A stretch of DNA of 64,000 nucleotides from Chrysophaeum taylorii. Taxonomy: Eukaryota > Sar > Pelagophyceae > Pelagomonadales > Pelagomonadaceae. Shown piece after piece: positions 1 to 64,000 of the stretch. The DNA is taken from contig JAQMWT010000557.1 of assembly GCA_029834535.1 (NCBI GenBank), positions 1-64,000 on the forward strand, given 5' to 3'. Numbering within the stretch: the stretch's first letter is position 1; each line of letters starts with the position of its first letter. Below the pieces are notes generated by a model. That model was not told the DNA's origin. It saw nothing but the letters and a program-made list of their open reading frames with translations, and ran no database searches. Both the position numbers and the translations under genes were made by a program.

Positions 1-1616
1 AAGGTTGGAGTATAGCTCAAGCATTTTCGCGTTGTTCGTTAAAAGCACTTAGTCTAAACTGTAAGGAGCGAAGTTCCATTTTCCGAGCTTTAGCTTGTTG
101 TAGCGAATAAATTGGGAGAGTAGGTAATAAGTTGTTTAATCTAAACAAAGTAATCTTGACATTGTCGTCAATTTTACTCTGGATAGATGATTGTCCTTTA
201 AACTCAACCCCATAAAGATGTATACCAAGTTTATCTTCTCCCCATTGAGTCATGCTGATGATGTGCAGATCGGGATCGTTATGTTCGTTTTGCTTGGGTA
301 GGAAAAGCGCAACATCTAGCTTTACGTATCCAACGTTAGGATGTTTTGGAAGAGCGGGGATGACGGTTCTTATTATCATGGCATGAGTGATACTTTGAGT
401 ATCAGTAGCCGTCTGGATAGCGGGTGACAAGGACTCGGGTAGTTTAACGATATGTATTGGATCAGCGTAACGTTTAAAGTTAATCACATGTTGAGAGGCA
501 CATGTATCAGCACACCCCGGCGTAGTCATTAAAGGTAAATTGTACTCATTGTACAGTTTAAGCATTATTGCGTAACAAGCATGTGTAGAGCTTTGACCAA
601 ACACATACTGTGTCATGAGACTTTGCGTTTGTTCGGAAGGTACCACGACAAGTGTAAAACCATTGTTTAATTTCGGAATCAACACAGGGGAATCTGTACC
701 ATCATCATTTTCTTCGTTATGTTGGTTATTGGGGAGCTCGGAGTGCAAAGAAGTTTCCCGAGCTTGACGACGAACGATGGCATTCTGGGCGTTAGCATTT
801 ACATGCTGCAGTAGCGGTTGAGGAGTGTTATCGATTTCATCATCTTTAATAGATAGAGAAGTATGAAACATCTCTGCTGTTTCAGCAGTCCCCCTCTGCT
901 CCGCATCACTGGGGGGACGCAGCAGGAGCAGAAATTTCAGCTTGATCCTTTTCTTCTATAACATGAGATTCTTTATCGGCTTCTAAGAGGTTCGAGATGG
1001 TGTTGGACATCGTATCAACTCGTGATAAGTATAGATGAACTTGAGTAGCTTCGTCAGGATCTAGAGACTGTGTCGAAGCTTGGGAAGCGGTTGTCCAAAG
1101 GGTACTCAGTAAGCTCTTCATTTCTTCCTGTACCATTTTAGAGTCGGTAGAGGGATTGGGATTCGCTTCCTGTAATTTACCAAACAGGTGGCGAAGACGG
1201 TCAACTTGATAAGTAGCCCTGTCCATTAGTGACATATTGGAGCGTGAGTTGCGGTTAGTGGACTGTGAGTAGACAGGACGGTCGAAACTGGTGCCTTTGA
1301 CATTACAATTTGAGGGTGGACGATAGTAAGACGTATCACGAGGTGAGATTGTCGATGCTTTATCTTTGCATTGCGAAGTTTACGAGCATTAAAACCAGAC
1401 TGTCCAGCGACAGTAGCTAACAATGAGTAAGCATTGTTTAGAGAATCATGAGATTGATGAATAGTATCCATCAATAATACCTTAGGTGGCTTGGTAGCGG
1501 TAGTACCAGGGATATATGGAATCCATGATGCGGGTTTATCCAAGCGTCGGTTGGACGAAAACTTTGTCTCATTATATATCTTTAACAAGAACTCCAATAA
1601 CGGACGAAGATCATTG

Positions 1617-1658
1617 TTCCCCACACACACCCCCCCCTCTTAGCAGTCGACATTTAAA
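1617..1658 (+). mobile_element. 42-bp 3' tail of LINE A inserted in the Copia element
   Basis: The sequence ends ctcttagcagtcgacatttaaa, the same 3' end as LINE A (plus-strand copy at 5864 reads as its reverse complement). It is flanked by perfect 14-bp direct repeats gacgaagatcattg at 1603-1616 and 1659-1672. The paralogous Copia copy near 25005 has one copy of the target and no insert, so this is a clean, extremely 5'-truncated retrotransposition product. Confidence 0.85.
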
Positions 1659-3185
1659 GACGAAGATCATTGGGATCAACAACTAGCTTTAAAACTTCAG
1701 GATCATGAGTCGAGTTGTTCCCCGAGCGTGTTTCGTAAAGTTTGCACCATTCTAATAAAGACTGAGAATAGCGTTCGTGATCAGAGGGATGAGCATATAG
1801 ACGATAGATCTCCTCGTGAGCTTTAAGTGCGATTATGGAATCATTAAATTGAATTGATGCTTCGTCATGGTTCAATTGATTTGCCCGAGTTTGAAAACAA
1901 GGAGTTGTTCGACAAATACATGAGCATAACAATTAAAATTTAAGGACATTCGATAAAACTGAGATTTAGGTTCAGTGACATCTGTACAAGATACAGTTTC
2001 GTAGTAGTGGTAAGCTAGAAGCGTAACAGCACGTAATTTATTAGGGTGTGCAGTAAACGAATAAATTTTCTTTAACTGCGGCCACATGGCGAGGGCAGGA
2101 CGTTCTTGAGATTCTAGATTGAAGAACGTGTACAGGAAACCGGCGTAAGTTTCGCAATGTTTAATCCAATCGGATCCATTAGAGAGACCTGAGAAGGATT
2201 TGTTGGTTAGAGATGAATCATACACAATTGATTTTTGAAATCGGGTATCTAATAAAGTGAGGGCACGCTTGGCATCCTCATTTAATAATTCGGGTCGAAC
2301 AAGATTATATGACTCTTGATAGAAAAGTCGTTCGAGATCATTACGTGCATCAACTGATAGTTGATGGGTAGAGTTGACGTGCCAAGTCTTGAGATGAGCA
2401 GGCAAGGCATCTTCATTAGGTAACTGTAATTCATTAATCTTTTCAGCTTTCCATTGAGGAAAAATTGATATCAACTTCGTGTTCGAGAAGTTGGTCATAT
2501 TCTGGGGCATTTCGTGTATATGAGTTATAGGGATCGTACATGAACAACGCGTCCGCATATGGGTTTGTCATATGCCTGCGAAGCATCTCAATTTGTAAAC
2601 TCACCTTGGTCGAATTGTCTTGGAAGCGTAATCCACCGTTGAGTTTATCAACGAGGATTTATTCCTGCTTATAAATATCCGTGGTGGATATTGGTTTTGG
2701 TTTTGACATGGTCGTTACCTATTGAAAATAGGGTATAGGAGTGATAAAACAAGCTGACATGTTCGAATGAAGGGTTTCCAACATGCGGAGGAATATGTAC
2801 ACTTCGCTATTTTAAGCGTGCGCTCGTATACAAGACCAAACAAATCACTATGCCATTTAAGCATGATGCTTTTGAGACTGAAGAATGGATTAATTCTCGA
2901 GCAGTCAGTCTTTTGTTGGGGAATAGAAGGGAAAAACCCGTACAAGTTTCCGCGGCTTGTGTAGGAAAAAAAATTTATTTTGTTGGCTATGCGAGTGCAT
3001 AAGACCAGTGGCCGACCCAACTCGGTCACAAACCAAATTAACTGGTGGTCAAATACCGTCACACAACAAATATGTACAGTAGACCACCGCCAAACACAAT
3101 GTCGCATTGTACTCGTAATCAGGCAGGCGTAAATTGATTACTCCATTTATACGCGCAACACAGTTGGGCTGACACACCTACGCAT

Positions 3186-3199
3186 CTGGGCCCATAACC
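3186..3199 (-). other. Primer-binding site, initiator tRNA-Met anticodon arm
   Basis: The plus strand next to the LTR reads ctgggcccataacc, identical to the anticodon arm of eukaryotic initiator tRNA-Met (CTGGGCCCATAACC, anticodon CAT). The minus-strand element RNA could therefore pair with an internally cleaved initiator tRNA half, as described for Drosophila copia. The same site lies at 26514-26527. Confidence 0.65.
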
Positions 3200-3609
3200 T
3201 GGAGAGACTTGACCCTCTCCGGGTACATGGTAGAGACTGCGTGCAGTCTTAGGCGTGTACAGACCATTCCGCTCGTCGCGTGCTACTACACAAGGTAGGG
3301 ATTTAGGCCCTAACTCCTTAAGGACCTTAAGTCCCATAGAAGCGTTTACACTGACAATGAGGAATGAAGCCTCCATTAATTAAACAGAAAACCCCATACC
3401 TGACGGTACGCACCTGGAGGGAGGCCTACTCCATGTTGGAAGTGAACTGCAGATCTAACTCTTCATAATCTGAAAGTCATAATGGCGGAAGGGTAAGGAA
3501 GGAAAGAGGGAAAGCCGCCGTATTGCAGAAAGAAAGCCCTCTAGTGGAGATAGGTGTGAAATGAGTGAGGTGGTCCAGTGTCGTACACGTAATAGTGTAG
3601 CTCTCTGGA
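3200..3609 (-). repeat. 5' LTR of family A copy 1
   Basis: About 410 bp, matching the LTRs at 14981-15401 and 26528-26929. On the plus strand it runs from tggagag to ctctctgga, so on the element's own strand it reads TCCAGAG...CTCTCCA. It carries the shared block ggtacatggtagagactgcg. The outer flank after 3609 is single-copy sequence. Confidence 0.85.
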
Positions 3610-3889
3610 CATGCCTCCGATTCGAGTTATTATTAGTATAACGCTGGTGATGTCTGTCGTCCAAAGACTGGCAACAACAAGCAAGTGCAAGCGAGACGAG
3701 GCGTCTAGTGAGTGAGTGTGTGCTCGCACATCATCTGTATCAGGAGGAGACTAGGCGTGGCGCGCGGTTGCTGCTTGCATCAACCACGCGAGAAAACGAA
3801 CTCCTCCTCGTGTGTACTGGAGACTGTGGCTTCTAGTAGTAGGAAAAAAAAGTCAAAGTTGCCAGCAAGGGGGGGTAAGTAAGCAAGAG

Positions 3890-5788
3890 ATGCGCGGCGT
3901 CGCGATGATAGCGAACATCATCCTCCTCCTCCTCCTTAAGTCGGTGTTGGGCGAGGAGTGGGAGTCGCTGGAGTTCGAGGAGGCGCGGCTTGAGGCGAAC
4001 TGGGTAGTGACGTCGTGCGCGTCGTTTGCGCGAGCCACGCGCAAGAATCCGATGACGCGTCGCGTCGCTATGGCGAGCGATGAGGCCGCGAGGTCGCTGG
4101 GTCTGGTCGGGGAGTGCGGTGCGTGTTGCGTGAACGCGGGGACGCCGACGGAGTTAATTGGCGCGGCGTGCGGGCTGCGGCGCAGCGAAAACGCGACGCG
4201 ACGCTGGTTTGCCGAGGTTTGCGGGACCGTCGAAGTCGGATGGGTAACGAGCGGAGACGCCACCAAAATTTGGTGGGTTGACGGAGGATCAAAGGTGTAT
4301 CAGGCGGATCTCGATCGCGAGACGCCGCACTGGCAGTCGGCTACGCTGGGCCAGGTGTTCGAGGTGGATGGGAACAGGTACGAGGTGTCTGGCGACTCGG
4401 TCTTCGTCGTCGAGACGGTCCAACCAGAAGAAGGGTCCTCCAGACCCTTTCCGGAGGAGGCGGTGGTGGTGCGCGAGGAGGCGCGGACGGCGCGGGGGTA
4501 CGAGAAAGTTCGCGCGCCGTATGACGTGTTTGGGGACATGAGCGCGTACTGGTTTGAGAATCGCGCGCGACTCTCTTACGAGGAAGTTCGGGGTCGGCGG
4601 TTGGTGGCGCACGTGCCGCCCCGGCTGAAAGCCAAGTGGTTTGAGGCGGTGCGGCCGATGGTCGAAAAGTGGATCGGCCGCGAGCTGGAGAAAGCAGCAG
4701 ATATCTCGGGCATGCGCGTCTACGGCAACGGGTCGGTGGTGTCGCCGAGAGTCGAGCCCGGCGTCTCGGCGATGATAAACATCGACCAGGCCGAAATGAA
4801 GGATGACTGGAACGTCTCGGTCAAGGACGCGACAAGTGGGGATTTTGTCGAGGTGCCGTTGGCGCCGGGCGACCTTTTCATGTACGAGGCGCGGCTCGCC
4901 GGGATGCCTCGACCGATGAACGGCGGCGGCTACGTCGCGATGCACGCCCGCTACAGATTCTTGACCAAGGAGGATGACGACGAGGAGGAGGAGCCCAGGG
5001 TGAAGAACTGGCGGCAGGCTTTAAAGAGACCGACGACTCCTCCTCCTCCGACGACGACGACGACGAAAAAAAAACAAAAGCTCAGGTACGTGCACGCGCG
5101 CAAGCTGAAATCGCGGTGGCACAAGGTCCTGGACGCGGCCGGGTTCTACGCGGTCGCTTCCTTTCTGGGACTCGTGTTTCTCTTGTGCTGCGCCGTTGCG
5201 ACGCGGCGCGCGCGGCGCAAGAAGACGAGGTTTCAACGTCTTCAAAGAGACTCGAGACCATCGGAGGGGTCGGCGTCGCCGAGGCGCGACAAGTCGCGGT
5301 ACAAGGCCCTTCCCCCCGGCGTGCGGCAGGCCGCGCGGTCGAATCGCGGGCTTTCGGTCGTCGAGCGGTGGCTCTCGAGCTCCCGCAAGGCTGCCGACGC
5401 GCGCGACGCCGAGCCGCCGCGACGCGCGTTGCTGCACCACGCGGCAGCGCACGGCGCGGCCGCCATCGCGCGCGTCTGCGCGTCGCGCGGCGCCGACCCA
5501 AACCTCGTCGACGACGCCGGGGACGCCCCCCTCCACCTCGCCGCGGTCGCCGGCTCGGGGGCCGTCGTGAAAATCCTTCTCGAAGCTGGGGCCCTGCCCG
5601 ACCTTCCCGATGCCCTCTCCAAGACCCCCCTCGACCGCGCCCGCGAAGCCAACAACACGGGCTGCGCCCTCCTCATCTCCAAGAAGCTCGACGCCAACCG
5701 CCGCCGCCATACGAGCGACAACAACAACAACAACAACAATGGGGTCGTTGTTGCGCGTCGCCTGCGACCCGAAGAGGACCAGGTCTAG
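3890..5788 (+). CDS. Type I membrane protein: degenerate prolyl-4-hydroxylase-like domain, TM helix, ankyrin repeats
   Basis: 632 aa. I start at the ATG that opens a signal peptide (MRGVAMIANIILLLLL, residues 1-21); upstream in-frame codons give no such leader. Residues 273-359 follow the pattern of 2-oxoglutarate/Fe(II) prolyl 4-hydroxylases: MRVYGNG, then MINIDQ, PGDLFMYE and a closing RYRFL. Where the family has the iron-binding H-x-D, this protein has R287-V-E289. The distal histidine and the 2-oxoglutarate-binding basic residue are also not seen (GMPRP, GGGYV). A Pro/Thr/Lys linker precedes a membrane helix at 416-437 with a basic stop-transfer cluster, and three ankyrin repeats fill about 512-599. 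The tail has an Asn run encoded by an AAC microsatellite. Inferred topology: luminal or extracellular pseudo-enzyme, cytosolic ankyrin scaffold, perhaps a receptor or tether. The fold is likely; the ligand is unknown. Confidence 0.75.
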   Translation: MRGVAMIANIILLLLLKSVLGEEWESLEFEEARLEANWVVTSCASFARATRKNPMTRRVAMASDEAARSLGLVGECGACCVNAGTPTELIGAACGLRRSENATRRWFAEVCGTVEVGWVTSGDATKIWWVDGGSKVYQADLDRETPHWQSATLGQVFEVDGNRYEVSGDSVFVVETVQPEEGSSRPFPEEAVVVREEARTARGYEKVRAPYDVFGDMSAYWFENRARLSYEEVRGRRLVAHVPPRLKAKWFEAVRPMVEKWIGRELEKAADISGMRVYGNGSVVSPRVEPGVSAMINIDQAEMKDDWNVSVKDATSGDFVEVPLAPGDLFMYEARLAGMPRPMNGGGYVAMHARYRFLTKEDDDEEEEPRVKNWRQALKRPTTPPPPTTTTTKKKQKLRYVHARKLKSRWHKVLDAAGFYAVASFLGLVFLLCCAVATRRARRKKTRFQRLQRDSRPSEGSASPRRDKSRYKALPPGVRQAARSNRGLSVVERWLSSSRKAADARDAEPPRRALLHHAAAHGAAAIARVCASRGADPNLVDDAGDAPLHLAAVAGSGAVVKILLEAGALPDLPDALSKTPLDRAREANNTGCALLISKKLDANRRRHTSDNNNNNNNGVVVARRLRPEEDQV

Positions 5789-5818
5789 TGTGTATTATCC
5801 TAACTACTAATCGACAGA

Positions 5819-5863
5819 TGTTTGTCTGTTTGTTTGTCTGTTTGTCTGTTTGTTTGTCTGTCT
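5819..5863. repeat. TTTG/TCTG tetranucleotide microsatellite
   Basis: About eleven units of tgtt/tgtc directly abut the 3' end of LINE A. Confidence 0.9.
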
Positions 5864-8524
5864 TTAAATGTCGACTGCTAAGAGGGGGGGGTGTGTGTGG
5901 GGAGCATGAAGGATGTGGGTAGGTTTGTGGGGTATGAGGGATGTGCCTGACGGGCGGAGATAAGTACGCGGGACCTAGTCGGGGTCATCGCCGAGGCGTG
6001 GGGCAGGCGAAGAGAGGACGGGCCCCGCCCGTAGGTCGTACGCATGCTGCCGCCGGACGTATGTGCGACGAAGGGTGACGTCCTGCTGGGATCGGGCGGC
6101 CTGGGCGGGGTTCCCCGAGGCGGCGACATGGGTGAGGGCGGTGAGGGCACAGCGAGCCCGGCCTAATGCGTTGGCGATCCCCCACTCACGGTAGATGCGG
6201 CGAGTTTGGGCCGCCTTTGCCTCTGTGAAGTTGGCGCAGCCGCTTGTCACCCAGGTTCGCGCAGCGATGCGCTCTGCGCATGTTTGGGCGAGAGCGTGGC
6301 ACGCCGCGCTGGCCTCACCGAAGGCACCGAAGACGAGGCCGGCGACGGTGCCGTAGCTACGTAGCCGCTGTTCGACAGGGCCCAAGAAGCCAGGCGGTGG
6401 TGCTGTACCCGGCTGGGGGATGATGGCGTCGATGCCGCGGGCGTGAGCGAGGTATTCGGAGTGGACTTGCGCTGCGCGCCGATCGACAGGCGACGGGTGG
6501 GAGGGATGGAGGGCGTGGGCGGTGTACAACGAACCCCAAGCGAGGGTTTTGATGTCGTAGAGTTGCTCCTTGTTGTCCAGCGTGGTGAGGATGTCTGGGA
6601 CGACTTGACGTCGGGCGAGATTGCCTCGGTACCGGCCGTAGAGGCGCGTGCGAATGGTAGGGGCGACGACGTCAGCAAAGATGCCGAAAACCTCGGACAG
6701 GGCTGGGATGCCGGCCTCTTTGACGCTGCCGTGGACGCAGTCGAGCTGGCCGTCATGCCAGGTGGTCCGCGCTCCTCCGCGGTTGACAAGGTTGGCCTGC
6801 GTGAGAAGCACCTTGCCGTGAGCGTCGAGAACGACGTCAGTGCCCAGAATGCGAGTGCCCACGAGGCCCAAACAAGCTGGAGAGGGGTAGCCAAAGTACT
6901 GGGCACACATCTCAGCCCAGCAGCGGTTGGGGATTTGAAGGCCAGAGCTGGGCCACGAGCTGATGAACGTGGTCGAGAAGCGATCCCATGAGGACGCCGC
7001 TACTCGAAGTGCTTCGGTGATGGGAAGGGTGGCCGCAAGGCGCTGGAGTGCAGTGGCCCGAGCTGTCTCGCGCTGGGAGGTTAGAGCACGCTGGAGTTGG
7101 GGTATGAGCACGGGTGTCGAGATGGTGGGGTCGACGAGGACGCCCATGGACACGAATTCGTGGGAGAGAGGACCGTCGACGAGATGAACGTTGGCGGGGT
7201 CGCCGGAACCAGCGCCGCCGTGGGAAGCCAGCGTGGTACGGAGATCAGCCCGAAGTCCGTCCCACGCAGTCTCGAGTGTCCGCCCCAGGCGGCAACCGGA
7301 TGCGAGGAGGTGGTGCCAACGGTGCAACTCGTTACCTGTGCGAAAAGAAGTGGCACCCAGGACCGAGGCGAGGCGGGGAGGTAGCCAGGGACCTCCAAGG
7401 CACCCGTAGGATCGCGAAGGTCGACGAGGTGTGGGAGGGCCTGGGCCGCCGTGCCAACAAAGGCGGCGGGGCTGAGGTCGGCGCAGGAGCGAATGCCGCC
7501 ACCCCCACTTCGAGCAGGAAGACGGAGGCGTTGGAGGACGATGCCGTTGGAGTCAAAAACCTGACGCGGATCTGCGCCAAGTGCTGTGGCGACGAAGCTG
7601 AGGGCGGCAACGTCGAAGCGGCGGAGCGCGCTCAAGGCATTGGTGGGGTAGCAGTGTTGCGCGATGTAGTCCATGCGCGGGGCGATGCAGTAGCGGCCCA
7701 ACGAGTACATGCAGTGGAGGGAGACGTTCTGGAGCTTGGTGCGAATACGGCTCATGTAGCTCACCTGAGCGTCAACCTCGCGTTGCAAGGTAGCTTCGAC
7801 ATAGGCATCTCCGGCGTGGCCGGGGAAGCCGATGGGCACACCATAGATTACGAGGCCGTCGGCGACAACGGGGATACCAGCAAGAGCGCGCGTGCCGTCA
7901 GGCGCAACTTGACGTGGTCGTGAACATCGGGGTGGTCGAGAAGCCCCATGCCAAGTGCCGGACAGAACGCCTCGCACTTGTCGAGGCGGAGCTCCTCGCC
8001 GCTAGCTTGGATGTCGCGGGCGTACTGCAGGAGGGCGTCGACAACCTCGCGAGGGGAACCAGAGATGACGCCGTCGTCCATGCCAAATCGGGCGTAGCCG
8101 GCACATGAACGTAAGCGGGTGTCAAGGGCCTGAGCGGCGTCATGCGTTGCCAGACAGTACGCCGGTGGATAGGTGGGGTCGCCTTGCTGGCCGCCTTCTT
8201 GAGAGTCGAAGGGGGCGCGATCGAGGCCGGTGGGGCCGTGGAGGGCCACCCAGGATGCCGGCCGCAATTGCTTGAACATAAAGTGGCCAAAGGCACGCAG
8301 CTTAGCGTTGGCGTGGTTTGCGAGTTTGTCCACGACGGTCCGGCGCTTGAGCTCGTTGAAGGCGTTGCGTTTGTCCAGCTTGATGATGACCTGGTCGGGG
8401 TACTGCTCCGCGTGGGTGCGGACGCCAAAGACGAGGCGCGAGGGGCCGCCCTTGACCCCGACGGCAACGTTGATCGGGTACAGTGCCTCAGAGAGCTCGG
8501 AGTGGAGGCTGTCCCTCGGTTTAG
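5864..8524 (-). mobile_element. LINE A: 5'-truncated non-LTR retrotransposon
   Basis: The element reads on the minus strand, from a truncated 5' end near 8524 where it meets a Helitron remnant to a 3' end at 5864. It keeps the middle and end of one large reverse-transcriptase ORF and a GC-rich 3' UTR ending in the family tail (on the plus strand tctttaaatgtcgactgcta then a G run). There is no poly(A) tail. The last 120-150 bp recur at 12586-12705 and 56619-56795, and the tail alone at several other sites, so the family amplified mostly as short 5'-truncated copies. Confidence 0.8.
5975..8520 (-). pseudogene. LINE A polyprotein remnant: reverse transcriptase plus PD-(D/E)xK nuclease-like domain
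   Basis: Reverse transcriptase motifs appear in order on the minus strand: A as KLDKRNAF (about 8365), B as EGGQQGDP (about 8190), C as FGMDDG (about 8085). A long C-terminal region follows. At about 6560-6620 it has VPDILTTL, then a short gap, then LYDIKT, which fits the PD...(D/E)xK pattern of restriction-like endonucleases found C-terminal to the RT in early-branching LINE clades; an HDGQLDCVHG stretch lies upstream. Three frames are used in turn, with frame changes near 7850-7980 and 7100-7330, so at least two frameshifts inactivate the copy. The N-terminal third is missing. The reverse transcriptase call is firm; the nuclease call is by motif only. Confidence 0.75.
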
Positions 8525-8526
8525 GG

Positions 8527-8572
8527 TAAGGATCAGGTAGGCGCGAGAGTAAGGATCAGGTAGGCGCGAGAG
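8527..8572. repeat. Two tandem 23-bp units at the Helitron 5' side
   Basis: taaggatcaggtaggcgcga(gag) occurs twice (8527-8549 and 8550-8572). One related unit lies in reverse orientation at about 49335-49362 beside the second Helitron remnant, so the unit belongs to the Helitron rather than to LINE A. Confidence 0.75.
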
Positions 8573-9110
8573 CCAGACAGTGATCCTCCAAGCCGTCTAC
8601 GGCGACCTCGCAGACTATTTCCACGACCCGCGGCGGCTCTTTCGGCGCGCCATTCTCACGCCCCGTCGAAACGATGTTGTCGATGCTGACAACGCCGCGC
8701 GCATGAATGACCGCGGCCTTTTTTTCCCGGAGACGAGGCGTCGGAGTTCTTTTTTTCGGCCGACTAGGTTGGGTCGGAAGCCGACGCCTCGCTCTTTACA
8801 GTCGAGTTTTGAACTCCCTGACAACCAACGGCATGCTGACTTTGATCGCGAGCTTAAAGTCTTCGCAACCTCGACCCGTCGCACGGCCACTGCAACGGTA
8901 CCAGATACATGATCGATCGTGTCGTTGTCACCGAGGCTCCTCCAACCTGTATCCCGTAAGGCCCGCCGACGCCAAACGATCAACAAGAGCCAGGGCCAGA
9001 CGCCCCGCGAGGTCGGCGTCCTCTTGCCCACAAGCCCGTCTTCTGCCACGTCCAGCTCTACGTGGCTCTCCGTCGATCGGCAACCCCGAGGATATCGTCT
9101 TCTGAGTCGA
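8573..9110 (+). pseudogene. Helitron copy 1: C-terminal Pif1-like helicase remnant
   Basis: Helitron Rep-helicase motifs can be read across shifting frames: YGDLADYFHDP and RAILTP (about 8600-8660), LRNLDPSHGHCNGTRYII (clearer in the second copy at 48900-48980), TINKSQGQTPREVG (about 8978-9020) and VQLYVAL (about 9050). The last two are the conserved C-terminal helicase motifs of Helitrons and Pif1. Only about 180 residues' worth remains, with several frameshifts and no Rep domain, so it is a dead fragment. The reverse-strand copy at 48640-49365 is about 85-90 percent identical by eye. Confidence 0.8.
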
Positions 9111-9179
9111 CGACTCCACCCTACTCCACACGTGCTCCGCAATACCGATAAGCCCCCTCCCGGCGTCTACACGCGCACG

Positions 9180-9535
9180 GTAGGTGAACTTACTGGGACC
9201 AGGTGAACTTACTGGAACCAGGTGAACTTACTGGGGTTAGAGATTGGGATTAGGTGAACTTAGTGAGACCAAGTGCGAACTTACTGAGACCAAGTGCACA
9301 CTTACTGGGGCCTTTAGAATAAACTCAAAGCTTAGCGGCGTGTGCGGATCAAAGCAGCTTAGATTGGCGGGGGTGAGAGCGACGAGCTCAAAGGGGAGTG
9401 GGGTGAGTGGGTGTGGGTTTACGCCGAACTATAGAGATTGGGTTTACGCCGAATTTACTGGGGTTAGAGATTGGGACTAGGTGAACTTAATGGGGTGAAT
9501 GAAAATGCTGGGGTTAGAGATAGGTGAACTTACTG
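9180..9535. repeat. AGGTGAACTTACTGGG minisatellite, Helitron 3' tail
   Basis: Imperfect units of aggtgaacttactgggacc occur at 9180-9310 and again at 9477-9535, with a dispersed repeat between them (9319-9420). The same unit follows the second Helitron remnant (48571-48635, inverted). It is therefore part of, or preferentially linked to, this Helitron family. The last unit ends about 30 bp before the start codon of the next gene. Confidence 0.8.
9319..9420. repeat. Dispersed repeat, copy 1
   Basis: About 100 bp containing gatcaaagcagcttagatt, then gcgggggtgagagcg. It recurs at 51263-51350. No coding capacity is seen. Confidence 0.7.
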
Positions 9536-9565
9536 GCCTGCACTTGTTATAGTCTACTAAAGAAG

Positions 9566-12077
9566 ATGCTTGCAGTGCTGGGGCTGTGCAGGCGCGTGCC
9601 CGAGAGCGCATTGTACGCGCGGCGGGCGCTGAAGAAAAATAAAAAGAGCGAGACGGGCGTCAGGCAGGGTCTGGGGGACGTGCGGTCGTTGCTGGCGTAC
9701 CTCGCTTCGGCGGCACCCTCTTATTATTACAAGAAGCTAAAATCATCATCCGATGACGATAGCGTTGTTCGCATCACGCAGTTCTCGCACGGCCAGTCGA
9801 ACCCGACCTACGTGCTCCGGTGGCCGGGGTCGTCGACGGGCCTCGTGGTGCGCAAGCAGCCGGCGGGAAAACTTCTCAAGGGCGCGCACGACGTCGGTCG
9901 CGAGCACGCGGTCGCCAAAGCGTTGGGCGAAGCGGGCGTGGCGACGCCGCGGGCCGTCGCTTATTGCGACGACCCGAGCGTTATCGGGACCGAGTTTTGG
10001 TGCTACGAGTACTGCGAAGGGCGGCACTTCGCGGACCCCTACCTCGAAGGTGCCCCGGTCTCGGAGCGGCCCGAGCTCCTGTTGAACGCGGCGAGAGCCG
10101 CGGCGGCGATCCATCGCGCGACCCCTTCCCCCGAACTCCGCGCGCGGCTCTCGACGCATTTGGGGGGGTATCTCGGCCGTCAGGTCCGGACCTGGCGCCG
10201 GCAGTACGAGGCGGCGGACGCGAGGCTCGGCGAGCACACGTCCCCCGAGATTCTGGAGCTCGCCGCGCTATTGGAGGAAACGATATCCGCTCGCCCCGAG
10301 GTCGACGAGGGCGAGTTCGCGTGCGTCGCGCACGGCGATTTGAGGACGGACAACATGATTTACGATTCGAAATCGTCGAAAGTGGTGTCGATATTGGATT
10401 GGGAGCTCGCGACGGTAGGTCATCCGTTGAGCGACCTCGCGTACTTGGCGATGCCTTACGCGGTGCCGCCCGTCCCGTTCGGACCGATCTCCGGCTTCCG
10501 AGGTCTCGACCTCGAGAAACACGGCATTCCGACGAGGGAGGCTTTGGTGGCGGCCTACGTGGACGAGATCAAGGACTTTCCGCAGTTGAAGGAGGTCGTG
10601 GATCGCGCGATTCCACGCTTGGATCTCTTCGCGGCCGTCGGCTACTTCCGGCTCTCGGGCATCGCGAGAGGCGTCTACGCGCGCGCGAAACTCGGCAACG
10701 CGTCCGCGGCCAACGCGATGCTCGTGGGCTCGATGGCCACGACGCTCTCGCGGGTATCGAGGGGCTTGGTAGTAGGAGCCTCGCGACGCCGCCACTATTC
10801 GGTCGACGCGTTCGTGAAGGATAAGGTTATACCGACGGAGCGAGACTCGATGTATCGCGGAGCGTGGGAGATTCCGCCCGAAATCGAAGCCCTCAAGGCC
10901 GAGGCGAAGAGTCTGGGGCTTTGGAACCTGTTTTTTCTCGGCAAACACCCCGACAAACCAGAGACGCCGTACCAGCTCGCATCTTCTGAATACCCCGGCG
11001 GCGGTCTCTCGCTTTTATCCGAGTACGCGCCTCTCTGCGAGGCGATGGGACAGTCCTTGCTCGCGCCCGAGGTCTTCAACTGTTCCGCCCCCGACACCGG
11101 AAACATGGAGGTCATCGCCCAGTTTGGAACCCAAGCTCAAAAGCAAAAGTGGCTCCTTCCGCTTCTTGATGGGACAATAAGGTCCTGCTACGCCATGACC
11201 GAGCCCGAGGTCGCCTCGAGCGACGCGACCAACCTCCGAGCCACCGTCCGCGACGACGGCGACGGACGCCTCGTCCTCGACGGCCGCAAGTGGTGGGTCT
11301 CGGGGGCGATGGATCCGCGCTGTCGCCTATCCGTCTTCCTCGGCAAGGCGATAGGCGAGACGGTCCCTTCGGACGCCCCCAAGCACGCGCGCCACTCTAT
11401 GGTGCTCGTGCCCATGGACAAAGTCTCGCTCGTCCGCCCGCTTCCCGTCTTTGGATTCGACGACGCTCCCCACGGTCACGCAGAAATATTATTCGACAAC
11501 GTCGTCGTCGACAAGTCGGAAGCCATGCTCTTGGGCCACGGCCGCGGCTTCGAAATCGCGCAGGCCCGCCTCGGTCCCGGCCGCGTCCACCACTCGATGC
11601 GAGCGATCGGAGCCTGCGAGAGGGCCCTCCGCATCACCAAGGAACGCATCAAGTCCAGGGTCGCCTTTGGCAAACCCCTCGCCGATCACGGCACGATTAT
11701 GCGCGACATCGCCGACGCCAGGATCGCGATCGACCAGGCCAGGCACCTCGTCCACCACTGCGCCCGCGCGATCGACGCCAAAGGCAACAAGGCTGCGAGA
11801 AAAGATATCGTGCGTCCGTATTTTATTCTCGTAATCAGCACCAGCACCAAATTTCCTTTTCCTTTTCCTCTCTCAGGCCATGATCAAGGTCGCCGTCCCC
11901 CAGATGGCCTGCCGCGTCCTCGACTCCCTCATCCAAATGTGGGGGGGCGCGGGCCTCGCCTCCCCCGACACCCCGCTCGCCCACTTCTACGCCCAAGCCC
12001 GAGTCCTCCGCCTCGCCGACGGCCCCGACGAGGTCCACCTCCAGACCATCGCCAAAATGGAACTCAAAGACACCTAG
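9566..12077 (+). CDS. ACAD11: ACAD10/11-type protein: APH-like kinase fused to acyl-CoA dehydrogenase
   Basis: 814 aa from two exons (9566-11809 and 11877-12077). The N-terminal half is an aminoglycoside-phosphotransferase-type kinase: HGDLRTDN (catalytic loop) and [17 protein letters not shown] (metal-binding). The C-terminal half is an acyl-CoA dehydrogenase: [24 protein letters not shown] and GGAGLASPD for FAD and substrate binding, and LADGPDEVH, the ACAD10/11 version of the catalytic segment. Animal ACAD10/11 phosphorylate and then dehydrate 4-hydroxyacyl-CoAs so that they can enter beta-oxidation; plant IBR3 has the same layout. I infer the same role here. The Arg-rich start ([18 protein letters not shown]) could be a mitochondrial presequence, and the C-terminus (KDT) is not a PTS1 peroxisomal signal. 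The first ATG after the minisatellite is taken as the start. Confidence 0.88.
11810..11876 (+). other. 67-nt intron of the ACAD10/11 gene
   Basis: gtgcgt...ctctcag. Reading through gives nonsense, while removal joins KAARKDI to AMIKVAVPQ, the expected dehydrogenase sequence, in phase 0. It ends in a pyrimidine-rich stretch (cctctctcag). Confidence 0.85.
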
Positions 12078-12138
12078 CAAAATCTCTACTGCATCTTCTT
12101 TCTTCTTGGATCTTGGAACAACAACAAGAAGAAGAAGG

Positions 12139-12139
<1 letters not shown>

Positions 12140-12169
<30 letters not shown>
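12140..12169. repeat. (GA)n microsatellite
   Basis: Fifteen GA units in the 3' flank of the ACAD gene, followed by a T run. Confidence 0.9.
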
Positions 12170-12172
<3 letters not shown>

Positions 12173-12273
12173 TTTTTTTTGAACAACAACGCCCGTACAA
12201 AGCTGCTGCCGCTGCTTCTTCTTAAGAGTGTGGCACATCGCACGCCACGGCTCCGTGCTGCGGCCGGGAATTA

Positions 12274-12319
12274 ATTCACATTCACATTCGCATTCACATT
12301 CGCATTCGCATTCACTCAC
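12274..12319. repeat. ATTCRC hexanucleotide repeat
   Basis: Seven units alternating attcac and attcgc, just before a possible ATG at 12337. Confidence 0.85.
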
Positions 12320-12336
12320 GATGATGCCGCCGCCGT

Positions 12337-12606
12337 ATGCGGGTCGTCGGGCTCGACTTTGGATCCAAGCCCGTCTTTATAAAGAAGATTATTGCGTACG
12401 CAGGGTTGATGACGGTGAACGAGGTCAAAGGCGGCGAGGACCGTGACATCGAGACCCAGTCTCCGTCCTCGCTCCGCGCTCCAGAAGATCGACTTACCTT
12501 CCGACTCTCGTCCTCGTCGTCGTGCTGTCCTCGCCCCGCCCTGTTCTCAAACCAGCCGGTTTTTCTTGCAGCGCACACATTTTTGTCTTTAAATGTCGAC
12601 TGCTAA
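12337..12606 (+). pseudogene. Short ORF with Hsp70/actin-like start, probably a fragment
   Basis: It opens MRVVGLDFGSKPVFI, resembling the phosphate-1 loop that starts Hsp70/Hsp110 ATPase domains (VVGIDFG). Nothing after about residue 15 continues that similarity, and the frame ends inside a LINE A tail. It could equally be chance coding sequence. No function is claimed. Confidence 0.25.
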
Positions 12607-12705
12607 GAGGGGGGTGTGTGTGGGAAGCATGAAGGATGTGGGTGGGTTTGTGGGGTAGGAGGGATGTGCCTGACGGGCGGAGATAAGTACGCGGGACCTA
12701 GTCCC
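12586..12705 (-). mobile_element. LINE A 3' end, truncated copy (about 120 bp)
   Basis: From tctttaaatgtcgactgcta through ggatgtgcctgacgggcgga to ggacctagtc it matches 5864-5980 almost exactly, with no part of the coding region. It is a 5'-truncated retrocopy. Confidence 0.85.
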
Positions 12706-13987
12706 CTGATGATGAGTCTCGGCCCTTTTCGTTATTATTAGTAGTGTGCGTCTCGAATCCTGATGGGGTTGTGTTGTGTGCGAAATCATATGCGTGGTCG
12801 AGGCACTTCTACACGACTCGATGATTTTTATAAGCTTCAAGTAGAGCGGAGAGCGCCGCGCTTTGGAGGGAGAATTTCGAGGTGGATGACCTCGGCGGCA
12901 AAGTGCGCGACGCCCGGCACGGCGTGATGGTTCAGAGTCGCCGTCGATCGCGATCCACGACAGTGACTTTTACAGCGAGCGAACTTCGCTGGAATAATCA
13001 AAATCTCTCGAATCGAGCAGCGCTCGGTGTATAACATCCATCGCGAGTTCGAGGCGCCCGAAGGGACGCACGCCATCATTGTTGGCGACGCTGGAAAGAC
13101 TCTTTTTTTTTTCTCCCCGTGCATTTAGCTGCTAGCGGCGTCGTGCGCGTTTTTTGGGTCTTCAAGGAGGGCGAAATCATTTTCTTCTTCGAATCACCAC
13201 GAGTGTGTTGTAGTATGTTGGCCCGACGTTGCGAATCGTTCGCGCTCATCGACCCACCCGAAAAATGGTAGACCCTTTCCGGGACGTAGCCAGGTGCCAC
13301 ACCATCAAATTTGCGCCGAACAAGGAGCACTACAAGTATAAGGCCGACTAGAGGACTAGACCGTACTCATCACCGAACCGCCGCCGCGCGGGTCGGGCGC
13401 GGCTGGTGGCCACATTGCCATAGTCCCTGATCAAAGAGACGTATGTTCTCCACAGCGCTGACACGCCGCAGACTTGTACTAGACACAGACTTTTTTTTTT
13501 TTGCGAGTTCGAACCCCCGAGGTGTGCTACCATCATCGTGAGCGCGTGATGCTGCTGCACAGTGATGGTGGCGTTCCATTCCGAGGAGGAGGGTGCGCGT
13601 CCCCTTCTTCGCGGGCCGCAACTTGCTCGGAGCCAGGTCCCCAAAAAAATAGGTAGGATATGGCTCTTCTTCTTCACGTCGCGACGGCCACGCGCGCCAT
13701 ACTATTTCTCGAACCCCGAAGAACGACCTTAGTTTCCTTGGCGGCGGCGTTTTTTTTATTTTCCCACCTCTTCGTTCTCGTCGTTTCGGATTCGTGACAT
13801 CGATGTCCACCAAATTTTAAAGACGGCACTCGCTGAGGGGGAGGGAATATTAAATATCCGAAAAACGGGCTTATGCGGCGGACGGAGGAAGGCAACCCGG
13901 TGGTACACCATATCATACGGGCTTTTCAGCGTATGGCTTTGCTCCATCATCCTCGGATGAAAGAAGACGAAGAAAAAAAATCAACCG
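12706..13987. other. Unassigned region with coding-like scraps
   Basis: No complete gene. Short plausible plus-strand pieces appear in changing frames, for example REFEAPEGTHAIIVGDAG (about 13035-13090) and HTIKFAPNKEHYKYKAD before a stop near 13350, with T-runs between them. This suggests one or more decayed host genes whose family I do not recognise. Confidence 0.4.
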
Positions 13988-14581
13988 TCACGGCAGTGTG
14001 TCGATCATCTTGCTGGAGTCGCAGGGCGGCGGGGCGAGACTGTCGCTGCGGCGCTTGAGAGTTTCCGCGAGTTCGGCAACCAGCGGAGCGTTCGGTTTGA
14101 GGTCGTCGACGGCTACTTGATTCGCGGCCGCGCGGACCAACTGCAAGGAAAAGTCGATCGAGGCCTGCCACTCCTCGAGCTCCTGAGCGCTGCGCGCGCG
14201 CACTTGGAAGGGTCCCTCGCGGAGGACGCCCCTGTCGTCCTTGCAGGCGGTGAGCTCAAAGTAGTGAAGCTCTTGTTCTTCGACGCCGCGCCCGTGCTTC
14301 CCCTTCAAATTCGGCGCCGACCTTTGAATCTGCGTCTCGGCCGTCAACTGGACGAGCCCTTTTTGTGCGCCCATCGACGCGTCCTCGAAGTACCGCAGCT
14401 CGCCGCGGTCGATGTCCAGGCTAAAGTACCGCTCCTGCCAGTTCCGACGCCCGCTCAGACTCGCCCGCACGTTTCGGCTCCCGCCCTTCTTCAGCATCTC
14501 GCCGCGCGTCCGGAGTGGCCGCCCGAACTCGTCCTTGAGCGTCCGCGAAAAGCATTCGTCGTGCTCGACCACTATGTTCAT
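13988..14581 (-). CDS. Small PH-domain protein
   Basis: 197 aa from the ATG at 14581. Residues about 22-150 have a pleckstrin-homology pattern: GEMLKKGG at the first strand, NWQERYFSLD, then GELRYFED, KGLVQL, a basic loop (APNLKGKHGRG), HYFELTA and a closing helix with the invariant Trp (AQELEEWQASIDF). PH domains bind phosphoinositides or proteins at membranes; no catalytic domain is attached. The C-terminal 45 residues look disordered, ending SSKMIDTLP. The basic residues early in the domain (KK, then R...R) could serve phosphate binding, but this is inference. It is a single exon and its neighbours are unrelated. Confidence 0.75.
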   Translation of the reverse strand: MNIVVEHDECFSRTLKDEFGRPLRTRGEMLKKGGSRNVRASLSGRRNWQERYFSLDIDRGELRYFEDASMGAQKGLVQLTAETQIQRSAPNLKGKHGRGVEEQELHYFELTACKDDRGVLREGPFQVRARSAQELEEWQASIDFSLQLVRAAANQVAVDDLKPNAPLVAELAETLKRRSDSLAPPPCDSSKMIDTLP

Positions 14582-14975
14582 CACTCACTCTCTCCGTCGT
14601 CGGAAAAACACGCCACACGACGGAACACGCAACGGACTCTTTTAGCCCAACCGGCCTTATTTTTGTGGGACCACCACTCCCACACGGCTTTATTGTGGTT
14701 ACGTGCCCTTTTGGTTATGGGCCCTTTCATGCGCTCGAGGTGAGTATTGTGCTCATATCCGCCCTACCGCTGCGTACTACGAAGCACCAAAGGGAGAGTG
14801 AGTACCCCTGCTGGGTGGTGGCGCCTATGCCTGTTACGGCTTGCCTTCCGCACCAGGCCGACGACGGCGCTGCATATACGGCCACACACCACCACCAAAA
14901 CCGCATGATGCTCATCACAGCTCCATGCACATCATGCTGATGTGGCGGCCGAAGCGATTAACTGTCGTGGCATCA
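14582..14975. other. Intergenic DNA, nothing recognised
   Basis: About 390 bp between the PH-domain gene and the Copia insertion. Open frames are short and unlike any family I know. Probably the PH-domain gene's promoter side plus spacer. Confidence 0.5.
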
Positions 14976-14980
14976 AGGCA

Positions 14981-15401
14981 TGGAGAGATTTGACCCTCTC
15001 CGGGTACATGGTAGAGACTGCGTGCAGTCTTAGGCGTGCGTGTACAGACCATTCATTCCGCTTGTCACATGCTACTAGACAAGGGCTAGGGATTTAAGCC
15101 CGAACTCCTTCTTAAGGACATTAGGCCCCATAGAAGCGTTTACACTGACAACGAGGAACGAAGCCTCTGTTAATTAAACAGAAAAAAAAAACCGTACCTG
15201 ACGTTATGCGCGCCTGGAGGCCTACTCCATGTTGGAAAAGAGCTTCAGACTGGGTTCTTCATGGTCGTGAATAAATAATTGCGGAAGGGTAAGGAAGGAC
15301 AGGAGGAACGAGGGAAAGCCGTATTACGGAGAGAAAACCCTCGTGTAGAGATAGGTGTGAAATGTTCCAGTGTCGCACACATAATAGTGTAGCTCTCTGG
15401 A
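14981..15401 (-). repeat. 3' LTR of family A copy 2
   Basis: 421 bp, paired with 26528-26929. Immediately inside it the plus strand reads ccccct, i.e. a GAGGGGG purine tract on the element strand, the expected plus-strand primer site. Confidence 0.88.
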
Positions 15402-15402
15402 C

Positions 15403-17569
15403 CCCCTCAACGTGTGAAAACGGTTTATGCATTGCAGACGTTCTTGAAGCGGAACTTGTGCAATATACACGAAAACAGTGGACAATGGGACAAACAACAA
15501 CAGAACAGGACAAATTAATTATGATGTCGAGCGTGTTTGTGATGTTGCGCAGAGAAGCTGTATCGGTATCCACAACATCAGATGTGTGGTCCAATTCACC
15601 CTCGCTATTATCGTCCAGTTCCTTTAACTCTGGAGAAGACGAATTATGATCATCAGAGGATAGGTCGTTCGCCGTGTTGGTATTGTGCGTAGTCATTGCA
15701 TCACTCAAGGTGACCAAGGGTGACATGACAGACGAAAGGAAAGACATAGCAGCATCTGGTGTAAGAGCGTGTAGATCCAATGCAGGAATAACACGATCAT
15801 GTGCATCAGACATAGCTGTGTGGAGGTGATGAGCTGCTATTGCGTCGATTAGAACTCGCTGTGCCTCATTATACGTATCTGGAGGGAGCTGCCCAATAGA
15901 CGAGATAAGCGACCGAGAAATGATATGGACAAATACAGCAGAGGTCGGGATTATGGTGTTCTGATGCATTTGAAGACTTGACGAAATGTTATCTAGCAAG
16001 GAAACATGTTTGATGTTCTCGGTCACTTGGGTATTAAGTATTTCGTAGGCGTCTTGCATCTGTGTGAGAGAAGTAAGAGCAAGCGATAGTTGATGTTCTC
16101 GTGCCATCAATTGCTGTTCGGTGTTAGTGAGACGTAGAGATAAAGACCGAATCTCTTCTTTTAATTGGTGTAGGGATTCAGCCATATTGTCGTTAGCTTT
16201 ATCTGGCGTGGGCTCCGCGGGTGGATTATCGATCGGCGCTGGTGACACATCTTCAGAAGGGGTATTATTAGTGAAGGTATCAATGATATGGGATGGGTAG
16301 CCAACTTGGATTAACACGTTTTTTAAATTGATTAGGTGGAAGTTGGCAAAAGTAGTGTAGCATTGGCGGTACCGTCTCGGACGAAGTTGCGTCAAGTTGA
16401 TGAGAAACATCGTTAACAAAGCGTTCGATGAGCACGTTAAGTAAATCCTCCGGATTGGTAACTACGCAGATCTTATCGTCCACAGATTGTAACAAAGGCC
16501 AAGCTGCTACAAGAATCTCAAGATTTACACTCGAAATGAAGGGCAGCTGCAGTAAGAGCATGGTGTTAGCGTCAGGGTCGACGAGAATTTTAGAAGCGTC
16601 AACGTTACGGGATGTTGCAGTCTGCATGATTGCCTCTTTGAGCAGCTTGTAAATAGCAATGGACTTTCCAAGACGAAGGATTATGGCTCTTATGTGGGCA
16701 GCTGGATCATTATAACAAGAGAGTTGGAAGGGATGCTGATTGTTGCGAATTAACGCTATCCCATGATTCGACAAGTTACACATCACACAAATCAACAAAA
16801 AGAAAGGGCGCGGTACATCGAAGCAGTGCGATGCATGTTGCTCAGACGCGAGATGATCCTCAATAATTTGCTGGCGAATCCTGTCAGTTTTAAGCTCATC
16901 TTCAGTACAGATGATGAGCACGAGGGGTGTGCCCGGCATCTCAGTTTTATTATAACACTTTGTACACGCCACATGCACTTTGACAACCCCTTTAATGGGT
17001 GGAAAGCGGTGAAAGCGAATACCTTCATTAGGAGATATAGCGGGGGCATTCCGAATGCGCTTTGCTTTGACGCACTGCAATGAACTAAGATATTGGACGT
17101 CGTCCACAAAGTCTGTCTGTTGTGCTTCGGTAAGCAGCTGCTGCACAGACTTAAGCCAACTCTGAGGATTCTTATGCTGAGGGATGAGAAAGTTTGGCGG
17201 GGATGCACCAAGGGCGGATATGTTCCCTGACATCATCGTAAGTGCGTCAAATTTGCAATGTTTAAGCAGGAAATACTCAGACTTTGATGGTTGCGATTTA
17301 GACGGTTGTTGGACAGTTGCCTTGGGTGCCTTGGGCGTAACGGGCGTAGATTGATGTCCTTGAGCCACCGACAAATAGGTTTGATGCTTCCGATTAGGGG
17401 AACTAGTCGGTGCAACGCTTGGAGTTAGAGCATTAAAAGGTGGGGATAGTGACGGTGCACCACCACGACCACGGTTCAGGGTAGAATGGCGCCGGCTCGC
17501 AGCATCTTTGTTTTTAGTGGGATTCATCGTAAAAAGAATATCCACATCACATCTTTCATTGCATTTCAC
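15403..17569 (-). pseudogene. Family A extra 3' region of unknown function
   Basis: Between RNase H and the 3' LTR lie about 2.1 kb of coding-like sequence. The N-terminal part is basic and Ser/Pro-rich (SRRHSTLNRGRGGAPSLSP). A Cys/His-rich stretch follows, with VHVACTKCYN and then EHLAS-like histidines and ICVMCNLSNHG. The C-terminal part has a coiled-coil-like stretch (EEIRSLSLRLTNTEQQLM). Usual Copia elements end after RNase H. It resembles no envelope or other protein I know. Fossil. Confidence 0.55.
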
Positions 17570-17643
17570 ATTTTAGCGAGCCAGTATTCCTTTGCATAGC
17601 AGGGTTAGTTTAAAGTCATTTTGGACATAATGAAGGGTAAGGA

Positions 17644-19923
17644 TTAACCATCTTGTTGAGCTATGGGTTGTTGTAAGCCGAGTAACGTGCGAAATCTGCT
17701 GAAGAGCGGAGCTCCAAAGGGTTTAGTAAATCCATCGACGATATTTTGGGTACCGGAAACATGATGTAGACGTATACGTTTTAACTGTACGTAGTCGCGA
17801 ATACGGAACCAGCGTGTGCTGATAGCCTTGGCCTTAGTCGCACTGTCGGGATTGTTGGGAAGATGAATAGCAGAGGCAGAGTCTCCCATTATAGGACAGT
17901 TACGTATGAACGACATGTCCGATGGGAGGGGATTGTCGTGAGCATCATAGTCTAGAAGCAAGTCTCTCCCTGAAGGTTGGCGGAGATAGAGTGAGGATTT
18001 ATAGCGAATGCCATTTCTGTTAACAATATGCGTAACCAGACTACATCATCGGCACACATATTAAGGGCGATAAGTTCACTCTCATGCGTAGAAGTAGCTG
18101 TAATAGGCTGCAACTTAGACTTCCAAGTGATGAGAGAACCAAACAAAAAGATAGCGTAACCGGCTGTAGATTTGCGGTCTTGTTCATAAGAGGGTGCATT
18201 ATCGGCATCGACGAACGCGACCAGTGGATCAAAATTACCTGAATTAACTTGTTCTTTAGTGTAATCCAACATGGTGGCCATGTCAGTACGATTACCAATA
18301 AGAAGTCGAAGATGGTCCATTAGAGCGGAAGACCCAGAGTAGTACAAGAGGCGAAGATTACTATTTTCGGGCTTGCGCAAATAGCGGAGCGTTTCTGTTA
18401 GTACTTGAGCATGTAGAAATGCTGGATTATGCATTCCTCGAGAGCAACGACTAAGACTTTGTGATAGATCGGGGCGACAAGCCAATTGGACAAACGTGAG
18501 CTTGCCGAGTAGAGTAGAGAAGGTGTGAAGGATGAACTTGTCCATATCAGAAGATGGCTCTCCAGTTTTATACGTGGTTGATGGTGGCATCGGTGTGGAA
18601 GTGGGACGTAACTGCATTAAAATGGGGTACTCTTCGAACAATGCATCAAGTTTAGCCTGACAGTCCAGTGATATAGAACCATCAGTTGTACGCGTTATGC
18701 GCATGCCTAGGAGAGTATGGACTTCCTCGAAGGTGTCGACTGAGTATTCCTTTTTCAGGGCTTGCTGGAACTCACGACGTAGAGTTTCCGAAGTGCAAGT
18801 AATGACGACGTCGTAAACTGAGAGCGTGCAAATTAGAAATGTAGCGTCAGCTTGGACTTTAGCGTAAATGCATGCGTCTGTTCGAAATATAGTATAGCCT
18901 AATGAATCAAAGAAGCCGTTTATGGTTCGATTCCAAAGGGCAGGGCTCTGACGTAATCCATCGAGAGATTTAAGTAGCTTTGGGAGACGACGGCCTTGGT
19001 ATTTAGTATCTTCGGGATCGAGAAGGTAAATAAATGCCTTGTGGCAGTTTGACATGGACATGAGAATCGATGGGAGCTTGAACAAAAGCGTTAGGGACGT
19101 CGACATGGTAAACGGGAAGTCGCAGATGAGCTGCTAGTGCCAGAATACAACGGATGCCAGTAAGCTGTGCCATAGGGCTGAGTGTGTATAAAAAATCGGT
19201 GCCCAGAGAGGCTAAGAATCCTCGTAGGACCAGGCGTGCTTTATGTTTAATGTACTGACCAGCAGCGTTGGTTTTTATACGTAGGACGAGGCGGGTGTCA
19301 ATAGGCTTTGAGTTGACCATTGGCAGCGCTAGTTTAAAGCAGCCAAACATAACAATATCAAAAATCTCCTTGGAGATGGCAGCAACATAAGCTTTGCGAT
19401 CAGCGTCCGAGAGACCTTTGAGGCAGTTCAACTCATATTCATCAATTTTGATATCTTTGGCTTGAATCTTGTATTCGTCCGAACCAACGGTGCTGGGGTC
19501 ATGAGTCGTCGTCAGATGAGTAATTGCGTAAGAAGCGACATTATCGTGCAGATGAGTGTGATCGGGATCTTCGACGAGCTGAACAACTAGTAGAGGAGCA
19601 TCACCAAGGTGTGCCTCAATGTAATGCGATTGCACGGTGATATAGTCTTCGATGGCGGAGAGATGAGGCTCGGAGGCACCATAAGAAGCGTCATTATGAT
19701 CCAAAATGGAGTGGGGCGTGAACAAAGCATAAACATACTGAGCGGGAGGAACTTGTAAGGCGTGAGCATGTTCAGAAATAAAATGAACGAGAGCTTGAGG
19801 GAGGTGAAAGTCTGCAAGGTTGACGTCGTCGCAGAAGTGAACATGAGGAGCATCCGGCGATGGGTGGCTATGGCTCCTATGACACACACACACTGAAGAG
19901 GACTGGGAAATCGCTTGGTGCAC
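17644..19923 (-). pseudogene. Family A reverse transcriptase and RNase H region
   Basis: Copia-type reverse transcriptase landmarks in order: LKGLSDADRKAYVAAISKEI, RLVLRIK, YHVDVPNAFVQAP, KLLKSLDGLRQSPALWN, and RNase H landmarks TAGYAIFLFGS, THESELIAL, IRLHHVSGTQNIVDGFTKP. The order integrase, RT, RNase H is diagnostic for Copia. Fossil with several interruptions. Confidence 0.85.
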
Positions 19924-20226
19924 ATGGTGATGAGGTGATGGTGTAAAGGAAGAGATTTAGAAAAAAGATGAGGAAAAGTCAGTTTAGAGGAAACGCGGAC
20001 TTGGTCGTTTTCAGGATTAAGGACAACATCGGCTAAATGATTAACATGGGGTGTTATTAAAGGGTTTATATAACGTTAGCACCACATAAGTAGATGTAGG
20101 GACGACATCCGGGTTCATATTTATAAAATTCGTTAGGTTCCAAATGCAGATAACAAACAGAACCAAAAGGTTTGAGGTAGTCCTGTTGGGGAACATTACA
20201 TTGGTCTCACAAAACGTGTTGGGGGC

Positions 20227-22037
20227 TTAGGACTTTATTGTAAACACGTTCGAGGGAGCCGTTAGGGAGGAGATTATACGATTGGATGGCATGTATAACA
20301 GCCCACGGGTAGTGTGGTGCCGGATCTGTAGGGGGTGACCTTTATAGGGTACATTAAGCATATGCCGGAGTCGTGTAGACGCGGCAGTGGCTATGTGACC
20401 AACAGCGGCTTCTACTTCATGATTAAAGACATGTAAGTAAGGGGGGAACGCGGACATATTAATACCATGTTCCACACGGAAGGGGGTTGTGACATGAGAT
20501 AAATAGGGTTTAAAGGAATCACAATAGATTCGTTTTAGTTGTACATGAACATAAGTAGAGCAAAAATTGCGGACAAACTCAAGGGCGTTACAAAATTCGC
20601 TGGAATTAGTGCTACGACAAAAGTACACTAACAAAAATTTAGAAATGAGACACTCAAAAACAATGATATGTGGAAAGGATCCCCATTCAGAGAGAACGGA
20701 TACGTAACCAACGTCACATGCCCAGGCTTCACCAGGTTGAAAAATTTTTCGAATGATGGTTGCTTGGTAAGGTGATGTGGATGAGGAAAGCGTTTTTTAT
20801 GAATTGTACAATCCACACAGAACTTACGGTAGGGTACGTCAGATGGGTGGTGTCCAGGATTGGCAATAACCTGAACAGCTTTTATAGCTTGAGAATCACT
20901 AGAATGGTGGATGTTGTGAAAATTGGTGGCTCGTTGTTGCGCATCTCGAAATGCGAGGGTGCCTCTGGCATAAACTTTCTTGTCGAAGGGCGCATGCTTC
21001 TCATGGAGCTGTCTTGGCGTTATAAGAGGAATGTGTTTTTCTTTAGTAGGAGATGATGTATCTCCGGATGAGGTGTCAGAGAGGAAGACATGAGCTACTG
21101 AATCGAGATGAAAAGATGGAAGTTCGTGGTTAGAGGCAGGATTATCACAACATGAAAGTTTTTTATTGTAGATGTAGAACATTGTAATGGAACTCTGGTG
21201 TAATAATAAGGATGTATCTGTTGGGAATATATTTGTGAAGAAGGTTGACCTATAGTTTTTGGTTAGAGAGGCATGATCAGGGTCAAACGATGGTGATAGC
21301 GTTAATTTACGCAAGTCATAGACAAGCTGACACAAATGTTTATAAATTATATGATATGTTCCAGCTGGAATAGCATTCGCGATTATATCACAGCGTAGGT
21401 CCGGGGACAAAGACAGAAGAAAATTGATTTGGTACGCTGCGAAGTTATTGGCGCGTGCCAATTCGCGAGTTGAGTAATGTCGGATACGATCGAGTCGTGG
21501 ATCGTACACGAGCATATTAGCAAATCCACGAATGGTAGGAGTAGGCGTGTATAAAGAATGAACTTTGGCACCCATCTTCCTATCGCTTGATGTAATAAAG
21601 CCCAGATATCTGCTTTGGGACAGATGCATGTCACTTAAAGCAAACATTTTATCGATAAATTCGAGACGATTTTCCTGAGGGTAGAAGACAAAATAATCGT
21701 GAAATACAGGAGAAGTATAGGTGACCAGTGCTTGTACTAAACGACGCGTGTCTTGATTTTCATTATTATGATGGTATGCTTGGCAAAGCCAAAGAAAACC
21801 AGTAACAGGTTCGAGAGAAGCAGTCTTGTCGATTCCGGCATCATGTGTTAGGAAGGTATAGGTTTCGCCAAAAGCATTTATATGTGCCTGGTATTTAGAA
21901 GAGGAGTTAGAAACTGTTATGTCTCCTCCTGTATGTCTTCCACCGGTGATGTAAGTGATGGAGGAAGTAGAGGATTTATTTAAAAATAACCTGTGAGATG
22001 GTTGGTTAGATTCGATAGTTGTAATACGAAAGGACAC
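20227..22037 (-). pseudogene. Family A integrase region
   Basis: It contains the pre-integrase zinc-binding pattern (histidines in HNIHHSSD, then CVDCTIHKKR, about 20800-20920) and integrase-core-like sequence with SSEFCNALEF and LKRIYCDSF downstream (20530-20600). About 400 residues without a recognised match precede the zinc-binding part. Fossil. Confidence 0.65.
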
Positions 22038-22077
22038 AGGTAATGTGATAGATTTAGGGAATAACTAACTAACTTCA

Positions 22078-22305
22078 GACCTCTCCCGAGCATGGGAGCC
22101 AGGCCGGACCGACAGGAGCCAGTCCGGAATCACGGGCCTGTAGATGAGGAGCGCCGAAAGGTCGGTCGGCGGAGAGTGACCATCAAGCTTGTCGCAATGC
22201 GACGAGGAGACCGCGATGTGACTGACAACCAACTCGCCGATAACCTTCCGTCTTCGCCCCCCGGCCATACCCCGTCCCACTGCGAACGTTCCGGCTGCCA
22301 AGCGT
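22078..22305 (-). other. GC-rich patch inside family A copy 2
   Basis: About 230 bp with host-like high GC and CG-rich composition in an otherwise AT-rich element, at the junction between the methyltransferase-like module and the integrase region. It may be captured or inserted host DNA; no terminal repeats were found. Confidence 0.4.
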
Positions 22306-22309
22306 CCCA

Positions 22310-23282
22310 TAATATTATAGAGGAGCACGAAAGCTTTGAGTTCAATAGGGGATCTCATGCAAGCAAGTGGTTTTCTTGAATTAGTCAAGAATCCCAGGCG
22401 AAAGTTAGAAATGCCCTCCATTTCATCTTGACTGGGATGTTCGACTGTTTTATTAGAGTGCAGACGAAGGAACAGCATAGTTAAGGTTTCAAGCTCAGTC
22501 ACAGTTAAGCGCACGGATCCTGTACGACTGAAAATGTTGTAGGTTTTAGGTGTGGACACGAATGGTATGTCAGGAAAGACCTGCGTCCAAGGTTCGTCGA
22601 CTATTAACTTGCGACTGATGGAATTAGCGTGGTCTGCAATGTCCAGAAAGGAAGTGACTCGTTTATTAGGCCATGAAAGCAGATCAAGAGGGCCGGTGTT
22701 ATATTTACGTGCAACGAGGATCCATCTTTCTCTGCCTTGATAATCTCCACATAGATAGCATGGAAATCGGTCACACATATCCACCGTATAGTGCATCGTT
22801 GAGAAGATGAGATTAGCAACTCGTATATGATCTTCATACGATGCGGAGTGTGGTGGTGTCATTTCCATGAAAAGAACGAGCGGCTTTAAAAGCTCAAGTA
22901 CACTTAGAGCACTTGGAAACAAGGAATCATCCATATCACGCTCGAAGGTGGAAATGGATCTCCCATTGATTATGTTGCGATTTGTGCATGGTGACGTCAA
23001 TTCCACTATATCGGTGTAATATCGTGCACGTTCAGCGTCCGATGCTCGATGGAGATATGTCAGAAACTTAGGTAGGGATGGGAAAACTTCGATGGAATTA
23101 CCAAAACGTCTTCGTAGCATGTGCGTGATATTGTCGTCGCTCTCAACAAGAACTTTAACGTTGATGTTGATTTGCAAGTCATTAGAAGCGCAAGCCAAGA
23201 ATGCAGGAGTGGACATCCCAGAGCAAAGTAGAGTTACAGTAGGTGTTCGTGGGCTAGGAGACGAAGTTACTGTGCGAAGCAA
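22310..23282 (-). pseudogene. Family A C5-cytosine DNA methyltransferase-like module
   Basis: Minus-strand segments fit the ordered motifs of C5 DNA methyltransferases: motif I VTLLCSGMSTPAF, an acidic residue after a strand (KVLVESDDN), motif IV region DIVELTSPC, motif VI region LFMEMTPPHS, motif VIII GDYQGRERWILVA. Order and spacing follow the family B module at 28470-29010, which lies at the same place between protease and integrase. Motifs IV and VI are less canonical than in family B. Methyltransferases inside retrotransposons are known from Symbiodinium and Klebsormidium. Fossil. Confidence 0.65.
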
Positions 23283-23570
23283 TCGTGTGGTAACCTTGCG
23301 TCATAAAGGAGGTGGGAAATGCTTGCGTATGTAAGGCAGCTGCGAATGCATTGACTCCAGGATGGTTTTAAGCCATGGGACGTAAATTACGCGTTCCATG
23401 AGGGTGGAATATAGTTTAAGCATTTCGCGTTGTTCATTAAAAGCACATAGTCTGAACTGTAGTGAGCGAAGTTCCATTTTACGCGCTTTTGCTTGTTGTC
23501 GCGAATAAATTGGTAGAGTTGGCAACAGGTTACTGAGTCTAAACAAAGTAATCTTGACATTATCATCAAT

Positions 23571-25870
23571 TTAACTCTGGATAGATGATTGTCCTTTAAA
23601 TTCAACTCCATAAAGATGTATACCAAGTTTATCTTCTCCCCATTGAGTCATACTGGTGATGTGCAGATCGGGATCGTTATGGTCGTTTAGCTTGGGTAGG
23701 AAAAGCGCGACGTCGAGCTTTACATATCCCACATTTGGATGCTTTGGGAGAGCGGGAATGACAGTCCTTATAATCATAGCATGCGTGATACTCTGCGTAT
23801 CCGTAGCAGTCTGGATAGCAGGTGATAAGGACTCGGGTAGCTTTACGCTGTGAATAGGATCAGCATAACGTTTAAAGTTAATTACGTGTTGAGAAGCACA
23901 TGTGTCAGCATATCCTGGCGTAGTCATTAGCGGCAAATTGTACTCGTTGTACAGTTTAAGCATTGTTGCACAACAGGCATGCGTTGAGCTTTGACCAACA
24001 CGTACTGTGTCATGAAACTTTGCGTTTGTTCGGAAGGTACAACGACGAGTGTAAAACCAGTGTTTAATTTTGGTAGCAACACAGGGGGATCTGTGCCATC
24101 TTCATTATCTTCGTTGGGTAGATTATTGGGAAGCTCAGAGTGTGAGGAAGTTTCCCGAGCTTGACGACGAACGATAGCATTCTGAGCTTTAGCATTTATG
24201 TGCTGCAATAGCTGCTGAGGGATGTTATCGATTTCATCATCTTTAATGGACAGAAAAGTGTGGAACATTTTCTCTGTATCAGCAGTCCCCCTCTGCTCCG
24301 CATCACTGGGGGACGCTTCAGGAGCAGATGTTTCAGCTTGATACTTTTCTTCTGAAACATGAGATTCCTTATCGGCTTCTAAGAGGCTCATTATGATATT
24401 GGACATAGTATCAACTCGAGATAAGTAGAGATGAACTTGGGTGGCTTCATCAGGATCTAAGGACTGTGTCGAAGCTTGAGAAGCGGTTGTCCAGAGGGTA
24501 CTCAGTAAGCTTTTCATTTCCTCCTGTACCACTTTAGAGTCGGTAGAGGGGTTGGGATTCGCTTCCTGTAGTTTACCAAACAGGTGGCGAAGACGATCAA
24601 CTTGATAAGAAGCCCGGTCGAAAAGAGACATATTAGAGCTTGCATCACGGTTAGAGGAGTGTGAGTAGACAGGACGATCGATGCTCGTACCTTTGACGTT
24701 ATAATTTGAAGGTGGACGATAGTACGACGTGTCACGAGGTGAAATTGTCGATGCTTTATCTCTTGAATTACGAAGCTTACGAGCGTTGAAGCCAGACTGT
24801 CCAGCCATAGTAGCTAACAACGAGTAAGCATTGTTTAGAGAGTCGTGGGATTGATGAATAGTATCCATCAATAAAACCTTAGGTGGCTTGGTAGCGGTAG
24901 TACCAGGGATGTAAGGGATCCAGGAAGCGGGTTTATCCAAGCGTCGGTTAGAGGGAAACTTTGTTTCATTGTATATCTTTAACAGGAACTCCAATAACGG
25001 ACGAACGTCGTTAGGATCAACTAGCTTTAACAATTCAGGATCGTGAATCGAGTTGTTCCCAGAGCGTGTCTCGTAGAGTTTACGCCATTCCAATAAAGAT
25101 TGAGAATAGCGCTCGTGATCCGAGGGATTAGCATATAGACGATAGATCTCCTCGTGAGCTTTGAGAGTGATTATGGAATCATTAAATTGGATTGATGCTT
25201 CATCATTGTTTAATTGCTTTGCCTGAGATTGGAAAGCAAGGAGTTGTTCGACAAATACATGAGCATACCAATTAACATTTAAAGACATTCGATTAAACTG
25301 AGATTTAAGCTCAGTGACATCTGTACAAGACACTGCCTCATAGTAATGGTAAGCTAAAAGCATTACTGCACGTAGTTTATTAGGATGTGCAGTAAGTGCA
25401 TATATCTTCTTTAATTGAGGCCACATAGCGAGTGCGGGTTTTTCTTGTGATTCCAGATTAAAGAATGTGTACAAGAAACCAGCATAAGTTTCGCAGTGTT
25501 TGATCCAGTCGGCATTAGAGAGACCTGTAAAGGATATGTTAGTTAGAGATGAATCATACACGATTGATTTAAGGAATCGGGTATCTAATAAAGTGAGGAC
25601 ACGTTTAACATCCTCATTTAATTCGGGACGAACGAGATTGTATGACTCTTGGTAGTAAAGTCGTTCGAGATTGTTACGGACATCAACTGTTAGTTGGTGT
25701 GATGAATTGACGTGCCAAGTTTTAAAGTGATCAGGCAGGGCATCTTCATCAGGTAAGTTTAAATCGTCTACTTGTTCAGCTTTCCATTGACCGAAGATGA
25801 TATCAAATTCTTGTTCAAGAATTTGATTTTACTCCGGAGCATTCCGGGTGTAAGCTTCATATGAATCGAA
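23571..25870 (-). pseudogene. Family A gag-like and protease region
   Basis: A long helical gag-like region without a visible zinc knuckle is followed by an aspartic-protease-like segment with ADTCASQHVIN (about 23890), the usual D-(S/T)-x-A-S core of Copia proteases. It matches 1-2560 of copy 1. Fossil; not described further. Confidence 0.7.
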
Positions 25871-26513
25871 GCAGAATAACGCGTCCACATATGGACTTGT
25901 CATATGCCTGCGAAACACCTCAATTTGCAACTCACCTTGGTTGAGTTGTCTTGGAAACGCAATCCTACGTTAATTTTATCAACGAGGATTTGTTCTTATT
26001 TGTAGATGTCCGTAGTGTATATTGGTTTTTTTTTTTGACATGATTGTGACCTATTAAGGAGTTTGGTTATAGGATTGATAGACATATTCGACACATAAGA
26101 ATGAAGGGTTTCTCGAGTGCGGGTTCTATGTACAGTACGCTATTTTAAACGTGGGCTTATTGACAAGACCAAACAAATCAACATGCTATTTAAAAATAGG
26201 ATGACTTGAGACTGAAGAATGGATTAATTCTCGAGCAGTTAGTCTTTTGTTGGGGAATAGAAGGAAAAACCCGTACAAGTTTCCGCGGCTTGTATAGGAA
26301 AAATTTTAATTTTATTAGCTATGCGAGTGCATATGACCAGTGACCGACCAAACTCGGTCACAAACCAAATTAACTGGTGGGCACATACCGTCACATAACA
26401 AATATGTACAGTAGACCACCGCCAAACACATTGTGGCATTGTACTCGTGATCAGGCGTAAATTGATCACTCCATTTATACGTACAACACAGTTGGGCTGA
26501 CACACCTACGCAT

Positions 26514-26527
26514 CTGGGCCCATAACA
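26514..26527 (-). other. Primer-binding site, initiator tRNA-Met anticodon arm
   Basis: ctgggcccataaca on the plus strand abuts the LTR end, 13 of 14 bases identical to the initiator tRNA-Met anticodon arm, and the same position as 3186-3199. Confidence 0.65.
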
Positions 26528-26929
26528 TGGAGAGATTTGACCCTTTCCGGGTACATGGTAGAGACTGCGTGCAGTCTTTGGCGTGTACAGACCATTCCGC
26601 TTGTCACATGCTACTACACAAGGTAGGGATTTAAGCCCTAACTCCTTAAGGACATTAGGTCCCATAGAAGCGTTTACACTGACAACGAGGAACGAAGCCT
26701 CCGTTAATTAAACAGAAAACCCCGTACCTGACGGTGCGCATCTGGAGGCCTACTCCATGTTGGAAAAGAGCTTCAGACTGGGCTCTTCATAGTCATGAAT
26801 AAATAATTGCGGAAGGGTAAGGAAGGACAGGAGGAACGAGGGAAAGCCGTATTACGGAGAGAAAACCCTCGTGTAGAGATAGATGTGAAATGTTCCAGTG
26901 TCGCACACATAATAGTGTAGCTCTCTGGA
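26528..26929 (-). repeat. 5' LTR of family A copy 2
   Basis: 402 bp, paired with 14981-15401; a third copy is at 3200-3609. Length differences come mainly from short 2-4 bp tandem duplications. Confidence 0.88.
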
Positions 26930-26934
26930 AGGCA

Positions 26935-27450
26935 TCCACACGAAGGTGGTTCACTTTTCGTCGATATTCACACACGCGGCTGGGTCCCCGCCGTCCAGTC
27001 CACGCTACTAGACTCGCCCTAGTAGTACATTTCACTCAAGCGGGGGAGCACAGGGGCATATCAAGCCCCGGGCTCGCTCTCTTTCTCTCTCTCATGGGAC
27101 TGGCATTCCCACGGCTCTCGGAATTCATTGCCGCCAGGCTGAGAACGCGCCAACGGGTGTTTTTTTTTTCGCGCGACCCGCTGTCGAAGCAGCGTGGCAC
27201 CACGATCATTTTTTTGAGGTCCATCCCCAAGTGCCGTGCCGTGCTCGTGGGATATACCCAACTGGGAACAAGCGGCTGACGGGTCCTGAGGGGGACACCC
27301 CGGTGACGTATATTCGCGAGTGCCCTCGTCTCTGCCTTCTCTGTACGGACGTCTCCGCGTCTCGCCCCCCCCCCCCAGTGGCCCTCACACAGCAAAAACC
27401 ACGAGAAGCACTAACTTTGAGTCTGGGAGTTGCAGACCAATAATAATAAC
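26935..27450. other. Spacer between Copia A and Copia B
   Basis: About 515 bp of GC-rich host-like DNA with a run of 14 C at about 27367-27380 and several T-runs. No gene is recognised on either strand. Confidence 0.5.
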
Positions 27451-27652
27451 TAGAGAACAGTAATTTGTACTGTGCTATCCTTCAGCAGAGTCGAGAGCAG
27501 TGGCAGTCTGTTCTCGTTTCTGTCTCTACAACGAGAACAGCCGGTGTGAATAACACAGCGTTTTTCTTAAGTCAAAAGGTGGAGGAGTTAAGGGAACTAA
27601 CCCTAGATTAGGGGGTGGGTACTAACCCTAATTCAAATTTTCTATCTCTACA
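27451..27652 (-). repeat. Left LTR of family B (3' LTR on the minus strand)
   Basis: About 202 bp, paired with 35885-36088 and related to 51513-51689. The inner edge on the element strand reads TGTAGAGATAG, preceded by the purine tract GTGAGGG. Confidence 0.8.
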
Positions 27653-28469
27653 CCCTCACAGATTGAACTCGGTGAGCGAAAGCTGGATCAAACTAAGCAG
27701 GAAGTGTTTTGCCATCGACAAGAACATAGAGAGTGTTCTGGACGGAATCGTACTGTGGAAGAGTAGCAGAAAGAGCAACTTGATGAGACGGTGGAGAAGA
27801 AGAGGTAGAGTGAAAACCACCGTAGGCGTTTTTGAACTTGTGGAATAAGTTGCGTGAAAGAAGTTGCGAAAAATGATCGGCGAAAGAGGCACCCTTACCA
27901 GCCACTTCATCGGTGTCGAACCGTTGTACTTGCAGGCTGCGGGCCTCTCCTCCAAAGATACAAAAGACTCAACCGGATATGCATTATATCTCGTCTTTCT
28001 GGTCGTCCTGCAATTCCGAAAAGGTCTCCAAGTTATAGCGACATCTCAGCTCAAAGCTCTGCATGTACAAGCCACCGATCCACCACTGCCCCACGAACCA
28101 TATCTGTACGAACTTATGAACACATCAACCGCAAATCCGCACGATTATAAGCCTCTTATAGGAAAAACCGCCGTAGTCCTCGCCACTCGCAAACCTAATG
28201 GCCTGTTGTCCCCGCCGTCCCATCCAAAGCAAACATTTAGTACTGTGCTTAGTTTCCACACAAGAAAAACGAATGTCACTCAAGGACGAGATTGCACACG
28301 TCACAACGAATGTCGCCAAGACACGAGCCAAATCGCACACGCTTGACTTCGCCAAGCTACAGAATCATTCCCTAATTTTATCTGATCTTGTCAACCTCCC
28401 GCGTACTGTCGTCCAATATGCATTCACTGGCTCCGCGGCCCTCTCTGTGCAAGCACAACCCACTCCGCT

Positions 28470-29010
28470 CCAAACAGCCATTATTACAGGTGGACTTCAC
28501 CAAGAAGGTTTTGACGTTTTTTGCAAACGATTCGACAAATGCCTCACTGTCGTGGTCACCTGCGAAATCAACCCTATTATGCGCACCCGTGCGCAACAAT
28601 TCTTTCCGCACGCTCAGCACTATGCGGACCTAAAGAAGCTCAATGCCGCATTACAAACCGGCAACATACGACTACCTCCTCTCGACTTGGCAGTCTTCAC
28701 ATTGCCCTGTCAACATCTGAGCGTAATGAAAGAATACGACGGCTATGCCACTCCGGTGACCGCCGACCTTTTTGTCAAAGAACAAATCCGCTTTGTTCGT
28801 TGCACGCTCCCGACCTACGCCATTGTCGAGAACGTACCACCCACCCCCCGAACTCATCACGAGTATACCCAAATCGCCAAAGGCTATCAGCGCTTAGGTT
28901 ACTTCCGACACTCCGGTGTCTACAATGCCTCTGCTTTTGGTGACGTCATCAGCAAGACACGCTATCTCGCTGTCTATGCCCGACACCCGCTCAACGGCTA
29001 CAACCTCGAG
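28470..29010 (+). pseudogene. Family B C5-cytosine DNA methyltransferase domain
   Basis: Plus-strand sequence shows the C5 methyltransferase motifs in order: motif I TAIITGGLHQEGF, motif II VVVTCEINP, motif IV FTLPCQHLS (the PCQ catalytic loop), motif VI YAIVENVPP (the ENV triplet) and motif VIII-like NASAFGDVISKTRYLAVYA. The enzyme family transfers a methyl group from S-adenosylmethionine to C5 of cytosine through the Cys of PCQ. It lies between the protease and integrase parts, the same position as the module in family A. About 180 residues of recognisable domain; a target-recognition part is not identified. Described as a fossil. Confidence 0.75.
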
Positions 29011-30499
29011 AAAACCGCTTCTCCTTGGTTAACCTCGCCTCCGAGCATGGCTCCTTTCCTGGACCCCAGTCACACCATCCCTGACGATCTCTGGATCGCC
29101 AACCCCGCCCTTCGTGGCACAGTGCCCCGCTCCACCTTGGACTACTACCAGCACAAGGCCACCTACTCCGACAAGCCCGCCAACGCCTCGAAACTCTCGA
29201 TTTCCGACAACGCACGCATCTGTCAAATGCTTGCACGCTTTAACAAGCCCTTCACGGACCTAGGTCTCGACGCCAACGGCATTCCCTACGCCGCCATGAC
29301 CAATATCTCCTACCTCTCGATTTTCACATTGCTGCACAATCACTTGTCGCAACATCCGACTCTGGCCGCTTGGAACACACTACGCTGCTTTCATGCCTCC
29401 GAGTCTCAATATACTTCTCACTTGGATGGAGCCATCACCGGCACTGCCGCTACTGCCGTCGCCTGTGGCTACTTCCGGCGCGCCTCCCTCACCCTACATA
29501 CTAGGCCCCCTCGCATCTTGGACTGTTCCCACCAACCCGCAGTCTTCCCCCAACGCACGCCTTTTCCCTGGATGTTCCCAAGGGCACCGCCTTTCTGGTT
29601 GTCGCCTACACCACCTCCTTGGCCGCCGCTCACAGCTGCACGCGCCCCTCCACGTGGGTCCACTACATGAATCGCTCGCATCCCGGCTTTGCCGCGATCG
29701 ACTCACGAGGGCGAATTACTCTCGATGACCCGACGGGACTCATCATGTCCAAAACCCGTCCCACCTATGCGGACTATGTCGGCCACATCGGCGACACGCT
29801 TCAGAAAAGCACCAAGTGCTACTCGGTCACTGGCTCGTACCCAACCAACACGAGCTACTCCAACGCCTTGCTGCTGATCTCTCCCGACCACATCCGCTAT
29901 GCGACCCTCAACGAAATCGCAAAGTTTGGACACCACTCGGACCCGGAAATGCTTCGTCTCTTCCAACAGCACCCGTCGTACTTCGCGTTTAGGGCACTAG
30001 CCAACGCCGTCCCGCACAACATGCTGCAGGCCAAGTACAGCGCTGTCCTCGCACTCCACGAATCACATCATCACGTGAACCTTCACATCGAATGGGCAAC
30101 GATACGCCATGGCATCCCCAGCCCCGGAGACATCAACCAGGTTGCAGAATTCTTCTCGACCATCTCCAGCCGTCTCTTAGCAGAGGAGGACCTCAACCTC
30201 ACCTCCCTCTTCAATGCCGTTGCAGATGCTCACCACGATGCAATCCGCAAGCCACGCAAATCGAAAAACCTCGAGACGCTTCTTGCCGAGGCAACCGTTG
30301 CCAAAGTCCGAGTTGACAAGCGACCCAACCCCCCTAGCGCGTCGACTGCCGCTCTGCCGCCCTTGCACAAGCCCGGCACCATTCAGCACGCCAAAAGAGT
30401 GCTTTTGGTCACTCGCTGGCGCTGCATCCATCACCAGCAACCCGAGATTCTTCGCCACACGATTGCCACTAATGTAACGAGTCTTCGGCCCAGGTGATG

Positions 30500-31047
30500 A
30501 TCGGTATCTGCAAGACTGCAGCGAATGCAAGCGCTGCCAATCGCATGTCACTTCCGTCACAAGAACACTTCCTGGTCACAGGATGAACTGGCCTATGCTC
30601 CTGGCCAACATCTCCACATGGATGTCTCATACCCGAGCATCAGCAAAATGCTATGGTGGCTTTCGTTACATCACGCATTTTGTGTGTATTATCTCAGCAC
30701 ACAAGTGGGTGTATTTCCTGCGGAAACTAGACGCGCAAGACGTTCTGGCTGGCATCTTCTATGTGGTCAATGTGATTAAGGTCGAATTCGATGTAAACGT
30801 GAAAATCATCTCGTCTGATGCATTTTCAACTTTCCGCTCCGAAGCACTCCACCCGGTCAAGGTGCAACTCGGCATCCAGTTTCAAATCATTGGTCGCCAC
30901 CTACACCAGCGGAACTTCGCGGAAAACATCATTAAAGAAAACACTCGAGGCACTGTAGTTCGCTCCTCAACCTGCGCAGTGTCCGCATCGAAGGAAAGCC
31001 CATTGCCGCCGAGTATTATCATCCATTTGTTCTGCTGCACAAGATAA
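30500..31047 (+). pseudogene. Family B integrase core
   Basis: PGQHLHMDVS, then YGGFRYITHFV and KIISSDAFSTF give the Copia integrase layout (first Asp after GQH, second Asp in the SSDA stretch). Pre-integrase sequence lies upstream (29620-30480). Fossil. Confidence 0.75.
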
Positions 31048-31129
31048 GCCGACAATCAGCGCTCTCATGGACTGCCCTCGCGCACAAACATGAGCTGCAC
31101 CGTCCCCCGGCGCATCATGTCACCCATGG

Positions 31130-33022
31130 CACCGCTCTTGAAGCTCCTTCCCTTTGGCGAACCGTCACTTTCGTCTATCTCCAAGGCCATAAACTGGAAC
31201 CCTCCAGCGTCTCAGCCTCCTATCTCACCAGCAACAATTACGTCCCCAATCTCCCCGGCACGGACCGATTTATCCGTGATTTTCATAGCTCCCTCCTGCT
31301 TGTACATCAGGGGCGATATGGGAAAATCGTCACCTCTAACGACTTCCACGTTGATGCAGACATGCCAGTCAACCGCAACAAAGAGATCGAACGGATCAAA
31401 GCACTCGCGCAGATCCCAACAGAGGCACGGCAAGAGGACCCGCTACCAGCTATAAGCGAACAGCAAATGCCGGAAGCTAATCAGGAATCGCATAGTGAGG
31501 GCGAGACTCACGATGACGAGCAGGATGACAAACCTAACGATGACGACGAACATAAAGAACCGGATCCAATCTCCACTGAGGATCCAAGTCCAGTCAGCGA
31601 CGAGACCCCCGAACAGGACTTTTCTTTCCTCAACCGGCCACCTCCGCCGGATGATAGCATTCCGATGCCCAAACGAAAAGATCGCCTAGAGGTTGCTCTC
31701 GACGATTCAGGTTTTACCCCAGTTCTCGTGAATCGCAACCAGAGTGATAAACTCAAAGCAGATCTCAAGGACGAACGCGGATTTCGCATCCCTAAGGACC
31801 AACTCTATATTGTGAAACGTGTCGATGATAGAAAACTCTTCACCAGACGCACTATCGCCTCAGAGTATGGTCGCAACTGGAAATACCAGCAGGAGCAATC
31901 CACGGCTCGCGCCACAGCCAACATGTCCAGCACATTGATGTTCCTCATCACTGTCAGCGCTCTGCACCAGGGCCATGCCGCCAGCATCGCACCTGATCTC
32001 AACATTAGAAGGGATGCTAAGCCGCCAAATGATGTCCCGAAAGGATGTCTCCTAGCTAACACCACACAAGACTATGGTATCGTGGGCGGCACCGCACTGG
32101 ATCTGCAGAGAGAAACCGACGCAGAACTCTTGTATGTTGACTTCCCAAGGAAGCCGTACCACTCATCTGTATTGGTAGACCATCTCGACAACGACAATTC
32201 TGTTCTCGAGAGCTATTTGTGCCACGACGAACTGTCACCGGCAGAGTATTATGCGCGTCAATGGAACCAAGAATTCTGGTGTACAAGCCCCTCTCTTTTA
32301 TGGGACATCTCAGCGCGTCAACACTGCCACCTAGCTTCTCGTCACAGACACGCCTTCATGCATGACTCTGACGAACTCGGACACCTTTTTCTAAGCCAAA
32401 GTGATCCGAATCAAGACATTCTCCAAGAAGTCATGGACTATGACTTGCAGCACATCGACCATGTCGTGTTACAGCTCGTGACTGATGAAGATATTGTATA
32501 TGAGCCTGAAAAGATAGTCGAACTCAAAGGACTCAGCGAAGAAGATAAGTTAAAGCATATCGCTTCGATTCACAAAGAAATTGAAGGCTTGTGCTCCAAC
32601 GGTGTCTTTAAGCTTGAACCTTTACCGCCAGACCGTTCGTCTATCTCGACGAAACTCGTGCTGAAGATCAAGTATTTTGCTGACGGCACTCCAGACCGCT
32701 ATAAGCTCGTCTAGTCGCCCGAGGTTTCTTGGCACGTGTAGGCATTGACTTTTATGCCACATCCTCCCCAACCGCAATACTCGCCACCAACCGGTTATTG
32801 CTCGCCATCGCCGTGAAGCACAAGCTCCCGGTTGCACACGCGGACATTCCCCGGGCGTTCATCCAATCGGCACTCGATCGCCCGGTATGGATCGACTTCC
32901 CTCGAGGAATACATGTCTCGCACAACCTTGTCCAGCAGATACAGAAGAACCACCCAGAGTCCAAGCTCTTAGACTCGTCAAGGCTCTCTATGGCCTCAAA
33001 CAGTCCGCTTTGTTATGGAACA
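31130..33022 (+). pseudogene. Family B linker and N-terminal reverse transcriptase
   Basis: An acidic linker is followed by the Copia reverse-transcriptase start: LKGLSEEDKLKHIASIHKEI, TKLVLKIKY, VAHADIPRAFIQSALDRPVW and a KALYGLKQ-like end near 33000. The later reverse-transcriptase motifs are not on this strand. Fossil. Confidence 0.75.
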
Positions 33023-33119
33023 TTAAGACGAGATACAATGCATAACCGGTTGAGTCTTTTGTATCTTTGGAGGAGAGGCCTGCAGCCTGCAACTACAACG
33101 GTCTGACACCGATGAAGTG

Positions 33120-35800
33120 GCTGGTAAGGGTGCCTCTTCCCATATGAATGGTGTGTTCGGGAATCCTGCGTATGGACCTGCGAACAAAGTGTTGAATTGT
33201 GCGAGTGAAGCAGAATGATGCACCACCGTCAATTAATGAAGTTTCGGTGCCTGGTCCATTGCATCCGTGCAGCGAGTTTGTCTTCGTGGGTGACTTGACT
33301 GGAGTGTAAGATGCACAAAGAAAATCTGCGACTCTGGGTGAAATGGTGGGTGAAGTCTGGAAATTCGATATCGTAATGCTTGGTGCCTGATTGAGCAAGA
33401 TGTGGTTGGCGGGACGGGCGTCGTCGGCAACCATCAGCGAAAAAGCTGACTCTGGTGTAGAGCACGCATGTCGTCGCTGTGACGTTGTGCGTAGTCTTCG
33501 GCGGAGTCATCTTCATCATTGATATCGGGAATGGTGTCGTCGTGGAGTTTGAGGTGACCGTGGTCATCATAGAAACCGAGGTGGCCTTTGGCATCTTGTT
33601 CGTCGGTTTCGGCTTCGCCCTCATCAGGTTGATCGTCCTGGGGATCGGACGACAGCATCTGGAGAAATTCTGCGGTTTCACTATCGGCTTCAGAGAGAAG
33701 TATCTCATTGGAGATAGTGGTGATGAGGTTGATGAGCTTGGTCATGCGTTCGGATCTGGACGTGTGCGGGCGACCGGCTTGGCTTGACTGACGAACCCAT
33801 GCCGCAGGTTCCAGTGTCCCCCCATTCGTCAATGTGCATGTCTTGCAGGGCAGTTTACGATGATGACGTTAGACCTTGTGAGTTGACGTCGAGGACGACG
33901 TCTTCTTTTCCTACGGGGCTCCCCGAGACCGTTTTAGCCGATGTTTTAGCCGATACAGTTTTGGTCGCAAGATTGCGTATGGTTTGGAGCTTGCGACGAA
34001 CTTCACGAAGGGGGACCTTGAAGCGTTGGTCAGGAGTAGATGGCTTTGGTGGATGTGGTTGAGTGGGAAAGGTGACCTTGCGAAGGTGCGGGTGCTCGCG
34101 TTTGTCGGGGGTGACAGGAGAAGCACGGGGATTTTGCTTGTTCTTCGTTGGGGTGAGAGGGGAGGCCTGGGGCTTAGGACTGTCATTGATGTCGTAGTAA
34201 GACGGGGAGCGAGGATTGGGAGGCTTTTGGGGGGGGGGGGCTTCTTGGTGTGGCGGGTGAGCTGCTTTTCCCGATAGGCGTGAAGATGGTGGATGAGATC
34301 ATTGTCTTCGTCTTGATCGAGGTTGGCCTCCGTGAGAAAAACAGCGACAGGGTCGGTGTCTTCATTGGGATTCGGAGGGATTTCATCTTCAGAGGGAGAA
34401 GTGTCATCATCGTCTTCAGCGAGGTGGAGACCATGACGGCGGGAGCGAAAACGTGGGTTGTCCATATCTTTAGTCGGCAGACGACCAAAGTCAGTGACAA
34501 ATCGCAACGGCTTGAAGTTGAGAGTTGGGTGAGGCTTGAGGTGAGCCCAAAAGTTGCGCTCGAAGGTGGAGATGACTGTAATCCGGGCGATCAGCTTGGG
34601 AAGATGGTTTATCGCTTCCTTGTCTTCGTCGAGTAAGAAGGAGTCGTTTGGAGTACGCAAACAATTGGCAAGACGCGTGAAGCCCTGGACGTGCGATGGG
34701 GCGCGGGAGTCGAGCAAACTTGGAGGGTACTTGAACCGAAGTATTTGGTGTATTTCTTGGAGGATCTTGTCATCGGAGAGTTGGAGAGAGGAATCGCTAG
34801 TAATCTGGCGCAGTTGCTGCTGGACATGGCGCATGTAATCAATGTAGTGAGCAGGCTCGTGGATCTCCGGGTTGAACGGCGTGTCCAGGAAGGCATTCTA
34901 GACATAATGCGCATGATGGACGTGGTTCTGGCCCGTGTGCTTATCAAGTGCTAGGCGAACTTGGAGCACAAATTCGAGTCCTATCGGATGGGAAGATTCG
35001 AGTGCGTCAATTTCGTCGTATGCTGGAGGCTTGACGGAGTCGCTACCGGCATGCAGGAAACGGCGAAAGAGGGGGTGCACGGTCTCGCGGAGGTACACGA
35101 TGAAGTCGGCTTCTTTTCCTTGGAGGTAAGGTTGGGTGATCGGATACATCTTTCTTTTTGTCGTATCGGCGGTGTCCTTGTCTTGATCTTTGAGTTCTTG
35201 GAGCTTGGGCTCGTAGACGTTCACCAGGAAGTGTTTGCCGAATTTGCGGTAGACGCCTTTGTAGTAGACGTAACGGCATTGGAAATCTTGTGTGTTCCCT
35301 GATGTAGCGTGGTGATCGGGGTCCTTGTCGTATTCTTCGATACGGTGGCTTAGAAGAGCGTCAGCGAGATCACTAGATCCGCGCAAGACGGATTCCCACG
35401 TGTAGAATCCCTGCAGGAAGCATTGGGTTATGCCTGTTTCAGGCATCAGATGTTCAACGAATAACTGCATGACGCGAAACGAAAGCATTTGGGGTGTGAC
35501 TCGCGCGTTGTCCATTGACTTGAGGACGGCGCTAGGTGGGTCACTAAAGGTGTTAACCTTCGTCTTGGGATCTTGTTGAGCCGGAGTGGGAGGCGGAGCC
35601 GCAGCAGCAACGGCGGGTGGTGCCAGCATGGCTTTGAGTGCGCTTGGAGAGATTGGAAGCGGGCGTCGTCGTCTTGTTTTCGCGCTAGCATCTCCCTTTG
35701 ATGCTTTTCCTCTAAGCGAGCTTCTTGGTCTTTCATGGCTTGAGCATGTTCGGTCTTCTGGGTGGCCAACTCTTTTTGAAGTTTTTGGTTAGTTGACATT
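33120..35800 (-). pseudogene. Family B gag-like and protease region
   Basis: Starting just inside the right LTR: a coiled-coil start (MSTNQKLQKELATQKTEHAQ), a helical gag-like region, an acidic region, and a protease-like LIDGGASFCF near 33210. Fossil. Confidence 0.65.
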
Positions 35801-35884
35801 TTTGCCTGGGTTCAGGAACGTCAGGGAGCGATACTCTCCTGGAAATCCTGATACTCTGCTGATACCGGGACTGGTGCCCAATAC

Positions 35885-36088
35885 CTAGAGAAGAGTAATT
35901 TGTACTGTCTTACCCTTCAGCAGAGTCGAGAGCAGTGGCAGTCTGTTCTTATTTCTGTCTCTACAACGAGAACAGTCGGTGTGAATAACACAGCGTTTTT
36001 TTAAATCAAAACGGTGAAAAAGTTAAGGGAACTAACTAACCCTAGAACAGGGGGGTACTAACCCTAGCTCAAATTTTCTATCTCCACA
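35885..36088 (-). repeat. Right LTR of family B (5' LTR on the minus strand)
   Basis: About 204 bp sharing cagcagagtcgagagcagtg and the end caaattttctatct with the left LTR. Next to it the plus strand reads actggtgcccaatacc (35869-35884), a possible primer-binding site resembling but not identical to the family A site. Confidence 0.8.
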
Positions 36089-36372
36089 CTTAATTTATAG
36101 GTCGACTGGTCGGCTCGACGTTCGCAGGGGGAACTAAACGAACCTTGTTTATAAGTCGACTGGTCGGCTCGAGTGGTCGGCCCGACCGGTCTCGGGATGG
36201 GTCGGCCGGCCCGTTCCTCGGTAGGTAGGAAGACGGACCTACCTCCAGTTTCGAACTCTCACTCGTGAAAATTAAAAAAAAAACGCACACAACACCCAAA
36301 ATGAAAAGAAAGCAAGAGAGGGGTGTTAAGTTAAGTTAAGTGAAGTTAAGTTATTAGTAAAATAAAAATAGG
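36089..36372. other. 3' flank of the AspRS gene
   Basis: It contains a 24-bp direct repeat (about 36097-36120 and 36150-36173, core gtcgactggtcggctcga) and an AAGTT pentamer run (36325-36357). No gene. Confidence 0.5.
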
Positions 36373-38133
36373 TCACGGGGTGAGGCGGCCGGGGTCGCGG
36401 GGGAAGCAGGAGACCTTGCGGATATTGGAGAGGTCGAGGTAGAGCATGACGACGCGCTCGAGGCCAATGCCGCCGCCGCCGTGGGGGAATGCGCCGTGCT
36501 TGAAGGCGTCGGTATATGATTTGATGGTGTCGGGGGCCGGGCCGCCGTGTCCCGCGGAGGTGTGGCAGTAGGTGACCCGTTCCATGAGGAGTTTGTGGTC
36601 GTGGATGCGCTGGGCGCCGGAAAGTATTTCCTGGCCGCGCATGAACATGTCGAAGGAGTTGGAGAGTTGTTGGTGCGGGGGCTTAGAAGGGTAGGTGTGG
36701 GGGTCGGGCATGGTATAAAAGGGGCGTATGGAGAGGGGGTACTTGTCCATGATGAAGTAATCCGTACCGTATTTCTCGAGGACAACGTTGCCGAGTTTTT
36801 TCTCGTTTTCGGTGGAAAGGTCGTCGAAGTCGCCCTGCATGTCATCGGTGACGCCCGCGTCGCGGAGGAGTTGGATACCTTCGGCGAAGGAGATGCGGAG
36901 GGGCTTGGGGAGGTGCTTGAAGGGCTCGAACGGGTAGACCTGAGATATGATGTTCAATTCGGCGGCAAATTTTGTCTCGAGCGAGGAGAATATATGAGAA
37001 AACAAGCCGGCGAAGACGTCGAGGACTTCGTAATAATGCTCGTAGATGGCCATCTCCAGGTCGAGGCCGGTGAACTCGCAGAGGTGTCGTCTCGTGTTGG
37101 AATCCTCCGCGCGGAAGACCGGTCCTATCTCGTAGACGCGCTCCAGATCAGCGCAGGCGCTGAGCATTTGCTTGTAGAGTTGCGGAGACTGGGCGAGACA
37201 CGCGGGTCGGCCAAAGTACTCGAGGGAAAACACGCTCGAGCCACCCTCGCTCGCACCGGCGAGCAGTTTGGGCGAGTTGACTCCCACGAAGCCTCGCTTG
37301 TCGAGGTACGAGGTGAAAAGAAGCGGGACGGCGCTCTTGATGCGCATGATCGCCTGGTTTGCGGGGGTCCGGAGGTCGATGACGCGGTGGTTGAGCCGCG
37401 TGTCGAGCCCGACCACGACCTCGCCCTCCTTGGGATTGAGCTCGTTGCGCGCGGCGTCGGCCAGCTGTAGGGGCAGGTCTGGCGCCGCTTTGGAAACTAC
37501 GAAGGTCGTCGCAATCTGGAGTTCTACGTCTGCCTGCGTGCAGGAGGCCACGTCCGCGCCCACGACCTTGGCCTCGACATCCACAATAGATTCCGAAGGT
37601 ATCTTCCCCAAAAAACCTATCATCGCCTTGGAGCAGCCCGCGTCCTGAGCCGAAGCGACCGCCTGCACGGTGAAACACCCCTGCCGGAGCACAAGAAATG
37701 CGAGCGAACCCTTGGCGCGCGTCGTGTGGACCCGCGCGCGCACCAGCACGCGCTTCCCGACAAACGACGCTTCGATGGAACCTACCGAAGTCCATTTCCG
37801 CTCGGACAACGACCGAGACATCACCACCTCAGCCTCCCCGAACGACTCCGCGGTCTCCAACTCCTTCTTTTCCATCTCAACCTTCTTCGCGCGCTCCTGC
37901 ATCCGCAGCTCCTTCTTCGACGGACCCTTTGCCGCCGGCGCCGCCTCTTTCGGCGCCTTCTTCTTCTTCTCCTTCAACGCGAGCTCGTGGCTAGGGTCCA
38001 GACCCGTCAGCTCCTGTTTCAGCGCCACCAACTTCGCCACCTCCGCATCGATCTCCTCCTTGGGGCCCTTCGCCGCCTTGAGTTCCTTCACTTTCAACCC
38101 TTGAGCCCCGATCTTCGCGACGAGATCATCCAT
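36373..38133 (-). CDS. DARS1: Cytosolic aspartyl-tRNA synthetase with N-terminal WHEP domain
   Basis: 586 aa, single exon, ATG at 38133. It charges tRNA-Asp with aspartate in the cytosol. Residues about 1-50 (LVAKIGAQGLKVKELKAAKG, then a second helix) form a WHEP helical hairpin, known from GluProRS, Trp-, His-, Gly- and MetRS but not usual on AspRS. A Lys/Ala-rich linker leads to the OB-fold anticodon-binding domain (about 115-225) and the class II core: QSPQLYKQM, motif 2 FRAEDSNTRRH, motif 3 GGGIGLERVVM, ending FPRDPGRLTP as in eukaryotic and archaeal AspRS. Length fits the eukaryotic enzyme (about 500 aa) plus the extra N-terminus. No organelle signal is seen. WHEP domains usually bind tRNA or other synthetases, which I infer here. 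Confidence 0.93.
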   Translation of the reverse strand: MDDLVAKIGAQGLKVKELKAAKGPKEEIDAEVAKLVALKQELTGLDPSHELALKEKKKKAPKEAAPAAKGPSKKELRMQERAKKVEMEKKELETAESFGEAEVVMSRSLSERKWTSVGSIEASFVGKRVLVRARVHTTRAKGSLAFLVLRQGCFTVQAVASAQDAGCSKAMIGFLGKIPSESIVDVEAKVVGADVASCTQADVELQIATTFVVSKAAPDLPLQLADAARNELNPKEGEVVVGLDTRLNHRVIDLRTPANQAIMRIKSAVPLLFTSYLDKRGFVGVNSPKLLAGASEGGSSVFSLEYFGRPACLAQSPQLYKQMLSACADLERVYEIGPVFRAEDSNTRRHLCEFTGLDLEMAIYEHYYEVLDVFAGLFSHIFSSLETKFAAELNIISQVYPFEPFKHLPKPLRISFAEGIQLLRDAGVTDDMQGDFDDLSTENEKKLGNVVLEKYGTDYFIMDKYPLSIRPFYTMPDPHTYPSKPPHQQLSNSFDMFMRGQEILSGAQRIHDHKLLMERVTYCHTSAGHGGPAPDTIKSYTDAFKHGAFPHGGGGIGLERVVMLYLDLSNIRKVSCFPRDPGRLTP

Positions 38134-38177
38134 CGCCGACACAGTGTGTGTGTGTGGCTTCTTCTCCTCCCGGCCGA

Positions 38178-38200
38178 GGGTTATTATTATTATTATTACT
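38178..38200. repeat. (TTA)n microsatellite
   Basis: About seven ATT units upstream of the AspRS start codon. Confidence 0.85.
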
Positions 38201-38363
38201 TTGCTTTTGAGGGTTTTTTTTACAACAACGGCAGAGGGCTGGAGGTCTCGCCCACCCCACCCCCAAAGCGCGGAGGCGCCCTACGAGGCTTCAGAGGTGT
38301 TATCAGACATGAGTCGAAGTACGGCACTTTAACATGAAGCGGGGCCCCGGCGGGCGGGCACAT

Positions 38364-38416
38364 TTCTTTTTCTTTTTCTTTTTCTTTTTCTTTTTCTTTT
38401 TCTTTTCTTTTTTCTT
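38364..38416. repeat. (CTTTTT)n microsatellite
   Basis: About eight ctttttt-like hexamer units; one strand is purely pyrimidine. Confidence 0.9.
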
Positions 38417-38430
38417 GAGGGGGGGATTCT

Positions 38431-38604
38431 ACGAAGACCGGGCCGCCAGACGCCAAAGGAGAAATTTTGTCCGGGTGTAAGAGGGTTCCGTATGGCCCTC
38501 CTGGGCCGTCGAAGAGTACGAAGACCGGGCCGCCAGACGCCAAAGGAGAAACTTTGTCCGGGTGTAAGAGGGTTCCGTATGGCCCTCCTGGGCCGTCAAA
38601 GAGT
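38431..38604. repeat. Two tandem 87-bp units
   Basis: acgaagaccgggccgccaga starts at 38431 and again at 38518. The units differ at only a few positions. 87 is 29 codons, and the minus strand stays open through both (each unit includes LFDGPGGPYGTLLHPD), so it may be a repeat from a coding sequence. Confidence 0.85.
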
Positions 38605-39213
38605 TCGCTCTAATAGGGAGGGCAGAGTCCGTCCATAGCGTCTGGACGGTGACACGTCGGTGTTGGGGGCTTGCGTCGACGTTGGCAGAGTACTCGCTCG
38701 GAGCCACCCGTCGCTGTGGAGGCGCGGCAGGGAAGGAATCCGTACACAAGTAGTATGAACAGCCTCCTCGTCCGCGCGGCCTCGGTCCATTTCCGTGGCA
38801 TCGGATGGCTCAAGCACGCAACCCTCTGCCGCGTGCTCCCATATTGGTTTTTTCGGGCACCTTGGTACTTTTTTCGGGGTAAGGTTTTATTAGGTGTGAA
38901 AGTTTCGAAACGGTTGTCACGGCGCGGTAAGCATGGCGGCAGGCTTGTCGACCTCGGCCTTTTCGCATATGAGTGTCATGTGTGTATGAAGTGAACGTAG
39001 CATGCGACCTAGTGTCAGGACAGGCGACGTGGCGCGTGCGTGGCGCGTGCGTGGTGTGTCAGTGGCGTGTCGCTGGGACAGGCTGGTGCCTCCCCATCCA
39101 GCGAAGCGATCAGGTGCGAAGAGAGGGCTGCAGGAGGCACGTGAAAGGAGCGAAGCGCAGCGGAAGGGCGCGAAAAAGAAAGAACACGAGCGAGGTAGGA
39201 CCTCCCCAGGAGT
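38605..39213. other. Unassigned DNA
   Basis: GC-rich with no recognisable gene. A block at 39047-39090 (gtggtgtgtcagtggcgtgt) recurs at 39718-39767, on the other side of the RNase H fossil. Confidence 0.45.
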
Positions 39214-39609
39214 CTAGGAGAGGTCAGGGGTGACATGACTGGTGAGGAAGGCAGTATCGCGGTCGAAGAGGTCAGCGTCCTCGTTGGAAACGAAGACGTT
39301 GGCGTAATTGAGCTTGGTCTTTATGTACTTGTAGGCACAGTCGTACGTATCAACTGCGCAAATGAGGGCATTGAGGGCGATACGCAGATGGCGCAAGATA
39401 GGCGACGGAAGACGGCGACGGACGATCTTCAGTGCCGGTTGGTTATCACACCATACCGCGGTGCGTTGCGGCCGGACCCCCTCGAGGGTCTGGATGAGGT
39501 GGCGCACGCCAAAAAGGCGACGGACAGTGTGAGACAGGGCTAAGATGGCAATCTCAGGCGTGCTGTGGCACGTCGCAGAGACGCGCCGACTTCGAAGACA
39601 CTCACACAC
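39214..39609 (-). pseudogene. Copia RNase H fossil
   Basis: A single minus-strand frame reads like the end of a Copia polyprotein: STPEIAILALSHTVRRLFG, then AVWCDNQPALKIV and YIKTKLNYANVF, corresponding to the Glu, Asp and final helices of RNase H. It is more distant from families A and B than they are from each other. Possible flanking direct repeats lie at 39047 and 39718. A remnant only. Confidence 0.6.
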
Positions 39610-41461
39610 TCCTTGCGGCGCAGCGGTGGGGCGGATTCGAACGCGCGAACCACCTCGAGCGCTTTAAGGGCCCATAACAAACCAGAAGGTGAGGGTAGGA
39701 ATGCCGGTCCTGGTGAGTGCGTGGTGTGTCAGTGGCGTGTCACTGGGAAAGAAAGGCTGGTGCTTTTCGCCTTTTTGCGGTCAAAGACGCCGAGGCTGTC
39801 CGCCTTCCTATATTTGTCTTGGGCGCCGCGTTCTCCTCGGTCTCAGAGTTCTTGTAGTGGCCGAGGATGTTTGGCCGCGGTCCGCCACTTGGCCTGTTTT
39901 TTGGCGTCGAGAGGACGTCACGTTCCGCCCATATGGCTTCAAGAAGAAGTTCTAACAGTACCAGTTGTCCCACTTCCTGCCGTCCCAGGGGATGCCACCG
40001 GAGCCGTCGCGCTTCGTCTTCCATTCCCGGAGTCGTCGAGCTGGGCAAACCTCGGCGACCAGATGGTCTCGTTGACGAGGGCATATGCCATGGCGCGGGC
40101 AGTGACCAGCTCGCCGGGCACTTCATCTCCCGAAGCTTGACGACGATGCTCACCACGCCTCGGCCACCTTGGGGTAGCTACTAGCCACCCGACCCGGGGT
40201 CTTCGAAGCTGAGGTGCTGTCGGCAAAGTTGGTGTCAGTCGCGTTCTCTGACCGCGCCATGTCTTCGCCGGTACGGCCGGTTACACTCCTTGATGATCAC
40301 GTCGAGCCCGCGCATCGCACTTTTCGCCTCGAGCGGAGCCCAGTCTGTCGTCGCGCTCACGATCTAGTTCTGGCCCGAAGTCACGAGTGGCTCCTATGGC
40401 GCGGCCGGCGCTTGTGCTGGCGCACCCTAGCTGCGCCTACTCCGTGACTGCCGCGTGGTTCGACTCGTCGCGGAACCTCTTGGACAAGTCGGTAAACGGC
40501 GCTGGCTGCAACGTGCGCGAACTCTGGTCGCTCCTCCACGGCCTGTTTCGAGGCACTGGTGACCATCCCTGCGATTGCCTTGAGACTGATTGCCGCCGCA
40601 CGGACGTGGAAATACTTCTCTTCCTTCGAGAGGACCTCGCCCTCGCACTCTCTGGGCACGTAGAATATTATTTCCTTAAGATCTGAAACGGATTTGAGAT
40701 TAAAACAGGTACTACGACGACGCGTGTCGAAGCAGATCTTCCTTCTCTTACAAAGGGAGGATCTTCGAAGGAATATTTGTGATGACGTGGCTGATCATCG
40801 TTGTCGAAGAGCATGTACACGGATACTTGACGAGCCAGTTTCTTAGTGCTCGTGCTTCTTCTCGCCGAAAACAACTACCGTCACCTGTACCAAATCGCTA
40901 CCGACGTTATAAGTCGTCGGTCGCAGCGACCTCGGCGCTCAACTTGTTATAATTGTTCGTGTGAATCGCTCCAACGCGGATGGACAGATGCGGTCGTCCG
41001 TCCTCGACGAAAATCAACAACATTATCATTCGCGGCCACTCCAGGACACGACGCCACGTCGAGCTATCTCATGATGAGAGCAGCTCGGAGCACGTGTCGT
41101 TACATCTGGCGTGTTTTGCCGATCTCGTAGCGGCCGTTTCTCTTCTCCGCGCCGGGTGGCAACGCGCAACCGCCGCGTCTAGGCCGACCCTGAAACTTTA
41201 AGGGGCTGGCTGCTGATGTAGCCCACGTGCTAGATTCCATCAGCGCTTGGTAGTTGTGCCGCTTTCGAGATGGCGGCAGTGGCAGCGGTGCTGAAAGCCA
41301 GGCTGAGCTGCTCCGCGCGAGGCATGGACTTGAGCAGGGGACACATAGCGCGAAGTCCGAATCAATGAGCCAGCGTCGCGCCGTGGCAAACTTGTGTACG
41401 CGGCCTCGTCGCGGATTCGGACGTTTTGGTCAACGCTATGCCACCATTCTGAAAGTTCGCG
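39610..41461. other. Unassigned DNA
   Basis: About 1.85 kb, GC-rich to mixed. Open frames up to about 190 codons exist on both strands, but none shows motifs, and overlapping frames look like GC-driven shadows. It includes gggcccataac at 39668-39678, matching the initiator tRNA-Met anticodon arm. Possibly decayed transposon DNA. Confidence 0.4.
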
Positions 41462-41524
41462 TGACTGACTGACTGACTGACTGACTGACTGACTGACTGA
41501 CTGACTGACTGACTGACTGACTGA
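41462..41524. repeat. (CTGA)n microsatellite
   Basis: Sixteen perfect gact units, about 370 bp upstream of the first metallo-beta-lactamase-fold gene. Confidence 0.95.
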
Positions 41525-41892
41525 CAACGCGTCCCGTTGCGCGTCCGGTATTCCCTCCACATAGTGCGCTGGACAAAGAGTCGACCGTCGGATGAGGTGT
41601 CCGAAGGACGATAGTACCCAAGTCCAGCGACGGAGGAGAACACCACCACCGCCTTGCGAATTTGGGGTTCGACGTTGAACGTAAAGGAGCCGCTTTCCCA
41701 CCATCAAACAGCGGTAATTTCTCAATTGTTAAACTTGTCAATTCTGCCGCAAATTTCAACGGGTGCCGGCGAATCAGGGAAAACGCTGGGAAGCTTACGA
41801 TCGAGAACAAATTCGTACCACGTTTCAGAGATTTCGACGACAGTTCTCACAGTTATTACGGCAACAACAACAACAACAACGAAAACAACAAC

Positions 41893-43011
41893 ATGCGCCT
41901 TGTGATCGCGATCGCCAACGTCGTCGCTGCGACCAACCGCGCATGCAAGGACGTCGGCTCGCCCTTGACTGACCTCGTGCCGGCGCTCCCGTTTCAGTTC
42001 TGGCCTCCGAACGGGTCGACCTTCGTCACCAAAAGCCTCGGCAGCGGGAGCTACGCGATCGTGACGGCGCAGTACCAGACGATGATTGATGAGGAGACGC
42101 CGGTCACTGGCCTCGAGAACGGCTACCCGATCACGACGACCTCTGGTGGCATCATAGTGACCGACAAGGGCGTCGTCGTTATCGAGGCCTTCATCAACCG
42201 TTTCCTCGCGTGCCAGGTGCTCGACCTGATCGAGGATCTTGACCCGAAAAAGCAGAAAATCAAGTACGTCGCCATCACCAACTTCCACGGAGACCACGCC
42301 TTCGGCACCGACGTCTTCGACAGGGGCGGTATCACTTACGTGCTCCACAAAAATACTTACGACTACCTCACCGGAAGCGGCTTGCAGACCGAAATCGCAC
42401 TCCTCGAAGATTCCCTTGGCTTCGGACGAAATACCGGCATCCGCACGGCGGCCCAGGAGGCCGTCTACGACCCGGCCATCACAATCTCGAACGAATCGGG
42501 CTCCTTCACCCTCGACGGCCGCACGATCGAGACGCTGTACTTTGGCTACATGCAGTCGTTCGGCGACCAGCTCATCTGGGACCCGACGAGTCGCAGTTTG
42601 TGGTGCGGCAACATGATTCTCGGTCCCTACAAGATTCCTATTAATTTCGATGGCGGCGTGGATCTCGCCATCGACTCTTACGGCCGCTTTCGCGACTGGC
42701 TCGACGCGACTGGCCCGCCCATGAACGTTGTCCCGGGCCACGGCTTTCCGATCGACTACGATACCGTCCTTGCGACCGTCGATCTCAGTATCGACTACTT
42801 GATCGCCGTCCTCGCTGCCGCCGAGGATGCCGCCGCGAACAACTTTACCGTTCCCCAGTTGTGCGCAACCTATCCCCTCCCAGTCATCCTCAACTCCACG
42901 GACCCCCTTCTTAGCCTCGCGGGCATTCACAACATTAATCTCATCAATGCCTTCCTTGAAGCCTCCGGCCAGGACGTCTCGGCCTCCGTCAATTTCTGCC
43001 CACCTCCGTAG
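41893..43011 (+). CDS. Metallo-beta-lactamase-fold hydrolase, paralog 1
   Basis: 372 aa. The start is the ATG at 41893 because it aligns with the start of paralog 2 (MRLVIAIA-VVAAT); the frame is open further upstream but only through AAC repeats that look like leader sequence. MBL-fold landmarks: GGIIVTDKGVVVIEAF (strand and Asp region), TNFHGDHAFGT at residues 129-139, LYFGYM, SLWCGNMILGP and VVPGHG. The metal motif is N130-x-H132-x-D134-H135, so the first His of HxHxDH is Asn, as in the TNxHxDH subgroup of MBL hydrolases. The last conserved His is in PGHG. The short hydrophobic N-terminus could be a signal peptide. Substrate unknown. It is about 90 percent identical to paralog 2, including about 160 bp of 5' flank. 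Confidence 0.82.
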   Translation: MRLVIAIANVVAATNRACKDVGSPLTDLVPALPFQFWPPNGSTFVTKSLGSGSYAIVTAQYQTMIDEETPVTGLENGYPITTTSGGIIVTDKGVVVIEAFINRFLACQVLDLIEDLDPKKQKIKYVAITNFHGDHAFGTDVFDRGGITYVLHKNTYDYLTGSGLQTEIALLEDSLGFGRNTGIRTAAQEAVYDPAITISNESGSFTLDGRTIETLYFGYMQSFGDQLIWDPTSRSLWCGNMILGPYKIPINFDGGVDLAIDSYGRFRDWLDATGPPMNVVPGHGFPIDYDTVLATVDLSIDYLIAVLAAAEDAAANNFTVPQLCATYPLPVILNSTDPLLSLAGIHNINLINAFLEASGQDVSASVNFCPPP

Positions 43012-43043
43012 CTCATCAGAATCTCCAGGTGCGGCTGCCATCC

Positions 43044-43079
43044 TATGTAAATAATAACCAGCATGTAAATAATAACCAG
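43044..43079. repeat. Two 18-bp units downstream of paralog 1
   Basis: (c/t)atgtaaataataaccag twice, in the 3' UTR. Confidence 0.85.
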
Positions 43080-43230
43080 CTTTGTGCATTTTTTACTTAT
43101 TAAACTTTACAAGCGGTAAAAAATATTACCAAATTCCTTTGATTTTCCTCTTTTATTTTACTTTATCATTACTTTACAGTCGTTTCAAAGTGATGGTAAA
43201 GTACAATTTAAACATTACCAGATTCGATAC
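43080..43230. other. AT-rich block
   Basis: About 75 percent AT in a GC-rich neighbourhood, with the palindrome ggtaaaaaatattacc. Probably the 3' UTR and termination region of paralog 1. No gene. Confidence 0.5.
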
Positions 43231-43345
43231 ACCATCCAACTCGACAAATCGAGTTGAACGATGTGGCTGGGCCTAACCTGTAGAAGACGTCTGCGTTTAC
43301 GGACCCGGATGTGACGGCCAGGCCGACGCGGAGCAGTCGCCTCCG

Positions 43346-43708
43346 GTGGCGACCTACAACAACGTGGAGGATGAGATCGAGGGTGGTACTAATGACGACG
43401 GTGAGGACGAGGAGGACGGCAACGCCCGCGTGCCTAGGAACCAGTACGGCGACAACGCGCCAAGAAAGGAGGGCAGCTTTAAGCAAGGCCAGAAGAGCGG
43501 CGTCTGGGGCGTGGTCGAGCGCCTCAAGGGCGACCACCCAGAGTGCCTGACGCCCCACGCCAACAAGTCCAAGAAGACGCACGCGTGCTCGTACGAGGAC
43601 GACGCCGGCATGTGCTACGTTCGGGGATATGGAATCTTCGTCGATGAGTTGTGGTCGATCAAAGGGGAGCACGGTTGCTTCCATGTTGTTCATTTCGAAC
43701 CAAGTTGA
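43346..43708 (+). CDS. Short acidic ORF, unknown
   Basis: 120 aa. It begins MATYNNVEDEIEGGTNDDGE (acidic), then KSGVWGVVERLKGDHPECLT and KKTHACSYEDD with several Cys and His. The layout faintly recalls a BED-type zinc finger, but the ligand spacing is not convincing. It may be a fragment of a DNA transposon or a host gene, or not a gene at all. Confidence 0.25.
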   Translation: MATYNNVEDEIEGGTNDDGEDEEDGNARVPRNQYGDNAPRKEGSFKQGQKSGVWGVVERLKGDHPECLTPHANKSKKTHACSYEDDAGMCYVRGYGIFVDELWSIKGEHGCFHVVHFEPS

Positions 43709-43709
43709 T

Positions 43710-44500
43710 TATGAAGGTATGGAACGTGCTAACGTGCACGTCCCAGTTCGAATTGCTCCCTATGGCCAAAAAAAAAAATGCACGTGTACACGACATCATG
43801 GACTACGTATATACGACTGGTGATCCACTGTACCCACACATGGGAACAAGCCCGAGACCCGAATACATCTGGCGCATCAGAAAAAATCTCTCTCTCCAAC
43901 GGGCGTCGTGGCGTCGTGCGCCCATCGTGTTGCAAAAAACTCAAAATCTTCGGCCTTCGGCCAACCCTAGAAGCGTGCGTTCGGCGACGAGCATCCTTCG
44001 CAGGTCCCGTCCGTCCCATCGTACCAGCACCTTGGTCGTACTCGCCCTGGGTGTCCCCGAGCAAGAAAAGAAACGCGGCGAGGTGGAAATCGGTTGACAC
44101 GGCTGTTTTTATTGTGAGCGACGAAACCCTCATTCGTCACGTTTTGGCGCGCAGCGTCGCCCCCAGAGGCCTGTTTTTAGAGCTTCACGCAAACTAAGTC
44201 ATCGGCACATACCACCGCGGGCCTGGACGGCGGCGCGCTCTATAGGGACTTGTACTTTGGTTGCTGCCCACGATGCCACCGAAGTTTCGTCTCAGCGTTG
44301 TTGCTGCAGCCCATATGGAACACCCACCAACCGACGCGCCTGGTCCGATAGCCTTTTGAAAGAGACTCTCGAGCGACGACGCGGGGTTGCTGGCGTCGCC
44401 GAACTCTCGTACAATCGATCCTCGGCATCAACCGCAAACACGGCAGGCCCGAGATCCTCCAACATCAGGAACGCGCTCACATACAAAGCTTCCGACGCTC
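43710..44500. other. Unassigned DNA
   Basis: Nothing recognised on either strand; mixed composition with an A-run at about 43770. Confidence 0.4.
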
Positions 44501-46270
44501 GACGCCTTTTTCAACAACGTGAAAAAAATCACCGGCGTCATCGCCTTCTTTGAGAGAGTCCGAGAGGTCGACGAGCACATGCACGTCGACAAGGTTGCTG
44601 CTGTCGGGCTCGCAGCGCCTCGCCAGTGCAGAGTGACCCAAGGACGACGCCACCAAGGTACGCGAGGCGCAGCAAAAGAAGGACGAGATCGCGCTCGCGC
44701 TGGAAGAGCTGAAGCAACACACCTACGACTTCGCAAGCTCACCACCATAGAACAACTGTACACGTACCTCTCCCGGATCGACTTCAAAGGCCGCAGCAAG
44801 CTCGCGTTGAAGGCCCAACGTTTTGACACGCGGTGCGACCGCCTCGAGCTCGGCCCGACACCGGCCGAGGAGTCCAAGGCTCCTCCGACACACGCGTCCG
44901 AAAAAATCGTCCACCAAGATGAACCGAAGGAGTTGCTGCCGCCCGCCACAAGGTGTCGTCGCCGCGCCCAAGACTTGGGTCTCTTTCTGAGGCGAGTTTT
45001 TTAATTTTAAGCCAACAATTTGCACGAAAGTGGCCTTTATCTGGAGGAGGCGGCCAAGCAGACGATCGAAACGGGGCGGGCGATATTCGAGGAAAGGGAG
45101 GGCCACGAGAAGCCCCACCAGCGAGAGACGCGTGTCTTGAGGGTGGCGACTAAGAGCTGGCGTTACGGGACGAGCCCGCAGCGCGCGGGCACGCACCAAG
45201 CATCGACTTCGGAGTCATTATCGCGGAAGAAACCGGCAATCGCGCTCTCGGCCAGGCTCTCTTCGTCTTCGGCGGGGGCGGACTCGGCAGGCTCATCTTT
45301 GGAGGCAGCAACGCTTTCGGCCGCGGGGTTGGTCTCGAGCTGGGGCAGAAGCAGGGGCTAGTCGACGTGGGAACGGGTTTCTTCGACGAGTGCATTCTCC
45401 TTGTTGTTCTTGGCCATGGTACCCTTGCCGGTGCGGCCATAGATGAAGGACTTGAACGGCCAGGACGGAGCTTCGACGGCGTCCCGACGGTGGCGGAGGA
45501 GGCCCGCTCGGCGGCACGGATCTCGAAGCGGCGCTTCTCCCAGGCGTCGGCCCGCTTCTTCTCGTTCGCCATGGCCGCGGCCTTGGTCTACTACTGGATA
45601 GCCGCGGCCTCTTCGAGCAAACAAATACCGTACTCGACGTCGGGGATGCACGCTCCAAATTCGTTTCTGGACCTGCGACGGTGCTGAGACTGTGAGCGAG
45701 GGCCTCTGGACCACATCGGAGCCGTCGCCGTCAGCAGCCGCCCTCTCCGCCGCCTTGATTTCTTTCACCATCTTTCGGGTGGTGGCCTTACCCGGGGTGG
45801 TGTTGTAGGAGCCGCGGACCTTGAGCTCGAACGTCCCGCCCCCTACGAGAGCTCCAGCGAGACGATGCGACGGCGCGTCCGTCGCCACACGTCGCTGCTA
45901 CGCCTTGTCGTTCGGTGCCGCCGAGGCATCCACGCCGGCCGCCGGCTGGTCTGCCGTCGCAACCGACGCGTTGTCAGCGTTCAAGTCAATGGTCACGAGG
46001 TCGGGTCGAGCCGCGCGCACGAGCACCCGGTTTACTCGCATTAGAGTCATTCTTCGCTTTAGCGGCGGCGATGGCTGCTCGGCCGCACTTGTTTGTCGCC
46101 CTCCCGCGTAACGCCCACAGATTTGACGCTCTTGAGATGCGCCGTACATCATCCATCGACTTCCTTCCACTCGCCGCTACTTGTGACGCTTCCTCAACGA
46201 TCCGAGCGAACCGTAGACTCGCGTTTTCAGGCCAGGACAATTCACATCCTTGACTATGACGGCCGCGCAC
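44500..46270. pseudogene. Decayed coding DNA between the MBL paralogs
   Basis: Plus strand, about 44510-45050: coiled-coil-like pieces in changing frames, such as KVREAQQKKDEIALALEELK, LTTIEQLYTYLSRIDFKGRS and LYLEEAAKQTIETGRAIFEE. Minus strand, about 46250-45360: FARIVEEASQVAASGRKSMD, VTIDLNADNASVATADQPAA, KATTRKMVKEIKAAERAAAD and ANEKKRADAWEKRRFEIRAA. Amino-acid usage is protein-like, but frames shift every 100-200 bp, so these look like one or two decayed host genes. Family not recognised. Confidence 0.4.
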
Positions 46271-46610
46271 GTGGAGGGAACGCAGAGGTCGCGTGCAGGC
46301 ACGTCGCCACCCTCAACCGCTGCTCGATAGAGCTCCTAATAATAACACGACGTCCGTAGGAGTCTCCCTTCGTCCTTTTACTGGCAAAGCAGGTCGAGCG
46401 CAGACTGGCTCAAAAAAAAATTTCGACTGGCTCAATTTTTATAAACTAGCGTTCGATGACAATTTCTTAATTATTCAACCTGACAATTCTGCCACAAGCT
46501 TGAACGGTTGCCTCCGAATCGGGGAACACGCTGGGAAGCTGGCGACATCCCAGAGTTTTTGACGTGACTCGCGCCACGGATATTGTGGCAACAAATTCCA
46601 AAACAACAAC

Positions 46611-47732
46611 ATGCGCCTTGTGATCGCGATCGCCAGTGTCGTCGCTGCCACCAAGCGCCGCAAATGCAAGGACGTAGGCTCACCCTTGACTGACCTCGTG
46701 CCGGCGCTCCCGTTCCAGTTCTGGGCTCCGAACGGGTCGACCTTGGTAACCAAAAGCCTCGGCAGCGGCAGCTACGCGATCGTGACGGCGCAGTACCAGA
46801 CGATGATTGATGAGGAGACGCCGGTCACTAGCCTCGATAACGGCTACCCAGTCACGACGACCTCCGGCGGCATCATAGTGACCGACAAGGGCGTCGTCGT
46901 GATCGAGTCCTTCATCAACCGCTTCCTCGCGTGCCAGGTGCTCGACCTGATCGATGATCTTGTCCCGAAAAAGCGGAAAATCAAGTATCTCGTCATCACC
47001 AACTACCACGCAGACCACGCCTTCGGCACCGACGTCTTCGACAGGCGCGGTATCACTTACGTGCTCCACCAAAATACTTACGACCACCTCAAAGGAAGCG
47101 GCTTGCAGACCGAAATCGCACTTTTCGAAGATTCCCTTGGCTTCGGACGAAATGCCGGCATCCGCGCGGCGGCCCAGGCGGCCGTCTACGACCCGGCCAT
47201 CACAATCTCGAGCGAATCGGGCTCCTTCACCCTCGACGGCCGCACGATCGAGACGCTGTACTTTGGCTACTTACAGTCGGTCGGCGACCAGCTCATCTGG
47301 GACCCGACGAGTCGCAGTCTTTGGAGCGGCAACACGATTCTCGGTCCCTACAAGGTTCCTGTTAACCTCGATGGCGGCGCGGATCTCGCCATCGACTCTT
47401 ACGGCCGCTTCCGGGACTGGCTCGTCGCGACTGGCCCGCCCATGAATATTGTCCCGGGCCACGGCTTTCCGATCGACTATGAAACCGCCCTTGCGACCAT
47501 CGACATCAGTATCGACTACTTGATCGCCCTCGTTGCCGCTGCCGAGGAAGCCGTCGCCAGCAACCTCACCATCCCCCAGTTGTGCGCGACCTATCCCCTC
47601 ACAGCCCTCATCGACACCACGAACCCCCCCAACAACCTTTTGGGCGTTCACGACATTAACCTTATCAACGCCTACCTTGAAGCCTCAGGCCAGGACGCTT
47701 CGGCCTCCGCCAATTTCTGCCCACCTTCGTAG
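46611..47732 (+). CDS. Metallo-beta-lactamase-fold hydrolase, paralog 2
   Basis: 373 aa, same orientation as paralog 1. It keeps all the landmarks: GGIIVTDKGVVVIESF, TNYHADHAFGT (N-x-H-x-D-H), SLWSGNTILGP and VVPGHG's counterpart IVPGHG. Paralog 1 has Cys in the WCGN position where this copy has Ser. The N-terminus is MRLVIAIASVVAATKRRKC. Similarity starts upstream near 46455 and stops shortly after the stop codon, so a segment of about 1.3 kb was duplicated; the copies are now about 3.6 kb apart. Both frames are intact despite divergence, suggesting both are still selected. Substrate unknown. Confidence 0.82.
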   Translation: MRLVIAIASVVAATKRRKCKDVGSPLTDLVPALPFQFWAPNGSTLVTKSLGSGSYAIVTAQYQTMIDEETPVTSLDNGYPVTTTSGGIIVTDKGVVVIESFINRFLACQVLDLIDDLVPKKRKIKYLVITNYHADHAFGTDVFDRRGITYVLHQNTYDHLKGSGLQTEIALFEDSLGFGRNAGIRAAAQAAVYDPAITISSESGSFTLDGRTIETLYFGYLQSVGDQLIWDPTSRSLWSGNTILGPYKVPVNLDGGADLAIDSYGRFRDWLVATGPPMNIVPGHGFPIDYETALATIDISIDYLIALVAAAEEAVASNLTIPQLCATYPLTALIDTTNPPNNLLGVHDINLINAYLEASGQDASASANFCPPS

Positions 47733-47759
47733 CTCAGAACCTCTAGGCGCGCCAGCCAT

Positions 47760-48300
47760 CCAAAAAGTAGTGCTCGAGTTAAAAAACCGCGCCGGTTTTG
47801 GGCCGATTAAACTTTGCCGAAGCTTAATAACGGTGTATTGGCAGCCAAGCCCACGACTTGCACATGCTGCGACGCGGGAGGCGGCCGAGGCAGCCGTCCT
47901 CTGCGGCTGGAACGGTTCCGGCGCGTGGCGGGTCGGCCTCAAGGAGCTCCTTTTCACGTTCATCAAACCGCGCCTCCTGAATAAGTGCACAGAAGAACTC
48001 GACTATTTCCTCCTCCAATGCATCAGCGAGTATGCACGAGAAGACACCACCAACGACACTCCTCCTGGTGCTGACGACGACGATGAGCTTGTAATCATTC
48101 ATCCCCCCCCAGCCGCTGCCCCATTGAAGACCACACAAGCAGAATCTCTCACGACCTGCGAAGTGAAACGAGTTCAGGGGGGTAAGATTACGTGGCCTGC
48201 ACTTGTGGCGGTCCAAAACCAAAACCGGAAAACGGCGGACAGTTTAAAACCGGTTTGTTTCAAAAACCTTAGAACACGTGCTTAAAATCAGGATTAAACT
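47760..48300 (+). other. Open sequence after paralog 2, unknown
   Basis: An open plus-strand frame up to 48285 includes CTEELDYFLLQCISEYARED, an acidic DDDDELVII and a Lys/Gln-rich end. It begins inside paralog 2 in another frame, so its upstream part is a shadow. The downstream 170 codons could be a fragment of a real gene. No family recognised. Confidence 0.25.
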
Positions 48301-48389
48301 TTCGTCGGTATTAAACAACGAGTTGAGAGGCGCAGACTTTATTTTTTATTCCAGTACCCATACATCTTATGCTTTTTTATGACATCGTG

Positions 48390-48417
48390 TTTTTTTTTTT
48401 GGGGGGGGGGGGGGGGG
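48390..48417. repeat. T11-G17 homopolymer pair
   Basis: Eleven T followed by seventeen G. The G run could form a quadruplex and is a likely assembly-error site. Confidence 0.9.
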
Positions 48418-48570
48418 AATTTTTATGAGATCTCTGCTACGCCTTTCTGGCACATCCTCACACGCGCCACAACGCACCGTAAGACGACGGTGGGGGGAGA
48501 GTGCGAACGTGAGGGCCGCCGCTTCGCGTCGAGTGTGCTTATGGCGCTGGCATCGCGAGCGTTCGCGCGA

Positions 48571-49365
48571 CTAAGTTCACCTAGTCCCAATCTCTAACTT
48601 CAGTAAGTTCACCTGGTCCCAGTAAGTTCACCTAGAGTGCGCGTGTAGACGCCGGGAGGGGGCTTATCGGTATTGCGCAGCACGTGTGGGGTAGGGCGGA
48701 GTCGTCGACCTAGAAGAGGATATCCTCGGTGTTGCCGACTCGACAGAGAGCCACGTAGAGCTGGACGTGGCAGAAGACGGGCTTGGGCAAGAGGGCGCCG
48801 ACCTCGCGGGGTGTCTGCCCCTGGCTCTTGTTGATCGTTTGGCGTCAGCGGAGCTTAAGGGATACTGGGTGGAGGAGCCTCGGTGACACGACACGATCGA
48901 TGATGTATCGGGTGCCGTTGCAGTGGCCGTGCGACGGGTCGAGGTTGCGAAGACTTTAAGCTCGAGATCAAAGTCAGCATGCCGTTGGTGGTCAGGGAGA
49001 TGAAAACACGATTGTAAAGAGCGAGGCGTCGTCTTCCGACCCAACCTAGTCGGCCGAAAAGAACAAAGTCAGCATGCCGTTGGTGGTCAGGGAGATGAAA
49101 ACTCGATTGTAAAGAGCGAGGCGTCGTCTTCCGACCCAACCTAGTCGGCCGAAAAGAACTCCGACGCCTCGTCTCCGGGAAAAAAAGGCCGCCGTCATGC
49201 GCGCGTCGTCAGCATCGACAACATCGTTTCGACGGGGCGTGGGAATGGCGCGCTGAAAGAGCCGACGCGGGTCGTGGAAATAGTCCGCGAGGTCGCCGTA
49301 GACGGCTTTTGTGGAGGATCAATGTTTGGCTCGCGCGCCTATCTGAGCCTTACCCTGATTCGGGG
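48571..49365 (-). pseudogene. Helitron copy 2: helicase remnant with minisatellite tail
   Basis: Inverted relative to copy 1 (8527-9310). On the minus strand: a flank unit at about 49362-49335, YGDL-like and RAILTP-like helicase pieces, ELK with LRNLDPSHGHCNGTRYII (about 48970-48890), TINKSQGQTPREVG (about 48840), VQLYVAL and RVGNTEDILF (about 48760-48715), then aggtgaacttactg units (48635-48571). It carries a 95-bp tandem duplication. The frame is interrupted several times. It is better preserved around LRNLDPSHG than copy 1. Confidence 0.8.
48970..49159. repeat. Two tandem 95-bp units inside Helitron copy 2
   Basis: aaagtcagcatgccgttggt starts at 48970 and again at 49065. The units are nearly identical (acacg versus actcg). 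Copy 1 has a single unit, so this duplication is specific to copy 2 and recent. Confidence 0.9.
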
Positions 49366-49461
49366 GAGAGTCGACCGACCTCCCTCACAAGGACGAAACC
49401 AGAATTCCGGAAACAAGCCCGAAGCTACTTATCAACCAATTGAGTTTACTTCTTAACCCCA

Positions 49462-50603
49462 ATGGTTCTCCTTACGATGATGATGATGATGATGATGATG
49501 CCGTTTCTCGCAGGAGGCGAGTCGGGCGAAAAGATGTGCTTGTGGGCCGCCGGGTTGAGTGTGTCGAGGTGCCGGCTTGGCGTTGTGTGCGGCATGGAGA
49601 ATCCGACGATTGTTCTGAACAGCACGACCTACCAACCGCACAACACGACGATGGTGAACGACACGTTGTGCACGCTCGGCAGTGACACAAGCCGCCCCAT
49701 GCTCGTCGTGGCCGCGTCGTCCCTCGACTACTTGTTTCGGCTCTGGCCGTACTTTTGCCAGAAAGTCAAGTGGGTGCGCGCGCGTGTTTCGACGCCTCGA
49801 GGCGAGCGCAGGCGAGGGACTACGGCTGGACTATGGGCCTCTGGCTCGGATCGCTGCCCGAACGGCTTGCGATGACCGTCGGTGACGAGTGCCGGGGGTC
49901 GGAGGAGATGTCGGAAAAACGGCTCGCGGAGCTGAGCCGGCGGCTCAAGTCGTCTTTGTACACCGGTCGAGGCGTCAACAGCAACCACTATAACAAAATT
50001 CTCGCGGTGCGCGCCGCGCTCGAGACGCACGCCGAGGTGACGTACGTCGACCTCGACACCATCGTCCTTGGCGAACCGCGCGCGCGCGAAGACGTCTTTT
50101 TTCCGGCGGGGAGGCTTTTTTGGCACCCAAAAAGTTCAGCCTTTTTCATTCGCAGATCGCCGCTCGCCAGCGAGCTTCTATGCGCGTGGGTGCACTGGAG
50201 ATGCGGCTTCAAGGACCAGTACGCCCTCTGGCACGCTCTGTTGCGCGTCGCCAGCCACCACGGTTGCGTCGAATACAACAACGAGGTATTCAACTTTACG
50301 TACAAAAAACTTCTCGGCGTCGAATCGCACCCGGAACGAAAAACCGCGCGTACCCTCCTGAAGATGGCACCGCAATTGTTTGAGTGGCCGACGTGCCCAG
50401 AGTTCAGGTACCGCGAGAACTGGCACGACCGCGTTATCCACAAGACGATTGCGAAGGGCCACGTTGCCAATTTCACCTACGGCGACAACCACACCATCAC
50501 GGTCCAGGACATGTTCCAAGACTTCGACGGCGGCGACGGGGAACACCTCCAGGCCTTGGGCCCACACAGCCTCGCCGACCTACTGGAGGCCATCAAGGAT
50601 TAA
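49462..50603 (+). CDS. Secretory-pathway glycosyltransferase (GT-A type, DxD motif)
   Basis: About 370-380 aa. It opens MVLLT followed by eight Met from an ATG microsatellite and PFLAGG, which would work as a signal peptide or anchor. N-glycosylation sites NST, NTT and NDT follow, then LVVAASSLDYLFRLWPYF. The sugar-nucleotide/metal site is VTYVDLDTIVLG (about 50040-50075), with HPKSSAFFIRRSPLASELLC, FKDQYALWHALL and NWHDRVIHK downstream, as in GT34-like or other nucleotide-diphospho-sugar transferases. The frame changes at about 49774-49811. Either a GC dinucleotide in gtgcgcgcgcgtg is extra (real or sequencing slip), or 49774-49811 is a 38-nt GT...AG intron; both restore the same downstream frame. 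Acceptor and exact family unknown. Confidence 0.7.
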
Positions 50604-51226
50604 ATTTTCTTTCGGGGAAGCGAGTCTGTCCTTCTTTCTTCCTTACAGAAGGCTGCTGCTGCGTAGAGTAGAATAGAATAGAAGAGAATCCACGCCGCCG
50701 CCGAAGTTCCGCGCCGGAATTTCGTCGACGCGCGCGCAAGAGGATGAGATCTCGGCCAGCAGGGCAGTTATTGACTTTCGCATGATCTGCAAAGACCTCG
50801 GAGCGCGACGACCTCTGGGCATCCTCGACCTCTCGAGACCTCCTCCTCATGCGCTACTCTTCGGCCTCCCTGGGTGCTTTAAGTCGTGTCCCTCATCAAC
50901 ACGCAACCTCCAGCCGCGGCTTTGTCTGCGCTTCGGACGGCAGGACTCCGTACTGGTTATCTTCTTCTTCGAGGCGGATTGCGTCCTCATGCCGACGGCT
51001 GCATCAAACCGGTCGCCTCGCGCGCTCGTTGTCAATACCCTACGCGGCCTGGGCGCTGCCGTTTTTTTGGGTAGCTCCTCCGCTTCGATCTTAGTGGTTT
51101 CGCACCGCCCCGACTCATTGCTCGCAAGCTCTTTGGGCACTCCATCGTCGTTGGTTGTGGCTGGTCCTCTTGTTGGTGGTGGTCGCTCTGTCGACTCGAG
51201 GAGTCTCGACAAGCTTTCAAGTCCGA
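50604..51226. other. Unassigned DNA
   Basis: Open frames on both strands without convincing motifs. A minus-strand stretch vaguely resembles a myosin P-loop but lacks the Lys. No gene is supported. Confidence 0.45.
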
Positions 51227-51500
51227 GGTTTTATAAGGTCGACTGCTATAATGGGAGGGGTGTAAACTCAAAGGGCGGAGCGTGCGCTGATCAAAGCAGC
51301 TTAGATTTGCGGGGGTGAGAGCGTCGAGCGGAAAGGAGAGTAGGGCGAGTGGAAGGCAGGACGTTGACGCAAGCCGATTATACTGCTAATGAGGGGGGGG
51401 GGGGTGCGTGTGGTCTGAGGTTTTTAAAGGTCGACTGCTGAAGGGGTGATCTCACTGAGGTCTTTAAAAGTCGACGACTGCTAAGAGGGGGGGGGGGGGG
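51227..51500 (-). repeat. Cluster of three LINE A tails
   Basis: Tail modules with aaggtcgactgct or a close variant followed by a G run begin at about 51227, 51420 and 51460. Between the first two lies dispersed repeat copy 2 (51263-51350). Nested or serial insertions of tail-only copies at one site are likely. Confidence 0.7.
51263..51350. repeat. Dispersed repeat, copy 2
   Basis: Matches 9319-9420 (gatcaaagcagcttagattt, then gcgggggtgagagcg). Confidence 0.7.
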
Positions 51501-51512
51501 CTTAAAGGTTTT

Positions 51513-51689
51513 TAGAGAACAGTAAAATCACCGTGTTCCTAAGCTAGCGTCGTGCAGCGGTAGGGCTGCCCTTTTACGTCCTGTCTCTAGCGACACAAGG
51601 ACAGCACGGTGTTGTTAAACACAGCGATTTCTGGTTTCTTAGTGTGTGGTGTGAATAAAAACCCTAGATAGGACACTTTTTTGTCTACG
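51513..51689 (-). repeat. LTR of Copia copy C
   Basis: About 177 bp starting tagagaacagtaa and continuing inside with cctcgcagattgaactcg, like 27451-27670. It is more diverged than the two family B LTRs are from each other. Confidence 0.65.
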
Positions 51690-54560
51690 CCCTCGCAGAT
51701 TGAACTCGGGAAGAGCGAAATCTGGACTAAACTAAGCAGAAAAACTTTGTCGTCAACAACAAGGATGTGGAGTGCATTCTGGATAGATCCTAGGGCAAAA
51801 GGAAGCTTTAGAGATTGGCTTGGTGAGATGGAGGTGAGGAGGAGGTAGAATGAACGCCATATACTTTTTTGAACTTGTGGAAAAGAATGCGGGGAAGGAG
51901 CTTGGAGAAGTGATCTGCGACCTGGTGCTGAGTAGGACACCAGAGTGGACGGATCACGGAATTGGCTTGATAGTCACGAATGCGAAATTCACGAAGGTTG
52001 ATGTGATGTGAAGGGGCGCTTACTTGATTTGCGACATGATGTGCGCTAGCGTTGTCAGTAAGAAGCGGAATAGCGTGAGCTTGATCACGTGCAAATAAAT
52101 AAGGATGGGAGGAGAATACTTTGTAAAAGCAGTTACATTCATCAGCAGCTGCGCTAGCCGCGATGAGTTCGGCTTCCATGGTGCTCTTGCCAGTGAGAGT
52201 CAGTCGTTTACTAGACGAAAATACGAGGATGCCGAAAACGAATATACAAGCACCAGAGTGGGAACAAAGTTTAGGATCAGAATTGTCAGCAAAACTGGCA
52301 TCAGTGAAACAAATAATAGGAGAGCGAAGATGATGCAATTCAGGGTAGTTGCTGATCAAGTGCTGAATAAATGGCGTAATTGAAGGGTTACCGATGAATA
52401 ATCTAAAGAGTCGTTCGGGGTATCTTTCAAGTAGCGAAGTAAAAAAACATACAAATGCAGAAGATGAGTCTGCTCAGGGTTGTGCATGCCTTAACAGCAT
52501 TTGTTGCACAGAGTAGTGATATCAGGGCGACTTGTGACAGACAAATAAATACTAGTGCCACAGTAATGGGGAAAGTGTTGTCGAAGAATTTCTAATGTAG
52601 GAGCGAGATCAGCGAGAAGCTTAGCCGAAGGTTTGTTAGCAAGCATCTCAGAGTGAGGTACATCTGAACTGCGAATGTTGAGTTTGTGTTCAGCAAGCAT
52701 CTTGTTGATCTTAGCAGCCACGTTCATGGTGAGGTATCCAGCTGATACATTGTAGTGAACATATACGACACCAAGAAAAGAGCGAATGTTGTCGTGCCAA
52801 GTACCTTTAATATCATATTGCTTCTCAAGGTGAATACGAAGAGATGAGATTTTGTGGGTGTTTGTACCGGTGATCAAAAGATCGTCGAGTGAGACAGAGA
52901 GGAGAGTCCATTTGTTGATAGACCGATTCCAATCGATGTATAGACACGTATCGACTTGCGAGCGTTCAAACTCGTGTTGTCGAAGAAACGAGTCAAGCTT
53001 GATGTTCCACAACAAAGCTGACAGTTTGAGGCCGTAGATAACAAGGCCGCACTTAAGAAATCAGCCGTCGATTCGTCGATTTCGGAAGATCTGCTCGTAG
53101 CAGCTACCACTGAGAATATCGGCATTGATAAGCGACGCTCACCGCCCCTTTCGTCGGTCACTTCTGTGCCCACATTCCATAAGCCCTGCACCAGACAGCA
53201 TGCTGAAAGAGTTTTACTCGTGACTCCCTGGAACCGCATACACCACCAATAGTCCGATATACTCAAGCAACTATCGCATCTAACACGACCACTCCCCAAG
53301 CAGGAGATGAGTGTTACCTCCAGGACTGCGCCGACTGCAAGCGCTGCAAATCCCACGTTGGTTTCCGCCACCATAATCCTGCCTGGATTCAGGGCGAACT
53401 GGCATACGCTCTAGGACAGCACCTGCACTGCAACATCTCATATCCGAGTGTCAGCAAATGCTATGGTGGATTTCGCTACATCAAGCGCATTACATATGCG
53501 TGATATCCAGCTACAGATGGACCTACTTCCTTCGGAAACGTGACGCACGGGACGTCCTAGCCGACGGAATTCTTTCTCTATGTGGTGAACGCTATCAAAA
53601 TAGAGTTCGATGTCGACGATGATATCATCTGACGCCTTCTCACTCACCCTTTCGCTCTGACGTACTCCATCCTCTTAAGGTGCAACTTGGCCTACAGTTC
53701 CAAGTACTCGGCCGTCACATACACCATCGGAATCTTGCTGAGAATCTAAATAAAGGAGAACACCCAAGGCACTGTAATCAACAGTCTCTTGACCCTTAAG
53801 CACATTCGCATTGCAGGGAAGCCGCTTCGAGTCGAATATTATCCCCCGTTCGCACTCGTGCACAAAATTTGAACAGACAACCTACGCTCTCACGGCTTAC
53901 TGGCACGCACCCGCTCGTCGTGCACCATACCTCGCCGAGTTATGTCATCAGAGGCTCCACTCCTGAAGCTTCTCTCATTTGGCGAACCAGCAACCTTCGT
54001 CTATCCGCAAAGCCATAAGAAGGAACCATCTAACGCGCCCGCTTCGTTCTTCCATTGCAACCATTACCTTCCCAGCATCCGCGTTGCGGATCAATTTATG
54101 CGTGATGTCCATAGTTCTATCCTATCGGTACATCAGGGGAAGTGTGGCAAAATTGTCACGTCGATGGATTTTCGTATTGACGCGGACTTACCTGTCAATC
54201 GCAACCAGGATATTGAGCACAGTAGAGCGTAATTCCGACCTGGAACTCCCAATAAATTATTACGAGTCGCCCCCCGTCTTCAGAAATCAACCCATACGGG
54301 AACTTTAACAAGGAGACAACACCACACGCTTCACCGAATGAGGACGCAACCATACTCGCTTCTGATCATAACTCCTCAACCGATGATGAAAGATACTCAA
54401 ACAACAAGTCACCGGATGATCACTCTGATGAGGACGCGACTCGGACGACGATAAGTCTACCAAACAGAACTTCTCGTTTCTTAGCAGACCCCCCTCCGTC
54501 AGATGGTAGCATCCTAATGGCTAAGCGCAATGACCACCTGTAAGTTGTTCTAGACGACCC
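51513..54560 (-). mobile_element. Copia family B-like element, copy C, partial, parts on both strands
   Basis: An LTR (51513-51689, related to family B LTRs) is followed on the minus strand by RNase H (about 52360-51830: CFTDASFADNSD, STMEAELIAASAAADE, QVADHFSKLLPRILFHKF) and reverse transcriptase (about 53038-52490: YGLKLSALLWNIK, LLSVSLDDLLITG). From about 53040 the plus strand carries the pre-integrase, integrase and linker parts (for example HHNPAWIQGELAYALGQHLH and ALLKLLSFGEPATF-like sequence) homologous to 30240-31720 of family B. Only one LTR is found. Broken, with many interruptions. As in family B, coding parts face opposite ways. Confidence 0.75.
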
Positions 54561-55571
54561 TGTCTCCACACAAGGACACAACGATGGCAAGTGGCGTCTG
54601 AACATCACAACCACCACTCTGTAAGCCATATTGCCTCACATCGAACAAATTGCAGCGTTCCCAGACAGGCGTAATGCGGTCGAAGATCACCGCCCAGTAG
54701 AAGACCTTCATGATGGTGTTGTCCAAAGCGCGATGGGATGAGACAACTCGACGCCCGGATTGCCGGGGATCTTCGGGATAGGAACAACAATACACCGGGA
54801 ATATATGACGAGTAGCGCAAGCGGCATTAAAAAACGCAAAGCGCAATCGTGCTGCTCCAGATGAAGTCCTTGAACCATATCGACCGTGACACCAGAGAGG
54901 CCTGGCGTTTTGCCCGAACGCTGCGAAGAGCAGTAACGGTCCCACTCCTCTCGTGTGAGAAGAGCGGAAATTTGTAGTTTTGTTCATCCGCATAAGGCGT
55001 GCGACGCTAATGGTCAAAGGACAGGGAGAACTTTGCAGGGATGCCCGCAGCTGCAAGATCGATGTTGGATCCAAACTCTGCAAACGAAGGTGCGCATCGG
55101 AGAGTAAACAAGAGCAAGCGTTCGAGTCTGCTGCTCTAACTGCTCGTTGCGTGCCGCGAGATGCTGGTTCATTGTCTCCAGCGCCGTGAACCGTTGTTGC
55201 GAAGTATGGAGTTGCGCCGTACTAAAGTCAGGCGGGGCGGCGGAGGGCGGTGAAGTAGGGCGTGGAGGGCGCAGGGTGCTGGCGCACGAGGTGCGCCCAA
55301 GACGGCGCGGGCGCCTCGTGGGTGGCAGGGCGGGTTGTCTCATAGCCCGCGAGGGGTGCTTGGGCTAGAGCCGCGAAGTCTTTGGAGGGGTGCTCGTATC
55401 GTCGGTAACGGGAGCATATCCCCAGAAGGCTAGCAGCGCATTTTCGTGGTTGTTAAAGTCCGCCAAGTCGTCGGAGCCGCCCACAGAGCGTGCTGTCGTA
55501 GTTTTACGTGGCAGCGATGTCACCATAAACGAGGCGCTCACGCTCGCCGCGGCAAGCCACAGAAAGGGCAT
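54561..55571 (-). pseudogene. LINE B: decayed non-LTR reverse transcriptase fragment
   Basis: On the minus strand near 54990-54640 pieces read KTPGLSGVTVDMVQG, then IPKIPGNPG and SHRALDNTIMKVFYWAVIFD. The order resembles the N-terminal half of a LINE reverse transcriptase (K-PG-DG, then IPK-G, then RPI-LL----K). Upstream (55343-55080) is a Pro-rich stretch followed by a coiled-coil-like ETMNQHLAARNEQLEQQTRT. LINE A lacks the matching region, so I cannot tell whether this is a different family. Several frameshifts. Confidence 0.5.
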
Positions 55572-56542
55572 GGTCGGTGTTTACTGTTCGCAAGCGGCCG
55601 TCCTGCCTTGAGAATAGACGATCCTGCGGGGTAGAGCCATTTCTCGCATGGCGGAAAGCAATCTTGGATATACGAGTTGGTCCACGTGCCCTCACGATAT
55701 CCACTGGCATGAATATCCAAATCTGCTGGCGCTTCCGAATCTCCTGGGTCCCCCTCTAGTGCGCGTCCATCCTTTTGGCGAGGCGCAGGGCGCGCGTCGG
55801 TTGCTTTATACGACGGGGCGGCTGGTTGTAGACCACCGCCCGTGTTTGAAAGCGTCTGAAAGATGGTGGTTTTCGTGTTTGTCGAACTTGGAATGGAGGT
55901 TGAGTAGGAGGAGATCCAAGACATGGACGGGCTGCCGTTGCACTGTGAAACACATGCGCGTCGCCATGTCCGTGTACCCTTTTTCTTGAGAAAGTAAGCG
56001 TGTACAAAATGAATATGAGAGTTGCTACACCATTTAATTAAACAAAAAAAAAAAAAAACTTTTAATATCTTCTGACTTTCCGACAGGCCCACATCCCACT
56101 TTGACGACGGCGAGACAGAGTTATGTGGCAATTCTGCTGCTCCATCCTCTTGTACTCGCCAGCTTGGCTTTGCAGGACTCGTTGACTTCCCGTCTCTCTG
56201 CTTCCCACACTTCCCTTACTCTTTATCCACGACCACGACGTTCGTCTGTCCTTCCCGTTGCATATGGCACCGACGCTGCTTATGACTTCGTGCGCGGTCG
56301 TCAAACGGCGGAGCTTATTGATATCCTTGTTGCGGATGACGTTGATGCTGATGACGCGTTGTTACCTTCTGTTCTCGCAACATTTGGCCGCCTGGCCCGC
56401 TTCTTTTCTTTCCCCTTGCCCTCTTTTCGAACTCCTTGCGTCAAACCTTCTTGCCTTGCTTCCTTCTTCCTACCTTCGCGTTCTTGCTTCATCCTTGTTT
56501 CCCATCACTAAGCTGTCGACCTTCAAAAACCAATGAAAGCGA
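55572..56542. other. Unassigned DNA
   Basis: No gene supported. It includes a run of 15 A at about 56043-56058 and a Phe/Ser/Leu-rich frame at 56101-56511 without motifs. Confidence 0.45.
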
Positions 56543-56860
56543 GGTTTTTAAAGGTCGACTGGTAAGAGGGGGCCGGGGGGTGCGAACGGAAGCACGCAGG
56601 GCGTTCGGGGGTTTGCGAGGTTTGTAAAGGTCGACTGCACAGAGGGGGGGGGCGTGTGGGTGCTTGAAGGTTGTTTTAGTGCGTCGTGTGGGGGCACGAA
56701 GGATGTGCCTGAATTGCGTAGATATGGGTATGCGGGGCCTAGTCGGGGTCGTCATCGCCGAGCCGCGGGGCAGGCGAAGAGAGGAACAAGGTTTGCGAGG
56801 TTATTTAAAGGGAACGCCCTATAGTCTCTTACATTAAAATGTCGACTGCCGATGGGGGGG
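56543..56860 (-). mobile_element. LINE A tails, including a copy of about 175 bp
   Basis: Tail modules begin at about 56543, 56619 and 56831. The middle one continues with gaaggatgtgcctgaattgc and ggggcctagtcggggtc to gcaggcgaagagaggaa, matching 5900-6015 of LINE A; the others are tail-only. All read on the minus strand. Confidence 0.75.
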
Positions 56861-57105
56861 TGCGGTGGGGGTAGAGCACGCAGGGCCTTTTTCAACTTGA
56901 GACGAATGGCCAATCACATGATTCGATTAAGGTATAAATTACATATGTGCGTGTGGACTCGGTGGCTCATCGTGATCTCCATTGGGAATCTCGGCTCTTT
57001 ATTGGTACGAGTTATTGCCGACGATAACTAAACAAAACCAAAGGACCAGCTCAATTCAAGCGAGTCCGGGTGCAGCCAAAAAACGCGATAAGGATCGCTA
57101 GTAGT
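56861..57105. other. Downstream flank of the PKS gene
   Basis: About 245 bp, AT-richer than the gene, presumably 3' UTR and spacer. No gene seen. Confidence 0.5.
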
Positions 57106-58300
57106 CTAAGTGGCGCGAGATCGGATTGCCTGTTGTTCGTGCACCTTGTCGAGGAGAGGGTCGATCACGATCTTGACGGCCTCCATGTTTTCGTCCGTGT
57201 CGAAGGCCTGAAAGTGGTTTCCCTTGATCGTCTTGTGGACATGGAGGTCGCCGTCGATGAAGGCGCGCCATGGCTCTTCGAGCGAACCGCGGTAAGACCT
57301 GAAAAACCCACGTGAGAGACGACGAGTTGAGGTCTCGCATACCAGTAAAGGTCGTAGTGGCGCCAGCCATCGGGCACGATCATGAGATAGTGCACGTCGC
57401 CTCTGTAGACCCCCGACGGGGGCGCGAGCTTGAGGTTGTAGATGAACTCCATCATGCGCTCGAAGTCAATCGCAAATCGCGGATCGAGGTCGACGCGGTC
57501 GATCGTGAAGGCCAGAAGCTCGGACACGGTGCGAATGGTTCCCGAGCGGACGCGGGCCATCGCATCGAGACGGATGGGTCCGTCGATGTTGAATACGGCG
57601 GGAAACAATTCTTCGGCCATGATCTTGTCGACGAAGCGCGCGTGGTGCTCGAGCAAGCTCTCGCCCTCGGTGCGCGTCGGCACGGTCGGCGGCACCTGAA
57701 CTATCGGTTGTTGAAGTTGACACGCGCCCACCCACCGGTTCGAGCAGGAAAAATTCGAAAGGATACGCGGCCTCGCCGTGTCGTCGTTGCTCTTGACACA
57801 TCAGGGCGATCTCAAACACGATGTTGCCAGCAAACGAGTAGCCAACGCACACGCCGCCGTTGGGCACGTGCGCCATCAGCACGCGGAGATATCTGTCAGC
57901 ACGTTGCGAGGGCGTGGGTGCCCAATCGTAATTGCCGTCCTGGTGCTCCGGCGCCTGGACGGCGAAGAGACCGACGCCCGGGCCGAGCTTGCGGGCGTAG
58001 TTCGCTGCGATACCCACGACGCCAATGCCGCCGTGGACGAAGATCACACTCGGGGCACCTTCTGCCGGGGGCTTCCAGCACTTGAGACAGTCTTCCACGT
58101 CCACCGTGTTGACGAAAGGAACGTACGCGAACGTCCGTCTCTCCTTCTCAACCTCGATGCCGAGCGCGTCTCGGATCGTTGCCGAGTCCAGCGTTGTATC
58201 TGGCAGGTCGTCGCCACGCGGAGAAGAGAAACAAGAAGAGTCGCCAAGGTACCAGCCTGCCGCGAGAAGGTCAGCGCCGCGACGCGTCCAGACCACGATG

Positions 58301-58333
<33 letters not shown>

Positions 58334-61300
58334 GGGCTCTTGTCATCAGCCCCCCCAAAGGAACCCACGGCGTTCGTGTGAAACGTAATCTCGCACAGTT
58401 TTTCGAGGTCGTCGAGTGTTGCTCGCTCCACGTGCTGGCGCAGTGCCGCTCTCAACTTGGATAGGTCCCGCGCCCCGGCGATGGACTTACGGAGAGCTGC
58501 GACGCGCTCTGGGTCTTTTGCTAGATCGTCCAGCATGGTGCCACAGTAGTCTTGATAAAAGCGCTTGGCGAAAGCAATGGAACCGCGCGTACTCACAATT
58601 CCAGCCGGGCACGGATTGACGAAGACGAGCTGCACGGCACTTGCCGCGGCGGCGAGCCGGCGCGCGATCCCGATCGTCGCGCCGCAGCCCACGACAGTGA
58701 GCGCGCATGGCGGCTCCGGCAGCATCTTCCGTAGTCCTTCCGCATACAACCGCGCGCGGCCTTGGACGTCGAGGTTGCGCGCAGTCGGGCAGTCGCCAAC
58801 TTCAGGTGCTTGGATCGTGATCACGCGTGCTCGCGCGAATGTCAGACTGTCCAGCGCTTGCCTCACGTACACGCACGAGCCTGTCTCGTCGTGCACGAAG
58901 ACGACGACCTCTGACGAGGACCCCCAGTGTTCCACGCACACGCTGGCGACAGAGCTGAAAAAACGCTTCGAAATTCGCGGCTTGCGGTCCGATTGTGACA
59001 TGGTCGTATCTTCGTCGTCCTCGTCGTCGTCGTCGTCGTCGTTGTCGAGAGGTTTGGCCGCGATACGACGCTCGACGATTTCGATAGCCTGATTGAGATC
59101 GTCGAGCGCAACAAACTCACCGATTTCGCTCTCAATAGCGAACGCATCGTTGATCGAAGACACCAACTGGGTCATCGCGATCGAATCAATATCCGTCATT
59201 GCAGACGTACTCATATCGAGCATCATGTCGTTCGAAAAAATATTTTCTAGAGTCACGCGCACCTCCGCCCGCCGATCGACAATTGCAGAGCTCCGCGACG
59301 CTCCTTTTGAACGATTCGCAGGAGCGGACGAGGGGCCTGCCGACCGCAGCTCGTCGTAGATCGCCCGATCACCGGACGCGACCGCGGCTTGAATCGAAAC
59401 CAACTCGGGCTTACGAAAGGGTTTGTGTGGCGTTGCCGCGCGGAAGAGCGAGTAGTCCGCCGAGGTCGCGGGCCGAAATCCGGCGTCGAAGCGCTCGTAC
59501 CGCCGGTCGTCGACGACGAGGGCGTGAGCGATGGTGCCACTGAAGCCAAACGAGTTGATGCGCCCAGACGATGCGGCAACCGCGCTCGCGTCGACAGGCA
59601 TCGTCGTGGGCTTGTTGGCCGCATCCAATAACGTGAACAGGTGACTGTTTAGACTCCGCAACTGCGGGTTCGCAAAGACGGAGAAGCCGACGGCGTCGCA
59701 CCGATCTGCGAGCGCCACGAGCAATGACGAGAGACCCGCAGCACCGGCCGACGTTTCGAGGTGGCCCATAAATCCCTTGAGAGACCCGACCTGTGCACGC
59801 CGGCGACCCGCGGCGATGACGTCGTGGACGCCGCCCATCTCTATCGGATCCCCGAGCATCGTACCCGTTCCGTGCGCTTCGACGACGATTTCGGCCGCGT
59901 TCACCGGCCTTTCTACGACGGCCCGAAGTAACTTCCGTTGCGACGAGCCATTCGGCGCACTCAGGTTGGCGCTGGGACCGTCCTGACGCACGGCCGTGCC
60001 TGCGACTCTGGCGATAGAGCGCTCGCCTTCAGCGGCGGCGGCGGCAGCGGCGACGACGACGCAGGCGACTGTGCCCTCGCCTCGAGCGTAGCCATCAGCG
60101 CGAGAGTCGAATGTAAAGCATCGACCGTGGTTAGAGAGCATGCCAGCAATAGCTCCGACAACGTTGGCGACTTCTCGCAGAAGAATAGTGCCCGCGGACA
60201 CAGCGCGCGAACACTCTCGATTCGCGACCGCCGACGAAGCAAGGTGGAGTGTCACCAGCGTTGTCGAGCATGCCGTGTCGAGCGCAAGGCAGGGCCCCGT
60301 AAGGCCGAGCGCGAAAGAGACTCGGCCCGACATGACGCTAAGGGCGATGCCCAGAGCGGAAATTTTCTCGACGGGCTTTTCCGGGACGTACGAAATGTCG
60401 TCGTCCCGTCCCGTCACGCCCATGGCACCGGCGAACACGCCGTAGTCCTGCCTCGCCAGTGCCGACCGGCCCTTCTCCCGTACACCCGGCGCACCGGCGT
60501 GGAGCGCTGCGTAGCTCACTTCCAGCAGACGCAACTGCTGCGGGTCGTTCGCGGCAGCCTCGAGCGGCGACATTTTGAAACACGCGTTGTCTAGGTTGAC
60601 TTGATAGTCTGTGAAAGATCCGTATGTCGACGAAGGCCCCGCCACCTGTTCAAAGGCGGACGAGTCCCATCGTGCGACAGGCACCGTCGACACCGTCGAC
60701 AGCCCCCGCGCTAGAATGTTGCCGAGTTGGACGGGCGTCCCCGCTCTTCCAGGAAGGTCAAAGCACGCACTGGTGAGGGCGGGCGGCGCGTCGCGCGTCG
60801 GGTCGCAATGCGGCGGCGGCGGCGGCGGCGGCGGCGGCGTGACGACGAACGGGTCCGAAGAAAAAGAAGAAGATGTCTGCTCTTTGCTGCCAAATCCACA
60901 CTCGGTCTGCACGTAGGCGACGACGTCGTTGACGGTCGGATAATCGAAGAGGAGCGTCGCCGGCAGAAGCGTGTCGAGGCGCTCGACGAGCATTGCTCCC
61001 ATGTCGCCCATCGCTAACGAATCAAGACCGAGTGCCATGAGTGGCTCGTCGGGAGAGACCTCGCGCCCAAAGGACTCCGTAACGACAGCATTGATGACGG
61101 CTTCAGCGTCGACGTCTTCATTTCGTACGGCGGTAGCTCGGGCGTCGCCACCTCCTCGTGTTGTTGCCTTTGCCGCTAGCTTTTTTTGCGCTTCGTTTTC
61201 GAGCAGCCCCGCCCACAGGTGCTGCCACGTCGCGATGCCACGAAGGTGAGAATGCGCGGAGAAGGGCGCGGATTTGCGAAACAACGATGGCGCGCGAGAT

Positions 61301-64000
61301 ACGACGACGACGACATAAGGTGATTTTTCGTCGCGCGTCACCGTACCTCGTTGAACGGTGTGGTACGTGTGAGCGATGGTCCCCGAAAACCCGAACGAGC
61401 TCACGCGCCCATCTTGGAGGACAGGCGCAGCCGGAGTTGGATCACCCACGTTCGCAGCAAACACGCGCCCGTTGTTCAAATACGAGTTGAGATGTGGGTT
61501 CAGGGTGCGAAGGCGAGCGTTTGGCGCCGCCGCCGATGCGGAGAGTCCGGCGAGCACGTTTACAATGCCGGCGGCTCCCGCCGTCGGCTCCAAATGTCCG
61601 ACGTTGGCCTTGAACGACTGGTAGCGAGCACGAACGTTGCACGCTTGCAGCGCGGCTCGAGCCGAGCCCACTTCGATCGGATCACCGAGCGCCGTCCCAG
61701 TTCCGTGGCCTTCCAGGACAGAAACTCGCGGCATCTTTGCCGAGTGGGCTTGAAGAGCAACGGTCGTCAGCAATCGTCGCTGCGACCTGCCGTTCGGCGC
61801 CGTGAGACTTGCCGATGCCCCGTCCTGCTGTACTGCGGTGGGCCCAACCGCGTACCGAGCGGTAGCGGCGCCCGTGGCCTTCGACGACGCTTGGCTCATC
61901 ACGAGGGCGACGCACCCCTCGCCTCTCGCGTATCCGCTGGCGCGGCTATCGAGTGTGAAGCACTTTCCTTGCGGTGACAGCATTCCAGCGTTCGAGATTA
62001 CTCTGTGGTTGCCCTCCTCGAGCCACGCCACGGCAGTCGACACGGCACGGTCGCATTCACCATTCGACAGTGCGTGTGTGGCAAAATGAAGGCACACGAG
62101 AGCCGTTGAACACGCGGTGTCGAGTGCCGCGCACGGACCTTGTAAACCCAGCGCGAACGAGATGCGACCGGCGGTAACCGCCAACGACCCACCCGTCGAG
62201 GCGTACGCCCCGCGGGGCTCTGCCTTGCCTCGACTGCCTGTTGCCTCGACATCAGGGCAGACGACGCCCACGGTTCCGACCATCACGGCGGTGCGTTCCG
62301 CGCCGGGCGCGGCGGCGGCGGCCCCAACTGAGCCCGTCGACGACGCTTCGAGGGCCGCGAAACTGTTGGTGAGAGCTAGGAGCTGCTTTGGGTCCGCGGA
62401 ACGCACTTCGGCAGGCGGCATCCGCCACATTTCACCATCCGGCGTCGGAGGCACTTCCAAAAAAAAGCCGCCGTACAGGGCTGCCGGCGTCGCGGCGTCG
62501 GACGCGTCCCATCGCGACAGTGGAACCGGCCCGAGAGCATCGAGGGCACGTGCTGCCATCTCGCCCACATCGTCGAGGCTCGTTGCGTGGCCTGGCAGCA
62601 CTAGACTCATGCTTTCCAGAAGAAATGATGCGATGGTCTCTCCGCGAGGCGCGTGCGACGACGTTTTCTTTGAAACAAGAGCCATGGGAATGTCGAAATC
62701 GTCGCTGCGCGTGCCAGAAAGGTAATCGGCAAGGGATTCAATGGTCGGAAAATCAAAAAAGGCCGTCGACGGGAGCTCAACGTCAATCGAGTCAGCAATC
62801 GCGTCCGCGACCAGTGCGACCGCCATAGAATCGAAGCCCACCGCCGAAAGGAGTGCTTCGTCCTTGGGCACGTCCGCACCTACCGCTTCGTCTGCTGCCT
62901 TCTTGACCAGATCTAACATCTCGCCGCGATTTCGATGCTGCTGCTGGTGGAGAAGAGACTTCGATGACGTTGATGAACTACTTGGCGGCGCGTCCGCCAT
63001 CTTCATCGAGCTTCGTTTGCGATTCGAGATCGCAGCCCCCACAAAAAGTGCTTGGGCAGATGCCAAGCCTCGAAGCGCTCGCCGCCGCAGCGACGTCAAG
63101 TTCCGAAGTAACGAGATGCTGCCGCTTCTGCTGGTACCGCTACGGGGAGAAGATGGCGGGACGCTCGCGTCGGGTAACGGCACAACCAGTCGGACGTGCG
63201 CTAGCGTGCCAGAAAATCCGAACGAACTGACGCGACCGTCCGTCGTGGCAGCGCCGACCTCGTCAGTAGGAGCAATGAAGGAAGAAGCGGTCTTGCTGGT
63301 TGTCGCTTTGCCTCTCACGAGCGAAGACAAGTGGGCGTTGAGACGGCGCAATTGAACGTTGGCGGGAACGGAGTTGTAACGGAGCGATGCAAGCATGGCG
63401 ACCAGGCCAGCACCGCCCGCTGTGGGCTCGGCGTGGCCGATGTTTGCTTTGAGCGACGAGCATTTCGTTTTGAATTGGAACACGTCGGCGAGGATGTTGA
63501 CGGCACCGCCAACTTCGATTGGATCGCCGAGCACCGTGCCCGTTCCGTGCGCTTCGAGACGCAGATCCCCACCCCGCGTGTCAGCTATGGCTGCGACTTC
63601 GCGCAGCAAGACCCGCTGCGACGAACCGTTTGGCGCGGTGAGGGATAAGCTCGTGCCATCCTGAAGAACGCGCGACGGGCCAATCAAAACCGCGCGATCG
63701 CCGCGCGCGGCGCCCGCGCCGTCGTCGGGATTAATGACAAGTACCATCGCGCCCTCAGCTCTCCCGTAACCATCTGCTCGCGCGTCAAAGGTGTGGCACC
63801 GCCCGAGAGGCGAGAGAACACCTGCGTTCGACAGCACGAGAGACGCCTCGGCTTCGACCGCGTTCGCGGACGCTGCCAGCGCCGACGTGCACTCGCCCGC
63901 GTTCGTCGATCTCATCGCAGTGTGGAGCGCAACCAGGGAAGAAGAACAAGCCGTGTCTATCGACATGCACGGCCCCGTGAGTCCTAGCACAAACGAGACG
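57106..64000 (-). CDS. Type I polyketide synthase, C-terminal part: (KS-ACP)x3 and two thioesterase-like domains
   Basis: Over 2200 aa on the minus strand, open at the right edge inside a ketosynthase. Residues are counted from 63990. KS1 (partial, to about 270): DTACSSS with C15, HGTGT H148, NIGHAE H186. ACP1 355-425, GFDS S388. KS2 455-875: C627, H762, H799. ACP2 960-1030, GLDS S991. KS3 1075-1495: C1241, H1373, H1410. ACP3 1575-1645, DIDS S1603. Alpha/beta-hydrolase 1 about 1690-1880 has GCGATIG instead of G-x-S-x-G; hydrolase 2 from about 1975 has GYSFAG (S2052), a normal type I thioesterase. No acyltransferase, KR, DH or ER is seen, so extender units must come from a trans-acting AT, and no reduction is encoded here. 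Introns 57696-57735 and 57299-57342 connect the last exons; stop at 57106. Asp and Pro runs sit in the linkers. Product unknown. Confidence 0.88.
57299..57342 (-). other. 44-nt intron in the PKS gene
   Basis: Minus strand GTATGC...TTTTTCAG. Removal joins HYDLYW to SYRGSLEEPWRAFIDGD and leads to a clean end (IRSRAT, stop at 57106). Confidence 0.8.
57696..57735 (-). other. 40-nt intron in the PKS gene
   Basis: Minus strand GTGGGT...GTTCAG. Reading through gives an Arg-rich nonsense tail. Removal joins FFLLEP to VPPTVPTRTEGESLLEHHAR and restores thioesterase-like sequence. Confidence 0.75.
58302..58333. repeat. (GTC)n microsatellite in the PKS coding region
   Basis: Encodes an Asp run between the two hydrolase domains. 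Confidence 0.9.
59012..59046. repeat. (GTC)n microsatellite in the PKS coding region
   Basis: Encodes the Asp/Glu linker between ACP3 and the first hydrolase domain. Confidence 0.9.
60811..60839. repeat. (CGG)n microsatellite in the PKS coding region
   Basis: Encodes nine Pro in the ACP2-KS3 linker. Confidence 0.9.

Follow-up and report, generated by a model that had tools for sequence, protein, structure and literature searches.

The window, by which we mean the whole stretch of 64,000 nucleotides from Chrysophaeum taylorii that was analysed, contains a copy of a Copia-type retrotransposon (family B) with a C5-cytosine methyltransferase (MTase)-like domain in its Pol region, and the counterpart of this domain in another Copia element, of family A (Table 1). 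The initial annotation had claimed a C5 MTase domain inside a Copia element from its PCQ and ENV motifs and had suggested a search of the translated segment against the Pfam profile PF00145. This search gives 34 bits over residues 134–265 of ORF 28198–29667 (cut-off 22), and the claim is borne out by this match, by how other copies are laid out and by the selection acting on the domain. The domain was aligned in two sets, one of 44 copies (the window copy included) and one of 16 rows, and the window frame is homologous to the other B copies as far as position 29544. The family A domain of the window has no Pfam match of its own.

The family B copy in the window is broken: it is inverted in its middle, frameshifted and incomplete in its reverse transcriptase (RT). 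Inverted repeat arms of about 120 bases (27884–28004 and 33018–33138) lie at both borders of the flipped block, the MTase frame differs from the frames on either side, and about 1.07 kb comprising the remaining RT and the RNase H is missing by comparison with another copy of the family, L031. Since the window copy is dead, it is the family and not the copy that matters. Inverted internal repeats were also observed in other B loci, namely L035 (1423–1786 and 6227–6590, 97%) and L038 (2–959 and 3745–4705, 81%), so that the inversion seen in the window copy may have parallels elsewhere in the family, and self-integration or template switching is possibly at work.

Table 1. Features of the two Copia elements in the window
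Feature	Position	Strand	Basis or remark
LTR, 5' end of minus-strand element	35885–36084	-	matches LTRs of copy L035; 88% to other LTR
gag and protease part of family B element	33093–35788	-	protease-like SLIDGGASF at 33239–33213
Flipped block with protease end, MTase, integrase and half of RT (orientation opposite to rest of element)	27886–33027	+	
Open frame with MTase, 497 aa	28177–29670	+	flanking Pol parts read in another frame
C5-cytosine MTase-like domain, family B, from the place of motif I up to the motif X candidate	28465–29346	+	PF00145, motifs, alignment with other copies
Motif IV, TLPCQ, with catalytic Cys	28699–28713	+	Cys in 43/44 B copies, remaining one a gap
Motif VI, IVENV	28822–28836	+	Glu in 40/44 B copies
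Motif VIII-like, GDVISKTR	28939–28962	+	canonical Q absent, K-x-R kept; K in 43/44 and R in 43/44 B copies
Motif IX/X candidate, LSISDNAR ... AAMTNISYLSIFTLLHNHL	29194–29346	+	see text
Second motif IX/X look-alike, IRYATLNE ... ALANAVP, family B	29892–30014	+	between MTase and integrase
Integrase region, two frames	30429–31047	+	HHCC-like start; HMDVS 30615, SSDAF 30811, ENIIKENT 30922 (D-D-E, by eye)
Incomplete reverse transcriptase	32729–33103	+	RVT_2 35.4 bits, profile 46–118 of 244
LTR, 3' end of minus-strand element	27445–27650	-	comparison with other copies
MTase-like domain of second Copia element, family A	22299–23300	-	P0004, P0005, fold, selection
Family A counterpart of second motif IX/X look-alike, IRHYSTRE...IIANAIP	21366–21485	-	

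The Cys of PCQ and the Glu of ENV, two motifs named in the initial annotation, are conserved in most copies. The motif IV Cys is present in 43/43 readable B copies and in all 11 copies of family A, and the Glu of motif VI in 40/44 B and 10/11 A copies. Families A and C, the latter a third Copia family of the genome, have EMTPP in place of ENV, with the N absent. At the place of motif I the B copies read IIAGG instead of FxGxG (each G in 43/44 copies), a departure that has its counterpart in the CSGTEA of the host DNMT5. Motif VIII in family A keeps the Q and the first R in 11/11 copies and the second R in 10/11.

For motifs IX/X there are two candidate places; the structural model of family A puts the end of the MTase earlier than IRYATLNE...ALANAVP. 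At the nearer place, the alignment of the transcript-derived protein P0004 to copy L031 terminates inside the stretch equivalent to the table's motif IX/X candidate, and the equivalent end of the family A model aligns with the C-terminus of M.HaeIII and M.HhaI at a model pLDDT below 50. The second look-alikes sit about 300 residues past motif VIII, and the one of family B keeps its Glu in 29/29 B copies examined; on its own it has no profile match. Its score against the look-alike of family A was reached by 1 of 2000 shuffles and that of the A look-alike against bacterial motif IX by 9 of 2000, whereas the B look-alike scored at chance level against the ends of host DNMT2, host DNMT5 and bacterial enzymes (199 to 472 of 2000 shuffles).

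The position between protease and integrase recurs in other copies of family B. In L031 a gag frame (1600–3333) overlaps a pol frame of 1952 residues (3297–9152), the longest B frame without an inside stop, which by arithmetic is in the -1 frame relative to gag. The order in pol is protease (DGGA, by eye), MTase, integrase-like stretch and RVT_2; the rve-like match at pol positions 1016–1110 is weak (17.2 bits, below the cut-off of 32.6; D-D-E by eye), and RVT_2 follows downstream of it at 1686–1933 with 133 bits. L031 is also not intact, as a stop follows the pol frame ahead of the end of Pol, and many of the B copies listed carry stops. In L034 the MTase and then the RT score over their cut-offs in the same order as in L031, with no rve match. 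The order in both copies is gag followed by PR-MTase-IN-RT. The LTRs of L035, about 198 bases long and 96% alike, lie 8.9 kb apart. RVT_2 after the integrase-like stretch together with direct LTRs places the elements in the Copia class (Ty1 type) and not with Gypsy or DIRS. In family A the MTase frame of copy L053 continues into rve (16.4 bits), RVT_2 (16.5) and SH3 (22.7) matches, all below cut-off, and ends inside the RT. In the family C copy L064 the next frame after that of the MTase matches rve (16.8 bits, below cut-off) and RVT_2 (142 bits). Upstream of the A and C MTases, protease-like stretches were recognised by eye only. A conserved MTase-like domain is thus part of Pol in family B, and a homologous domain is found in two more Copia families of the genome.

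All three families are abundant. In the 70.8 Mb genome the MTase segment of family B has at least 156 matches (150 of 411 first-look candidates scored), family A at least 105 (105 of 3007 candidates scored) and family C, searched with L064, at least 151 (150 of 1000). Copies of family B are fewer than matches, since some copies are split in two matches and a few contig pairs look duplicated. The contig pairs C25/C521 and C10/C297 show the same MTase matches at nearly identical positions; the two haplotypes, or duplicates, may both be present in the assembly, and the match counts would then be somewhat too high. Genome-wide, PF00145 gives at least 57 matches over the cut-off (123 of 474 candidates scored), 55 of them on listed B places and the other two on host genes. 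Looking from the other end of the element, a listed A, B or C MTase lies 2.5–6.5 kb upstream on the same strand in at least 19 of the first 40 of at least 150 RT matches (rows matched by eye). Of four RT matches with no listed MTase that were inspected, two have an A MTase and two have none within the 0.9–1.2 kb looked at, so Copia copies lacking the MTase may exist in the genome.

Purifying selection on the B MTase is as strong as on the protease and the integrase of the same family. Omega was obtained from changes counted by parsimony on trees of copies, with inner and end branches taken separately, after six short loci inside longer ones had been dropped (L001, L006, L019, L024, L025 and L026); the copies were mostly best matches to the window domain, which biases the sample toward intact ones. 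On inner branches omega of the B MTase is 0.157 (372 silent and 166 replacement changes, 44 copies) and that of its C-terminal part 0.15 (34 copies), against 0.168 for the protease (23 copies), 0.14 for the integrase (7 copies) and 0.04 for the RT (5 copies, only 10 changes). On the end branches of family B the values are 0.25 to 0.38. The family A MTase has an inner-branch omega of 0.051 (187 silent and 27 replacement changes, 11 copies). With constraint like that on the element's own enzymes in both families tested (A and B), what looked like an oddity becomes a stable part of a retroelement lineage.

The element MTases are homologous to transcripts of a marine protist set. The family A domain matches P0004 at 42% identity and E 6.5e-73 and P0005 at E 1.8e-17. 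Alignments of B Pol to P0004 and P0005 score 42.0 and 44.7 bits; the highest scores among 100 shuffles of each are 26.2 and 24.6. The PF00145 profile recognises P0005 (41.8 bits), and P0004 falls just short (20.2, cut-off 22). Protein searches returned nothing among 6854 candidates for the B frame at E <= 1e-3 and nothing among 5674 candidates for the B polyprotein region at E <= 0.01. The PDB sequence search gave no match at E <= 1 with the window frame. The B profile brought up a haemoglobin and 12 C5 MTases of bacteria, the best at E 0.075 and none significant; the absence of DNMT3 from these 13 sequences listed at E <= 10 excludes nothing. With the A profile no MTase was listed (best E 0.35). 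Neither the alignments of B and A nor P0005 found a relative in viral contigs, and phage records searched with P0005 and B gave no match, so a viral source, though possible, is not supported. The predicted fold of A aligns best to C5 MTases at a mean pLDDT of 46.6; the single-sequence prediction of the window B frame was useless (mean pLDDT 31).

Capture of one of the host's own enzymes was considered as the origin of the domain and finds no support. Family B shows no special likeness to host DNMT2 (Z -0.4 to 3.3) or host DNMT5 (Z 0.1 to 2.8), as against Z 10.2 to 11.1 with a selected bacterial enzyme, and hhalign of the element MTases with the host genes was not significant. A tree was made with DNMT2 and DNMT5 of the host and a single bacterial enzyme for comparison; in it the element MTases are separated from these three with 93/91 support (long branches, midpoint root). 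DNMT5 was also tried as the source of family A, the two having CSG at motif I in common, and the comparisons gave no support. Bacterial and phage C5 MTases (M.HhaI, M.HaeIII, PHROG 116/363, the Helicobacter mehlei enzyme) carry motifs IV, VI and VIII in the same order as here. By sequence they are what B matches best, and by fold they rank among the top matches of A. They are, however, stand-alone enzymes, and that of H. mehlei has a canonical motif I and QxRxR, unlike B.

Cytosine MTases carried by retrotransposons are described in LINE, DIRS and Gypsy elements in the pertinent passages of PMC5890265, according to which such enzymes methylate CG de novo, self-methylation of the cDNA has been proposed, and the Copia elements of Symbiodinium have no DNMT domain. 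KnitGypsy-Dnmt3 of Klebsormidium nitens, as presented there, resembles our case in having a C5 MTase in the Pol of an LTR element, several copies and purifying selection (Ka/Ks < 0.2), but it combines a Gypsy element with a DNMT3-type enzyme (PMC5890265), whereas here a Copia element carries a divergent enzyme, as compared with DNMT2, DNMT5 and one bacterial enzyme. The same passages describe hundreds of element-borne C5 MTases in another alga, SymbioLINE-Dnmt and SymbioDIRS-Dnmt3 of Symbiodinium, one class of which is likewise an orphan lineage; the carriers there are LINE and DIRS and here Copia (PMC5890265). The carriers named in the relevant part of PMC6338049 are only Ty3/Gypsy and DIRS. 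A single sentence of PMC12344493, citing a 2018 paper, puts some DNMT3 members in LTR Copia and DIRS; it calls the Copia-borne enzyme DNMT3, the passages around it describe no such element, and the mention of Copia may be a slip, as the cited 2018 paper describes Gypsy. In the literature searched, which includes passages of PMC12477816 and covers subscription papers thinly, we found no description of a Copia lineage with an MTase as a regular part of Pol. The present elements add the Copia elements of another algal genome, with three diverged families and hundreds of matches, to the carriers of cytosine MTases.

The host, which is photosynthetic as judged by a chlorophyll a/b-binding protein gene (PF00504, 52 bits) adjoining its DNMT2, has a DNMT5 with an MTase and an SNF2 part (contig C621) and a gene on contig C634 that we take to be DNMT2-like from its SPPCQ signature. 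Because the search for host DNMTs works on single exons and 123 of 474 candidates were scored, others with introns may have escaped it. Single-copy differences between element copies show no excess of C-to-T changes at CpG. In family B, for which 29 of the 44 copies were used, there are 11 such changes in 2634 site-copies at CpG and 38 in 6461 at other C; in family A (11 copies) the figures are 6 in 671 and 28 in 2770. These counts were made on codon alignments; an earlier, noisy count on 30 loci with unaligned flanks had given the same answer. Copy L031 has a CpG observed/expected ratio of 1.02, and for the A and C copies the ratio is 0.90. Within the window it is 0.93–1.06 in the six 4-kb blocks with elements against 1.07–1.40 in the other ten, a mild relative deficit that may reflect slight methylation or simply base composition. 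Methylation in another sequence context, or methylation damage that is well repaired, may be compatible with the absent CpG excess.

The reading that we prefer, at a probability of about 0.5, is that of a Copia family which carries a C5 MTase domain in Pol and methylates its own new DNA, the mark being kept by the host DNMT5. A -1 frameshift out of gag would yield Pol, which the protease would then cleave; the MTase would travel with the integrase and the RT in the particle, where it would most likely methylate cytosines of the element's new DNA around reverse transcription or integration. DNMT5 has a maintenance role in fungi, and by this token the host DNMT5 could maintain the mark, so that new copies would arrive already quiet or resembling DNA tolerated by the host. 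In a diatom, DNMT5 has been tied to CG methylation of Copia elements in the passages of PMC9998398 concerned. Judged from their sequences, the elements may then be able to mark their own DNA chemically. A bolder version, which we regard as distinctly unlikely, makes the element MTases the sole starters of cytosine DNA methylation in this organism and the MTase an ancestral, regular part of the Copia lineage. Besides the element MTases only DNMT5 and the RNA-type DNMT2 were found in the host among the 123 of 474 candidates scored exon by exon, and a supply by transposons of the de novo step for host methylation therefore becomes directly testable. If the bolder version were true, the Copia elements would seed the methylation pattern of the genome and the host would copy it.

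Other explanations of the conserved domain have to be set against the preferred one of self-methylation. The domain may have kept the MTase fold and lost catalysis, its task in Pol being to bind DNA or RNA or to provide structure, for instance so as to steer integration or help reverse transcription. The degenerate motifs I and VIII of B, EMTPP for ENV in A and C and the missing CpG mutation excess would all agree with this, and selection alone is no proof of catalysis. A fold without catalysis, however, would have less reason to keep the Cys in every readable B and A copy and the Q and first R of QxRxR in every A copy, and we find this explanation possible but rather doubtful. It is very unlikely that the target is RNA, either that of the element or the tRNA primer, in the manner of DNMT2. 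LTR elements package their Pol together with RNA and a tRNA primer, and some C5 MTases do act on RNA, but the B domain has no special likeness to host DNMT2, from which it is separate in the tree, and it is DNA MTases that come nearest in the profile and PDB sequence comparisons.

The state of the window copy (inverted, frameshifted and incomplete) and the stops in many listed copies might suggest an MTase gene caught once and now decaying as a passenger with no function in the element. This interpretation is already disfavoured and in our view extremely improbable, as inner-branch omega is 0.05–0.16 in A and B, like that of the element's own enzymes, and the domain is present in three diverged families. 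As to origin, it seems unlikely that related Copia elements took up different MTases independently, one giving the B domain and another that of A and C, in place of one ancestral capture. The two kinds of domain occupy the same position in Pol, are bridged by P0004 and P0005 and share the odd signatures PP after motif VI and GD before motif VIII, and the element MTases are set apart from host and bacterial enzymes at 93/91.

Three further features of the window were observed. Frames on the minus strand at 5975–8596 resemble by eye a non-LTR (LINE-type) reverse transcriptase. At 41596–43011 and 46563–47732 (plus strand) there are neighbouring paralogous frames, metallo-beta-lactamase-like by eye and 94% alike over a 300-base repeat unit. 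At 57469–63999 on the minus strand an open frame of at least 2177 aa runs off the window. It contains three ketosynthase domains, spaced at about 611 aa, along with two phosphopantetheine sites and a thioesterase match that stays under its cut-off; it is predicted to encode a multi-domain polyketide synthase with no introns in this stretch.
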